From a virus, in IMG/VR virus record IMGVR_UViG_3300032288_002537, positions 1 to 38,335 of that record: a stretch of DNA of 38,335 nt; one strand, 5' to 3'. Positions 1 through 38,335 of the stretch are shown here, in pieces. The translations under genes were made by a program, and so were the position numbers. The notes below the pieces were generated by a model, which ran no database searches, was not told the DNA's origin, and saw only the letters and a program-made list of their open reading frames with translations. Numbering within the stretch: position 1 is the stretch's first letter; every line of letters starts with the position of its first letter.

Positions 1-45
1 CACACGCGCGAGTTTTTCCCAACTTTCTGAAAATGGATTATCAAT

Positions 46-462
46 ATGGGCGCACGAGGCTTCCAAGCTCGGCCAGACTCTAGACGCGGCACTGTCGCCA
101 ACGGCGGCGTCATTCCCGAGCCGATCCAGGAAGACATCACCCCGCCCGTCTGGTGCAAATCAGACCAGCTGAAGCTCTTCCACAAGCTCGTCGCCGAAAA
201 CCGCGCCGCGGGCGTGGCGATCCGCCAGGTGGACGCTGACCAGTACGCCGAACTAGCCGACGCCATGATCGAGCGGCGGAACGAAACAGACGGCCGCACC
301 AAGCTGGCCTGGGGCCGGCAGATCGACGAACTACGCAGCCAGCTCAACATTGGGCCGCGGAACCGGCAACGGGCCGGAATCAAGGACACCCGCAAGCCGA
401 CGGCCATAAACCCGACGCTGGCAATTATCGCACGTGCAAAACAACGAGGGAACATGGTTTGA
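46..462 (+). CDS. terminase small subunit (P27-like)
   Basis: Probable DNA-recognition subunit of the packaging motor, 138 aa. The C-terminal half has the helical P27-type pattern and ends with a GPRNRQRAGIK-like segment, resembling the 'G(L)xPxxRxR' tail of P27-family small subunits. It sits first in the packaging operon and overlaps the large subunit gene by 29 bases, which is the strongest support. The ribosome binding site is weak. A second P27-like protein is encoded at 20939, so which one packages DNA is open. The assignment rests on position plus a weak family resemblance. Confidence 0.7.
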   Translation: MGARGFQARPDSRRGTVANGGVIPEPIQEDITPPVWCKSDQLKLFHKLVAENRAAGVAIRQVDADQYAELADAMIERRNETDGRTKLAWGRQIDELRSQLNIGPRNRQRAGIKDTRKPTAINPTLAIIARAKQRGNMV

Positions 463-2032
463 CGCCGAGGCGGTTGACGCTTCATGCGCCTTCGCCGAAA
501 CGCTGACGCTCACGAAGTCCACTAAGAGCCGGCGCCCGGAGCCGCTGGTACTCCTTCCGCACAGCAAAAAACTGGTAGCCAACATCTTCGGATGGAAGCG
601 CCCGGACGCATCGCGGCTGATCCGCAAGGTGTTCGCCTCATTCGGCCGCAAGCAGGCAAAGACGCAGACCGCCGCGATTATCGCCCTGATTGTGTTCTTC
701 CTGGACCCGGAGCCCGAGCAGGAGTTGTATATGGCGGCGACCGACGCGCCCCAAGCGTCGATCTGCTTCGAGGCCATCTGGTCGATGATCCGCACGAATC
801 CAGCGCTCCTGGATTTAGTCGAGCCGACGCTATCACAGAAAAAGATCGTCCACCGGGAAACCGGCTCGATCATCCGCGCCCTCTCAGCAGACGGCAAGGG
901 GAAGCACGGTTACAATCCATCGCTCGTAGTTTTTGACGAACTCCACGCCTGGGGGCCAGCCGAGCAGGAACTATTGGCCGCGCTCACCACCGGCAGTATG
1001 TCGCGCCGGGAGCCGCTGGAAATCATCATCACGACGGCCGGAAGTAGCCAAGAGACAATCTGCTACCGCGAATACGAATACGCGCGCCGGGTGCTATCTG
1101 GCGAGGTCACGGACCCATCCTACCTGCCGCTGATCTACGAAGTCCCAAAAGACGCCGATTGGACTGATAAAAAGCTCTGGCCGCTGGCGCTACCGCTCCT
1201 CGAAACCGGGCACCAGAAGATCGAAGAGTACGAACGGAAGTTTGACGAGGCCATGGCGCGGCCGGACCTGCAAAACCAGTTCCGGCGCCTGTACCTGAAC
1301 CAGTGGACCTCCGCAGAAACCCAATGGATTCCGATCCACGAATGGGACGCCTGCGCATCACAAACGCCGATTGACTGGGTGGAACTTCGACGGTATCCCT
1401 GCTACGGCGGGCTCGACCTCGCCGCGGTTCACGATCTCACTGCCTTCGCATTGTGCTGGCCGGTGGGCGAAAAAGTTTACTACAAAGTCTGGGCATACCT
1501 GCCCGGCGAGCGTATTGAGGACCGGAGCAAACGCGACGGCGTCCCATACGCACAGTGGTCGGCTGACGGCCATATTCGGCTTACGCCGGGAACTACAACT
1601 GACTGGCGCTATGTCACCGCCCACATCAAAGAACTGGCCGACGAGTACGACATCAAGGCCATCGCCTTTGACCGCTACGGCGCCCGCGACACCGCCCGCG
1701 AATTGCAGGACGCTGGCCTGGAAGTAATCGACTTCGGGCAGGGCTACCAGTCAATGAGTCCTGCCTGCCGACGATTTGAAAAGCTCATCTACGACCGGGC
1801 GTTAGTCCATGAAGGATCGCCGCTAATTCGCTGGTCAGTGGACTGCACGCAGATCACACAGGCACCGGGCGACTTAATCAAGCCGGTGAAGCCTGAACGA
1901 ATGAAAAACTCAAAGCGAATCGACCCGGTTATCACGATGGCGATGGCGACGGGGATTGCGATTATCGGGCAACCGACGAAATCCATATGGGAAGGAGGCA
2001 ACCTTGAATCTTTTTGGCAAACTACTAACTAA
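434..2032 (+). CDS. terminase large subunit (TerL)
   Basis: ATP-driven DNA packaging motor and nuclease, 532 aa, Terminase_1 type. The N-terminal ATPase has a deviant Walker A around residues 71-79 (GRKQAKTQT, where ARKNGKS is usual) and a Walker B with D168-E169 (LVVFDELHAW). The C-terminal RNase H-like nuclease shows acidic residues at D328 (GGLDLAAVHD), D413 (IAFDRYGA) and D497 (DPVITMAMATG). The start is GTG without a clear Shine-Dalgarno site, inside the end of the preceding gene, which suggests translational coupling. The portal gene starts within its last codons. Confidence 0.95.
   Translation: MQNNEGTWFDAEAVDASCAFAETLTLTKSTKSRRPEPLVLLPHSKKLVANIFGWKRPDASRLIRKVFASFGRKQAKTQTAAIIALIVFFLDPEPEQELYMAATDAPQASICFEAIWSMIRTNPALLDLVEPTLSQKKIVHRETGSIIRALSADGKGKHGYNPSLVVFDELHAWGPAEQELLAALTTGSMSRREPLEIIITTAGSSQETICYREYEYARRVLSGEVTDPSYLPLIYEVPKDADWTDKKLWPLALPLLETGHQKIEEYERKFDEAMARPDLQNQFRRLYLNQWTSAETQWIPIHEWDACASQTPIDWVELRRYPCYGGLDLAAVHDLTAFALCWPVGEKVYYKVWAYLPGERIEDRSKRDGVPYAQWSADGHIRLTPGTTTDWRYVTAHIKELADEYDIKAIAFDRYGARDTARELQDAGLEVIDFGQGYQSMSPACRRFEKLIYDRALVHEGSPLIRWSVDCTQITQAPGDLIKPVKPERMKNSKRIDPVITMAMATGIAIIGQPTKSIWEGGNLESFWQTTN
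1990..1998 (+). promoter_or_regulatory. ribosome binding site deciding a TTG start for portal
   Basis: A near-perfect GGAAGGAGG stands 5 bases before TTG at 2004. No comparable site precedes the in-frame ATG at 1956. The portal protein therefore most likely starts MNLFGKLLTK, a typical portal N-terminus, from a TTG codon. Confidence 0.8.
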
Positions 2033-3239
2033 GCTCGGGGCCTCTGAACCGCCTGACTCCGACTTTTGGTACCGCTCGGTTACGCCGTCCTTCGGCTCAT
2101 TTCTCGGGCAGTTCGATAGCTCTGAAGCCGCTCTTCGCATCAATGCAGTCAACGCTTGCGTGCGCTTGCGCTCGGAAACCATCGGCTCCCTGCCCTGCCA
2201 GGTCTTCCGGCGCACCGGCGACGGCCGCGAACTCGCGCGGGACCACGAACTGTACTATCTCCTCCACGATGCCCCCAACGACGCCATGAGCGCCTTCGAG
2301 TTTTGGCAGGTGGCAGAGCAGGCACTCTGCACGGACGGCAACTTCTACGCGCTCATCCAGCTCGACGGCCGCGGCAAGGTGCGCGAACTTGTGCCGCTAG
2401 ACTCCAGCCGCATGGATGTCCGCAAGGACGCCGAAACCGGACTGCTGGTCTTCCTCTACCGCGAAGGCGCCGTCACGCGCGAGTACGTGCAGGGCGACAT
2501 TCTCCACGTCCCCGGCATGGGCTACGACGGCGTGACGCGGCTGAAGGGCATGAGCCCGCTGGCCTATATGCGCCAGTCGCTTGACCTTGCCGCCAGCGCC
2601 GAAACCTATGGGGCCAACTACTTCCGCAACAACGCGGCGCCGATGGCGTACATCACCGGGCCGAACGCGATGTCTGATAAGTCAAAATTCCAGCTCCTCG
2701 ACTACATGATGCAGCGCTTCGGCGGCGTGAAGAACGCCGGGAAGCTCGGCATCCTCGACGGCGGCATGGAGATCAAAACGGTGCCCGTGAACCACACGGA
2801 CATGCAATACCTGGAACTCCGCAAGTTCCAGATCGAAGAGATCGCCCGCGCCTATCGCGTGCCGCTGCATATGATCGGCGAGCTGGCGCGGAGCACCAAT
2901 AACAACATCGAGCACCAGGGCCTGGAGTGGGCAACCAACACCATCCGGCCCGAGTGCACCCGCATCGAACGGCGCATCAACATGCAGCTATTCGGGCCGC
3001 GCGAGTCTGAGCGATTCTATGCCGAGTTCAATTTGGATGCACTCATGCGCGGAGATTCCGCGGGCCGCGCGGCTTACCTTTCCGCCATGCGAAACATCGG
3101 CGTCCTGAACGCCAACGAAATCCGCGCCATTGACAACCGCAACCCCTACGAGGGCGGCGAAGTGTACATGGTTCAAGGCGCGATGATCCCGGTGGCGATG
3201 GCCGGGCAACAGCAACAACAGAAGGCGGTGGCGCAGTGA
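2004..3239 (+). CDS. portal protein (HK97 family)
   Basis: Dodecameric portal at the capsid vertex through which DNA is packaged and to which the connector binds; 411 aa from the TTG start. Visible family features are the AALRINAVNACVRLRSETIGSLP segment near the N-terminus, a central LRKFQIEEIARAYRVPLHMIG segment, and the STNNNIEHQGLEWATNTIRP stretch typical of HK97-type portals. The tail is Gln-rich (GQQQQQK). It overlaps TerL by 29 bases, and its stop overlaps the GTG start of the protease (GTGA). The 16-residue extension to the ATG at 1956 is rejected because of the strong ribosome site before 2004. Confidence 0.93.
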   Translation: MNLFGKLLTKLGASEPPDSDFWYRSVTPSFGSFLGQFDSSEAALRINAVNACVRLRSETIGSLPCQVFRRTGDGRELARDHELYYLLHDAPNDAMSAFEFWQVAEQALCTDGNFYALIQLDGRGKVRELVPLDSSRMDVRKDAETGLLVFLYREGAVTREYVQGDILHVPGMGYDGVTRLKGMSPLAYMRQSLDLAASAETYGANYFRNNAAPMAYITGPNAMSDKSKFQLLDYMMQRFGGVKNAGKLGILDGGMEIKTVPVNHTDMQYLELRKFQIEEIARAYRVPLHMIGELARSTNNNIEHQGLEWATNTIRPECTRIERRINMQLFGPRESERFYAEFNLDALMRGDSAGRAAYLSAMRNIGVLNANEIRAIDNRNPYEGGEVYMVQGAMIPVAMAGQQQQQKAVAQ

Positions 3240-3868
3240 CAACGACATTCATTCTAGGCGGGCACGTCCTCGCGGCCCAACCCGACGCGCCGGAAGTCCG
3301 AGAAATCCTATTCTACGCGGGCACGCCCGTGCTACGCACCGATGGCCGCAAGATGTTCCACCTCTCGTTTTCTCTCGACGAGGGCGCCGTGGACCTGTCG
3401 TTTCTAAACAGCGGGCGCGCGCCGTTCGTCGTGGATCACGTCGAAGACATCGACCACACGCTAGGCGTCATCGAGCGCGCCGAAATCAACGGCACGGGCC
3501 GGGCTTTTGTGCGCTTTTCCGACCGGCATGAAATGGCCGGGCTGATTGGCGACATCAAAAGTGGCGTGCTGGCTAATGTCTCCATGGGCGCGCGGATCAC
3601 CGGCGAGCTAGTAAAGGCCGAACCGGTAGAGAAGGGCGTTGCGCACCTTCGCGCTACCAAATGGCAGCCGTTCCACGTCTCGCTCGTCTCGCGCGGGGCT
3701 GACCCATCCGCCCAATTTCTGAGTGACTGCCAAATGGAAGTACCGGCAGAACTTTTCACCGACCTCTCTGCACCCACTGGCGCGGCCAGCGAAGCAGATC
3801 AGAGCGAACAAAAGGCACGCCTGGCGCTGCAGATCAAGCAGCGCCGTTTCCGCGTCCTTGGCCGCTAA
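3236..3868 (+). CDS. prohead protease (HK97 gp4 / S78-like)
   Basis: Maturation protease that cleaves scaffold or delta domains in the procapsid, 210 aa. Family motifs are VVDHVED (His68), ANVSMGAR (Ser116) and FHVSLVSRGADPSAQ (147-160). In HK97-type enzymes the residue before the VSLV strand is commonly Glu; here it is His147, so the apparent triad would be Ser-His-His, as in herpesvirus assemblin (inference). GTG start overlapping the portal stop. It is followed directly by the major capsid gene, as expected. Confidence 0.9.
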   Translation: MTTTFILGGHVLAAQPDAPEVREILFYAGTPVLRTDGRKMFHLSFSLDEGAVDLSFLNSGRAPFVVDHVEDIDHTLGVIERAEINGTGRAFVRFSDRHEMAGLIGDIKSGVLANVSMGARITGELVKAEPVEKGVAHLRATKWQPFHVSLVSRGADPSAQFLSDCQMEVPAELFTDLSAPTGAASEADQSEQKARLALQIKQRRFRVLGR

Positions 3869-3907
3869 CCAACAACCAACCCGCGCCACAAGCGCAAAGG
3901 GGCAACC

Positions 3908-5218
3908 ATGAAGAAAAAGCTACTCATCGAGAAGCTGGCCGCAACCACGGCCGAATATGACGCGCTGCTGAAGGCGTCCGAAGCCGCCGCCGATATCGTC
4001 GCGCACCTGGCCGCGGTGGACGCCAAGGAAGTGGAACTCAACGGCATCAAGGCCGAACTGGCCGCCATCGAGGCTCTGGAAGCCAAGGCGAAGGCAAACG
4101 CGACGCGCGAACCGGGCCGGGTGACCAGCGACAACGAAGCAAAGCGGCCGTTTGCCAACTTCGGCGAGCAGCTTGCGGCCATCGCCTACGCCCAGTCGCC
4201 GGCTGGCTCGTTTCACGGCTACGGCGGGCAGATCGACAAGCGCCTGTTTGAGACGAACCTGGCCGCGTCTGGCGTCAATTCGACGGTCCCGAGCGAAGGA
4301 GGGTATTTGGTCAGCACCGACTTCTCGACGGTCCTGATGCAGAAGGCCGCCGAAATCGGGCAGATCGCGCCGCTGGCGTTCGATGTGCCGATTGGCGAAG
4401 GCTCGGACGGTATCGAGCTGCCGTACATCGACGAAACCTCCCGCGCCACCGGCTCCCGCTGGGGCGGCGTGCGTGTGTACCGGGCCAGTGAGGCCGACGC
4501 GCCCACGTCCACCAAGCCCAAGTTCGCCCGTCACGACCTGAAGCTGGAAACCCTCAAGGGATTGGCCTACGTGACGGACCGGCAGTTGCGGAACGCCCCG
4601 GCCACCAGCACGATCCTGGAGCGCGCGTTCGCGTCCGAGATGGCGTTTGTGAAGGATAACGAAATCTGGCGCGGTACCGGCGTCGGCCAGTGCCTCGGCT
4701 TTGCCACGCAGAGCTACGAGGGTGCCTCGTTGCTGGTTTCGGTGACCAAGAAATCGGCGCAGACCGCCGCCACCTTTGTCATTGAAAACGCCACGTCGAT
4801 GCTGTCCCGTTTGCTCGCGAACCCCGGCGACACGATCCGCTGGTTCATCAACCGCGACACCATCGGCCAACTTCCGCTGATGACTGTCGGCCAGACGCCA
4901 GTGTTCCTGCCCAACGGCAACGCTTCCGGCTCGCCGTACTTCGGCACGCTGTTTGGTTACCCCGTGGTCATCGTGGAGCAGGCCGAAACCCTCGGCACCG
5001 CGGGCGACGTGGTTCTGGCGAATATGTCCAAGTACGTGACGATTTCGCAGGGAGGGCTGCGCTCGGCTCAGTCCATGCACGTCCGTTTCATCTACGACGA
5101 AATGACGTTCAAGTGGTCCACGGACTTCAACGGTCACGCGATGGTGCGCAAGCCGCTGACGCCGTTCAAAGGCACCAACACGCAGTCGCCGTTCGTCACC
5201 GTCGAAACCCGCAGCTAA
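3908..5218 (+). CDS. major capsid protein (HK97 fold)
   Basis: Main shell protein, 436 aa. Residues 1 to about 75 are an Ala/Lys/Glu-rich helical region that looks like the scaffolding delta domain removed by the protease encoded just upstream. The rest matches HK97-fold capsids: NSTVPSEGGYLVSTDF, then an N-arm, KFARHDLKLETLKGLAYVTDRQL (spine and P domain), EIWRGTGVGQCLGF, PYFGTLFGYPVV, and a C-terminal FNGHAMVRKPLTPF strand. A good AAGGGG ribosome site precedes the ATG. The 405 aa open frame on the opposite strand is a codon-bias shadow. Confidence 0.97.
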   Translation: MKKKLLIEKLAATTAEYDALLKASEAAADIVAHLAAVDAKEVELNGIKAELAAIEALEAKAKANATREPGRVTSDNEAKRPFANFGEQLAAIAYAQSPAGSFHGYGGQIDKRLFETNLAASGVNSTVPSEGGYLVSTDFSTVLMQKAAEIGQIAPLAFDVPIGEGSDGIELPYIDETSRATGSRWGGVRVYRASEADAPTSTKPKFARHDLKLETLKGLAYVTDRQLRNAPATSTILERAFASEMAFVKDNEIWRGTGVGQCLGFATQSYEGASLLVSVTKKSAQTAATFVIENATSMLSRLLANPGDTIRWFINRDTIGQLPLMTVGQTPVFLPNGNASGSPYFGTLFGYPVVIVEQAETLGTAGDVVLANMSKYVTISQGGLRSAQSMHVRFIYDEMTFKWSTDFNGHAMVRKPLTPFKGTNTQSPFVTVETRS

Positions 5219-5231
5219 CCAACTCCACCGG

Positions 5232-5254
5232 GCGGGCGGCGCGTAGTCGCCCGC
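5232..5254 (+). promoter_or_regulatory. hairpin between capsid gene and next gene
   Basis: A 7-bp perfect GC stem (5232-5238 with 5248-5254) and a 9-base loop lie between the major capsid stop and the next ribosome site. There is no T-tract, so it is not a classical terminator. It may adjust the relative expression of the capsid gene and the following gene or stabilise the mRNA (inference). Confidence 0.4.
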
Positions 5255-5276
5255 GCATTAAACGAAAGGGAAACCA

Positions 5277-5750
5277 ATGCGTTACGAAGAACTTCAAAAT
5301 CAGCATTTCATTAAGGGCCTCGATCCGGTGGCCGATGCCTTCGCTGGCACCGTCGCATCCGATGTCGTCGATGTCTCTAACCACCAAGGCGTCCTGTTCC
5401 TCGTCTACAAGGGAGTCGGGGCCACGGGAACCAGCACGATCACGGTGGAAGCCTGCGACGACGTGACCCCGAGCAACACCACGGCGGTTCCGTTCTACTA
5501 CAAGGCCATCACCAGCACCGACGTGCAGGGCGCCGTCACGGCCGCCACGTCTGCCGGTTTCGCCACCACGGCGGGCTCCTCGCAGATGTACGCCGTCCAG
5601 GTGGATGCGCAGGAACTCGCCAGCGCGGGCTACAAGTACGCCCGGCTGAAGGCTGTCGAGGTGGTTGATTCGCCCGTTCTGGGCGGCATCGCCATCGCTC
5701 TCCTCGGTCCCAAGTTTGGCGGCTCCGCGACCAACACGGCCATCGACTAA
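5277..5750 (+). CDS. putative virion protein after capsid (decoration or stabilising candidate)
   Basis: 157 aa, family not recognised. The sequence is beta-rich with Ala/Gly/Thr/Val bias (GVGATGTSTITVEACDDVTP, FYYKAITSTDVQGAVTAATSAG), which is usual for phage structural proteins. It lies between the major capsid gene and the terminator that ends the head operon, with a strong AAAGGGAAA ribosome site. A capsid-decoration or head-associated role is inferred from position only. Confidence 0.6.
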   Translation: MRYEELQNQHFIKGLDPVADAFAGTVASDVVDVSNHQGVLFLVYKGVGATGTSTITVEACDDVTPSNTTAVPFYYKAITSTDVQGAVTAATSAGFATTAGSSQMYAVQVDAQELASAGYKYARLKAVEVVDSPVLGGIAIALLGPKFGGSATNTAID

Positions 5751-5771
5751 CCCATCCCTCCTCTCTCCTGA

Positions 5772-5800
5772 CCGGGGCGGCTCCTCCGCCCCGGGTTTTT
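5772..5800 (+). terminator. intrinsic terminator ending the head operon
   Basis: Perfect 9-bp stem CCGGGGCGG/CCGCCCCGG with a 5-base loop (5772-5794), followed by GTTTTTT. It lies 21 bases after the stop of the putative decoration gene and just before the tRNA-like element. Confidence 0.92.
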
Positions 5801-5803
5801 ACC

Positions 5804-5895
5804 GCCTCGCTGTCGAAATTGGAAAACGCTACCTCGTCTAGGGGTGAGTCCGCATAGGGCTGTAAACACTGCCGGTTCGAATCCGGATCGAGGCG
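5804..5895 (+). tRNA. class II (Leu-type) tRNA-like element, anticodon arm degenerate
   Basis: A 92-base element with clear tRNA parts. The acceptor arm GCCTCGC (5804-5810) pairs at 6 of 7 positions with 5888-5894. Then come TG and a Leu-like D arm (AATTGG then CGCTAC). The variable arm AGTCC/GGGCT (5847-5851 with 5857-5861) is long, and the T arm CCGG-TTCGAAT-CCGG (5872-5886) is canonical. No CCA is encoded. The anticodon is ambiguous. Position counting against tRNA-Leu gives CTA (5838-5840) with U33 present but only 3 of 5 stem pairs. The best 7-base-loop stem gives TCT but lacks U33. A 5-bp stem with a 5-base loop is also possible. It could be a suppressor tRNA, a decayed tRNA or a tRNA mimic. 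It ends 7 bases before the next gene. Confidence 0.55.
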
Positions 5896-5902
5896 ACCTT
5901 CT

Positions 5903-6490
5903 ATGACCTTCTCCTACCAACTCGTCACCGCGCCGACCGAATACGCCATCACTGACGCGCAGATGGAGACCCACGCGCGCGCGGCCGGGCAACCGCCCGA
6001 GCAGTACCAGCCGTATGTGCGGGCGGCGCAGGCATACGTTGAAACGATCACCGGGCGCAAGCTAGTGACGCAGACCTGGAAGTGGTTCCTCGACGCCTTT
6101 CCATGCGGCGACCGGCTTACCCTGCCGTTCGGCCAACTCCAGTCAGTAACTCACGTCAAATACACCGATACAGCGGGCACACAGACGACGTTTTCCGCGG
6201 ACTACTGGGAAGCATCCACCGCCCGCGATCCCGGTGTCCTGGCGCTGTCCTACAACCAATCCTGGCCATCTACGACCCTGCGCGTCCTCGACCCGATAGA
6301 GATTCAATTCGTTTGCGGGTGGACCACGGCAGCGGATGTGCCATACGAGATTCAGGCGGCGATTTTGCTAGTGGCTACCCATTTCTACGAAAACCGCAGC
6401 GCCGTAGGCGTCGGTGATTCGGCCGTTGTGACATCCAAGCAAATCGAACTTGGGGCCATGGCGTTGCTAGCCAACTGGATCATTCGATGA
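5903..6490 (+). CDS. head-tail connector (HK97 gp6-like)
   Basis: 195 aa adaptor expected to form a ring beneath the portal. The N-terminus reads like gp6-type connectors: an early helix around VRAAQAYVETITGRKLVTQTW, a central barrel (DRLTLPFGQLQSVTHVKY), and a C-terminal helix VPYEIQAAILLVATHFYENR, which is a signature of this family. Its GAGG ribosome site lies inside the 3' acceptor strand of the tRNA-like element. It overlaps the next gene by 4 bases. Confidence 0.85.
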   Translation: MTFSYQLVTAPTEYAITDAQMETHARAAGQPPEQYQPYVRAAQAYVETITGRKLVTQTWKWFLDAFPCGDRLTLPFGQLQSVTHVKYTDTAGTQTTFSADYWEASTARDPGVLALSYNQSWPSTTLRVLDPIEIQFVCGWTTAADVPYEIQAAILLVATHFYENRSAVGVGDSAVVTSKQIELGAMALLANWIIR

Positions 6491-6825
6491 TCCGCACCGG
6501 CCAGCGTAACGCATGGGTGCAAGCCTTCGCGTCCACCGAAACCACGGGCGACGCGGGCGACCCGCAGCCGTCGTGGAGTGACACGCCAGCGCTTGAATTT
6601 TGGGCGCATAAACGCAATCTGACGCAGCGCGAAGTGGTTGTAGCGGGCGCGCTTCAACAGGAAGACGCCGTAGTTTTTGAGGCGCTGTACATGGACACAC
6701 TAACCACGCGCCACCGGCTGAAATACGCGGGCCGGTACTACGACATCACGGGCCTCAGTGACCCAGGCGAGCGTCACGAAGCGCTCCACATTTACGCGCG
6801 TGACGCAGTGAGTTACGGATCATGA
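6487..6825 (+). CDS. head closure / head-tail joining protein
   Basis: 112 aa stopper protein of the SPP1 gp16 / HK97 gp7 type. Typical features are a short beta-barrel sequence with FWAHKRNLTQRE, then RLKYAGRYYDITGLSDPGERHEALHIYARD, close to the usual 'RI.Y.G..Y.I..i...g.r...l.l.c...' pattern. It overlaps the genes on both sides by 4 bases (ATGA) in the standard neck order of connector, stopper, terminator. Confidence 0.85.
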   Translation: MIRTGQRNAWVQAFASTETTGDAGDPQPSWSDTPALEFWAHKRNLTQREVVVAGALQQEDAVVFEALYMDTLTTRHRLKYAGRYYDITGLSDPGERHEALHIYARDAVSYGS

Positions 6826-7232
6826 CACTCCCCGAAGCCATCGGCCAATACCTGCGAACGGAGGCCACCGCGACGCTCGCCCACTACGGAGCGTCCAAAA
6901 TCTTCTGGTGCTACGAAACACAGGGCGTCAACGCGCCATTCTGCACCTTTCGCCAATCGTCCTGCCGTCGCATCGCCATCGACCTAAACCGGGCCAACGG
7001 GCCGCGCGAGTATGAGGTGGAGCTAATCCACTACGCCACTTCGCAATCAGCCGCCTGGACCGGCGCAGAAGCGGCGATGACTGATCTGGACAACCTGACC
7101 GGCTTAATCCCGTCCACGGGCACCGTGCGCGTCAAGAAGTGCATCGTGGCGGACGAGTCAGATCTCGTCAGCGAGGAAGCCGCGGCGCGCGGGCTGTTTG
7201 CCGTGGCGCAGACGTTGCGAATTACTACCTAG
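6822..7232 (+). CDS. tail terminator protein (DUF3168-like)
   Basis: 136 aa, expected to cap the tail tube at the neck. It has the order strand, helix, strands seen in DUF3168/gpU-like proteins: ATLAHYGASKIFWCYETQGVNAPFCTFRQ, then PREYEVELIHYATSQSAAW and a helix before the final strands. It sits between head closure and major tail protein. It ends in TAG. Confidence 0.75.
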   Translation: MTLPEAIGQYLRTEATATLAHYGASKIFWCYETQGVNAPFCTFRQSSCRRIAIDLNRANGPREYEVELIHYATSQSAAWTGAEAAMTDLDNLTGLIPSTGTVRVKKCIVADESDLVSEEAAARGLFAVAQTLRITT

Positions 7233-7262
7233 TTTTCCGGCATGTCGTGAGACACCCGGCGT

Positions 7263-7309
7263 GGGGGATATAAGGCCCCCGACCACTTCAACTACTGCCG
7301 TGACGGCAG
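7263..7309 (+). promoter_or_regulatory. two hairpins in the leader of the tail tube gene
   Basis: The first hairpin pairs GGGGG (7263-7267) with CCCCC (7276-7280). The second is CTGCCG-TGA-CGGCAG (7295-7309), directly before the AAGGAG ribosome site. Neither has a T-tract. They may be an RNA-processing or stabilising leader for the highly expressed tail tube gene (inference). Confidence 0.4.
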
Positions 7310-7321
7310 AAGGAGCCCAAT

Positions 7322-7738
7322 ATGGCTACATTCACGGCCGTTGCCGGAACGCTGTTCAAATACACCGTTTCCGCTTCGCTGACCACCATTCCCGGCGTTC
7401 AAAGCGTCTCGTTTTCCGGGGGCGAAAAGAATGATATCGAAGTCACCGCGATCAGCGACGAAGATCAGGTCTTCGTCGGCGGCCGGCGCTCCGCCCTGGA
7501 AGCATCCTTCGGCATGTACTGGGACCCGACCGACGCCGGGCAGGTGGCGATGTTGACCGCCTACAACGCCAGCGCTAGCACCCCGGTCGCTATGACCATC
7601 ACGGAAGCCGACGCGGGCGCGGCCACGCAGGCATTTTCCGGCTACGTCAAGAGCATGGTTCCGACCTATGACCGCGACGGCGCCCACATGTACAACGTCG
7701 TCATCAAACTCACGACCGCAATCACCTTCACCGCCTAA
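7322..7738 (+). CDS. major tail (tube) protein
   Basis: 138 aa. The N-terminus is typical of small siphovirus tube proteins (MATFTAVAGTLFKYTVSAS), followed by a beta-barrel core with IPGVQSVSFSGGEKNDIEVTAISD and a final strand MYNVVIKLTTAITFTA. Its position between the tail terminator and the chaperone frameshift pair is diagnostic. It has a strong ribosome site (AAGGAG) and is preceded by two RNA hairpins. Confidence 0.88.
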   Translation: MATFTAVAGTLFKYTVSASLTTIPGVQSVSFSGGEKNDIEVTAISDEDQVFVGGRRSALEASFGMYWDPTDAGQVAMLTAYNASASTPVAMTITEADAGAATQAFSGYVKSMVPTYDRDGAHMYNVVIKLTTAITFTA

Positions 7739-7748
7739 GGAGGCGTTC

Positions 7749-8180
7749 ATGATTGACCCCGTAACCCCCGCTACGCTTGTGCCGTGGCGGGGGAAGAGTT
7801 ACACGTGCCAAGCGACGCTCGGCGCGCTAGCGGCGGCTTCTGGTGCGCTAGACGTGCCTATCCTGGAGCCGATTCCCGGAAACGTCTTCGCAAAGCCGGA
7901 GTTTTTCAAGCGCGGCGTGCTTCTATTCGCACTACTTCGCCCGTTTGTGCCCTCTGTCACGATTGACGCCTGTCTAGAGGAAGTGACTGGTCCGAAGGCC
8001 GACTTCTATCTGAAGGCTATTAATGACGCCTACGAGCATCTGACGCCCGCAATCACGCGGTTGCTGGGCGGACCATCGGAGGCCGAAAAGCCCCCTTTGG
8101 CCGAGTCGAGTTCTGGCGGCGACTCTGGGCCAGCGCTCGTATCCACCTCGGGATCTCGTCGGAAGAGTTCTGGTCGCTGA
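7749..8180 (+). CDS. tail assembly chaperone, short form (G-like)
   Basis: 143 aa, started at ATG 7749 behind AAGGAGG. It coats the tape measure protein during tail assembly. The sequence has the usual compact helical chaperone body (TLGALAAASGAL, FFKRGVLLFALLRPFV) and a Ser/Gly-rich disordered end (LAESSSGGDSGPALVSTSG). The last 26 residues lie in the alternative frame after the slippery site at 8093 and are replaced in the frameshift product. Confidence 0.85.
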   Translation: MIDPVTPATLVPWRGKSYTCQATLGALAAASGALDVPILEPIPGNVFAKPEFFKRGVLLFALLRPFVPSVTIDACLEEVTGPKADFYLKAINDAYEHLTPAITRLLGGPSEAEKPPLAESSSGGDSGPALVSTSGSRRKSSGR

Positions 8181-8284
8181 CCCCCGGCCAGCTAGCGGAC
8201 CTGTTCACGGAATGGATGAAAGCGAACGGAGGCGAAGCGAGTGGCGCAAAACAAGGTCGCGTTAGAGGTGCGCTCATTCCGTGA
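7749..8284 (+). CDS. tail assembly chaperone -1 frameshift product (GT-like)
   Basis: Predicted 178 aa fusion. Ribosomes read to TTG (8097-8099), slip -1 on C-CCT-TTG, and continue from 8099 to TGA 8282-8284. The second-frame part (61 aa) is clearly protein-like: RVEFWRRLWA, HLGISSEEFWSLTPGQLADLF, a pattern familiar from T-domains of siphovirus chaperones. No independent start or ribosome site serves this frame. It overlaps the next gene (GTG 8241). Confidence 0.85.
8093..8099 (+). other. programmed -1 ribosomal frameshift site CCCTTTG
   Basis: The heptamer C CCT TTG fits X-XXY-YYZ in the frame of the chaperone gene. Slipping gives CCC TTT, which keeps the first two anticodon pairs for both tRNAs. 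It sits exactly where the two chaperone frames must be joined. A downstream stimulatory structure was not resolved by eye. Confidence 0.85.
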
Positions 8285-8828
8285 TGCGAAACGCGACTTC
8301 CAGTCGCTCGTCAAGGCCATGGACCCAGCTACGTCGTCCTCGCAGGTTTATGCGCTGTATCGGGTAGCCCAGAAAGAAATCCAAGACGCGCTGTACAAGG
8401 GCGGGCTGTTTGCGCGCGATGCCGTCCGCTCAATGGCAGCAGCAACGCACGCTCCACGCCGCCTCTACTCCGGCTCAAAGCCGGCTATTTTTTCGTTCGC
8501 CGATTTCAACGCGTCGACGGATAGCAAGCGGAAGCGCTCTGTATTGGTTGGCGTGCGTACTGGTTTAGCGAGCAAGGCACCCGATAAGAGTCTGTACGTC
8601 AATTGGTCGAAGGGTAGCGGTAACCGTAAGAGCGACGGATCAAAGATTGGCTCAGGCGGATTGTCGATGTCGTTTGGCTCGCTGTTCGAGCGAGGCACGC
8701 AAAACCGGCGTATCAAGCCAAAAAACTTTTTCCGCTTTGGCGTAGCGGCGGCCAGCAGCCGCATTATTGCGGGCGTCGGCAACGCCTACAAACGCGCGGT
8801 GCAAGTGCTGAACAAGAACACAAACTAA
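8241..8828 (+). CDS. HK97 gp10-like tail completion protein
   Basis: 195 aa. Features typical of gp10-like neck/tail proteins are GLFARDAVRSMAAATHAP near residue 60 and, near the C-terminus, SLFERGTQNRRIKPKNFFRFGV, matching the family pattern 'hefGT...PaRPFfrpA'. In many phages this gene lies before the tail terminator; here it lies between the chaperones and the tape measure. GTG start. Its stop overlaps the tape measure ATG by one base (TAATG). Confidence 0.7.
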   Translation: MAQNKVALEVRSFRDAKRDFQSLVKAMDPATSSSQVYALYRVAQKEIQDALYKGGLFARDAVRSMAAATHAPRRLYSGSKPAIFSFADFNASTDSKRKRSVLVGVRTGLASKAPDKSLYVNWSKGSGNRKSDGSKIGSGGLSMSFGSLFERGTQNRRIKPKNFFRFGVAAASSRIIAGVGNAYKRAVQVLNKNTN

Positions 8829-11314
8829 TGGCTATTTCAGACATCCTTTTCCGCATCTCGACCGATACGACTGCCTTCCAGCAGTCGATGGGTAAGGTCA
8901 ATGGCACGCTTGACAAAATCGACAAGCAAGCCCGGAAAACCACGTCTGGATTTACAGCTTTAGGCGCTACACTCACCAGCGCCGGAACGACGATGACGCT
9001 GGGCATCACCGCCCCGCTTGTGGCGCTCGGCATTGGCGCGGCAAAGGCGTCCGGTGATATCGACGTGCTGAAGCGCGCGCTACTTGCCACCACCGGAAGC
9101 GCTGACGAAGCGTCGAAGCAATTCGAGCGATTGCAAGATATCGCCAAGCTGCCAGGCATCGGGTTAGAAGAGGCCGTGCGCGGCTCCATCCGTCTGCAAA
9201 ATTACGGCCTGAGCGCGTCCTTATCGGAAAAGGCGTTACGCAACTTTTCCAACGCCGTGGCGGCCGGCGGCGGCTCCGCCGATGACACCTCGGAAGCATT
9301 GCGCCAGCTCGGCCAAATGTACGGGCGCGGTAAAGTCACGATGGACAACCTCCGGATCATCCTGGAGCGCGTCCCGCAGGCGGCGGCGATCATCCGCAAG
9401 GAATGGGGCAGCGAGGCGCTTGCCGACCCGGCCAAGGCGTTTGAAAAGCTGGGGCTTACATCGCAGCAGGTTATAGAGACGTTGATTGACCGTATGGACG
9501 CGGTGCCACGCGTGTCGGTCGGGTTCACCACGTCCATGGAGAACTTGGGGCAAGCCATCAAGATTGCGGCGGGCACGATTGGCGACGAGTTAACGCCGTA
9601 CATCATCGCCGCAATTCCGAAAATTGAAGAAATGGCCGCTGGCACCAAAGACGCCATCCAGGCGTTTAAGGACTTGCCGAAACCGATCAAAAATACAGCG
9701 CTGGCGATTACCGGGATCGCAATTGCGGCTGGTCCAGTGGCGCTGGTCGTCGGCAAGCTAGCGGGTGCCTTCACCGCGATTAAGACCTTCGCCATTGGGG
9801 CAGCTACGCTCCTTCAGCCGGTAGCCACTGGCATTACGCTTATTGGCACCGCTGCCGTAGCGGCTGGGCTTGCCGTGGGTAGCTTTATTTATTGGCTGAA
9901 GCAGACGCCGACGGCGCTTGCACAGCAGAAGAAGGCCGCAGACGAAGCAGCGGATGGGATGCGCAAGATTAACGAGCGCATGGGTACGGGTGCGCAGTCG
10001 GCGAAGGAGTTACCGGTTCCGTTTGGATTGGCGACCGAGGGAATTATCGCGTTTGGGAAAGCGCTGGAAAACAAGGCGCCCAAGCTCAAAGAGTTAACCG
10101 AGGAGCAAAAAAAAGCCGCCGAAGAGGCGCGCAAGGCCGCAGCGGAAGCATATAAGAACTCTTTTGCTGGGTTGGCGGAAGCCGAAAGCACCGCCAAAAT
10201 TGGCAGCGCACTCAAGGCGGCCGCATCGGCGTGGCTGGAATACAACACGATGCATGACCTTGGCGGCAAGAAAATGCCGGTCATGCGTAGCGAGTTGGGC
10301 TGGCTAGCCGAAGCATCGGACCAATACGCGGCATCCCTCCGCGCGGCCGGAGAAGCCATGAAGGCGCTGATTTTCGCCCAAACGCCGACCCCTATAGGAT
10401 TCCCTGAACTTCCCACGCGACCATTCGGGAACGGCAGCGAACTTGCGCGCGAATCAGCCGGAGCGCTCGGCATTGAAACGGAATCGCAGCGGGCGAAGCG
10501 CATTGCCGACCTGCAAAGGCACGCCGATACTTTGCGCGAATTGAACCGTCGCAGTGATCCGAATGTCTCTGGCAACATGGTCATCGAAGCAGAGGAAAAA
10601 CTAAAGGCCGCCATCGAAGGCACAGGGCGCGCGGCTACTATCAGCGGCAAGGCCCAAACCAAAGCCCTCCAGCAAGTCTCCACTGTCGTAACCGACCTAT
10701 CGCGCGGCATCGCCGGGATCATCTTCGAAGGCGGCAAGTTTGGCGACATGCTACAGAAGGTTGCCAAGCAAGCCGGGCAGGCCATCACGCGCGAGCTCAT
10801 CGAAGGCGCACTGTCAAAGCTATCGGCAAAACTCCTGGACGTTGGCGGCATCTTTGGCAAGGTTTTCGGCGGCGGCACAGGCGTAGTTAAGTCCGTATCT
10901 GGTGGCATGGGCGACCTTGGTGGGGCTGCTACGGGTGGCATTGGCGGCGCTGCTACGGCGGCGTCTTCTGGACTTGCGGGCATAATTGGGGCCGCTGGCT
11001 CTGTCGTTTCGGCTATTTCCGGCGTGATCGGCAATTTCCAAATGGCCGGGATAAACAAAACGCTTGACCTCATTGAGCACGAGGTCCGCTACAGCCAAAT
11101 CCACCTCCTCAACACGCTGAACAAAGCGAACGAGTTTTGGCCCTATATGAAGTCCGTTTGGGAATCTTTGATTCGCATGGAAACCGCTGGCGGATTTGAT
11201 GGCGGCGGCGGCACGGTCAATGTGTCTATGGCCGGGGCCTACCTCATGAGCGATTCCCAGATGGGCGACTTTGCCGACCGCCTAGCGCGGTTTCTGAAGG
11301 CTCGGGGTATCTAG
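8828..11314 (+). CDS. tape measure protein
   Basis: 828 aa, sets tail length. The N-terminal domain is the tape-measure N-terminal type (ISTDTTAFQQSMGKVNGTLDKID, then SGDIDVLKRALLATTGSADEASKQFERLQDIAKLPGIGLEEAV and GRGKVTMDNLRIILERVPQ). It is followed by hydrophobic helices around residues 290-355 (LAITGIAIAAGPVALVVG, ATLLQPVATGITLIGTAAVAAGLAVGSFIYW), an Ala/Lys/Glu-rich helical middle, and a Gly-rich C-terminal segment (FGGGTGVVKSVSGGMGDLGG). At about 2.5 kb it predicts a tail of ordinary siphovirus length. It ends in TAG, and the next gene begins at the following base in the same frame. Confidence 0.95.
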   Translation: MAISDILFRISTDTTAFQQSMGKVNGTLDKIDKQARKTTSGFTALGATLTSAGTTMTLGITAPLVALGIGAAKASGDIDVLKRALLATTGSADEASKQFERLQDIAKLPGIGLEEAVRGSIRLQNYGLSASLSEKALRNFSNAVAAGGGSADDTSEALRQLGQMYGRGKVTMDNLRIILERVPQAAAIIRKEWGSEALADPAKAFEKLGLTSQQVIETLIDRMDAVPRVSVGFTTSMENLGQAIKIAAGTIGDELTPYIIAAIPKIEEMAAGTKDAIQAFKDLPKPIKNTALAITGIAIAAGPVALVVGKLAGAFTAIKTFAIGAATLLQPVATGITLIGTAAVAAGLAVGSFIYWLKQTPTALAQQKKAADEAADGMRKINERMGTGAQSAKELPVPFGLATEGIIAFGKALENKAPKLKELTEEQKKAAEEARKAAAEAYKNSFAGLAEAESTAKIGSALKAAASAWLEYNTMHDLGGKKMPVMRSELGWLAEASDQYAASLRAAGEAMKALIFAQTPTPIGFPELPTRPFGNGSELARESAGALGIETESQRAKRIADLQRHADTLRELNRRSDPNVSGNMVIEAEEKLKAAIEGTGRAATISGKAQTKALQQVSTVVTDLSRGIAGIIFEGGKFGDMLQKVAKQAGQAITRELIEGALSKLSAKLLDVGGIFGKVFGGGTGVVKSVSGGMGDLGGAATGGIGGAATAASSGLAGIIGAAGSVVSAISGVIGNFQMAGINKTLDLIEHEVRYSQIHLLNTLNKANEFWPYMKSVWESLIRMETAGGFDGGGGTVNVSMAGAYLMSDSQMGDFADRLARFLKARGI

Positions 11315-12928
11315 GTGGGCATCTCTGTTTTAATCGCCTCCACGCTGCGCAACAGCGTCACGGCCCCCGCATCTATCTCGCTTACCCGAACACTCGGGGA
11401 ACCGGCGACGTGCGAACTAGTGACCACCGACGCAACTGGTTCAGTGGTGCCCGTCGTCGGCAACATCATTGAAATACAGGACCAGGCGTCGGACGTGCAG
11501 TTTTTTGGCACGGCTCAGGAAATCACCACCACGAGACGGGATCACACGACCGCTAATGAGTGCCGGATCACGGCCACCGACCTTAACCACGCCACCACGC
11601 GGAGACTGGCGGGCCAATACGAGTGGACCGGTAAGACGGTGCTGTACATCGTCTCTGATATCGTCACTAACTCGCTATCCGGCGACCTGACAGACGTTTC
11701 GCTGGTCGAAACCGGGCCGACGATTGACCGGTTCGCGGTGGACTATTCGACGGTCAAAGAAGCCTTTGACGCGCTGGCCGAAATGGCGGGGATGCGCTGG
11801 TATATTGACGAGCTTAACCGCCTCCACTTCTTCACGCCGCCCGCCTCGCCGGATTCGCCGTTTGCCATTACGGACGGCACGAACGTCTCCAGCCTCAGCG
11901 TGCGCGCAACGCGCGAGGACTACTGCAACACCGTCACCGCCCGAGTCGGGCAGGCTTTGCGCGACCCCGACGTGCAAGCCTTTGCGGGCGACGGTGCCAC
12001 TAAGTCATTCTCGGTTGATTACCTCATCGCGCAAGCCCCGACCGTGCGCGTGGCGGGCGTCGATGCGCTCGTCGGCATCCTGGGCGTGGACACCGGCAAA
12101 GATTGGTACTGGCAGGCCGGATCGGCTGAGATTCGGCAAGAGGACGCGGACGCCGCGCTCGCCCTGGCTGTTGCGCTGGAAGTCACTTACGTGGGCATCG
12201 ATTTGATTTATGTCGGCGTGTCGGATGCTGGCGAAATCAGCGCGCGCGCCACAGCAGAGGGCAACTCTGGCATCTACCACAAGCTGATCGAAATAGAAGG
12301 CCAGCTCACGCGGTCCGACGCCACCACGGCGGCGCAAGCCTACCTGGACGCCCACAAAGAACTGACCTATGTTCTGAGCGCGGAAACAAACGACTACAAA
12401 GAGCCCGATATCCTCACGATCCGCCCTGGCGACGTGATTTCCATGACCCGCGCGGGCTACGGCACGACGGGCAATTTCCTCGTGCGCTCGGTCAACCTCA
12501 CCCACATGGAGGGCGTTCCGGATACCGCTACTTACCAGTGGCGCGGGCGCATTGAAGCCGTCAAGGGGCCGCTCCTCCGCACTTACACCGACATCATTAA
12601 GGGCACCAGTGGCGGCGGCTCCGTGGGCGGCAGTGGGGCGGCTGTGACCGCATCGAGCGGCGCCGGGGTGTACCTGCATGAAATCGGCACGCTGACCGCT
12701 AACACAACGATAACGCCAACCGTCGCAGCTACGACCGGGGCGACGCTGTACGTTTTCGGGACTACCGGCGCATCGCCATACACGATTGCATTTCACGCTG
12801 ACTGGTTCGCCACCGTCCCAAACTCACTCATTCCGGCCGCCGCCGGTATCACGTTCTGCTTTCCGTTTGTCGGCCGCGGTGACGGCCTGTGGTGGTTCAG
12901 CGGGCCCTCGACCAACAACCAAGCATAA
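11315..12928 (+). CDS. tail hub / tail-tip protein
   Basis: 537 aa. The first 400 or so residues look like a gp27/gpD-type hub: LTRTLGEPATCELVTTDATG and a barrel (GNIIEIQDQASDVQFFGTAQEI), FDALAEMAGMRWYIDELNRLHFF, then DILTIRPGDVISMTRAGYGTTGNFLVRSVNLTHM. A Gly/Ser linker (GTSGGGSVGGSG) joins a C-terminal beta-rich module. It starts with GTG immediately after the tape measure TAG, without a spacer and in frame. Its stop overlaps the tailspike ATG by one base. No separate Dit-type gene was seen. Confidence 0.75.
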   Translation: MGISVLIASTLRNSVTAPASISLTRTLGEPATCELVTTDATGSVVPVVGNIIEIQDQASDVQFFGTAQEITTTRRDHTTANECRITATDLNHATTRRLAGQYEWTGKTVLYIVSDIVTNSLSGDLTDVSLVETGPTIDRFAVDYSTVKEAFDALAEMAGMRWYIDELNRLHFFTPPASPDSPFAITDGTNVSSLSVRATREDYCNTVTARVGQALRDPDVQAFAGDGATKSFSVDYLIAQAPTVRVAGVDALVGILGVDTGKDWYWQAGSAEIRQEDADAALALAVALEVTYVGIDLIYVGVSDAGEISARATAEGNSGIYHKLIEIEGQLTRSDATTAAQAYLDAHKELTYVLSAETNDYKEPDILTIRPGDVISMTRAGYGTTGNFLVRSVNLTHMEGVPDTATYQWRGRIEAVKGPLLRTYTDIIKGTSGGGSVGGSGAAVTASSGAGVYLHEIGTLTANTTITPTVAATTGATLYVFGTTGASPYTIAFHADWFATVPNSLIPAAAGITFCFPFVGRGDGLWWFSGPSTNNQA

Positions 12929-15900
12929 TGCGTCAATTACTCCTCATTCTCGCCACGCTCGCCGCCTTTGGGCAGGCCACCACACCGTACAAGGTTTCCC
13001 AGTCTTCTGGGAGCCTGGCGGGCCAAATCTGGCTACAGGAGCCGCGGTCTGGCGGTACCGACTGGCTGAAATTGCGCGCCGGTACGCTCGCCGGTGACCT
13101 GACGTTCACCCTCCCCGCCACCGATGGAACATCCGGCCAGTGCCTGCAAACGGACGGGGCTGGAGCCCTCTCGTTCGCCGCCTGCGCCGGCTACTGGACC
13201 CTCAGCGGCTCCGACATCTATCGCTCAACCGGCATCGTCACAATTGGCCACACGGCGCCCACCGTTCGCCTTGGGCAGAACCTCAACACGAACTACTCCG
13301 GGAATTACGGCGGCATGGCGCTTAACACGTTCTCCGCCACCGGGGCGCATGGCTCGGTTCTCGACTTCAATAAGTCCGCATCAGGCACGCTGGGCGCGCA
13401 TGGGGCGGTAGCGTCAGGCGACACCCTCGGGGTTTTTGTGTTCCGTGGCAGTGATGGCACCGCGTTCCAGCGGGCCTCCGAAGTGCTCGGGGAAGTGGAT
13501 GGCACGGTTTCCTCGGGCGTGGTGCCGGGGCGCATCCAGTTCCGCACCGCGAACAGTTCCGGCACCATGACGGAGCGATGGCGAATCGACAAATCGGGCC
13601 ACCTAACGGCAGGGACGAATAACGGCTGGAATATTGGCGGCGGGTTTAGTGGCGGGGTGGGTACCGGCAATCCGGCGGCGGTTTACGCGGAATCCAAACT
13701 CTCCAGCCGAAAAGTGACGCTCTACGACAACACCGGCAGCATTGCAATCCCCGGCGAGTGGGATCTGAACGCCGTGGCTTCTGGGGTGGGGGCCGCCGCG
13801 CAGTCCAATTTCTACATCCGCAACAACGCCGGCGCCAACATGCTCATGATCGAGGCGGTGAACGGCGGTGGAACCGTCGACCGTTCCATTTTCTACACCG
13901 ACATTATTCCCGATGCGGCCAATACCAGGAAGGTCGGAACCACTTCCGTACCGTTTTCGCAGGTCAACGCCAGGACAGCCACATTCCAGTATTTGAACGT
14001 CACGACGGGCGCGGCGGCCGGACTCGTCTTGCGAGATGCCACTGGCGCCGGCGCGGCCACCTGGGGGTATTCGGATGAATACGACGTGCGCAACTTCGGC
14101 GCGGCGTGCGATGGGACTACCGATGACACAGCGGCCATCGAGGCGGCGATCGCGGCGGGCGCGGCCAATAAGCACAAAGCGATCCTCCCACAAGGCACCT
14201 GCAAGGTAACCACTATCGATATTGCCAACTCCTACGGTGGCATTCGCGGGCAGGGCCGCAGTAACTCAATCCTCTTCAGCACCACTAACGCTCCAATCAT
14301 TCGCATTGATAACGCTGGGCCGCTCTACTACCTCGAATTTTCTGACTTCCAACTAAAGGGCTCGGGCGCTGGCACCTCGCAAAACGGTATTGAATCGGCA
14401 ACGGCAGGGTTCGGTGTCTCAACCATCCACAATCTGTATTTTGACGGTCTGTGGCGCGGCGTGAAGCTCGGGCACACGACCGACTTGGGAGACAACAATA
14501 TTCTCGATTGCGCTTTTTCCATGAGCGTGACGAACTCCGTGGGCATCGAGTCCCTGCATACGTCGAGCGGTTCGATTTGGTCGCGCAACTTTTTCGGTGG
14601 CACTGCTGAAGCGCTTGGCGCCACCAGCGGCAACCGCGCCTTCTACTTACATGGCTATGTCGGCGATACGATCATGGACGGCAATCACATGGAGGGCGGC
14701 TGGATCGGCTTTGACATCTCCTGCGACAATGGAACCTTCGCCACTGGGCTATGCTCCTACGGAGAAAACCTCGTCATCACGAGTAACAAAATCGACGGGT
14801 ACGCTCTCGATTTTCGCCTCTACAACCTGCACAACTCGACCATCCTCGGCAATCGCGGGCGCGGCGTGCTTGACGCGCAGATAACCGGCACTTCCACGTC
14901 TGGCATGATCTACGATGTCGTGGGACGCACGGACACCGGGAGCGCCATCGAGCGCGCCGGGTGGAAGCTCACCACCAGCACTGGCGACACCGCGATCAAC
15001 GCCTACGACGAAGGGCGCATTCGGCTGGGCACAGTGACCTCGAACCTCTCGAATACACGCAACGGCATCAGCATCCAAGACCAAGGTGCCTCTTCGGCTA
15101 TCGCGCTTGGTCAAAGCACCACGCGAAACATGGGGATGATGTGGGATTACAACGCCACGGCTGGCAGCGCGTATGGCTTGCTGTACACGTTCAGTTACTC
15201 CAACCCGTTGCTCTATGGCGCATCGTCTCATCAGTTCGTAGGTGCAAACGGGCCAGCTCTCGGCTCCGGGCAAAACATCGCGCCGGTGTGGGTAAGCGCG
15301 GGCAGCGGGTTTGTCGGCTATGGCTTTTACCGCACCGACGACACCAACGGCGGATGGCTGCTGGGCACATCTGGCGTTGCTGTCGGCGACTTTGCTATCT
15401 ATCAGAACCAGGGCGCTGGCGTTCCCGCTCGACGGCTGTCCATCAACCCCAGCGGCGCGGTGGATGTGGCGGGCGCATTGAGCGCCACGGCGCTTACAAT
15501 CAACACGGGCGCGGCCACGGTTGGGCACGTCTGGACCGCCACAAGCACCGGCGGCGCGGGCTCATGGCAAGCCATCCCCACTGCGCTCCCCGTCGTGGAT
15601 ACTACCGGCATCGCCAAAGGCTCATCGGACGCGACGAAGATCGCGCGCCTGGAAGTGGACGGGCTGACTACCGGAACGACGCGCGTGCTTACGGTGCAGG
15701 ACGGGGATTACATCCTGGCCGGGTTAAACATCAATCAAACCTTCGTCAATCCGCAAACCATCGCCATCGCCAGCGTCCAAACGCAGATGACCCTGGCGCA
15801 GACCAACAGTACCGCCACATACGATCCGGCGTGCCTTGTACTAGCCTCGACCGATACCGTCACCAGTACCATTTATGGCGCGGCGCGGGTGTGCGCGGGG

Positions 15901-17145
15901 TACGAGTCGGCAGCATTCACCGATGAGAAATTCGCCATCCAAACCGCCACCGGCTCCGGCACATATCAGGACGCGCTGACCATCAAAAACCAGGCCGTCA
16001 CGATTCTGGGCAGCATTGCCGCCACTGGCTCGGCTACGTTCTCATTCGTCAACGGCGTTCTCGATGGAACCATGGTCCCGCTGTTCTCTGGCAACGGCTC
16101 CATTGGATCCGCAACCTACAAGTACGGCGACTTTTTCGGCGTGCGCGGCAACTTCAACGCGGCAACCATTGGTGCGGCATCGGCTACCGTTCGATTGGGA
16201 CAGAACCTTGATGTCAATTATAGCGGCGACTTTGCAGGAATGGCGATCAACACATGGAGCGCAACGGGCGGGCACGGCGGCGTCATCGATTTCAACAAGT
16301 CCGGCTCGGGCACAATTGGCACGCAAGCGGCTGTAGTGAGCGGCGAGACGCTGGGCTTCCTTGTGTTCAGGGGCAGTGACGGGACGGCATTTCAAAGGGC
16401 CGCCCAAATCAATGGCGAAGTCGATGGAACCGTGTCATCCGGAGTCGTCCCTGGCCGCATTTTGTTGCGCACCGCAAGCACTTCCGGCGTGATGACCGAG
16501 CGTATCCGCGTGGACTCGGCCGGGCTGACCACGATCACGGGCGACCTCACGGTTACCGGTACCTGCACAGGGTGTGGCGGCTCTACGCTGCCAGTGATTG
16601 ACACCACCAACATCGTCAAGGGATCTGCCGACGCGACGAAGCTCCTGCGCTTTGAGGTTGATGGGATCACGACCGGCACCACGCGCACGCTCACACCGCA
16701 GAACAACAGCTACACCCTAGCCGGAACGGACATCGCGCAAACATTCAGCAGCACGCAGACCTTTAGCGGCACGCTGGCGGTAAGCGGCACGATTGGCGAT
16801 GACCTAACCCCGTCGTCCGATGGCACCTTCACCAATGGCACAACGTCCTTCCGCTGGGGCTCAATCGCCACTTACAACGCCGATTTCAATGGCGTTTTGA
16901 CGCTTCAGAGTGGCACAACTATCACCGGCTCAATCCTGCCAACGACGAACAATCTCTATGCCTTAGGGAATACGTCCTATCGCTGGTCCAACGTCGCCAC
17001 TGTCAACGCAAATATCAGCGGGACTCTCACCGCGCCAAGCGGCGGGACGGGCGTCTCAGCGACGAAAACCGTGCGGGACTCCGCCGGCACCGGCACCTGC
17101 ACGCTGATCTTCAGCGGCGGAATCCTGACCGGCGGCACCTGCTAA
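12928..17145 (+). CDS. tailspike with pectate-lyase-like domain and signal peptide
   Basis: 1405 aa from ATG 12928 (TAATG overlap). The N-terminus MRQLLLILATLAAFGQA is a textbook Sec signal peptide, unusual for a tail protein. An N-terminal TGQCLQTDGAGALSF-type fibre repeat follows. A module at about residues 110-230 recurs at about 1085-1205 (RLGQNL..NYSG..., GTAFQRA, GTVSSGVVPGRI). Between them, from residue 384 (DVRNFGAACDGTTDDTAAI, AILPQGTCKV) to about 700, lies a pectate lyase 3-type beta-helix expected to bind or cut surface polysaccharide. A second short repeat (TTG/NI.KGS.DATK) is at about 889 and 1223. The C-terminus ends in two Cys (GTCTLIFSGGILTGGTC). Confidence 0.85.
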   Translation: MRQLLLILATLAAFGQATTPYKVSQSSGSLAGQIWLQEPRSGGTDWLKLRAGTLAGDLTFTLPATDGTSGQCLQTDGAGALSFAACAGYWTLSGSDIYRSTGIVTIGHTAPTVRLGQNLNTNYSGNYGGMALNTFSATGAHGSVLDFNKSASGTLGAHGAVASGDTLGVFVFRGSDGTAFQRASEVLGEVDGTVSSGVVPGRIQFRTANSSGTMTERWRIDKSGHLTAGTNNGWNIGGGFSGGVGTGNPAAVYAESKLSSRKVTLYDNTGSIAIPGEWDLNAVASGVGAAAQSNFYIRNNAGANMLMIEAVNGGGTVDRSIFYTDIIPDAANTRKVGTTSVPFSQVNARTATFQYLNVTTGAAAGLVLRDATGAGAATWGYSDEYDVRNFGAACDGTTDDTAAIEAAIAAGAANKHKAILPQGTCKVTTIDIANSYGGIRGQGRSNSILFSTTNAPIIRIDNAGPLYYLEFSDFQLKGSGAGTSQNGIESATAGFGVSTIHNLYFDGLWRGVKLGHTTDLGDNNILDCAFSMSVTNSVGIESLHTSSGSIWSRNFFGGTAEALGATSGNRAFYLHGYVGDTIMDGNHMEGGWIGFDISCDNGTFATGLCSYGENLVITSNKIDGYALDFRLYNLHNSTILGNRGRGVLDAQITGTSTSGMIYDVVGRTDTGSAIERAGWKLTTSTGDTAINAYDEGRIRLGTVTSNLSNTRNGISIQDQGASSAIALGQSTTRNMGMMWDYNATAGSAYGLLYTFSYSNPLLYGASSHQFVGANGPALGSGQNIAPVWVSAGSGFVGYGFYRTDDTNGGWLLGTSGVAVGDFAIYQNQGAGVPARRLSINPSGAVDVAGALSATALTINTGAATVGHVWTATSTGGAGSWQAIPTALPVVDTTGIAKGSSDATKIARLEVDGLTTGTTRVLTVQDGDYILAGLNINQTFVNPQTIAIASVQTQMTLAQTNSTATYDPACLVLASTDTVTSTIYGAARVCAGYESAAFTDEKFAIQTATGSGTYQDALTIKNQAVTILGSIAATGSATFSFVNGVLDGTMVPLFSGNGSIGSATYKYGDFFGVRGNFNAATIGAASATVRLGQNLDVNYSGDFAGMAINTWSATGGHGGVIDFNKSGSGTIGTQAAVVSGETLGFLVFRGSDGTAFQRAAQINGEVDGTVSSGVVPGRILLRTASTSGVMTERIRVDSAGLTTITGDLTVTGTCTGCGGSTLPVIDTTNIVKGSADATKLLRFEVDGITTGTTRTLTPQNNSYTLAGTDIAQTFSSTQTFSGTLAVSGTIGDDLTPSSDGTFTNGTTSFRWGSIATYNADFNGVLTLQSGTTITGSILPTTNNLYALGNTSYRWSNVATVNANISGTLTAPSGGTGVSATKTVRDSAGTGTCTLIFSGGILTGGTC

Positions 17146-17150
17146 TCTGA

Positions 17151-17193
17151 TCCGCCACGCGCGGAAACAGTAACGGCGGCGTTATGCGCCGCC
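17151..17193 (+). terminator. tandem hairpins after the tailspike
   Basis: Two adjacent hairpins follow the tailspike stop: TCCGC/GCGGA (17151-17165) and GGCGGCG/CGCCGCC (17175-17193). Neither has a T-run, so termination may be weak or factor-dependent. They separate the structural operon from the next gene, which has its own candidate -10 box. Confidence 0.45.
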
Positions 17194-17204
17194 AGACTCC
17201 TTGG

Positions 17205-17210
17205 TATTCT
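17205..17210 (+). promoter_or_regulatory. candidate -10 box for a leaderless transcript
   Basis: TATTCT lies 6 bases before ATG 17217, the same spacing seen at the other leaderless promoters here. No Shine-Dalgarno site precedes this ATG. The -35 region is poor (TTATGC at 17182, 17-base spacer), so this is only a candidate. Confidence 0.35.
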
Positions 17211-17216
17211 CAATTT

Positions 17217-17483
17217 ATGCGTACCCTACTCGCACTCCTGGCAATGGGCATTGCCGGGGCGGCCGAACAGCCGAAACCCACGCCATCCCTGAACACCGCC
17301 GAGCGCACCGCGCTGGGCTATGTAGTCGGCGAGTCCAAAAAGCTCGACGACCAGCAAAAGCAACTCCGCGCGCAATACGAGGCCATCATGGTTGATGTTT
17401 GCAAGCGGGCCATCGGGCTCCCCGCGTGCAAGATCAACGACGACGGGACGATCACCAAGGCGGCGGAAGAGGTGAAGAAGTGA
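17217..17483 (+). CDS. small exported protein, unknown function
   Basis: 88 aa from ATG 17217. The N-terminus MRTLLALLAMGIAGAAEQ is a clear Sec signal peptide. The rest is a charged helix with coiled-coil potential (SKKLDDQQKQLRAQYEAIM) followed by VCKRAIGLPACKI, a possible disulphide pair. It is not recognised as a known family. Position after the tailspike and before the holin-like genes makes an envelope or lysis role possible, but nothing proves it. An upstream ATG at 17184 lies in the hairpin and would mask the signal peptide. Confidence 0.7.
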   Translation: MRTLLALLAMGIAGAAEQPKPTPSLNTAERTALGYVVGESKKLDDQQKQLRAQYEAIMVDVCKRAIGLPACKINDDGTITKAAEEVKK

Positions 17484-17890
17484 CACCGCATCCACGCACG
17501 AAGCTGGGCCTCCAGATTGACTGGGGGATTGTTCTGTTCTTCCTCCTCCTCGCCGGGGCCTGCATTGCGCGGGGGCAGGATGCGCCGAAATCCATCTGCG
17601 GCACCGACGACCGCAAACCAACGCCCAGCATCGACCTCATCCAAGTCGCTTGCGTGGACTATGACCGTCTCCGCGAGCTTGCTCCGCAGTACCCATGGCC
17701 GGTGGGCAAGGTGACGCAGGTACTCGTCCATGTCCGCGAAGGCGATGCCGTGCGCGTGACGGTTGATGGCGTGCAGAAATTCGCCGATCTCATCCGCGAT
17801 GCCTGGGGCCGGCTGATTGCGCTGGTCCAGTTCGACGGCACGGACTACAAGGCGGTGGCGGTCAAGGTGTACCGGGCGGTGGAGGAGTGA
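17480..17890 (+). CDS. membrane-anchored or exported protein, unknown
   Basis: 136 aa from GTG 17480, overlapping the previous stop by 4 bases. A hydrophobic segment (WGIVLFFLLLAGACIA, about residues 15-30) makes an N-terminal anchor or uncleaved signal. LAGAC resembles a lipobox but lacks the usual Leu/Val/Ile at -3. The remainder is soluble, with VTQVLVHVREGDAVRVTVDGVQKF. Family not recognised. Confidence 0.65.
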   Translation: MTPHPRTKLGLQIDWGIVLFFLLLAGACIARGQDAPKSICGTDDRKPTPSIDLIQVACVDYDRLRELAPQYPWPVGKVTQVLVHVREGDAVRVTVDGVQKFADLIRDAWGRLIALVQFDGTDYKAVAVKVYRAVEE

Positions 17891-18048
17891 AACTCCGCAC
17901 CGCTGCCGTAGATGCCGCCGTAGACAACAAGCGCGTCGGTGGTCCGTGGGCTATCCCGCTGGACAAAGACGCGCTGAAAGAAATCAAGGCGCTTGAACAG
18001 GAGTTCGGTCGCGTGGAATTTGAGCAAGCAAAGGACAACACGAAATGA
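17887..18048 (+). CDS. small protein, unknown (53 aa)
   Basis: GTG at 17887 overlaps the preceding stop (GTGA), and the stop TGA overlaps the next ATG (ATGA). The product starts MKLRTAAVDAAVDNKRVGG and ends with a charged helix (ALKEIKALEQEFGRVEFEQAKDNTK). Tight overlaps on both sides support translation. Function unknown. Confidence 0.6.
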   Translation: MKLRTAAVDAAVDNKRVGGPWAIPLDKDALKEIKALEQEFGRVEFEQAKDNTK

Positions 18049-18422
18049 CGTTTATCTCTCCCAATAAAGCCGAAAACATCGGCATCCAGACCGCCTCCGA
18101 GTTCATTGACAAGTTGAACCGGCTGGGCTTCCGCTTCGGGCCGCTGTATCTCGATGAGGACGATAACGGGCCGATGGCATCCGCCGCTACGCTTGTCTCC
18201 GAAGTCCCCGAGCTGGACCAGTCGGGCAAATACAACGTGATCGCGTTCGCCGGCGGCGACTGGCACAACGTCGCACAGCTGCACCGTCAGTTCGGCGCTG
18301 GCACGCTTCAGGACTTCAAGGAAGTTCACGCCGATGTATACCGCGGGCAAGACCCGGACCTGGCTCTACTGAGCATCCCCGGCGCCGCAAAGGCCATCGA
18401 AAAACTGATCGAGAAGGCGTAA
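18045..18422 (+). CDS. hypothetical protein (125 aa)
   Basis: Not recognised. Acidic, soluble protein with mixed alpha/beta pattern (EFIDKLNRLGFRFGPLYLDEDD, KYNVIAFAGGDWHNVAQLHRQFG). It is coupled to the preceding small gene by an ATGA overlap and followed after 3 bases by the putative holin. Confidence 0.7.
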   Translation: MTFISPNKAENIGIQTASEFIDKLNRLGFRFGPLYLDEDDNGPMASAATLVSEVPELDQSGKYNVIAFAGGDWHNVAQLHRQFGAGTLQDFKEVHADVYRGQDPDLALLSIPGAAKAIEKLIEKA

Positions 18423-18425
18423 GCG

Positions 18426-18623
18426 ATGCGAGCCGCATGGAAAGCCATTCTCGCCGCCGCGCTCGGTGGGGCCGCGACGGCGGCCTCTGACGCGCTCATG
18501 TTTGACGGCACCACTCACCCCAAGCAACTTGCCGCCAAGGCCGCCATTGGGGCCGCTGTGGCCGTTGCTGGCTATCTCAAACAGTCACCCATCAAGCCGG
18601 AAGCACCACCGCCCGAGAAGTGA
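18426..18623 (+). CDS. putative holin (small two-segment membrane protein)
   Basis: 65 aa with two Ala/Gly-rich hydrophobic segments (AAWKAILAAALGGAATAAS; LAAKAAIGAAVAVAGYL) joined by a short polar loop, and a charged Pro/Lys tail. Size, topology and the following XhlA-like gene suggest a holin that would permeabilise the inner membrane. No sequence family was recognised, so the call rests on topology and context. Confidence 0.5.
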   Translation: MRAAWKAILAAALGGAATAASDALMFDGTTHPKQLAAKAAIGAAVAVAGYLKQSPIKPEAPPPEK

Positions 18624-18931
18624 AAACTCCAATGCCGGAGAATGAATTGGAACAACTCGAACGTATTGCGGGGACCCTCGATAATATGCGCGAGGACGTG
18701 AGTGCTCTCACCACGTCCCAAGCTGTCCAGACCTCGGACATCAAGCACATTTTAGACCACCTGGCGCGGGTTAACGGGCGGCTCGGCAAGTCCGAAGACC
18801 GTCTTTCCAGCCTGGAAAATGACCGGGCGGAAGCAAGAGGCGCATGGAAATTCGTGGCGCTAATCGCGTCGATACCAGCCGCGATAGTCGGCTCTATTTT
18901 TGCGTGGGTTGCAAATCACGGGGGCAAGTAA
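18620..18931 (+). CDS. XhlA-like coiled-coil membrane protein
   Basis: 103 aa (or 99 from ATG 18632). The N-terminal two thirds form a heptad-patterned coiled coil (LEQLERIAGTLDNMREDVSAL, ILDHLARVNGRLGKSEDRLSSLE), followed by one C-terminal transmembrane helix (WKFVALIASIPAAIVGSIFAWV). This is the layout of haemolysin XhlA-type proteins that accompany phage holins. The GTG start overlaps the holin stop. Its TAA overlaps the next ATG by one base. Confidence 0.6.
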   Translation: MKTPMPENELEQLERIAGTLDNMREDVSALTTSQAVQTSDIKHILDHLARVNGRLGKSEDRLSSLENDRAEARGAWKFVALIASIPAAIVGSIFAWVANHGGK

Positions 18932-19680
18932 TGGCCAACCTAAACCGCGTGTGGAAGCGGTGGATGGCTACTGGGTGCCTGCACTCTACCCACGCTTGCG
19001 CGGAGTACCAGCGCAATGTCCGGGCATTCAAGGCGGCATTCCACCCGGCGCGGCATATCGAGCTGGGCGACCTCCTCGAAACCACCGCCCTTCGATCCGG
19101 CGCCCGCGGCACGAAGGACGAAGCCGAACCGCTGGAGCCGGACGTGAATAAAGGGCTGGCGTGGCTCGCTGAAATGGAACCGTCGGACTGGCTGCTCGGC
19201 AACCACGACGACCGAATCATCCAGCTACTATCGCACCCGTCCGCTATCGTCGCCGAGCTTGCCCGCCGCCTCTGGTCCGACATGCAAGCGGCGGCAGGGA
19301 AGGCCGGGGCGAAGATCCACCCATACGACATCGAGCGCGGCTGGATTCGCGTGGGTAACGTGTACATGGGGCACGGGTACATGTACAATATCAACGCCCT
19401 CCGCGATCACGTCGAAATGATGGGCGGGAATGTGGTGATGGCGCACCTGCACGTAGCGCACACCTTCCGCGCTCGCAACCACGGCGGGCACTGGGGCGTA
19501 TGCGTCGGCACTGGGGGCGATCCCCGCACGATGGGGTACGCGCGGCGGCGGCGGCAGACTCTCGCGTGGAACCACGGCATAGCCTACGGCGAGTACGCGG
19601 ACAATGACAGCACAATGCAACTCCTCCAATGGAACTGCGCACACGGCGCGAAGGAGTCCCCCCGATGGCTAATCTCCTAG
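18931..19680 (+). CDS. calcineurin-like metallophosphoesterase
   Basis: 249 aa from ATG 18931. Metal-binding motifs are GD (G46-D47, ELGDLLE), GNHD (90-93), GHG (147-149) and AHLH (171-174). The N-terminal motif that normally reads D-x-H is G15-C16-L17-H18, so the first metal-ligand Asp appears replaced by Cys. Expected to hydrolyse phosphodiester or phosphomonoester bonds; substrate unknown. It ends in TAG and overlaps the next gene by 16 bases. Confidence 0.8.
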   Translation: MANLNRVWKRWMATGCLHSTHACAEYQRNVRAFKAAFHPARHIELGDLLETTALRSGARGTKDEAEPLEPDVNKGLAWLAEMEPSDWLLGNHDDRIIQLLSHPSAIVAELARRLWSDMQAAAGKAGAKIHPYDIERGWIRVGNVYMGHGYMYNINALRDHVEMMGGNVVMAHLHVAHTFRARNHGGHWGVCVGTGGDPRTMGYARRRRQTLAWNHGIAYGEYADNDSTMQLLQWNCAHGAKESPRWLIS

Positions 19681-19898
19681 CAGACCTCGCCGCGGCGCTC
19701 GCCGATGGCGGAATGGAAACCCCGCCCGCGGACTTCCAGACCACCGCCGAACATGCCGCCGCCGCTGGCCTCAGTGTGCCGCAAGCCGGGAAAATACTGC
19801 GCTGCGGCGTGCTGGCTGGCAAGGTGGAGCGCAAGACGTTCCGCATCCGCAACGGCGCCCGCGTGGTGCCCATCCCGCATTATCGGGTGATCCTATGA
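19665..19898 (+). CDS. small helical protein, possible winged-helix fold
   Basis: 77 aa from ATG 19665 (AAGGAG upstream). The pattern TTAEHAAAAGLSVPQAGKILRCGVLAGKVERKTFRIRNG resembles a helix-turn-helix with wing (inference from pattern, no clear family). It overlaps the phosphoesterase end and shares an ATGA overlap with the metallopeptidase, so the three are probably co-translated. Confidence 0.65.
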   Translation: MANLLADLAAALADGGMETPPADFQTTAEHAAAAGLSVPQAGKILRCGVLAGKVERKTFRIRNGARVVPIPHYRVIL

Positions 19899-20236
19899 CC
19901 CGCGAGCGATGGGCGCTGCTATTGGGCGAGTGGGCCGCAATTCTCGGCATCACCGAGCGCCCGCGCCTCCTGATCGTCCCGGCGTCCGAAATTCCAGGCG
20001 ATGACGCGCGCGCCGACTTCGACGACTGCCGGGCGACGCAGTGGACAGTTAAGATCCGCCGCGGCCTGCACAAAGACCCCGACCTCATCATTTGCCACGA
20101 GCTGCTACATGTCCGCACCGGGCTTACCGATGCCACGCATGAGGCATGGATCTGTGACGTGGCGGCGGCGCTGGTGGCGCTTAAGCGGCGGGGCAACTTT
20201 GTGGCACAAAGTATCGATAAACCATTGAAAATATAG
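19895..20236 (+). CDS. HExxH zinc metallopeptidase-like protein
   Basis: 113 aa. H68-E69-L-L-H72 (LIICHELLHVRTG) is a zinc-peptidase core, and E83 (THEAWICD) is placed to be the third ligand, as in SprT- or ImmA-like gluzincins. A short N-terminal alpha/beta part precedes it. Substrate unknown; cleavage of a regulator or host protein is possible. The -35 box of the next promoter is inside its last codons. It ends in TAG. Confidence 0.65.
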   Translation: MTRERWALLLGEWAAILGITERPRLLIVPASEIPGDDARADFDDCRATQWTVKIRRGLHKDPDLIICHELLHVRTGLTDATHEAWICDVAAALVALKRRGNFVAQSIDKPLKI

Positions 20237-20253
20237 GCAGTTAGGCGTATACT
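20225..20253 (+). promoter_or_regulatory. sigma70-type promoter, leaderless downstream gene
   Basis: TTGAAA (20225-20230), exactly 17 bases, TATACT (20248-20253), then 5 bases to ATG 20259. The expected start of transcription falls at or next to the A of the ATG, and there is no ribosome binding site. Confidence 0.8.
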
Positions 20254-20258
20254 TAGAC

Positions 20259-20942
20259 ATGGTTAAATCAGCACGGACAATCACCCGCGACCGCAAGTGC
20301 GTGGAGGCAATGCGCACGGCTGCCGAGTGTATCGGCGAGATCGAAAAGGATATGTCTCTTTTCGCGGTGACGCGCGGTCAGTTTTCCATGATCGACTGCG
20401 TGCGGCACTGCCTGGACAAAATGGGGCCGTCACGGCTGACGATCTGGACGTGGTGTATCGCCGATTACGAGATTGAGACCTTTGAGTGGCTGTTACGGAC
20501 TGGCGGCATCACGGAGGCGCTGCTGGTGATCGACCGGGCCGGCGAACAACAGGTGGCGAAGACGCGGAGCTTTCGGGACGGAAGCATTGACAAGGCCGAA
20601 AAGCAGGGCGCGCTCATGCTTCGCTGGAAGGAAAAGTTTGGGCCTGAGTCTATTCGCGTCGTGCTGAATCACGCGAAGATTGCCACACTGGACAACGGCA
20701 CGCACCAGGTGGTGATTCGCGGTTCCATGAACCTAAACCACAATCCGCGCTTCGAGCAATTGGACATCACGGAAGGCGCCGGGCCGTTTGAGCTGATTCA
20801 GGAGATTGAGAACTCATTGCCGGTACTGGGCGAGAAGTACACGCGGCGCGAAGTCGAGGACGCAACAGGCGCGCATTGTCTGTTTTCGGACGAAGAGTTG
20901 AAGCCGTTCCTCACGGCAGAATTGAAGGTGTGGGCAAAATGA
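20259..20942 (+). CDS. phospholipase D-like protein
   Basis: 227 aa. One PLD-type active-site pattern is visible: H138-A-K140 (LNHAKIATLD), then G155-S156-M-N158-L-N160 and a Glu (PRFEQLD). N-terminal part: MSLFAVTRGQFSMIDCVRHCLDK and LTIWTWCIADYEIETFEWLL, an alpha/beta unit. With one HxK motif, activity would need dimerisation, as in small PLD nucleases. It could be a nuclease or a non-catalytic PLD fold. Transcribed from its own promoter without a leader and coupled by ATGA overlap to the following P27-like gene. Confidence 0.65.
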   Translation: MVKSARTITRDRKCVEAMRTAAECIGEIEKDMSLFAVTRGQFSMIDCVRHCLDKMGPSRLTIWTWCIADYEIETFEWLLRTGGITEALLVIDRAGEQQVAKTRSFRDGSIDKAEKQGALMLRWKEKFGPESIRVVLNHAKIATLDNGTHQVVIRGSMNLNHNPRFEQLDITEGAGPFELIQEIENSLPVLGEKYTRREVEDATGAHCLFSDEELKPFLTAELKVWAK

Positions 20943-21187
20943 CGCGCGAAGAAATCGTCAAGGCACTACTGAAAGAAAAGAACCGGCCTGAAAAGGCCGG
21001 TTTGTACGCTGACTCATTTATCGAGTACCGAGCGGCGCAAGACAACATCGACAAGAACGGCTCCATCGTAGCCGACCCAAGGAGCGGCGCCGCGGTGCCG
21101 AATCCATTCTTGACCGTGCGGGATAAAGCATTTGCCCGCCTGGAATCTCTTCACAAGGCGGGCGTTAAGGCTTCGGTGCTGTGGTAG
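20939..21187 (+). CDS. second P27-like (terminase small subunit-like) protein
   Basis: 82 aa from ATG 20939. The segment SFIEYRAAQDNIDKNGSIVADPRSGAAVPNPFLTVRDKAFARLESL matches the general P27 small-terminase pattern of helix, 'G..v..p..g....NP', helix. It is shorter than full family members and lies far from the packaging operon. It could be an alternative DNA-recognition subunit or a repurposed paralogue. Codons 15-22 form a perfect GAAA-loop hairpin. It ends tail-to-tail with the minus-strand gene at 21188, with no gap. Confidence 0.6.
   Translation: MTREEIVKALLKEKNRPEKAGLYADSFIEYRAAQDNIDKNGSIVADPRSGAAVPNPFLTVRDKAFARLESLHKAGVKASVLW
20972..21002 (-). terminator. probable terminator for the minus-strand operon A
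   Basis: Perfect 9-bp stem AACCGGCCT/AGGCCGGTT (20981-20989 with 20994-21002). Read on the minus strand it is followed by CTTTTCTTTC, a T-rich tail about 190 bases beyond operon A. On the plus strand it is a GAAA-tetraloop hairpin inside the P27-like gene. Confidence 0.5.
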
Positions 21188-21343
21188 TTAGCAGCGGTGG
21201 TTTCGCTGCTTCGCCCGCGCGGCGGTCATAAGCCCGCAAGGGCAACGCGGGTACCTTAGCGGCGGGCCTCCGTTGCGCCCTCCGGTCTTGGTCTTGCGGA
21301 GGGCTTGCAAGGCGACGGCGGCGGGGTTTTTCGGGGTGGTCAT
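21188..21343 (-). CDS. operon A gene 3: MTTPKNPAAVAL protein with Cys-rich end
   Basis: 51 aa. The first 12 residues are identical to the gene at 22058-22249. The rest differs: KTKTGGRNGGPPLRYPRCPCGL and a final Cys, giving C-x-C...C that could bind zinc. The ATG overlaps the stop of the preceding minus-strand gene (ATGA). Small 'NPAAVALG+.GG+A'-type proteins are common in phages; their function is unknown to me. Confidence 0.6.
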   Translation of the reverse strand: MTTPKNPAAVALQALRKTKTGGRNGGPPLRYPRCPCGLMTAARAKQRNHRC

Positions 21344-21516
21344 CGGGTGGCCTTCCATTTGGCATAACCGAGCCCAATCGGGCAACCGGCGTAATACCAG
21401 GCGTCAATATCGCCGTTAAGGTCGGCGGCTTCGCGCCGCGCTTGGGATTCTATCATCTGCGCTTTACGCAGGGTGTCGGTGCGGGTGGTGTACCCGTAAA
21501 AAGTGACGGTGATCAT
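21340..21516 (-). CDS. operon A gene 2: small protein (58 aa)
   Basis: Starts MITVTFYGYTTRTDTLRKAQ, ends GCPIGLGYAKWKATR. It has a good AGGAGA ribosome site and an ATGA overlap with the next gene. Not recognised. A beta strand followed by a helix would fit a small partner-binding protein, but this is only a pattern. Confidence 0.6.
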   Translation of the reverse strand: MITVTFYGYTTRTDTLRKAQMIESQARREAADLNGDIDAWYYAGCPIGLGYAKWKATR

Positions 21517-21534
21517 CTCTATCTCCTGTGGTTG

Positions 21535-21879
21535 TTATTCCGCGCCGATAACGCGGGGAAGGCTTGCTTCCCAGGTGCGAAGCGCTGCCTTTGCAGCCTG
21601 GGCGGCAGTGTAAGAGGCAAAAGCCGGGCCGGTCTTGACCTGAGCGATAGCGGCGTTGACCATATCGAGCTTTTCCTGATCTAAGGCCAAGTGGCCGACG
21701 CTGGCGACGATAGCCGGGTTGACGGCGAGGCGAAGCGGCTTAACCTCGCAGGCTCTGGTGAACTTCCCGGCGCCTTCGCACTGGAAGGCAATTCCAAATG
21801 TGTGGTTGTCAGTGAAGGCTAGCATGGAAATCGTCGCGCCGGAGGCGAAGGTGATTTGGGTTTTGTCTGCGCTGTTCAT
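21535..21879 (-). CDS. operon A gene 1: MNSA-type protein (114 aa)
   Basis: Begins MNSADKTQITFASG, closely matching the start of the gene at 22505-22756 (MNSAQQTQIAFG), after which the two differ. The C-terminal half is Ala-rich helix (DMVNAAIAQVKTGPAFASYTAAQAAKAALRTWE). It is transcribed from a strong promoter whose -10 box is 6 bases before the ATG, hence probably leaderless. Function unknown. Confidence 0.7.
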   Translation of the reverse strand: MNSADKTQITFASGATISMLAFTDNHTFGIAFQCEGAGKFTRACEVKPLRLAVNPAIVASVGHLALDQEKLDMVNAAIAQVKTGPAFASYTAAQAAKAALRTWEASLPRVIGAE

Positions 21880-21885
21880 ACTTTA

Positions 21886-21914
21886 ACTATAAACCAACGA
21901 TGCATTACTGTCAA
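21886..21914 (-). promoter_or_regulatory. consensus promoter of minus-strand operon A
   Basis: On the minus strand: TTGACA (21914-21909), 17 bases, TATAGT (21891-21886), TAAAGT, then ATG at 21879. Perfect -35, 17-base spacer, 5/6 -10. The expected start of transcription is at the start codon. Confidence 0.88.
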
Positions 21915-21921
21915 CAACAAA

Positions 21922-22104
21922 ATGACCCGCCGCGCATTATTTTTTCTGGCCGCCGCTGACCCGGACAAGCCGCCACCCGCCAGCGAGCAGGCCATGAACC
22001 GCTTCGCCGGGCTCTGGAATGAATACGTCGAGCGGCTAAAAATCGGCGTTATCGACCTCAAGCAGTGGCGGGCGGTGGCGCGGGAGTGGGAGCGGCTACG
22101 GTAG
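21922..22104 (+). CDS. small plus-strand protein (60 aa), unsure
   Basis: MTRRALFFLAAADPDK, ending with a helical FAGLWNEYVERLKIGVIDLKQWRAVAREWERLR that looks like a real amphipathic protein. It begins just outside promoter A and runs opposite to both minus-strand operons. Its end overlaps the tail of the gene at 22058. There is no ribosome site or clear promoter, so expression is uncertain. Confidence 0.45.
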   Translation: MTRRALFFLAAADPDKPPPASEQAMNRFAGLWNEYVERLKIGVIDLKQWRAVAREWERLR

Positions 22105-22249
22105 CTTTCGCCCGTCGCGCCGCCACCATCTTTGCCGCCCACTCCGCGCGCTGTTCCGGCGTCTTGGCGGCGTTGGGGCCTTTGGGTACTTTAGCCAGCC
22201 CGCCGCGCCGTCCGAGGGCGACGGCGGCGGGGTTTTTCGGGGTGGTCAT
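22058..22249 (-). CDS. operon B gene 3: MTTPKNPAAVAL protein (63 aa)
   Basis: Shares its first 12 residues, and a 33-base identical stretch of DNA around its start, with the gene at 21188-21343. It continues GRRGGLAKVPKGPNAAKTPEQRAEWAAKMVAARRAKA, a basic helix of the type seen in small phage proteins, with an Ala/Pro tail. ATGA overlap with the previous minus gene. Function unknown. Confidence 0.6.
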   Translation of the reverse strand: MTTPKNPAAVALGRRGGLAKVPKGPNAAKTPEQRAEWAAKMVAARRAKATVAAPTPAPPPATA

Positions 22250-22455
22250 GCGGTCAACCCGCGATACACGGCGGAAAACGAGTGGTTGGGCATGACTGGC
22301 AAGCGTCGCCAGCGAGGATCTTCATTCTCCGCCCAGACTTCGCGGATAAACTGATAGGCGGCTTCGACGCTGGGGTACTCGCCGGACTGGAAGGCATCGC
22401 GAACGCTGGCGGCTGCTTCGGTTGCTGCGGCGGCGGATATGTTTGGGTTATTCAT
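22246..22455 (-). CDS. operon B gene 2: small protein (69 aa)
   Basis: MNNPNISAAAATEAAASVRD, then FQSGEYPSVEAAYQFIREVWAENEDPRW. Good GGAG ribosome site. It corresponds by position, not sequence, to the middle gene of operon A. Its stop overlaps the start of gene 3. Not recognised. Confidence 0.6.
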   Translation of the reverse strand: MNNPNISAAAATEAAASVRDAFQSGEYPSVEAAYQFIREVWAENEDPRWRRLPVMPNHSFSAVYRGLTA

Positions 22456-22504
22456 CTCATCTCCTCTGCGGGCATCACGCCGCCCGCTGGCGTTGGGGTG
22501 GGGG

Positions 22505-22756
22505 TTACTGAACCGTGCCCGTGGTGGGCATAGCGGACAGCGTGAGTAGCGCGGCCATTGCCGCATTGCATTCTTTGCCGCCCCAGGGCATGTATTCCAC
22601 TTCAATCGCAGAGCCATCGGCGAGCATGGCCAGCGCGTCATTCATGCTCATTTTGAAATACCGCATCGGGCAGGACTTGTACGAAATGCGGTAGGCGGAA
22701 CGCTTGCCGTTTTTGTCGGTGCCGAAGGCGATTTGGGTTTGTTGTGCGCTATTCAT
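22505..22756 (-). CDS. operon B gene 1: MNSA-type protein (83 aa)
   Basis: Begins MNSAQQTQIAFG like operon A gene 1, then diverges: KRSAYRISYKSCPMRYFKMSMNDALAMLADGSAIEVEYMPWGGKECNAAMAALL. Probably leaderless, from the promoter 6 bases upstream. Function unknown. Confidence 0.7.
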   Translation of the reverse strand: MNSAQQTQIAFGTDKNGKRSAYRISYKSCPMRYFKMSMNDALAMLADGSAIEVEYMPWGGKECNAAMAALLTLSAMPTTGTVQ

Positions 22757-22762
22757 ACTTTA

Positions 22763-22791
22763 ACTATAAGCGCTTATCGTTCTCGTGTCAA
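22763..22791 (-). promoter_or_regulatory. consensus promoter of minus-strand operon B with palindrome
   Basis: On the minus strand: TTGACA (22791-22786), 17 bases, TATAGT (22768-22763), TAAAGT, ATG at 22756. From -10 to the start codon it is identical to promoter A. A perfect 12-bp palindrome ATAAGCGCTTAT (22766-22777) overlaps the -10 box and would suit an operator; promoter A lacks it. Confidence 0.88.
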
Positions 22792-22813
22792 GTCTTTTGT
22801 GAGAAAAAACACC

Positions 22814-25180
22814 ATGAAAAAACTATTACTTTTCCTTGGCGCACTGGCGCTTCAGGCCCAATCGGTCACGCTGTCCGACACGCTCACCAGCGCCGTCGGG
22901 GGCGCCGCCTACACCGGGCGAATTACGGTAACCCTGAGCGCGCCGGGCAGCAGCCAGCCGCTCTACTACTCGACCACCTCCCTAGGCGGCTGGCAGTACA
23001 TCCTCTGCGTTGGCGTCACGGGCTCCGATTGCAGCGCGACGACCGCGGCTGGCGTGGTGACAATCCCCCTCTACGCCAACTCGACCATTACCCCGGCGGG
23101 CACCTCCTACGCGGCGCGCTACACCCCGGCGAAGGGTGCCGCATGGTCGGAAACCTGGACCGTCGAGCCCGGCGATACCAAGCTCTATCAGGTGCGCTCC
23201 ACGACCGTGCCATCGCCAACGGTCATGTTCCAGCCGTCGCAATTGACGGCGGGCGGGGCGTCCAACGGCAACTGCCTAGTCTTCGATGGCACCGTGTGGG
23301 AGCCCGCGGCCTGCGCCTCTGGTGGCGGCTCTGGAACCGTTACGAGCGTGGCGGTAACTGTCCCATCAATTCTGAGCGTCACCGGGTCACCCATCACCAC
23401 CAGCGGCACGCTCGCGCTTTCGCTGGCAACGCAGACGGCCAACCAAGTTTTCGCCGGGCCAACCTCGGGCGGCGCCGCAACACCAGCATTTCGAGCGCTC
23501 GTATCTGCCGACATCCCGGCCAACGCCGCAAACACGAGCGGCAACGCGGCAACCGCTACGGCGCTGGCGGCCAATGGCACAAACTGCACGGCTGGAAGCT
23601 ACCCATTAGGCGTGGACGCCTCCGGCAACGCCGAGGGTTGCACAGTTGCCAGTGGTGGCGGTGGCACTGTCTCATCGGTGAGCGTCACGACCGCCAACGG
23701 CGTCTCCGGCAGCGTGGCAAACGCTACGACCACCCCGGCCATCACGCTCACCCTTGGAGCGATCACGCCCACAACCATCGTCGCATCAGGGGCGATCAGC
23801 GGTTCCAATCTCAGCGGCACCAATACGGGCGATCAGACCACGATCACGGGCAACGCCGGGACCGCGACGGCGCTCGCGGCCAATGGGGCTAATTGCAGCG
23901 CTGGTCAATTCCCCCTTGGCGTCGATGCGTCCGGGGCGGCGGAGACGTGCACGGCGCTCCCCACGACCATCGCAGGCACGGCGAATCAGATCACGGCCAG
24001 CGCTTCGACCGGCGCCATCACGCTATCTATCCCGACCAGCCCGACGCTTCCCGGTACGACGACGGGCACATTCAGCGGCAACCTGACGGGTAACGTGACG
24101 GGTAATGTCTCTGGGACCTCGGGCAGCACCACGGGCAACGCGGCCACCGCCACGGCGCTGGCCGCGAACGGGGCAAACTGTTCGGCGGGAAGCTTCCCGC
24201 TGGGCGTCGATGCGTCCGGGGCCTCCGAAACCTGCACAGCGCTCCCAATCACGATCAGCGGAACGGCCAATGAAATCACGGCGTCGGCCTCGACGGGCGC
24301 GGTAACGTTGTCGCTGCCTTCGACAGTCAACCTCAGCTCGAAAACTCTCCGCGTTCCCAACGGCACCTTCCTTCCCGGCGGCTGCACCGTCGGCGACGCC
24401 TATATGGACACGGACGCGACGACGGGCTCGCGCTGGTACCTGTGCGAGTCCACGAATACCTGGGTGGTCCAGGGAGCGGCGTCTGGCGGGAGCGTGCTGC
24501 GCACTACCTATGCATCTCTTCCGGCGTGCGGTGGAAGTAATACCAATTACCAATACGTGCTGACGGATTCGATTTACAGCGCGCACTGCAATGGGACTTC
24601 GTACGCTTATTGGTCTGGGCAGAAGTACATTCCGACTCTGCCGTGGAGCAACGGCACCACCTTCGGGACCGGAGCCACTGTTACAGCCACGACTGGTAGC
24701 GTTTTATTTGACGCAGGATCTCCGACAGGTGGAGACTCTATCCGCGCCGCTATCAAAGCCATCCCAACCGCACCTTACACGATCATCCTAGACTTCGATA
24801 TGTCTCAGGCTGGAGCCGTTGGTTCGTCGTCATGCGGGCTGGTGATTACGGACGGAACCACCGCCGCATCGAACAAAGTCATTACGCTGATGCAAAGCTA
24901 CATCGGCCTCAACATGACCAAACTGACGAACGCGACGACCTGGAACTCAAATTACATTGCCTACGCGCAGGCGACTTCGCGCAATAAGTTTAGCATTAGG
25001 TTGGTGGACGACAATACCAATCGCACTTGGTCAATCTCAACTGATCGAATCAATTGGACGCAGGTCTCACAGCAGTCTAGGACCGATTTCTTGACCGCCA
25101 GCCATTACGGCTACGGGTGTAATATGACTGGTGTTTCCGGTTACGTCACAATGGTCGTAGAGGGACTCTATGCGCAGTAA
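22814..25180 (+). CDS. second tail fibre/adhesin-like protein with signal peptide
   Basis: 788 aa from ATG 22814. MKKLLLFLGALALQAQS is a Sec signal peptide. Ig-like beta-rich N-terminal region, then low-complexity fibre sequence with three copies of a 35-residue unit (GNAATATALAANG.NC.AG..PLGVDASG.AE.CT) at about nt 23529, 23842 and 24128. After copies 2 and 3 comes an 'ITISGTANEITASASTGA' unit. The C-terminal 230 residues (from about SVLRTTYASLPACGG) look like a globular receptor-binding or lectin-like domain. Proteins of this style bind host surfaces; export is inferred from the signal. Confidence 0.75.
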   Translation: MKKLLLFLGALALQAQSVTLSDTLTSAVGGAAYTGRITVTLSAPGSSQPLYYSTTSLGGWQYILCVGVTGSDCSATTAAGVVTIPLYANSTITPAGTSYAARYTPAKGAAWSETWTVEPGDTKLYQVRSTTVPSPTVMFQPSQLTAGGASNGNCLVFDGTVWEPAACASGGGSGTVTSVAVTVPSILSVTGSPITTSGTLALSLATQTANQVFAGPTSGGAATPAFRALVSADIPANAANTSGNAATATALAANGTNCTAGSYPLGVDASGNAEGCTVASGGGGTVSSVSVTTANGVSGSVANATTTPAITLTLGAITPTTIVASGAISGSNLSGTNTGDQTTITGNAGTATALAANGANCSAGQFPLGVDASGAAETCTALPTTIAGTANQITASASTGAITLSIPTSPTLPGTTTGTFSGNLTGNVTGNVSGTSGSTTGNAATATALAANGANCSAGSFPLGVDASGASETCTALPITISGTANEITASASTGAVTLSLPSTVNLSSKTLRVPNGTFLPGGCTVGDAYMDTDATTGSRWYLCESTNTWVVQGAASGGSVLRTTYASLPACGGSNTNYQYVLTDSIYSAHCNGTSYAYWSGQKYIPTLPWSNGTTFGTGATVTATTGSVLFDAGSPTGGDSIRAAIKAIPTAPYTIILDFDMSQAGAVGSSSCGLVITDGTTAASNKVITLMQSYIGLNMTKLTNATTWNSNYIAYAQATSRNKFSIRLVDDNTNRTWSISTDRINWTQVSQQSRTDFLTASHYGYGCNMTGVSGYVTMVVEGLYAQ

Positions 25181-25207
25181 ACGCGGCACTGCCGCCAGGA
25201 GTGAGTA

Positions 25208-25513
25208 ATGCTACTTGCCACCGTCCTCCTCGTCTGGCTCGACGTTATCAACCCGCCTGGCGCTAATTACCAGGTGTACCGGGCACCGGGCGCGTGTTCG
25301 GAGGCCTCGCGCTTCGAGCGCGTCAACGCCGCGCCGCTGGCTGTCCGCACCTACCAGGACACTCCTACGCCGGGAACCTGGTGCTACCGCGTCACGGCGC
25401 TGGTCGGGGGCAGCGAATCCGCCCCTTCCGCTCCGGTCACGGTGATGGTGCAACCCGCGCCGCCTACTGGGTTGACCGCGGCGCCGGCACCAGCGACCAG
25501 CTCGCCCCCGTGA
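25208..25513 (+). CDS. single Fn3-domain protein
   Basis: 101 aa with a hydrophobic N-terminus (MLLATVLLVWLDVI) and one fibronectin type III domain: NYQVYRAPGACSEASRFERVN, YQDTPTPGTWCYRVTALVGG, ESAPSAPVTVMV. The tail is Pro/Ala-rich. CAGGAG lies before the ATG. It probably attaches to the virion or the cell surface beside the preceding fibre; the role is inferred from domain and position. Confidence 0.65.
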   Translation: MLLATVLLVWLDVINPPGANYQVYRAPGACSEASRFERVNAAPLAVRTYQDTPTPGTWCYRVTALVGGSESAPSAPVTVMVQPAPPTGLTAAPAPATSSPP

Positions 25514-25516
25514 CTA

Positions 25517-25693
25517 GTGGCCCCTGATGACTTCATTGGCCGATACGGACGCAAAGGCGACACGTTCTACTGGCCGCATGGCGTCCCTGATCCTGTCATT
25601 AACGGGACCGGCTGGGGGTTGGTGCGGGGGCTGGATAAGGCACCGGCTGGCACGACGTTCGTTGATGTACAGGCAAGAGCCGCTCCACCGTAA
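25517..25693 (+). CDS. small protein (58 aa) ending in the terminator
   Basis: GTG 25517, product starts MAPDDFIGRYGRKGDTFYWP and continues with GWGLVRGLDKAPAGTTFVDV. Well-formed protein-like sequence bounded upstream by an in-frame stop. Its last codons form the left arm of the following terminator. Function unknown. Confidence 0.55.
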   Translation: MAPDDFIGRYGRKGDTFYWPHGVPDPVINGTGWGLVRGLDKAPAGTTFVDVQARAAPP

Positions 25694-25712
25694 CAGGTGG
25701 GGCGGCTTTTTT
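25678..25712 (+). terminator. intrinsic terminator
   Basis: Stem AGCCGCTCCACC / GGTGGGGCGGCT (25678-25689 with 25696-25707; the internal T:G is a wobble pair), 6-base loop, then TTTTTT. It separates the late fibre genes from the early operon that begins at 25799. Confidence 0.93.
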
Positions 25713-25763
25713 GCGTTGACGGGTGCTATATAGCGGTTTGTTTGCGGAGCGTGAGGTTTGGTG

Positions 25764-25792
25764 TTGACCGGCGCGGCTGGGTGGGTTAACGT
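25764..25792 (+). promoter_or_regulatory. early-operon promoter, leaderless first gene
   Basis: TTGACC (25764-25769), 17 bases, TAACGT (25787-25792), TGGGTT, then GTG 25799. The -10 is poor, but spacing and distance to the start codon equal those of the other leaderless promoters. Another TTGACG at 25716 has no good -10. Confidence 0.5.
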
Positions 25793-25798
25793 TGGGTT

Positions 25799-25966
25799 GT
25801 GAGCAACACAGGAACCACACAAGAGCAGCGGAGGGCGGTACAAATTACGATACTGCCAAGCGTTCACAAGGACATCATTAAATGCGCCAAAGAGCTTGGA
25901 AAGCACCCTGGGCGCCTGGTCGAGTGGGCTTGGGGTGTTGCAAGCAAAAAGGAGAAGGCAAAATGA
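25799..25966 (+). CDS. small RHH-like DNA-binding protein, probable operon regulator
   Basis: 55 aa from GTG 25799; the only possible start region after a stop at 25787. RAVQITILPSVHKDIIKCAK then ELGKHPGRLVEWAWGVASKK fits a ribbon-helix-helix fold: one strand and two helices. First gene of the early operon, so it may autoregulate the promoter just upstream. ATGA overlap with the next gene. Below usual ORF length cut-offs. Confidence 0.6.
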   Translation: MSNTGTTQEQRRAVQITILPSVHKDIIKCAKELGKHPGRLVEWAWGVASKKEKAK

Positions 25967-26196
25967 ACGGAACACATCGCTATCCGTCAAACGCCGCCGC
26001 GCTACCGCTGCCAGCCGGGGCAAAGCGCGCGGGGGAACTGAACGACCGCTTGATTAAGCAAATGGACGCCGGTCCGGCGTATCACGACCTCTGGACGCGG
26101 GCCATTCGCGCCAACGATCGCGGCGACTTTGACGCGGTTGAGGTGCTACTTGAAGAGGCGCGCGCCATGGTTCAGGATAACGGAGGTGCGCTATGA
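25963..26196 (+). CDS. hypothetical protein (77 aa)
   Basis: From ATG 25963 behind AAAGGAGAAGG. Helical C-terminal half: ELNDRLIKQMDAGPAYHDLW, NDRGDFDAVEVLLEEARAMVQD. Linked to both neighbours by ATGA overlaps. Family not recognised. Confidence 0.7.
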   Translation: MNGTHRYPSNAAALPLPAGAKRAGELNDRLIKQMDAGPAYHDLWTRAIRANDRGDFDAVEVLLEEARAMVQDNGGAL

Positions 26197-26330
26197 AGCC
26201 GAACGCTGACGAACTGCACGCCGCTCTTTGCCACGACTACTGGGGCGCGCTGCGGTCGATGAAGCGGCGCACTGGCGCGAGCTGGGAGGCGGTTATTGCC
26301 GCGCTGCTGGCGGCTGGCGGTGCGGCATGA
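26193..26330 (+). CDS. microprotein (45 aa)
   Basis: MKPNADELHAALCHDYWGAL, then RTGASWEAVIAALLAAGGAA. ATGA overlap at both ends. Unknown. Confidence 0.5.
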   Translation: MKPNADELHAALCHDYWGALRSMKRRTGASWEAVIAALLAAGGAA

Positions 26331-26440
26331 TCGGCTGGGGCGGCGGGCCGGAAGACTTGCGGCTGTTTCAGCGGCGATCAGACCTGATTGCCGGGGCGGC
26401 TGCGCTTGTTTGGGTGTTGGCTTGGGCGGTGACGCGATGA
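26327..26440 (+). CDS. membrane microprotein (37 aa)
   Basis: MIGWGGGPEDLRLFQRRSDL followed by one transmembrane helix (IAGAAALVWVLAWAV). ATGA overlap at both ends. Unknown. Confidence 0.5.
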   Translation: MIGWGGGPEDLRLFQRRSDLIAGAAALVWVLAWAVTR

Positions 26441-26661
26441 GCGGCCAACGGCGGGCGAATTGGCGCACGGAGATGGACGCGGTGATTGGCGCGCTGGAGG
26501 CTCGCGTGTCCGAACGCATCGACGGCGAGGATATGTGGCGGCGCAATGAGTTTGTTGCGCTGCGGGCGCGGCTGGAGCGGACGGAGTTCAATTTAAGGCT
26601 GGCGTTCCTTGCGCTGGCCATTGTAGTGACGTCTACGGTCATCCAGGCGGTGTCCCGATGA
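26437..26661 (+). CDS. tail-anchored small protein (74 aa)
   Basis: Charged coiled-coil-like body (EMDAVIGALEARVSERIDGED, EFVALRARLERTEFNLR) and a C-terminal membrane helix (LAFLALAIVVTSTVIQAV). ATGA overlap at both ends. The layout resembles XhlA/spanin-type accessories, but it sits in the early operon, so its role is open. Confidence 0.55.
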   Translation: MSGQRRANWRTEMDAVIGALEARVSERIDGEDMWRRNEFVALRARLERTEFNLRLAFLALAIVVTSTVIQAVSR

Positions 26662-26762
26662 CCCGCTGCACTGATGACACGCCGGGAATGGTGGTCGCGG
26701 GCTTTGCTCTCGCCGTCATGATGGCGCTGGGCGGGTGGGTGTGGGAGGTGCTGCATGGCTGA
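26658..26762 (+). CDS. membrane microprotein (34 aa)
   Basis: MTRCTDDTPG then one membrane helix MVVAGFALAVMMALGGWVW. Overlaps neighbours by 4 and 8 bases. Unknown. Confidence 0.45.
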   Translation: MTRCTDDTPGMVVAGFALAVMMALGGWVWEVLHG

Positions 26763-26949
26763 TTTCACCCACGCCGGGCGGTTTGACGCGCTGGAGCGGC
26801 ATGTGCCGGATTGTGGCGCCGATGAGTTGGTCTACGAGATCGACCAGCTTGTGTCGATGGCTAAGGACCGGGGACTGGTAGAGGTGGCTTCGCTGCTGAA
26901 AAAGGCGCTGGCGCAAGCGGTAAAGGAGGGCGAAGATGGGCGCGGTTAA
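26755..26949 (+). CDS. small helical protein, paralogue of next gene (64 aa)
   Basis: ELVYEIDQLVSMAKDRGLVEVASLLKKALAQAVKEG aligns with the end of the following protein, sharing the pattern DQL..A...GL.....L..A..QAV. Acidic and basic helices. Unknown function. Confidence 0.6.
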   Translation: MADFTHAGRFDALERHVPDCGADELVYEIDQLVSMAKDRGLVEVASLLKKALAQAVKEGEDGRG

Positions 26950-27157
26950 CGATCAACGGCGGGAACTGGGCCTGCCGACCATTGGCAGCGCGGAGAACGT
27001 GGCGATGATCGCTGCGGCTGCACTCGACCAGCTCATGCACGATGCGAGGCGGGCTGGGCTAGAAGCGCTGGTCGAGAAGCTGGACGTGGCATTTCAGCAA
27101 GCGGTGGAAGATTGCAAGGCAAAAACGGAGGAAGAAGCATGTTTGAGCGAGCAGTAA
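26936..27157 (+). CDS. small helical protein, paralogue of previous gene (73 aa)
   Basis: AALDQLMHDARRAGLEALVEKLDVAFQQAVEDC matches the preceding protein's core. It overlaps that gene by 14 bases and the ATPase gene by 19 bases. Unknown function. Confidence 0.6.
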   Translation: MGAVNDQRRELGLPTIGSAENVAMIAAAALDQLMHDARRAGLEALVEKLDVAFQQAVEDCKAKTEEEACLSEQ

Positions 27158-28026
27158 AGCGCAACGCGAAACTACGGTTTGCGATCTGCGGTCCGGCTGG
27201 AGCGGGGAAAACCTACTCCCTGCTGGAACTGGCAAAGAACCTGGCGGGCGGCGGGAAAGTGGCCGTCATTGATACCGAGCACGGATCGGCCAGTAAGTAC
27301 GCTGATCTTTTTGACTTCGATGTGGTTGAGCCGTCTACGTTCGACCCGCGCGAGTTAGTTAAGTGCATTGACGCGGCGGTAGAGGGCGGCTACGCGGCGA
27401 TTGTCGTGGACTCGCTGTCTCATTACTGGATGGGCAAGGGCGGCGAACTGGACATGGTGGACGCGGCGGCGAAACGGTCGAATAGCGGGAATACTTTTGC
27501 CGCATGGAAGAACGTGACGCCTCACCACAACGCGCTGGTAGACAAAGTGCTTTCGGCGAAGATTCACGTGCTCGTGTCCATGCGGACCAAGACGGAATGG
27601 ATCATTGAAGAGATCAACGGCAAGAAGTCTCCACGTAAGATCGGACTCGCGCCAGTCATGCGCGATGGTATTGAATTTGAGTTTGATGTCTGCGGCGAGA
27701 TCGACCAAGATAACAACCTCACTATCACGAAGTCGCGCTGCCCGAAGTTAAGCGGCGCGATCATCAATCGGCCTGGGGCGGAGATGGCGGACACGTTGCG
27801 CGAATGGCTGCAAGGGGCACCTGACGAGCGGCCGGAACCGCCAGCTTGGACACCCAATGAACCGATGATTGCGGCGTTCACGGAAGCGGCCAAAGATCTG
27901 ACTGCCGATGACGTGATGTCGGTTTTAAACGACTTCGGCGTAGCGCGTCCGCAGGAGTTCACAGACAAAGCACAAGCAACCGCCTGCTATAAGGCGCTGA
28001 TGGCGAAAGCCGGAAAGAGTAAATAA
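27139..28026 (+). CDS. RecA-like ATPase (AAA_24 / Sak4-type)
   Basis: 295 aa from ATG 27139 (GGAGGAAG upstream). Walker A is GPAGAGKT (18-25), Walker B is AAIVVDSLSHYW with D91, and SAKIHVLVSMRTKTEW is a sensor-like strand. This type of single-domain RecA-fold ATPase next to an SSB is typical of Sak4-like phage recombination proteins that promote strand annealing with SSB. The SSB gene begins at the next base after its stop. Confidence 0.85.
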   Translation: MFERAVKRNAKLRFAICGPAGAGKTYSLLELAKNLAGGGKVAVIDTEHGSASKYADLFDFDVVEPSTFDPRELVKCIDAAVEGGYAAIVVDSLSHYWMGKGGELDMVDAAAKRSNSGNTFAAWKNVTPHHNALVDKVLSAKIHVLVSMRTKTEWIIEEINGKKSPRKIGLAPVMRDGIEFEFDVCGEIDQDNNLTITKSRCPKLSGAIINRPGAEMADTLREWLQGAPDERPEPPAWTPNEPMIAAFTEAAKDLTADDVMSVLNDFGVARPQEFTDKAQATACYKALMAKAGKSK

Positions 28027-28455
28027 ATGGCATCACGAAGCATAAACAAAGTAACCCTCATCGGGCACCTGGGAAAAGACGCGGAGGGGAAGTTCACGCC
28101 GTCCGGCGTGCATGTGGCGCGGTTTTCAGTGGCGACCAGCCGTCGGTGGAAAGACAAGGGCTCGGACGAGTGGAAAGAGGAGACGGAGTGGACGAACGTA
28201 TCCCTATGGCGCTCTGAAAACCTTGTGCCGTATCTCACCAAGGGAAAGCAGGTCTACGTTGAAGGGCGCCTGCAAACTCGCAGCTATGACAAGGACGGGG
28301 AAAAGCGGTATTCGACGGAAGTGGTGGCGGACGAGGTGATTCTGCTGGGCGGCGGTGGCGAGAAGCAGGACGGAGGCGGGCTGGTGAGCCAGCCGCGCAC
28401 GGCACAGCGACCGCCCATAGACAGCGGTATCTCAGACGACGACGTTCCCTTCTGA
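28027..28455 (+). CDS. ssb: single-stranded DNA-binding protein
   Basis: 142 aa. OB-fold core: INKVTLIGHLGKDAEGKFT, VARFSVATSRRWKDK, EWTNVSLWRSENLVPYLTKGKQVYVEGRLQTRSY. Gly/Gln-rich linker and the acidic partner-binding tip DDDVPF at the C-terminus. It would protect replication intermediates and load the neighbouring annealing ATPase. Confidence 0.96.
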   Translation: MASRSINKVTLIGHLGKDAEGKFTPSGVHVARFSVATSRRWKDKGSDEWKEETEWTNVSLWRSENLVPYLTKGKQVYVEGRLQTRSYDKDGEKRYSTEVVADEVILLGGGGEKQDGGGLVSQPRTAQRPPIDSGISDDDVPF

Positions 28456-28459
28456 TCCA

Positions 28460-28477
28460 CGCGGGCAACCGCCCGCG
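28460..28477 (+). terminator. GC hairpin after ssb
   Basis: CGCGGGC-AACC-GCCCGCG, 5 bases after the ssb stop, without a T-tract. Partial or factor-dependent termination, or 3' end protection. The remaining gap to 28656 holds no convincing gene. Confidence 0.45.
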
Positions 28478-28612
28478 GCCTGCCGTTCCAAATCAGCGCA
28501 CGATCTCGGAAATCCGCGCGGGACGGCAGACCGGGGGCGGCAATAGCTCCCAGAAAAGAGGCAGTCTGAGCTTATAAACCACTGAATACACCTGTTGGAT
28601 TTGGATTCTTGA

Positions 28613-28639
28613 GGCGGGCCGGGGAGACACTGGCCCGCC
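28613..28639 (+). promoter_or_regulatory. leader hairpin before 28657 gene
   Basis: GGCGGGCC/GGCCCGCC stem with an 11-base loop, ending just before the AAAGGAGAG ribosome site. It could gate translation of the next gene (inference). Confidence 0.35.
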
Positions 28640-28656
28640 GAAAACAAAGGAGAGTT

Positions 28657-28875
28657 ATGCCACGCGAAACATGCAAATGCGGAGAGTGCCACCGATGCCA
28701 CCACCGCGCATACATGGCCGCGTGGCGATGGCGGGGGATCCGCGGGCCGCTGCCAGCAGCATGGGCGGCGCAAGCGCGGACGGAAGCCTGGCAGTTGCAA
28801 CGCTACATCTGCCCGTTGGCGGAGTTGGCGAAGTACCAATTTGGCCGCAAGACGACGCGGCCGGCTGCGGAATAG
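28657..28875 (+). CDS. small zinc-binding-like protein (72 aa)
   Basis: From ATG 28657 behind AAGGAGAG. CKCGECHRCHHRAYMAAWR is a compact Cys/His cluster of the type seen in small phage proteins, followed by a basic, helical tail. Nucleic-acid binding is plausible. It ends in TAG. Confidence 0.65.
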   Translation: MPRETCKCGECHRCHHRAYMAAWRWRGIRGPLPAAWAAQARTEAWQLQRYICPLAELAKYQFGRKTTRPAAE

Positions 28876-28884
28876 GAGAGGGAC

Positions 28885-28993
28885 ATGGAAATAGCAACGA
28901 TTGGACTGTTTTTGCTGGGCGGCGGCGAATCGTGACGCGGCGATCACGCGGGAACAGAAGATGCGGGAGTATTTGGAAGCTGAGGTGGTGTGA
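28885..28993 (+). pseudogene. small membrane protein split by +1 frame change
   Basis: A strong AGGAGAGG site precedes ATG 28885, but this frame stops after 16 residues (MEIATIGLFLLGGGES). The next frame continues with ANRDAAITREQKMREYLEAEVV and stops at 28991-28993, overlapping the next ATG as genes in this operon usually do. Removing one base from the T5 run near 28910 gives one 35-residue protein with a membrane segment and a charged tail. Either a real mutation, a sequence error or programmed +1 shifting. Confidence 0.45.
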
Positions 28994-29331
28994 TGGAGCG
29001 TAGCGCGGAGTGGCTGAGAGGCGCGGCCCATGCAGCGGCGGAATGCAAGCAATTTAAGGCCGCTGTCTGGTATCAAATGCTCCTCGCCGAAGCCGAAGCC
29101 CGCGAGGCCAGCGTGCCCACGGCGGCGGAGGTGATCGCGGCGGTGGAGGAGGCGCTGCAACGGCTCGAAGACTTGGCGTATGACTGGGTAAACGAAGCGG
29201 GAAGTGCGGCCCACGCACTTGCCAATACCGCCCAGCACCGCGCCGAGAAAGAAGCAAGGCAAGAGTTCGAGGCGTGCAGGACTGCCGCCCTCGCCCTCAT
29301 CGCCAAATGGAAAGAGGCCCACAATGCGTGA
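28993..29331 (+). CDS. hypothetical helical protein (112 aa)
   Basis: MERSAEWLRGAAHAAAECKQ..., Ala/Glu-rich throughout (TAAEVIAAVEEALQRLEDLAYDW, KEARQEFEACRTAALALIAKW); probably a long helical hairpin. Overlaps both neighbours. Family not recognised. Confidence 0.65.
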   Translation: MERSAEWLRGAAHAAAECKQFKAAVWYQMLLAEAEAREASVPTAAEVIAAVEEALQRLEDLAYDWVNEAGSAAHALANTAQHRAEKEARQEFEACRTAALALIAKWKEAHNA

Positions 29332-29866
29332 GAAGTTGGAAGAACTGGAGCGGTTGCGAGGGGCGGCGACCGGAAGCAAGGAATACTTCGTTCCGTATGG
29401 TGGTAGCGAGGTTTACTCCGCCGCGAAAGTCTTTGTCGCGCGGTTCATGCGGACGGCTGACGCGAAGTGGTTCGCCGCTATCCACAACGCCTTCCCCGCC
29501 ATCCTGGAGTACGTGCGGGGGCTGAAGCTGGAGCGCGACGATGCCCAGGCGCAACTGGAAGTCGCCAGCAACAACGCGCGGCACTACGCTGACCGGACGG
29601 CGGAGCTAGAGGCGCACGCCGCCGACCTTCGCGGGGCGCTGGATTGGATCAATCGGCGTGGGGGATGCGGGCTTGACGTGCATGACCGCATTAACGCCGC
29701 CCTCGCCCGCACCCCGGCGCAGTCGCTGGGACGGATTAAAGCTGAGGCGTTGCGGGAGGCGGTAGAAGAAGTACGGAACGATGAGGCGGCGCAGGAATCA
29801 GCGGCTACCACACGCGGGGCTATCCTTTGCATCGCAGACCGATTGGAGGTCAAAGATGGACGCTAA
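29324..29866 (+). CDS. Ea22/Ead-like phage protein (180 aa)
   Basis: From ATG 29324. FVARFMRTADAKWFAAIHNAFPAILEYVRGLKLERDDAQAQLE resembles the recurring core of lambda Ea22/Ead-type proteins ('fi.a..P..i..ll..l..e......l'), followed by a coiled coil. Such genes lie in accessory early regions; molecular function is not established. Confidence 0.6.
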   Translation: MREKLEELERLRGAATGSKEYFVPYGGSEVYSAAKVFVARFMRTADAKWFAAIHNAFPAILEYVRGLKLERDDAQAQLEVASNNARHYADRTAELEAHAADLRGALDWINRRGGCGLDVHDRINAALARTPAQSLGRIKAEALREAVEEVRNDEAAQESAATTRGAILCIADRLEVKDGR

Positions 29867-30134
29867 ACGGCTGGAGGAGTTGGCGGAGAAGTGTGAGGCG
29901 GCTTTGAAGTCGCCAGAATATTGGCTGGACAACTTCCTGCAAGCCGAGGACATCGCCGACCTCGCCCGCTGCGCGGCGGCGTGGGCGAAGGTGGAGCGGA
30001 GTAGTAACCCGATGATTGAACGCTGGAACTGGCCGCAAGGCGCGAAGTGGTATTTCCGTCCAGGTGGCCGATGTACGGGTAGTGGCGACACCGCCATCGC
30101 CGCCGTCGAAGCCGCGCCGGAGGTGAAGCCGTGA
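29856..30134 (+). CDS. hypothetical protein (92 aa)
   Basis: From ATG 29856. N-terminal helices (RLEELAEKCEAALKSPEYWLDNFL, DIADLARCAAAWAKVERS), then IERWNWPQGAKWYFRPGGRC. Similar in style to the preceding Ea22-like gene; family uncertain. Confidence 0.6.
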   Translation: MDAKRLEELAEKCEAALKSPEYWLDNFLQAEDIADLARCAAAWAKVERSSNPMIERWNWPQGAKWYFRPGGRCTGSGDTAIAAVEAAPEVKP

Positions 30135-30301
30135 TCCGCCGCGTCCGCATGGCCCGCAAGCGGCTGGCGATTGCGCGGGAGCGAGGATGGGCGGCGTACC
30201 ACTGCTTTATTTATCACAGAAGGCGGCATCGCCTGTGGCGATACCAGCGCCGCAAGCTCACACTCCGTGCCATCGAGCGAAGAAAGGATCGGATTGCATG
30301 A
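30131..30301 (+). CDS. very basic microprotein (56 aa)
   Basis: GTG 30131, MIRRVRMARKRLAIARERGW..., HRRRHRLWRYQRRKLTLRAI. About one residue in three is Arg or Lys, suggesting nucleic-acid binding. Four-base overlaps on both sides. Confidence 0.5.
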   Translation: MIRRVRMARKRLAIARERGWAAYHCFIYHRRRHRLWRYQRRKLTLRAIERRKDRIA

Positions 30302-30465
30302 AGCAAGGCAAGCAACTCAAAAACGCCGTCCGCGTGACACACAAAGCCCCCGGCAAGCGCGGGAAGCAGGAGACGCGGCACTTCGACACGCCCGCCGAAG
30401 CGCTGGCCTATATCGAGCGCAACACGGCACCACGGGAGCATGGGAAGAGGGGGAGGATTGCATGA
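30298..30465 (+). CDS. basic microprotein (55 aa)
   Basis: MKQGKQLKNAVRVTHKAPGK..., RHFDTPAEALAYIERNTAPRE. The FDTPAEALAYIE segment resembles short beta-helix units of small phage proteins. ATGA overlap at both ends. Unknown. Confidence 0.55.
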   Translation: MKQGKQLKNAVRVTHKAPGKRGKQETRHFDTPAEALAYIERNTAPREHGKRGRIA

Positions 30466-30794
30466 AGACCATACGACTCACTAAACTCGAATCCGCCGCC
30501 TACACCAACGGAGAGCGGCGGTTCTGGCGGGCGATGCGGAAGCAGCCGGACGCCTCGGGGAGCAACGGCGGGAAGCTGCGCGGCGTCGTCTGGAATGACG
30601 TTTTTGACCAATGGGACGCGCAATACTTCGGAGACAATTCACGTTTGGTCGGTAAGTGCCCCTACGGCAAGCCCGAAGACCGAATCATTCTCGCCGAGCG
30701 CCACACCTGCGGGCAGCAGGCCACCATCACCCGCGCCGAAGTCGAGCAGCGCAACGGGCGCTGGGGCTGGGTTGTGGAGGTGGGGAATGAGTAG
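30462..30794 (+). CDS. ASCH-like phage protein (110 aa)
   Basis: CPYGKPEDRIILAERHTCG followed by ATITRAEVEQRNGRWGWVVEV matches the general look of phage ASCH-type proteins ('CPYG.pGDrLwVREtw...i..v.v.r.....w.wv.e'). The expected N-terminal 'G.KtqTRR' part is replaced by NGERRFWRAMRKQ. RNA binding is proposed for ASCH domains. Moderate confidence. Confidence 0.5.
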   Translation: MKTIRLTKLESAAYTNGERRFWRAMRKQPDASGSNGGKLRGVVWNDVFDQWDAQYFGDNSRLVGKCPYGKPEDRIILAERHTCGQQATITRAEVEQRNGRWGWVVEVGNE

Positions 30795-30921
30795 AAGGTC
30801 TTTGCTCAAAGGCTGGGAGTCGATGGCACTCATCGTGCTGGTCTTATTTGGCGTTGTCGTGTTGCTGACTGGGCTGGTCGCATTGCTAGGCTTGACGCTC
30901 AAATATGTGGGGATCGCATGA
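30787..30921 (+). CDS. membrane microprotein (44 aa)
   Basis: MSRRSLLKGWES then a long hydrophobic stretch (ALIVLVLFGVVVLLTGLVALLGLTL), one or two membrane passes. Overlaps neighbours. Unknown. Confidence 0.5.
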   Translation: MSRRSLLKGWESMALIVLVLFGVVVLLTGLVALLGLTLKYVGIA

Positions 30922-31154
30922 CCCCCGCACGCGCGGCGGAGGTGCTGCGGGGTGGGACGATGTGCGAGAAGGACCAGTTAACGGCGCTACTCATGGGCGC
31001 TGAGGCGCTGGCGTTGCTGAGCTGGCTGTTTGATATGGATGGCAACGATATCATGCGGTTTCACGAGCTGGAACGCCAGTGGTGCCAATCAGGGTCGTTA
31101 GATAGCTTTTTGGACTACGCGCGGGCCGAGTGGGAGAAGGAGCGCCGCGCATGA
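30918..31154 (+). CDS. hypothetical protein (78 aa)
   Basis: MTPARAAEVLRGGTMCEKDQ..., LTALLMGAEALALLSWLFDMDG. The start pattern (AAEVLRGG.MCEKDQLTALLMGAEAL) is common in small phage early proteins; function unknown. Confidence 0.65.
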   Translation: MTPARAAEVLRGGTMCEKDQLTALLMGAEALALLSWLFDMDGNDIMRFHELERQWCQSGSLDSFLDYARAEWEKERRA

Positions 31155-31309
31155 CCCGCCAACCGCCGGCCCTCGCCCGCATCGCCGAACTGGAGCGCGT
31201 CTACGCCGAGGAGTACCCGACGGCGCCGCGGGCTGAGCGGAAGCGCTGGGCGGTGGAGGGCGCGCAGTACGAGGCCGATGAGCGGGACGCGATTGTAAAC
31301 GAGCAGTAA
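31151..31309 (+). CDS. microprotein (52 aa)
   Basis: MTRQPPALARIAELERVYAE..., a charged helix. ATGA overlap with the previous gene; last of the microprotein run. Unknown. Confidence 0.5.
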   Translation: MTRQPPALARIAELERVYAEEYPTAPRAERKRWAVEGAQYEADERDAIVNEQ

Positions 31310-31347
31310 CCCCGGTTTACCGACACGGGGAGGAAAGGGAGCAAAAA

Positions 31348-32760
31348 GTGTGGCTGAAATTACCACAATCAGTTTGTTTGCCGGCGCAGGAATGCTTGAC
31401 GTCGCCGTCGATATCGCTACTGGAGGAACTTGCACGCTCGTCCGCGTGGAGAGGGAAATACCTGCGGCCGGAATCCTGGCGGCGCGTGCTGAAAACGGGA
31501 GTATTTCAGACGCTGCTATCTGGTCTGACGTGCGAACCTTCGGCGGCCGCCCGTTTAATGGCCGAGTGGACGGCATCATTGGAGGCTTCCCATGTACCGA
31601 CCTCTCCGTTGCCGGACGACAAGCCGGGCTCGACGGAGACGCCAGCGGACTGTATTTCGAGTACGTCCGAATCATTCGCGAAGTTCAGCCCAGATGGGTT
31701 TTTATTGAAAACGTCCCGCCAGTTCTCGCTTTTCCAACAGGAGGAACCGTACTGCGAGAACTTGCCGCGCTCGGGTTCAATGCGGAATGGGGAACTATTC
31801 GAGCGTCCGATGTTGGCGCCCCGCATCGCCGCGACCGGGCTTTTATCCTGGCCTACGCTGCATGCGGGGGTATTCAACGACGGGGAGGAACCGACCCAGT
31901 TCCACTCGCGGCAAGAACAATTGGCGAAGCAGAAATTCAGCACGCCGCTGGCGATGCACGTAAAAACATGGCCCACGCCACGCAGCGAGGACTCGGAGAG
32001 TTGCGGGAACCATCCTGGCGCGGTGGACTCGCTGACGGGGGCGACGAGGCAGTGGGCTACGCCGAATGCGCGGGACGACCACAACCCGTCAACGCCGGAT
32101 TCGCCGCGGACGGCGCGGAAGCTGGAGCAGGGCTGGACCATCGACCTGAACGAGCAGGCGGCCTGGTGGACAACCCCGCAAGCTCACGATGCGGCGGGTG
32201 GCAACCCGGAGAGAGTGGGCCGATTCGGGACGAAGCACGGCGGGGCAAACCTTGCGGACGATGTGACGCTCTGGAAGACTCCCGATGTCCCGAACGGCGG
32301 GCGCACGATGAGCGCGGCGGATGTGGCCGCGAACGGTGCGACGGACAAGGGGAAGCGACAAGTGGGGCTAGAGAATCAGGCGCGGTTTGCGAATTTTGCG
32401 GCTACCCAATCGACCCATCCGCCGTCCGCTACGGTTGCGCCAACTGTGAAGGAGAAGGCTTGGCCAACACCGAAGAGTCGGGACAGCAAGAGCGCGGAGG
32501 GCGAAGCGGGCATGATGCGCCAATCGCCGGATCTCAACGTGATTGCTTGCCGCTCTTCCCTCCTGGCCCCGGAGACGCCGACGCATGGCAGCGAATCCTT
32601 GCCGAGCGGCCCGACCTCGCGCCGGCGGTTGAATCCGAACTTCGTGGATTGGCTGATGTCGCTGCCTCCAGGGTGGACCGACTACGCGCCGGTGGAAACG
32701 GCGTCGTGGTACTCCAGGGTGCGTATGCGTTTAGAGTGCTTGCTGAACGAGCGGGGCTGA
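31348..32760 (+). CDS. overprinted WPTP-repeat protein in the +1 frame of the methyltransferase
   Basis: 470-codon open frame nested in the methyltransferase gene; true start uncertain (GTG 31348 or a later codon). It reads like a protein family, not noise: LPRSGSMRNGELFERP, three or more W-[PAT]-T-P-x-x-x-D units (WPTPRSEDS, WATPNARDD, WTTPQAHDA, WPTPKSRDS), and an end LNPNFVDWLMSLPPGWTD. I know this style from phage proteins encoded near Dcm-like genes, but I cannot search here. Function unknown. Confidence 0.6.
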   Translation: MWLKLPQSVCLPAQECLTSPSISLLEELARSSAWRGKYLRPESWRRVLKTGVFQTLLSGLTCEPSAAARLMAEWTASLEASHVPTSPLPDDKPGSTETPADCISSTSESFAKFSPDGFLLKTSRQFSLFQQEEPYCENLPRSGSMRNGELFERPMLAPRIAATGLLSWPTLHAGVFNDGEEPTQFHSRQEQLAKQKFSTPLAMHVKTWPTPRSEDSESCGNHPGAVDSLTGATRQWATPNARDDHNPSTPDSPRTARKLEQGWTIDLNEQAAWWTTPQAHDAAGGNPERVGRFGTKHGGANLADDVTLWKTPDVPNGGRTMSAADVAANGATDKGKRQVGLENQARFANFAATQSTHPPSATVAPTVKEKAWPTPKSRDSKSAEGEAGMMRQSPDLNVIACRSSLLAPETPTHGSESLPSGPTSRRRLNPNFVDWLMSLPPGWTDYAPVETASWYSRVRMRLECLLNERG

Positions 32761-32768
32761 AATTTTAA
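31350..32768 (+). CDS. C5-cytosine DNA methyltransferase (Dcm-type)
   Basis: 472 aa from GTG 31350 behind GGGAG. Motif I is ISLFAGAG (7-14), motif IV is GFPCTDLS with catalytic Cys82, motif VI is ENV (120-122), motif VIII is HRRDR (159-163), and the C-terminal motif is GNGVV (449-453). The long middle (170-430) has the Ala/Gly/Arg-rich phage insert and a C-x2-C...C-x2-C cluster (CEFCGYP, CANCEG). It would methylate cytosine, probably against restriction. The +1 frame is open along almost the whole gene and also looks coding. Confidence 0.93.
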   Translation: MAEITTISLFAGAGMLDVAVDIATGGTCTLVRVEREIPAAGILAARAENGSISDAAIWSDVRTFGGRPFNGRVDGIIGGFPCTDLSVAGRQAGLDGDASGLYFEYVRIIREVQPRWVFIENVPPVLAFPTGGTVLRELAALGFNAEWGTIRASDVGAPHRRDRAFILAYAACGGIQRRGGTDPVPLAARTIGEAEIQHAAGDARKNMAHATQRGLGELREPSWRGGLADGGDEAVGYAECAGRPQPVNAGFAADGAEAGAGLDHRPERAGGLVDNPASSRCGGWQPGESGPIRDEARRGKPCGRCDALEDSRCPERRAHDERGGCGRERCDGQGEATSGARESGAVCEFCGYPIDPSAVRYGCANCEGEGLANTEESGQQERGGRSGHDAPIAGSQRDCLPLFPPGPGDADAWQRILAERPDLAPAVESELRGLADVAASRVDRLRAGGNGVVVLQGAYAFRVLAERAGLKF

Positions 32769-32806
32769 CCAGGCCAATGCCGACGGCCTGAAACGAAAGG
32801 GAGCAA

Positions 32807-33445
32807 ATGAGATACAAACCATGGGTGCCGGGAGATCCGTGCAAGCGGTGTGGCGCGCCTATACCGACGCTGGCTGATAAATTCCAGCCACACAACAGCA
32901 TCTGCAAGCCATGCGGTAACGCGCGGCAAGCGGTCAAAAGAGACGCGCTACGCGCTAAAGCCGCAGTGCCATGTACGCAGTGTCAGCGCATGATGCTCAC
33001 ATGGACCGAGCGCCGGCGCGGGACATGCAAAGCGTGCCGGGCAGACAAACGCTGCGCGTGCGGGTCCGTGCTGCTACAGAGCGACATGCGCTATGCCCGC
33101 TGCGCCATGTGCCGAAAGACAACGCGCGCCGAACGGAAAGAGATCCGCTGGTGCGGCTGTGGCGGCCAGATTGAACAGAAGCGCAGGTATGCGAAGATGT
33201 GCGCAAAGTGCGCAACGAAGGCACGCACGGAGGCCGGGCGCAAAGGGGCCGCAACCATGCGGACGATGTTGGGCAACAGCCGCCCAATGGCAACGCACGC
33301 CGTTCAGGTGCCGATGAATACGGGCGAGTATCGTCCGCCGATGACGCGGGCGGAGGCGCTGGCGCAGGATCGGGTGAACGATGACCCGGCGCGGTCGGCG
33401 TGGATTGACTCGGTGTGTGCGCGGCGGGTGGGGGTGCGGGTATGA
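32807..33445 (+). CDS. multi-zinc-ribbon protein (212 aa)
   Basis: ATG 32807 behind AAAGGGAG. Eight Cys pairs: C12/C15, C33/C36, C56/C59, C74/C77, C83/C85, C99/C102, C116/C118 and C132/C135, enough for about four zinc sites. The region 35-140 is Lys/Arg-rich. Probably nucleic-acid binding. The C-terminal third (PPMTRAEALAQDRVNDDPARSAWI) is non-metal. ATGA overlap with the helicase. Confidence 0.75.
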   Translation: MRYKPWVPGDPCKRCGAPIPTLADKFQPHNSICKPCGNARQAVKRDALRAKAAVPCTQCQRMMLTWTERRRGTCKACRADKRCACGSVLLQSDMRYARCAMCRKTTRAERKEIRWCGCGGQIEQKRRYAKMCAKCATKARTEAGRKGAATMRTMLGNSRPMATHAVQVPMNTGEYRPPMTRAEALAQDRVNDDPARSAWIDSVCARRVGVRV

Positions 33446-34812
33446 GCGGATACCGGGCGTTTCTCGACGGCAAGCACGTGCAGCCGCAACCATCCGGAAT
33501 TTCCGGAGAGTTCGACTTGAACGGCAAGCTATTCGGCTTCCAGCGGCAAAGCATCACGCGGGCGCTGAACGCTGGCAAGTTCGCACTATTTACTGAGTGC
33601 GGTAGCGGCAAGACCGCCATGCAATCGGAATGGGCCCGGCAGGTCTGCCAACACACGAGCGGCGATGCGCTGATATTGGCACCGCTGGCCGTGACGGCTC
33701 AAACTGTAGCCGAGGGCGCTAAGTTTGGCATCGAGATAACGCAGTGCCGCAGCCAGAAGGACGTGCGGCCCGGCGTGAATGTCGCCAACTACGACATGCT
33801 GAAGCACTTCGACGCGGGCCACTTCGACGCGATTGTCTTAGACGAGTCGAGCATCCTAAAAAACTTTACCGGGGCAACGCGGCGGCTGCTACAGGATTCT
33901 TTCGCTAGCACGCCCTATAAGCTCTGTTGCTCGGCTACGCCGTCGCCAAACGACCACATGGAGCTCGGGAACCACTCTGAGTTTTTGGACATCATGAGTG
34001 GCGGGCAGATGCTGATGCGGTGGTTCCTGAACGACACTATGAAGGCGGGTGGGTATCGGCTGAAAGGACACGCTGAAGCCGACTACTGGCGCTGGGTAGC
34101 GTCGTGGTCGGTGTGCATGGAAAAGCCGTCAGACCTTGGCTTTTCTGATGACGGGTGGGTTATGCCAGCGCTCAACATTCGTGAGGAGATTGTTGCTGTC
34201 GATCAATCCATCAACGCCAACGGTCAACTATTCCGGGTGGCGGATGTTTCGGCAACTGGCTTACATCGGGAGATGCGGTTGACGGCGCCGGTGAGGGCCG
34301 CGCGTGTTGCCGAGATCATCGGCGACTCTAAGGAGCCGTGGTGCATCTGGTGTAACACGAACTATGAAGCCGACGAACTGATGCGTGTGATCGACGGCGC
34401 TATCGAGGTGCGCGGCGATGAGCGCACGGAGGCGAAGGAAGAAAAGCTCCTCGGGTTCACGAACGGCGCGTTCCAGCGTATCGTCACAAAGCCATCAATC
34501 GCCGGTTTCGGCATGAACTGGCAGCACTGCAATAAGCACATCTTTTGCGGGCTGTCCTACTCCTACGAACAGTTCTACCAGGCCGTGCGCCGGTCGTGGC
34601 GGTTCGGGCAAACGCGGCCGGTTGACGCCTACATGGTCATCGCGGAGACGGAAGGCCCCGTCCTCAAAACGATCCGCGAAAAGCAAAAGAAGCACGAAGA
34701 AATGAAAGCGGCCATGGTTCACGCGATGGCGGCAATTCAAAACGGTACAGGGCGGCGTCAGCTTGCCTCTGCCGTCGGCACAAAACAGATGAATCTTCCG
34801 AGGTGGATCTAA
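33442..34812 (+). CDS. SNF2-like DEAD/DEAH helicase
   Basis: 456 aa. Motif I is ECGSGKT (52-58), Ia is APLAV, motif II is DESS (134-137), motif III is SATP (164-167), and motif VI is QAVRRSWRFGQ near 390-400. Overall short SF2 architecture like phage replication/repair SNF2-type helicases. ATP-driven translocation on DNA. It overlaps the following methyltransferase gene by one base (TAATG). Confidence 0.88.
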   Translation: MSGYRAFLDGKHVQPQPSGISGEFDLNGKLFGFQRQSITRALNAGKFALFTECGSGKTAMQSEWARQVCQHTSGDALILAPLAVTAQTVAEGAKFGIEITQCRSQKDVRPGVNVANYDMLKHFDAGHFDAIVLDESSILKNFTGATRRLLQDSFASTPYKLCCSATPSPNDHMELGNHSEFLDIMSGGQMLMRWFLNDTMKAGGYRLKGHAEADYWRWVASWSVCMEKPSDLGFSDDGWVMPALNIREEIVAVDQSINANGQLFRVADVSATGLHREMRLTAPVRAARVAEIIGDSKEPWCIWCNTNYEADELMRVIDGAIEVRGDERTEAKEEKLLGFTNGAFQRIVTKPSIAGFGMNWQHCNKHIFCGLSYSYEQFYQAVRRSWRFGQTRPVDAYMVIAETEGPVLKTIREKQKKHEEMKAAMVHAMAAIQNGTGRRQLASAVGTKQMNLPRWI

Positions 34813-35804
34813 TGAACGTGATTTTAGACGAGCGGCACGGCCGCAACTGGGCGCTCTACAACGGCGACTGCTGCGAAGTCATCAAGGGTATCCCCGACGA
34901 GTCGGTAGACCTGACGGTGTTTTCGCCGCCGTTCTCCAGCCTGTACACCTACTCCGACTCAGAGGCCGATATGGGCAACTGCGCCAGTGATGAGGAGTTC
35001 TTCGCGCACTTCGGATTCCTCGCGCCGGAACTGCTTCGCGTGACGACAACGGGGCGGCTGTGCGTGATGCACGTCAAAGACCTGCCGACGTATCGGAATA
35101 GCGACGGGGCCAGCGGCCTGCGGGACTTTCCCGGTCAGTGCATCGCCGCCATGGAGCGCGCCGGGTGGACGTTCCATAGCCGAGGGACGGTGTGGAAGTG
35201 CCCGGTGACGGAGCGGGAGCGGACCAATAACAACGGGCTCCTGCATAAGACCGTCATGCGTGATTCTTCGCAGATCCGGCAGGGAATGGCTGATTACGTG
35301 TTGGCATTCCGCAAGACGCCGCCAGGTGACAATCTCAGCACGAAGCCGATTGAGCGGCCGACTGGGTTCGAGCGGTATATCGGCGACGCGGCGCAAGATC
35401 CGCGCGAAACCGACCAGCACCCTTCGAAATACGCCCGCAAAGGCCGCGACGGGCGGACAAGCGTGGAGATTTGGCGGCGGTACGCGGAACCTGTTTGGTG
35501 GGATATCGACCAAACCGACGTGCTGAACTTCCGCATTGCCCGCGACGAAAAGGATGAGAAGCACATCTGCCCGCTGCAGCTCGGGTTGATCCGGCGGTGT
35601 TTAGAGCTGTGGTCGTCGCCGGGGGACGTCGTGTTATCGCCGTTCGCTGGCGTCGGCTCAGAGGGGTTTGTTGCGCTGGACGAGGGCCGCAAGTTCATCG
35701 GGATTGAGCTGAAGCCGGGTTACTTTTCGACGGCTGTAAAGCACCTGGAAAGCGCGGAGGCGTATGCCGGTGCTCAAGGAGGGCTATTCGATGCCATCGA
35801 CTGA
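34812..35804 (+). CDS. beta-class DNA methyltransferase (N4-C or N6-A)
   Basis: 330 aa. Motif IV is SPPF (38-41) near the N-terminus and the SAM-binding motif I is FAGVG (278-282) near the C-terminus, the order of beta-class enzymes; SPPF with Ser favours N4-cytosine, but adenine cannot be excluded. A large target-recognition region lies between. Directly coupled to the helicase gene. It probably shields phage DNA from restriction. Confidence 0.9.
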   Translation: MNVILDERHGRNWALYNGDCCEVIKGIPDESVDLTVFSPPFSSLYTYSDSEADMGNCASDEEFFAHFGFLAPELLRVTTTGRLCVMHVKDLPTYRNSDGASGLRDFPGQCIAAMERAGWTFHSRGTVWKCPVTERERTNNNGLLHKTVMRDSSQIRQGMADYVLAFRKTPPGDNLSTKPIERPTGFERYIGDAAQDPRETDQHPSKYARKGRDGRTSVEIWRRYAEPVWWDIDQTDVLNFRIARDEKDEKHICPLQLGLIRRCLELWSSPGDVVLSPFAGVGSEGFVALDEGRKFIGIELKPGYFSTAVKHLESAEAYAGAQGGLFDAID

Positions 35805-35943
35805 CGACCCCATCGCCACCGCCCAGCGCGAGCAGCGGGAAGCGGCGGCGCGATACATCAAGGACGGTCACCCGCTGGCGGAGTTGGGCATGGGTGACTG
35901 GTTTGCGGAGGAGTTTCTACTCACGCAGGAGGGCCAATCATGA
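35791..35943 (+). CDS. microprotein (50 aa)
   Basis: MPSTDDPIATAQREQREAAA..., ELGMGDWFAEEFLLTQEG. Overlaps the methyltransferase end by 14 bases and the next start by 4. Unknown. Confidence 0.5.
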   Translation: MPSTDDPIATAQREQREAAARYIKDGHPLAELGMGDWFAEEFLLTQEGQS

Positions 35944-36293
35944 CCCGCCCCTGGACCCTAGCCGAATCCCGCACTATTGCCGAGCGGGTGATGGAGTGGC
36001 AGGTGTTTGAGTTCAACGGGCGGCTCTGGCTTACCGACCCAACCCAGCGGCCTACGTGGCTGTGGGATTGCGCTATCCCCGACTGGCCGCACGATCCGGC
36101 AGCCGCCGCGATGGCGTTGGCGGCTTGGGTAAGCGAAGGCGGGCGCCGCTACGATGGCGGCTACGACATGATGGCGCGGCGCTACACGATAGTCCTTTAT
36201 CACCAGAGTGACGGGCGCTATCCGGTGGAGGGCGTTGGTAAAACGTGGTCCGAGGCCGTGATGCTGGCGGTGTTGGCGGCGGTGGAGGTATGA
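35940..36293 (+). CDS. phage ABA-sandwich-like protein (117 aa)
   Basis: SRTIAERVMEW, then W.D and WDCAIPDWPHDPAAAAMALAAWV, and a final GVGKTWSEAVMLAVLAAVEV. This follows the common small phage 'ABA sandwich' pattern (helix with V.EW, D...A...V, G.t..EA...A.L). Role unknown in the family. Confidence 0.65.
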   Translation: MTRPWTLAESRTIAERVMEWQVFEFNGRLWLTDPTQRPTWLWDCAIPDWPHDPAAAAMALAAWVSEGGRRYDGGYDMMARRYTIVLYHQSDGRYPVEGVGKTWSEAVMLAVLAAVEV

Positions 36294-36493
36294 GGGATTT
36301 CCACCAATACGCCGATGAGCCACTGAAGCCATATTTGCCAAATTCCATGCGGCGACTTGGGCACAAGGCAGATGGCGCTATTGCGGTGAGGCAGCGGAGC
36401 CACGTGCAGGCTGATTGGAGATGGGAGGAGATGTTTATGCAGGACGATGAGGCCAGAAAAACCATTCGATATCCACGTGGTGAGAGGCCATGA
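36290..36493 (+). CDS. hypothetical protein (67 aa)
   Basis: MRDFHQYADEPLKPYLPNSM..., ending MFMQDDEARKTIRYPRGERP. ATGA overlap at both ends. Not recognised. Confidence 0.55.
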   Translation: MRDFHQYADEPLKPYLPNSMRRLGHKADGAIAVRQRSHVQADWRWEEMFMQDDEARKTIRYPRGERP

Positions 36494-36792
36494 GGCGTGC
36501 CGGGCGCATCGACGCCAATCAAAACGCCGTCGTCGCCTATCTGCGCGGCCTGGGCATGTCCGTCTGCATCCTCTCGCCTATGGGCAAGGGAATCCCCGAC
36601 CTGCTGGTAGGCTGGCGCGGGCTGAACGTACTGCTGGAGCTGAAGGACGGTAGCAAACCGCCATCGGCGCAGGAGCTCACCTGCGACGAGCGGGACTGGC
36701 ACGCAAAATGGGCCGGGCAGCTCGCAACGGTCAATTCAGCCGAGGACGCGGCGCGGGTGGTGATTGCCGAGTGGGAGCGGCTGCGGCCATGA
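36490..36792 (+). CDS. VRR-NUC nuclease
   Basis: 100 aa PD-(D/E)xK nuclease: GKGIPDLLVG with D37, and VLLELKDG with E50-x-K52; early Gln/Asn helix (NQNAVVAYLRGLG). A stand-alone VRR-NUC in phages is thought to act in Holliday-junction or branch cleavage. It fits the recombination set, which lacks a RusA. Confidence 0.85.
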   Translation: MRRAGRIDANQNAVVAYLRGLGMSVCILSPMGKGIPDLLVGWRGLNVLLELKDGSKPPSAQELTCDERDWHAKWAGQLATVNSAEDAARVVIAEWERLRP

Positions 36793-36962
36793 CCATTCTC
36801 GACCAACTCAAGCGCGCCGGCGCTGTGCTGGTGCGCCAGAAGAACCACCAGGTGTGGCGGCTGCCGAACGGGCGGCGCTACGTGATGGCGACAACGCCTA
36901 GTGATGGGCGGGCGGGTAGGAATCAGGCGGCCGTGCTGAAACGGCTGATGCGGGCGAAGTAG
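36789..36962 (+). CDS. HicA-like protein without HicB
   Basis: 57 aa: LDQLKRAGAVLVRQKNHQVWRLPNGRRYVM fits the HicA dsRBD-like fold with catalytic-type His20 (family usually 'GSHh'; here KNHQV). HicA proteins are mRNA interferases. No HicB antitoxin gene lies beside it, so it may be a domesticated or RNA-binding version. ATGA overlap with the VRR-NUC gene. Confidence 0.65.
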   Translation: MTILDQLKRAGAVLVRQKNHQVWRLPNGRRYVMATTPSDGRAGRNQAAVLKRLMRAK

Positions 36963-37026
36963 ACGGGCCGCTATGCCGACGCGGCCGGAAAGAGGGAGCA
37001 GATGAAGCGAGAACAGGGGTGCGGCT

Positions 37027-38076
37027 ATGGCACGCGCCCGTAACATCAAGCCAGGATTTTTCGAGAGCGACGACCCGGCAAAAGTCGGCTATCCGCAGCG
37101 CCTACTGTGGATCGCCATGTGGACGCTGGCGGACAAAGAAGGCCGCCTGGAGTACCGCCCGACGCGGCTGAAAAAGTACGCCTTTGGTTTTGATCCGGCG
37201 ACCGTGGAAGACGTTGCGCAGTGGGTTCACGATCTCCACGACGCCGGGCTGATCGTCCTTTACCCTGTCGGTTTGGTCGAGGTGATCCAGTGCGTTAACT
37301 TCGTGAAACACCAGCGACCGCACTATAAGGACCCGGAAAGCGAGTTTCCGCCGCCATCAGGCCAAATCAATGATAGGCCAATGATAGAGCAAAATCCCAG
37401 GATTCCCCAGGATTTGCCTCTATCATACGTCAATGATAGGCCGATTCCCCAAAGTTCCCCAGGATTCCCCAGGATTCCCCAGGATTTGGGCCTATCATCG
37501 GTCAATGATACGTCAATGATAGACGATTTCCCCAAAGTTCCCCAGGATTTGCCTCTATCATCGGTCAATGATAGACGATTTCCCCAAAGTTCCCCAGGAA
37601 AAGCTTCGATGATAGGGGGGGCTCCCGGTATGAATGTTGAATGTGGAATGTTGAATGTGGAAGGGGGAAGGGGGAATGGCGCGCTGGCGCTCGCCCCGCC
37701 CCCGCCGCAACCGCGTCAACTGACCATCGCCGACAGCGGACCGGAACCGGACGAGCTTTTCCAGACAGCGGCGAAGTTTGCATGTGAGCAACTGCCAGCC
37801 GGCGGCGATGTCGGCTTGACCGCGGCGGCCATGCGCTCGGAGTTCCAGAAGTCGGCCAGTTTCGAGGGCAACCCGGCCGGGTTTTGCCTGAGCTTCACGG
37901 CCAGCGTGCGCAAGTGGCGGGCGGCATACGACGCAAACCCGGACCTGCGGACCAAGCAGGCGCAATGGTGGACGCGGGACGGCACGTACTCGCAAGCCCC
38001 GCCAGCACCAAGGGCGCCGCGGCGGTTTGGCCCGGTGGACTTGAAAGCCGGGCTGGAGGTGGACGATGAGCTGTAA
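37027..38076 (+). CDS. phage replication initiator-like protein
   Basis: 349 aa. Residues 1-100 (ARNIKPGFFESDDPAKVGYPQRLL, WTLADKEGRLEYRPTRLK, VIQCVNFVKHQRPH) are the winged-helix N-terminus common to phage replication initiators. Residues about 113-197 are repeats (QDLPLSSVND and variants) encoded by the iteron array. The C-terminal helical domain (from about QLTIADSGPEPDELF) may recruit the host helicase or its loader, as in lambda O-like layouts (inference). Confidence 0.8.
   Translation: MARARNIKPGFFESDDPAKVGYPQRLLWIAMWTLADKEGRLEYRPTRLKKYAFGFDPATVEDVAQWVHDLHDAGLIVLYPVGLVEVIQCVNFVKHQRPHYKDPESEFPPPSGQINDRPMIEQNPRIPQDLPLSYVNDRPIPQSSPGFPRIPQDLGLSSVNDTSMIDDFPKVPQDLPLSSVNDRRFPQSSPGKASMIGGAPGMNVECGMLNVEGGRGNGALALAPPPPQPRQLTIADSGPEPDELFQTAAKFACEQLPAGGDVGLTAAAMRSEFQKSASFEGNPAGFCLSFTASVRKWRAAYDANPDLRTKQAQWWTRDGTYSQAPPAPRAPRRFGPVDLKAGLEVDDEL
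37367..37615 (+). repeat. iteron array, probable replication origin
   Basis: Inside the replication gene: repeated TCAATGATAG units (37367, 37430, 37502, 37513, 37565), several forming inverted pairs CTATCAT...ATGATAG (37420-37439, 37492-37522, 37555-37574), plus repeats of TTCCCCAGGA/TTCCCCAAAG in between (from about 37396 to 37600) and a last ATGATAG at 37609. Resembles the lambda origin inside gene O. Confidence 0.82.
37630..37675 (+). repeat. tandem short repeats beside the iterons
   Basis: GAATGTTGAATGTG-type 14-base unit twice, then AAGGGGG twice, right after the iteron array. Purine-rich on one strand. Could belong to the origin, for example the unwinding side. Confidence 0.6.
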
Positions 38077-38335
38077 CCGCGGGACGGCGACTGCCCAGCT
38101 TAACCGCATGTCGAATCTCCAAGGGTTCGGCTTCATGGCGCCGGAGACTTTCACCTCGCTTATAGACGTTCTCGCCAGCCATTCCGACGACGCGGCACAC
38201 GCTCGGGCGGCGGTGGATCTCATATTGGGCCGCAAATCGCTTCCAACGGGGCCGCAAGACATCGCGGACGCCTTGAACGAGGCGAAGCATGGGCAGCCGG
38301 TAAACGAAGCTCCTACGGCAAGCACAGGAGGGTGC
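38066..38335 (+). CDS. partial protein running off the window
   Basis: From ATG 38066, overlapping the replication gene by 11 bases; open for 90 codons to the window end. MSCNRGTATAQLNRMSNLQG..., FTSLIDVLASHSDDAAHARAAVDLIL. Its place after the initiator would suit a replication accessory or helicase-loader gene, but no motif is visible. Confidence 0.6.
   Translation, partial: MSCNRGTATAQLNRMSNLQGFGFMAPETFTSLIDVLASHSDDAAHARAAVDLILGRKSLPTGPQDIADALNEAKHGQPVNEAPTASTGGC

Follow-up and report, generated by a model that had tools for sequence, protein, structure and literature searches.

Why does a phage genome carry, next to each other on the minus strand, two small operons that begin alike and differ in the bodies of their genes? 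This question is raised by the virus record IMGVR_UViG_3300032288_002537 of IMG/VR, which was analyzed over its full length of 38,335 bases (positions 1 to 38,335, hereafter the window). The original prediction was that the two operons form a platform for exchangeable accessory genes, with roles in immunity, exclusion or anti-defence. The operons themselves were confirmed: operon A extends from 21914 down to 21188 and operon B from its promoter at 22791 down to 22058, both on the minus strand.

Both operons have promoters of the consensus sigma-70 type that end exactly at the first ATG: type A1 in operon A (21886..21914, minus strand) and type B1 in operon B (22763..22791, minus strand), each with the arrangement TTGACA-17-TATAGT and a match of 11/12 to the consensus. 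TAAAGTATGAA is found downstream of both promoters, and the -10 is directly followed by TAAAGT and then by the gene-1 ATG, which in operon B lies 6 nt past the -10 hexamer. A distance of exactly 6 nt between -10 and ATG was found in all five promoter types of the platform (5/5). Since transcription is expected to start on the ATG at this distance, the gene 1 mRNA of platform operons is predicted to be leaderless. The 24 nt after the ATG contain 15-22 C or A residues in the platform, compared to a mean of 13.7 in the other genes of the window; leaderless translation is enhanced by CA repeats after the 5' AUG (PMC9031893). Promoter B contains a 12-bp palindrome, ATAAGCGCTTAT (22766-22777, minus strand), which overlaps the -10. 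An ATAA-N3/4-TTAT dyad is present in most promoter types and absent from A1; it occurs 21 times in 617 kb of records, and 20 of the 21 occurrences, which are related and not independent copies, are located in platform promoters. This distribution would fit a shared operator.

Gene 1 of operon B (22505..22756, minus strand; family a6, 83 aa, pN/pS 0.19) is predicted to be leaderless. The boundary between slot 1 and slot 2 is marked by a hairpin, GCGGGC-GGCGTGAT-GCCCGC (22468..22487, minus strand), which is directly followed by an AGAGGAG ribosome-binding site. Slot 2 is occupied by gene 2 (22246..22455, minus strand; family b10, 69 aa, pN/pS 0.33), and gene 3 (22058..22249, minus strand; 63 aa, pN/pS 0.33), a basic protein of the GRRGG...TPEQRAEWAAKMVAARRAK type, is coupled to it by ATGA. 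Operon A likewise starts with a predicted leaderless gene 1 (21535..21879, minus strand; family a1, 114 aa, pN/pS 0.27) and ends with an ATGA-coupled gene 3 (21188..21343, minus strand; 51 aa, pN/pS 0.19), here of the QALRKTKTGGRNGG...CPCG...RNHRC type. Its second gene (21340..21516, minus strand; 58 aa, pN/pS 0.19) is the partner of a1 within slot 1 and runs straight into gene 3 at the shared GCCACCCG; this operon lacks the hairpin. The same gene pair is followed in G019 and G016 by the hairpin and a slot-2 gene, which shows that operon A of the window has lost slot 2, and we infer that this occurred by a deletion through short homology. The small middle gene that had been assigned to both operons is thus a slot-2 gene in operon B, and in operon A it is a slot-1 partner left behind after slot 2 was lost.

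The surroundings of operon A contain a terminator-like stem of nine pairs followed by CTTTTCTTTC (20981..21002, minus strand), a consensus match only, which could be the end of the operon A transcript; sites that resemble terminators are only about twice as frequent as in shuffles. A conserved plus-strand gene of 60 aa, which had been overlooked in the original prediction, is located between the operons and divergent from promoter A (21922..22104). It is found with 66-100% identity in 21 other records and falls into two subfamilies. The window gene at 20939-21187 matches Terminase_4 (P27-type small subunit) and lies far from the large subunit.

When operons A and B were compared by BLASTN, only two convincing blocks were obtained: one at the promoter and gene-1 start (53 nt, 87%), the other at the gene-2/gene-3 junction (38 nt, 95%). 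The gene 3 starts share 33 identical nt, while in 200 shuffled pairs no shared word exceeded 14. The shared plan of promoter, MNSA.. start and ATGA-coupled gene 3 is confirmed by these blocks and by the 33-nt identity, and the possibility that the two operons are unrelated to each other was rejected. That only promoters and gene beginnings are conserved while the bodies differ is borne out by BLASTN for the rest of the operons but not for gene 3. Two forms of gene 3 exist, a basic one at position B and a short one with a cysteine tail at position A, and they are related, since a hybrid in G012 joins the basic body of B to the cysteine tail of A.

Further copies behind the same promoter had been expected in related phages, and such copies were found. 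The promoter pattern matched 24 loci in IMG/VR, and a search with the hairpin pattern and the gene-3 start added further contigs. The platform is present in 30 other IMG/VR contigs (29 relatives and G030), which are metagenome contigs of uncertain completeness and include some near-duplicates. In INPHARED, tblastn searches with gene 1 of A, gene 1 of B, gene 3 and family b6 gave no matches. Altogether, 38 operons were parsed, and they share the order promoter and start codons, slot 1, hairpin and ribosome-binding site, slot 2, ATGA, gene 3; slot 1 contains two genes in G001, G016 and G019. The hairpin is near-identical in nearly every platform operon and, as RNA, modestly more stable than shuffles (z -1.2 to -2.4). 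Because a T run is lacking, it is not an intrinsic terminator.

The parsed operons contain 10 gene-1 families and 11 gene-2 families in 24 pairings; a further operon of G026 with new gene-1 and gene-2 families was left out of these counts. In the 27 non-redundant operons, 24 pairings were observed and 22.7 are expected under random assortment. Family a2 has six gene-2 partner families, and b10 has six gene-1 partner families. Seven families (a1, a2, a4, a6, b3, b9 and b10) were found at both the A and the B position: a1, for example, also occupies position B in G019, and a6 is found at position A in G013 as well as behind promoter type C in G023. In the first phage lineage, each position keeps its promoter type and its gene-3 type: A1 promoters go with an A-type gene 3 (18/18) and B1/B2 promoters with a B-type gene 3 (16/16). 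The same family was found at both positions of one genome in 0 of 14 cases with about 1.6 expected, a difference too weak to claim that duplicates are avoided.

This independent assortment bears on whether the operons could be autoregulated toxin-antitoxin or addiction modules, with gene 3 as repressor-antitoxin, gene 1 or 2 as toxin and a palindromic operator. Such modules would lead one to expect small ATGA-coupled genes and a promoter palindrome like the one of 12 bp that overlaps the -10 in promoter B, and the profile of the basic gene 3 is weakly similar to the first helix of an actinobacterial IHF-like DNA-binding protein (E 0.04). However, toxin-antitoxin partners should travel together, whereas genes 1 and 2 assort independently. 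Family searches found no toxin, antitoxin or HTH family, the latter including Pfam and NCBIfam searches with gene 3, and an addiction module would make little sense in a phage without integrase (see below). A role of the fixed gene 3 as antitoxin is conceivable, but overall we consider this explanation improbable.

Comparisons between sister phages located the breakpoints inside the conserved blocks, here called connectors, in at least three cases. With G001, the window shares 99% identity over a stretch that begins at 21868, 12 nt into gene 1 of A, and reaches 23300; the remainder of operon A is different. With G008, the match runs up to 22268, immediately before gene 3 of B, and resumes at 22733, at the gene-1 start, which indicates an exchange of genes 1 and 2 in operon B. 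The slot-1 module of operon A of the window (21333-21892) is found in position B of G019 with 95.6% identity. In G006 the flank of B is joined to the spacer of the A promoter, a junction as would be expected from recombination between the two promoters. In families with at least two alleles, pN/pS was 0.06-0.50, for every family and at all three gene positions. Such purifying selection in all slots shows that the genes encode real, maintained proteins and are not debris.

Exchange also reaches a second phage lineage, consisting of G030, G023, G002 and G027. In G030, its longest member, the terminase, portal and head families differ from those of the first lineage. The second lineage has a fifth promoter type, TTGCAA-17-TATTAT, located 6 nt before the ATG, and 683 bp of cargo are shared between G030 and G012 with 99.1% identity. 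A truncated 56-codon piece of the window gene 20939-21187 adjoins the platform in the second lineage (96%), suggesting an origin of the platform in the first lineage.

An ordinary explanation for these patterns would be mosaicism without any special platform, with the conserved starts and promoters left by random recombination and selection for expression. The genomes are indeed mosaic throughout, and neighbouring genes are found at 95-100% identity versus 30-50% or are absent. Against this stand the breakpoints in the connector blocks, the occurrence of connectors twice within one genome as well as in an unrelated lineage, and the 10 and 11 unrelated families that these connectors enclose; we regard ordinary mosaicism as unlikely, though it keeps some weight. 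The prediction of a platform for exchangeable accessory genes is upheld by the independent assortment of genes 1 and 2, the connector breakpoints and the exchange with the unrelated lineage.

Genes from outside appear to enter the platform as well. About 26 relatives of family a2 occur in other phages (30-48% identity), and most of them start like MKKITKATFKSFIKKN, with the pattern K-I-T-[KL]-[AST]-T-F-K-S-F-[IV]-K-K. In the platform copies, MNSA[HR]NTNR replaces this start, and the match to the relatives mostly begins at about residue 5-11, after MNSA. The platform therefore seems to supply not just the promoter but also the beginning of the protein, and, judged by homology, at least one foreign gene body has been captured. 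One of the a2 relatives is a Flavobacterium phage gene in INPHARED, located beside genes for DNA polymerase III epsilon and an NTP-PPase. L092-L117 and L130 belong to a widespread small phage protein family (FKSFIKKN ... GIWLV ... NCCG), for which no Pfam or NCBIfam match was found.

Several observations concern other parts of these genomes. The helicase and methyltransferase genes of the window (33415-35804) are 95-99% identical in most relatives, including G002, G023 and G027 of the second lineage, and the versions in G005 are at 43-45%. These identities point to more exchange between the two lineages. Several putative tail or fibre proteins with apparent Sec signal peptides (MKKLLLFLGALALQAQS, MRQLLLILATLAAFGQA) are encoded at 22811-25180 and 12931-17145 of the window and at 10840-13580 of G030 (L131), that is, in both lineages; such signals are odd for virion proteins. 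The region 31350-32768 of the window contains two long overlapping plus-strand frames, one of which matches DNA methyltransferases.

The original prediction had also considered immunity or exclusion in lysogens. A search of 15 records, several of which span 32-44 kb, detected neither a tyrosine integrase (PF00589) nor a serine recombinase or resolvase, and temperate life is thus unlikely. Relatives of the promoter and the terminase were both absent from 84,980 species genomes of GTDB in a host search. These results tell against lysogenic-conversion morons, that is, genes for superinfection immunity or exclusion that would be expressed from the prophage. The arrangement is the usual one of morons, with independent sigma-70 promoters opposite to the late genes and extra genes with their own promoter between unrelated late genes; in view of the missing integrase and the lack of matches in GTDB, lysogenic conversion is highly improbable and was rejected, and this part of the prediction is not supported. 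Integron gene cassettes were likewise rejected, as no match to PF00589, the family of IntI-type tyrosine recombinases, was found in the 15 records.

For cargo and gene 3, no family of known function was found in Pfam, PHROGs, NCBIfam or PADLOC, nor did a relative among the known acr or aca genes turn up. Most cargo proteins had no database match at all; family a10 contains a DUF5710-like motif (E 1.8e-5, below the cut-off), and b5 matches phrog_6319, whose function is not known. AlphaFold models of gene 1 of A and of B were too poor to use (pLDDT 43 and 48). The cargo most likely consists of early anti-defence or host-takeover genes, a reading based on their small size and variability, the independent host-type promoters, the exchange between unrelated phages and a precedent in archaeal viruses (PMC11065993). 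A role of the platform in early phage-host conflict is likely.

We therefore favor, with a probability of roughly 0.7, a two-slot exchange platform for small accessory genes, in which connectors serve both expression and recombination and the cargo acts in early takeover or anti-defence. Each operon would be built from fixed connectors and changeable inserts. A strong host-type promoter together with the CA-rich first codons MNSA.. would allow any in-frame body to be transcribed and translated at once. Slot 1 would take one or two genes, followed by the GC hairpin and the ribosome-binding site; slot 2 would take one gene, and the constant small basic third gene, coupled by ATGA, would close the operon. 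Besides carrying expression signals, the connectors would provide homology for recombination between co-infecting phages, the presumed route, so that genes 1 and 2 could be swapped independently, between positions and between unrelated phages. Since the promoters are sigma-70-like and point in the direction opposite to the late genes, the cargo is most likely made right after DNA entry, and it would be used for host takeover or against host defences. Later expression is probably limited by gene 3 or by a putative repressor acting on the ATAA-N3/4-TTAT dyad.

The PeSL (promoter-early stem-loop) cassettes of T4-type phages have reportedly been treated by Arbiol (2010) and Comeau (2014). The platform shares with them the modular shuffling of small genes: in these cassettes, a conserved early promoter and a stem-loop likewise flank small variable genes that are shuffled by recombination (PMC4503421). 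The stem-loop of the cassettes is a terminator, whereas in the platform it lies inside the operon before the ribosome-binding site and lacks a T run. The platform promoter, moreover, ends at a predicted leaderless ATG, a constant coupled third gene closes the unit, and the platform is common to two unrelated phage lineages. The window is also not T4-type: its 38-kb genome encodes a tape measure protein and has terminase, portal and head families of its own, and no T4-type gene set was seen in it.

Other known systems share single features with the platform. The start-associated sequences (SAS/ESAS) of cluster K mycobacteriophages likewise consist of a conserved sequence that recurs where many unrelated small genes begin, and an inverted repeat is present at about half of the sites (PMC3203893). 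The ESAS repeat is tied to a gene family (PMC3203893), whereas the platform repeat comprises promoter and first codons, and the same family is found behind different promoter types. In archaeal viruses a strong conserved promoter likewise precedes many unrelated small accessory genes; it was used to predict anti-defence genes, two of which were validated (PMC11065993). The platform differs in its bacterial-type promoter, multi-gene units, constant third gene and demonstrated module swapping. In acr-aca operons, which combine anti-CRISPR genes with a conserved regulator, variable small genes are likewise followed by a conserved small gene, and the promoter contains a dyad (PMC9638941). Aca proteins are HTH regulators, whereas gene 3 of the platform matches no HTH family, and the platform has two independent variable slots. 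What is new is the anatomy: the predicted leaderless capture start, the junction of hairpin and ribosome-binding site, and the coupled constant third gene.

A broader reading, to which we give somewhat less than an even chance, is that the platform works generally as a device for capturing foreign genes, made up of a leaderless promoter/start connector, a hairpin/ribosome-binding-site connector and, at the end, a coupled gene. Phages that are unrelated but infect the same host would then draw on a shared pool of dozens of small anti-host or anti-defence proteins and trade them by homologous recombination, without a dedicated recombinase. If the proposed platform is real, its connectors could be used as bait, and metagenome genes found between them would be candidate anti-defence or host-takeover proteins, comparable to the use of the conserved early promoters of archaeal viruses. 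It would also provide a clean natural case for a long-standing question, the origin of phage mosaicism at gene boundaries, as the platform boundaries are at the same time expression signals and the breakpoints are directly readable.

Follow-up and report, generated by a model that had tools for sequence, protein, structure and literature searches.

A putative phage C5-cytosine DNA methyltransferase encoded as two polypeptides in overlapping reading frames

The window analysed here, a virus record of 38,335 bases in its entirety, derives from a tailed phage, judged by the presence of terminase, portal, head and tape-measure genes. Between positions 31348 and 32768, two ORFs are simultaneously open on one strand, one in frame 0 (MT) and the other in the +1 frame (OV); the features mapped at this locus lie on the + strand. 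MT (31350–32768; GTG start at 31350, stop at 32766–32768) encodes 472 aa and matches PF00145 over residues 5–169 (E 3.6e-31) and PHROG 363 (E 8e-49), suggesting that it is the large-domain (alpha) subunit of a C5-cytosine methyltransferase. OV (31348–32760; GTG start at 31348, stop at 32758–32760) encodes 470 aa and is proposed to be the recognition/motif IX (beta) subunit.

The ORFs begin at overlapping start codons, GTGTG (31348–31352), in which the GTG of OV (31348–31350) and that of MT (31350–31352) are 2 nt apart. A Shine–Dalgarno-like GGGAG (31337–31341), read from the sequence, precedes the OV start by 6 nt and the MT start by 8 nt, and 97 of 147 relatives also have a Shine–Dalgarno-like motif ahead of their paired starts. 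Among 168 relatives, 89 have an ATG or GTG precisely 2 nt upstream of the MT start and 23 have one precisely 4 nt downstream of it, with no more than 8 at any third-frame offset. The open +1 frame reaches a median of just three codons 5′ of the MT start in the relatives. The simplest reading of this region would be that MT and OV are initiated separately at paired starts.

MT encodes the putative catalytic half of the enzyme. Motifs I–VIII (ISLFAGAG ... GAPHRRDRAFIL) occupy 31356–31859, with the codon of the catalytic Cys82 at 31593–31595. Motif X (RVDRLRAGGNGVV...) is also found in frame 0 (32670–32765; changes at MT positions 1/2/3 = 284/272/548), as is a further stretch conserved in this frame, PLFPPGPGDADAWQRILAERPDLAPAV (32535–32621), where 200 changes silent only in MT were observed against 112 expected. 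The AlphaFold2 model of MT is confident at residues 1–170 (pLDDT 88–98 over motifs I–VIII) and about 451–470 (pLDDT 94–97), with a pLDDT of about 36 in the insert between them, and its top fold matches are M.HaeIII and M.HhaI (Foldseek, E about 1e-14). A SAM-binding motif I, a PC motif IV, an ENV motif VI and motif X thus occur within one fold, as in PF00145 members, and the best reading of MT is a C5-cytosine methyltransferase with predicted 5-methylcytosine activity. An earlier note on this DNA had credited frame 0 with all C5-methyltransferase motifs, which proved to be wrong: a simple search for motif-IX-like patterns drew a blank in the MT frames of all 147 relatives, and motif IX was found in the +1 frame. 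MT does not, therefore, combine motif IX and a recognition domain in the same polypeptide, as is usual for a monomeric C5-methyltransferase.

A zinc-ribbon-like sequence, CEFCGYPIDPSAVRYGCANC, is located in the MT frame of the insert (32388–32447; MT 347–366), and only one of the 147 relatives (L142) has the same. At this position, the informative frame may be MT rather than OV.

Motif IX (LNPNFVDWLMSLPPGW), missing from MT, is borne by OV, the C-terminal sequence LNPNFVDWLMSLPPGWTD (32629–32682; OV 428–445) reading as this motif. Changes across this stretch number 384/170/164 at MT positions 1/2/3, and in single-chain relatives it is positioned between the units and motif X. The +1 frame also carries five W-x-TP units (31969–32574), the proposed target-recognition cassettes: WPTPRSED (31969), WATPNARD (32053), WTTPQAHD (32167), WKTPDVPN (32272) and WPTPKSRD (32461), starting at OV residues 208, 236, 274, 309 and 372, respectively. 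OV proteins of relatives mostly possess two to six such units, with a median length of 34 aa. Each W-x-TP has a shadow in frame 0 (e.g. MAHATQRG for WPTPRSED, VGYAECAG for WATPNARD and LANTEES for WPTPKSRD), because TGG-NNN-ACN-CC in the +1 frame reads as [MLV]-x-[DNHY]-x in frame 0. The repeated units, the orderly C-terminus and the coincidence of the units with insert motifs of the methyltransferase had been described in the earlier note, and our analysis bears out all three. Near-identical units were detected in L166 (25/27 residues) and L059 (31/35 residues), the catalytic domains of which are merely 44% and 43% identical, respectively. The units behave in the manner of exchangeable recognition modules and may recognise DNA.

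Two PHROG families annotated as ‘DNA methyltransferase’ match OV, one in the middle (phrog_1008) and one at the C-terminus (phrog_31772). No Pfam family matched OV above the cut-off, and sequence and profile searches against the PDB returned no relevant match and no link to any solved C5-methyltransferase. A match to the MS2 coat protein (E 0.005, profile positions 63–89 only) was taken as chance or shared composition, and Pfam NinB was rejected, being under the cut-off (E 0.02) and found in just 4 of 70 members. AlphaFold2 modelled OV alone poorly (mean pLDDT 55.7, pTM 0.26), the model having no PDB relative; on account of this low confidence, evidence from the fold of OV was dropped. The OV N-terminus (about residues 1–120) displays weak constraint of its own.

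Relatives were retrieved by searching with either protein or with an alignment built on it, and a set of 175 loci was defined in which motifs I–VIII and X share one ORF and motif IX lies in the +1 frame. In 159 of these, the +1 frame runs open between motifs I and IX (mean 382 codons), against 5.6 expected when MT is recoded synonymously at its native codon usage; the +2 frame is open in none. When motifs I–VIII alone are considered, the +1 frame is open in 159 loci against 20.5 expected. Of the 16 exceptions, the majority simply start OV a few bases later, and stops in the +1 frame are rare: L045, L140 and L216 are the sole relatives in which OV is truly interrupted after motif I, and these are possibly decayed or possess an internal OV start. 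The reverse test gave a similar picture: with the OV codons recoded, frame 0 would be expected to stay open across the insert in 7.3 of 183 loci, and it does so in 174. Both frames are therefore kept, and, by this comparative evidence, MT and OV are both real genes; the two frames of about 1.4 kb that the earlier note had seen open together extend far beyond what chance would give.

Motif IX is positioned at +1 of motif X in 202 of 208 non-duplicate loci, a count biased toward loci carrying motif IX, as part of them were retrieved by the OV motif IX pattern. Among the non-duplicate loci retrieved by MT-only patterns, all except one (L148) keep motif IX at +1 of motif X. Related viruses and prophages numbering well over a hundred share the arrangement, and the family extends across phages and proteobacterial genomes. 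Plasmid searches returned one OV relative, the rest being mostly ordinary methyltransferases.

Substitutions counted in disjoint pairs of relatives, which are phylogenetically not fully independent and include loci selected on the OV motif IX pattern, revealed that constraint alternates between the frames along the DNA. Across motifs I–VIII, changes at MT codon positions 1/2/3 number 2625/1826/4501, with a peak at the MT wobble position that is also seen across motif X. The variable insert (31860–32534), which appears to be a passive linker in MT and holds the W-x-TP unit array in OV, displays the pattern 1431/517/407, i.e. changes are densest at the OV wobble position, and 65 of 66 disjoint pairs favour OV. 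As the first codon position of MT is the third of OV, these counts mean that selection acts on MT across motifs I–VIII and X, but on OV across the insert and motif IX. Amino acid identity in the same blocks of the insert is 86% for OV versus 61% for MT. A finer count in eight close relatives returned the same alternation and indicated that the MT 121–170 region is doubly constrained. The substitution phases place each frame under selection, lending support to the earlier proposals that both proteins are conserved and that the variable insert of the methyltransferase is shaped by the +1 protein.

The single-chain actinophage methyltransferases Rita gp76, Hamulus gp68 and Ailee gp4 share the modules of this locus (motifs I–VIII, x-PTP-xxxD units, in these proteins L-PTP-xxxD, motif IX and motif X) but encode them in a single frame. 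In Rita gp76, the MT profile covers residues 5–383 and the OV profile residues 202–353 (E about 1e-17), with no reversed decoys among the matches. Actinophages also possess split pairs (Kristoff gp77/76, Vash gp32/33 and Chocolat gp80/81), in which alpha carries motifs I–VIII and beta, in the +1 frame, carries the units, motif IX and motif X. As in the window, beta overlaps alpha in the +1 frame in the Kristoff and Vash pairs; however, their units and motifs IX and X lie largely beyond the overlap, and motif X belongs to beta, whereas it remains in frame 0 in the window's family. The earlier note had made its proposal depend on homologues of OV outside the long overlap and on stops in the OV frame being infrequent among relatives. 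Such stops are rare, as described above, and the homologues exist, with units and motif IX present in Vash gp33, Chocolat gp81 and Rita gp76.

Cytosine methyltransferases of an E. coli prophage (L277) and Salmonella phage SW3 (L039) likewise have GWPTP units and LNPxLSxWLMGxPPEW in the +1 frame, and their substitutions track the +1 phase at codons 150–250. They differ in possessing +1 stops near the N-terminus, which leave a shorter, nested second ORF. L271 (Allokutzneria) combines the modules in a third way, with motifs I–VIII, IX and X in frame 0 and the PTP unit array in the +1 frame. In Mycobacterium phage Seabastian (L043, 1501–2300), a frameshift splits the catalytic domain into two annotated DNA methylase genes, and the +1 shadow with NPVWIEWLMGFPPNWT persists. 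L011 (1920–3752) has a LAGLIDADG-like insertion (AAGLIDGEGCFGV; Pfam E 0.003, under the cut-off) in the OV frame, and the MT frame is open through the insertion too. The OV frame of Acidovorax phage Alfacinha1 (gp46; L002, 1501–2634) is annotated as a cytosine-specific methyltransferase, leaving the true catalytic frame unannotated, and the annotated gene of Synechococcus phage Ssp-JY39 (L041) is also the OV frame.

Taken together, our analysis makes it highly probable that a single C5-cytosine DNA methyltransferase is specified here in the form of two polypeptides, whose overlapping frames share one start region. MT would form the large domain, responsible for SAM binding and catalysis (motifs I–VIII plus X), and OV the small domain, consisting of a row of W-x-TP target-recognition units and motif IX. 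Essential segments would alternate between the frames, with either frame merely open where the other holds information. Because motif X stays with motifs I–VIII in frame 0, the split between MT and OV would follow the domain boundary of C5-methyltransferases. At the level of comparative sequence, the maintenance of both frames, the alternating constraint, the motif split, the single-chain relatives and the exchange of units are established. We infer that MT and OV are both translated from the paired starts and would associate into an active enzyme, that several units may confer several specificities and that the enzyme may protect phage DNA from host restriction.

The earlier note had interpreted OV as a protein in its own right, overprinted on a methyltransferase that is complete without it, in which case it might represent a functional anti-restriction factor or regulator. 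Such a role would be consistent with the weakly constrained N-terminus of OV and with its having neither a Pfam family above the cut-off nor a solved relative. However, MT lacks motif IX, and its recognition region is disordered and unconstrained; OV has both motif IX and the conserved recognition region, and single-chain methyltransferases unite the two sets, containing the OV units and motif IX as parts. The annotation of the OV-matching PHROG families as DNA methyltransferase also argues against an independent function, which we consider unlikely. That OV is untranslated, its openness and motifs arising as side effects of GC content, codon usage and the conservation of MT, is barely credible: a GC content of 61% does leave many non-coding frames open, with numerous long ORFs in the window, and the middle region of OV partly mirrors motif VIII of MT, but synonymous recoding falls far short of the observed openness (5.6 predicted versus 159/175), the OV codon phase governs substitutions in the insert and motif IX, and the start codons are conserved. 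Both a pure GC artefact and an unrelated overprinted protein were rejected on the substitution-phase data.

Programmed ribosomal frameshifting could also join the frames into one fusion enzyme, without separate initiation. The fused and split versions of the enzyme in actinophages imply that frame changes at the junction of motif VIII and the insert have occurred in evolution. However, with motif X (frame 0) located downstream of motif IX (+1), two shifts, first +1 and later −1, would be required for a complete fusion, and OV retains its own start codon next to that of MT; we regard frameshifting as very unlikely. The two-polypeptide enzyme with paired starts remains our preferred reading.

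An enzyme of this kind has a precedent in M.EcoHK31I (YGGCCR), the small ORF of which is read in an alternative frame within the large ORF. Its large subunit carries motifs I–VIII and X and its small subunit motif IX, with the recognition domain assigned by prediction to the large one (PMC3404938). In the C5-methyltransferase fold, the large domain comprises motifs I–VIII and X, and the small domain the recognition region and motif IX (PMC3404938). The locus resembles M.EcoHK31I in the distribution of these motifs between two chains and in the overlapping alternative frame of the second. Unlike in M.EcoHK31I, the selected variable region lies in the +1 protein rather than the large subunit, and the ORFs are coextensive, their starts lying 2 or 4 nt from each other. 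The locus would work like M.EcoHK31I, to which it is likened by the described motif layout, with the recognition domain placed differently. In split methyltransferases of the M.AquI type, alpha carries motifs I–VIII and beta the rest, whereas here motif X is absent from the second chain and shares frame 0 with motifs I–VIII.

The recognition units of the Bacillus phage enzymes SPR and SP-beta follow one another in the region that separates motif VIII from motif IX. These multispecific methyltransferases have several recognition domains, proposed as a defence against several restriction enzymes (PMC5923457). The window's enzyme is comparable in its several putative recognition units, which are modular and exchanged, but SPR and SP-beta are single polypeptides read in one frame. 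Literature searches, partial in coverage and with most subscription papers outside it, returned no earlier description of this phage arrangement. Relative to its precedent, M.EcoHK31I, the locus is new in that its ORFs are coextensive and start as a pair, that the variable region under selection belongs to the second frame, that this region is exchanged in modules and that the family is so broad.

We lean towards extending this reading to a whole class of phage enzymes, in which two structural domains would be encoded in interleaved frames from a shared start. Specificity would reside in exchangeable second-frame cassettes, spread by recombination only if the first frame stays open and each selected for compatibility with both frames. 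Long same-strand overlaps are regarded as rare in dsDNA phages, and annotation suppresses them; the present family would be large and open to testing, with an overlap that respects the boundary between the domains of a well-understood enzyme. By implication, many database entries of this type that are named ‘DNA cytosine methyltransferase’ would be half enzymes, with the recognition half unannotated or the wrong frame annotated, and specificity predictions from frame 0 alone would read a spacer. The Salmonella phage SW3 and E. coli prophage relatives make direct tests practical.

Just 3′ of the locus (33415–35804), the window encodes an SNF2-like helicase and, after it, an N6/N4 DNA methyltransferase (PF01555). 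An SNF2-related gene is also positioned downstream of the cytosine methyltransferase in the E. coli prophage relative L278.
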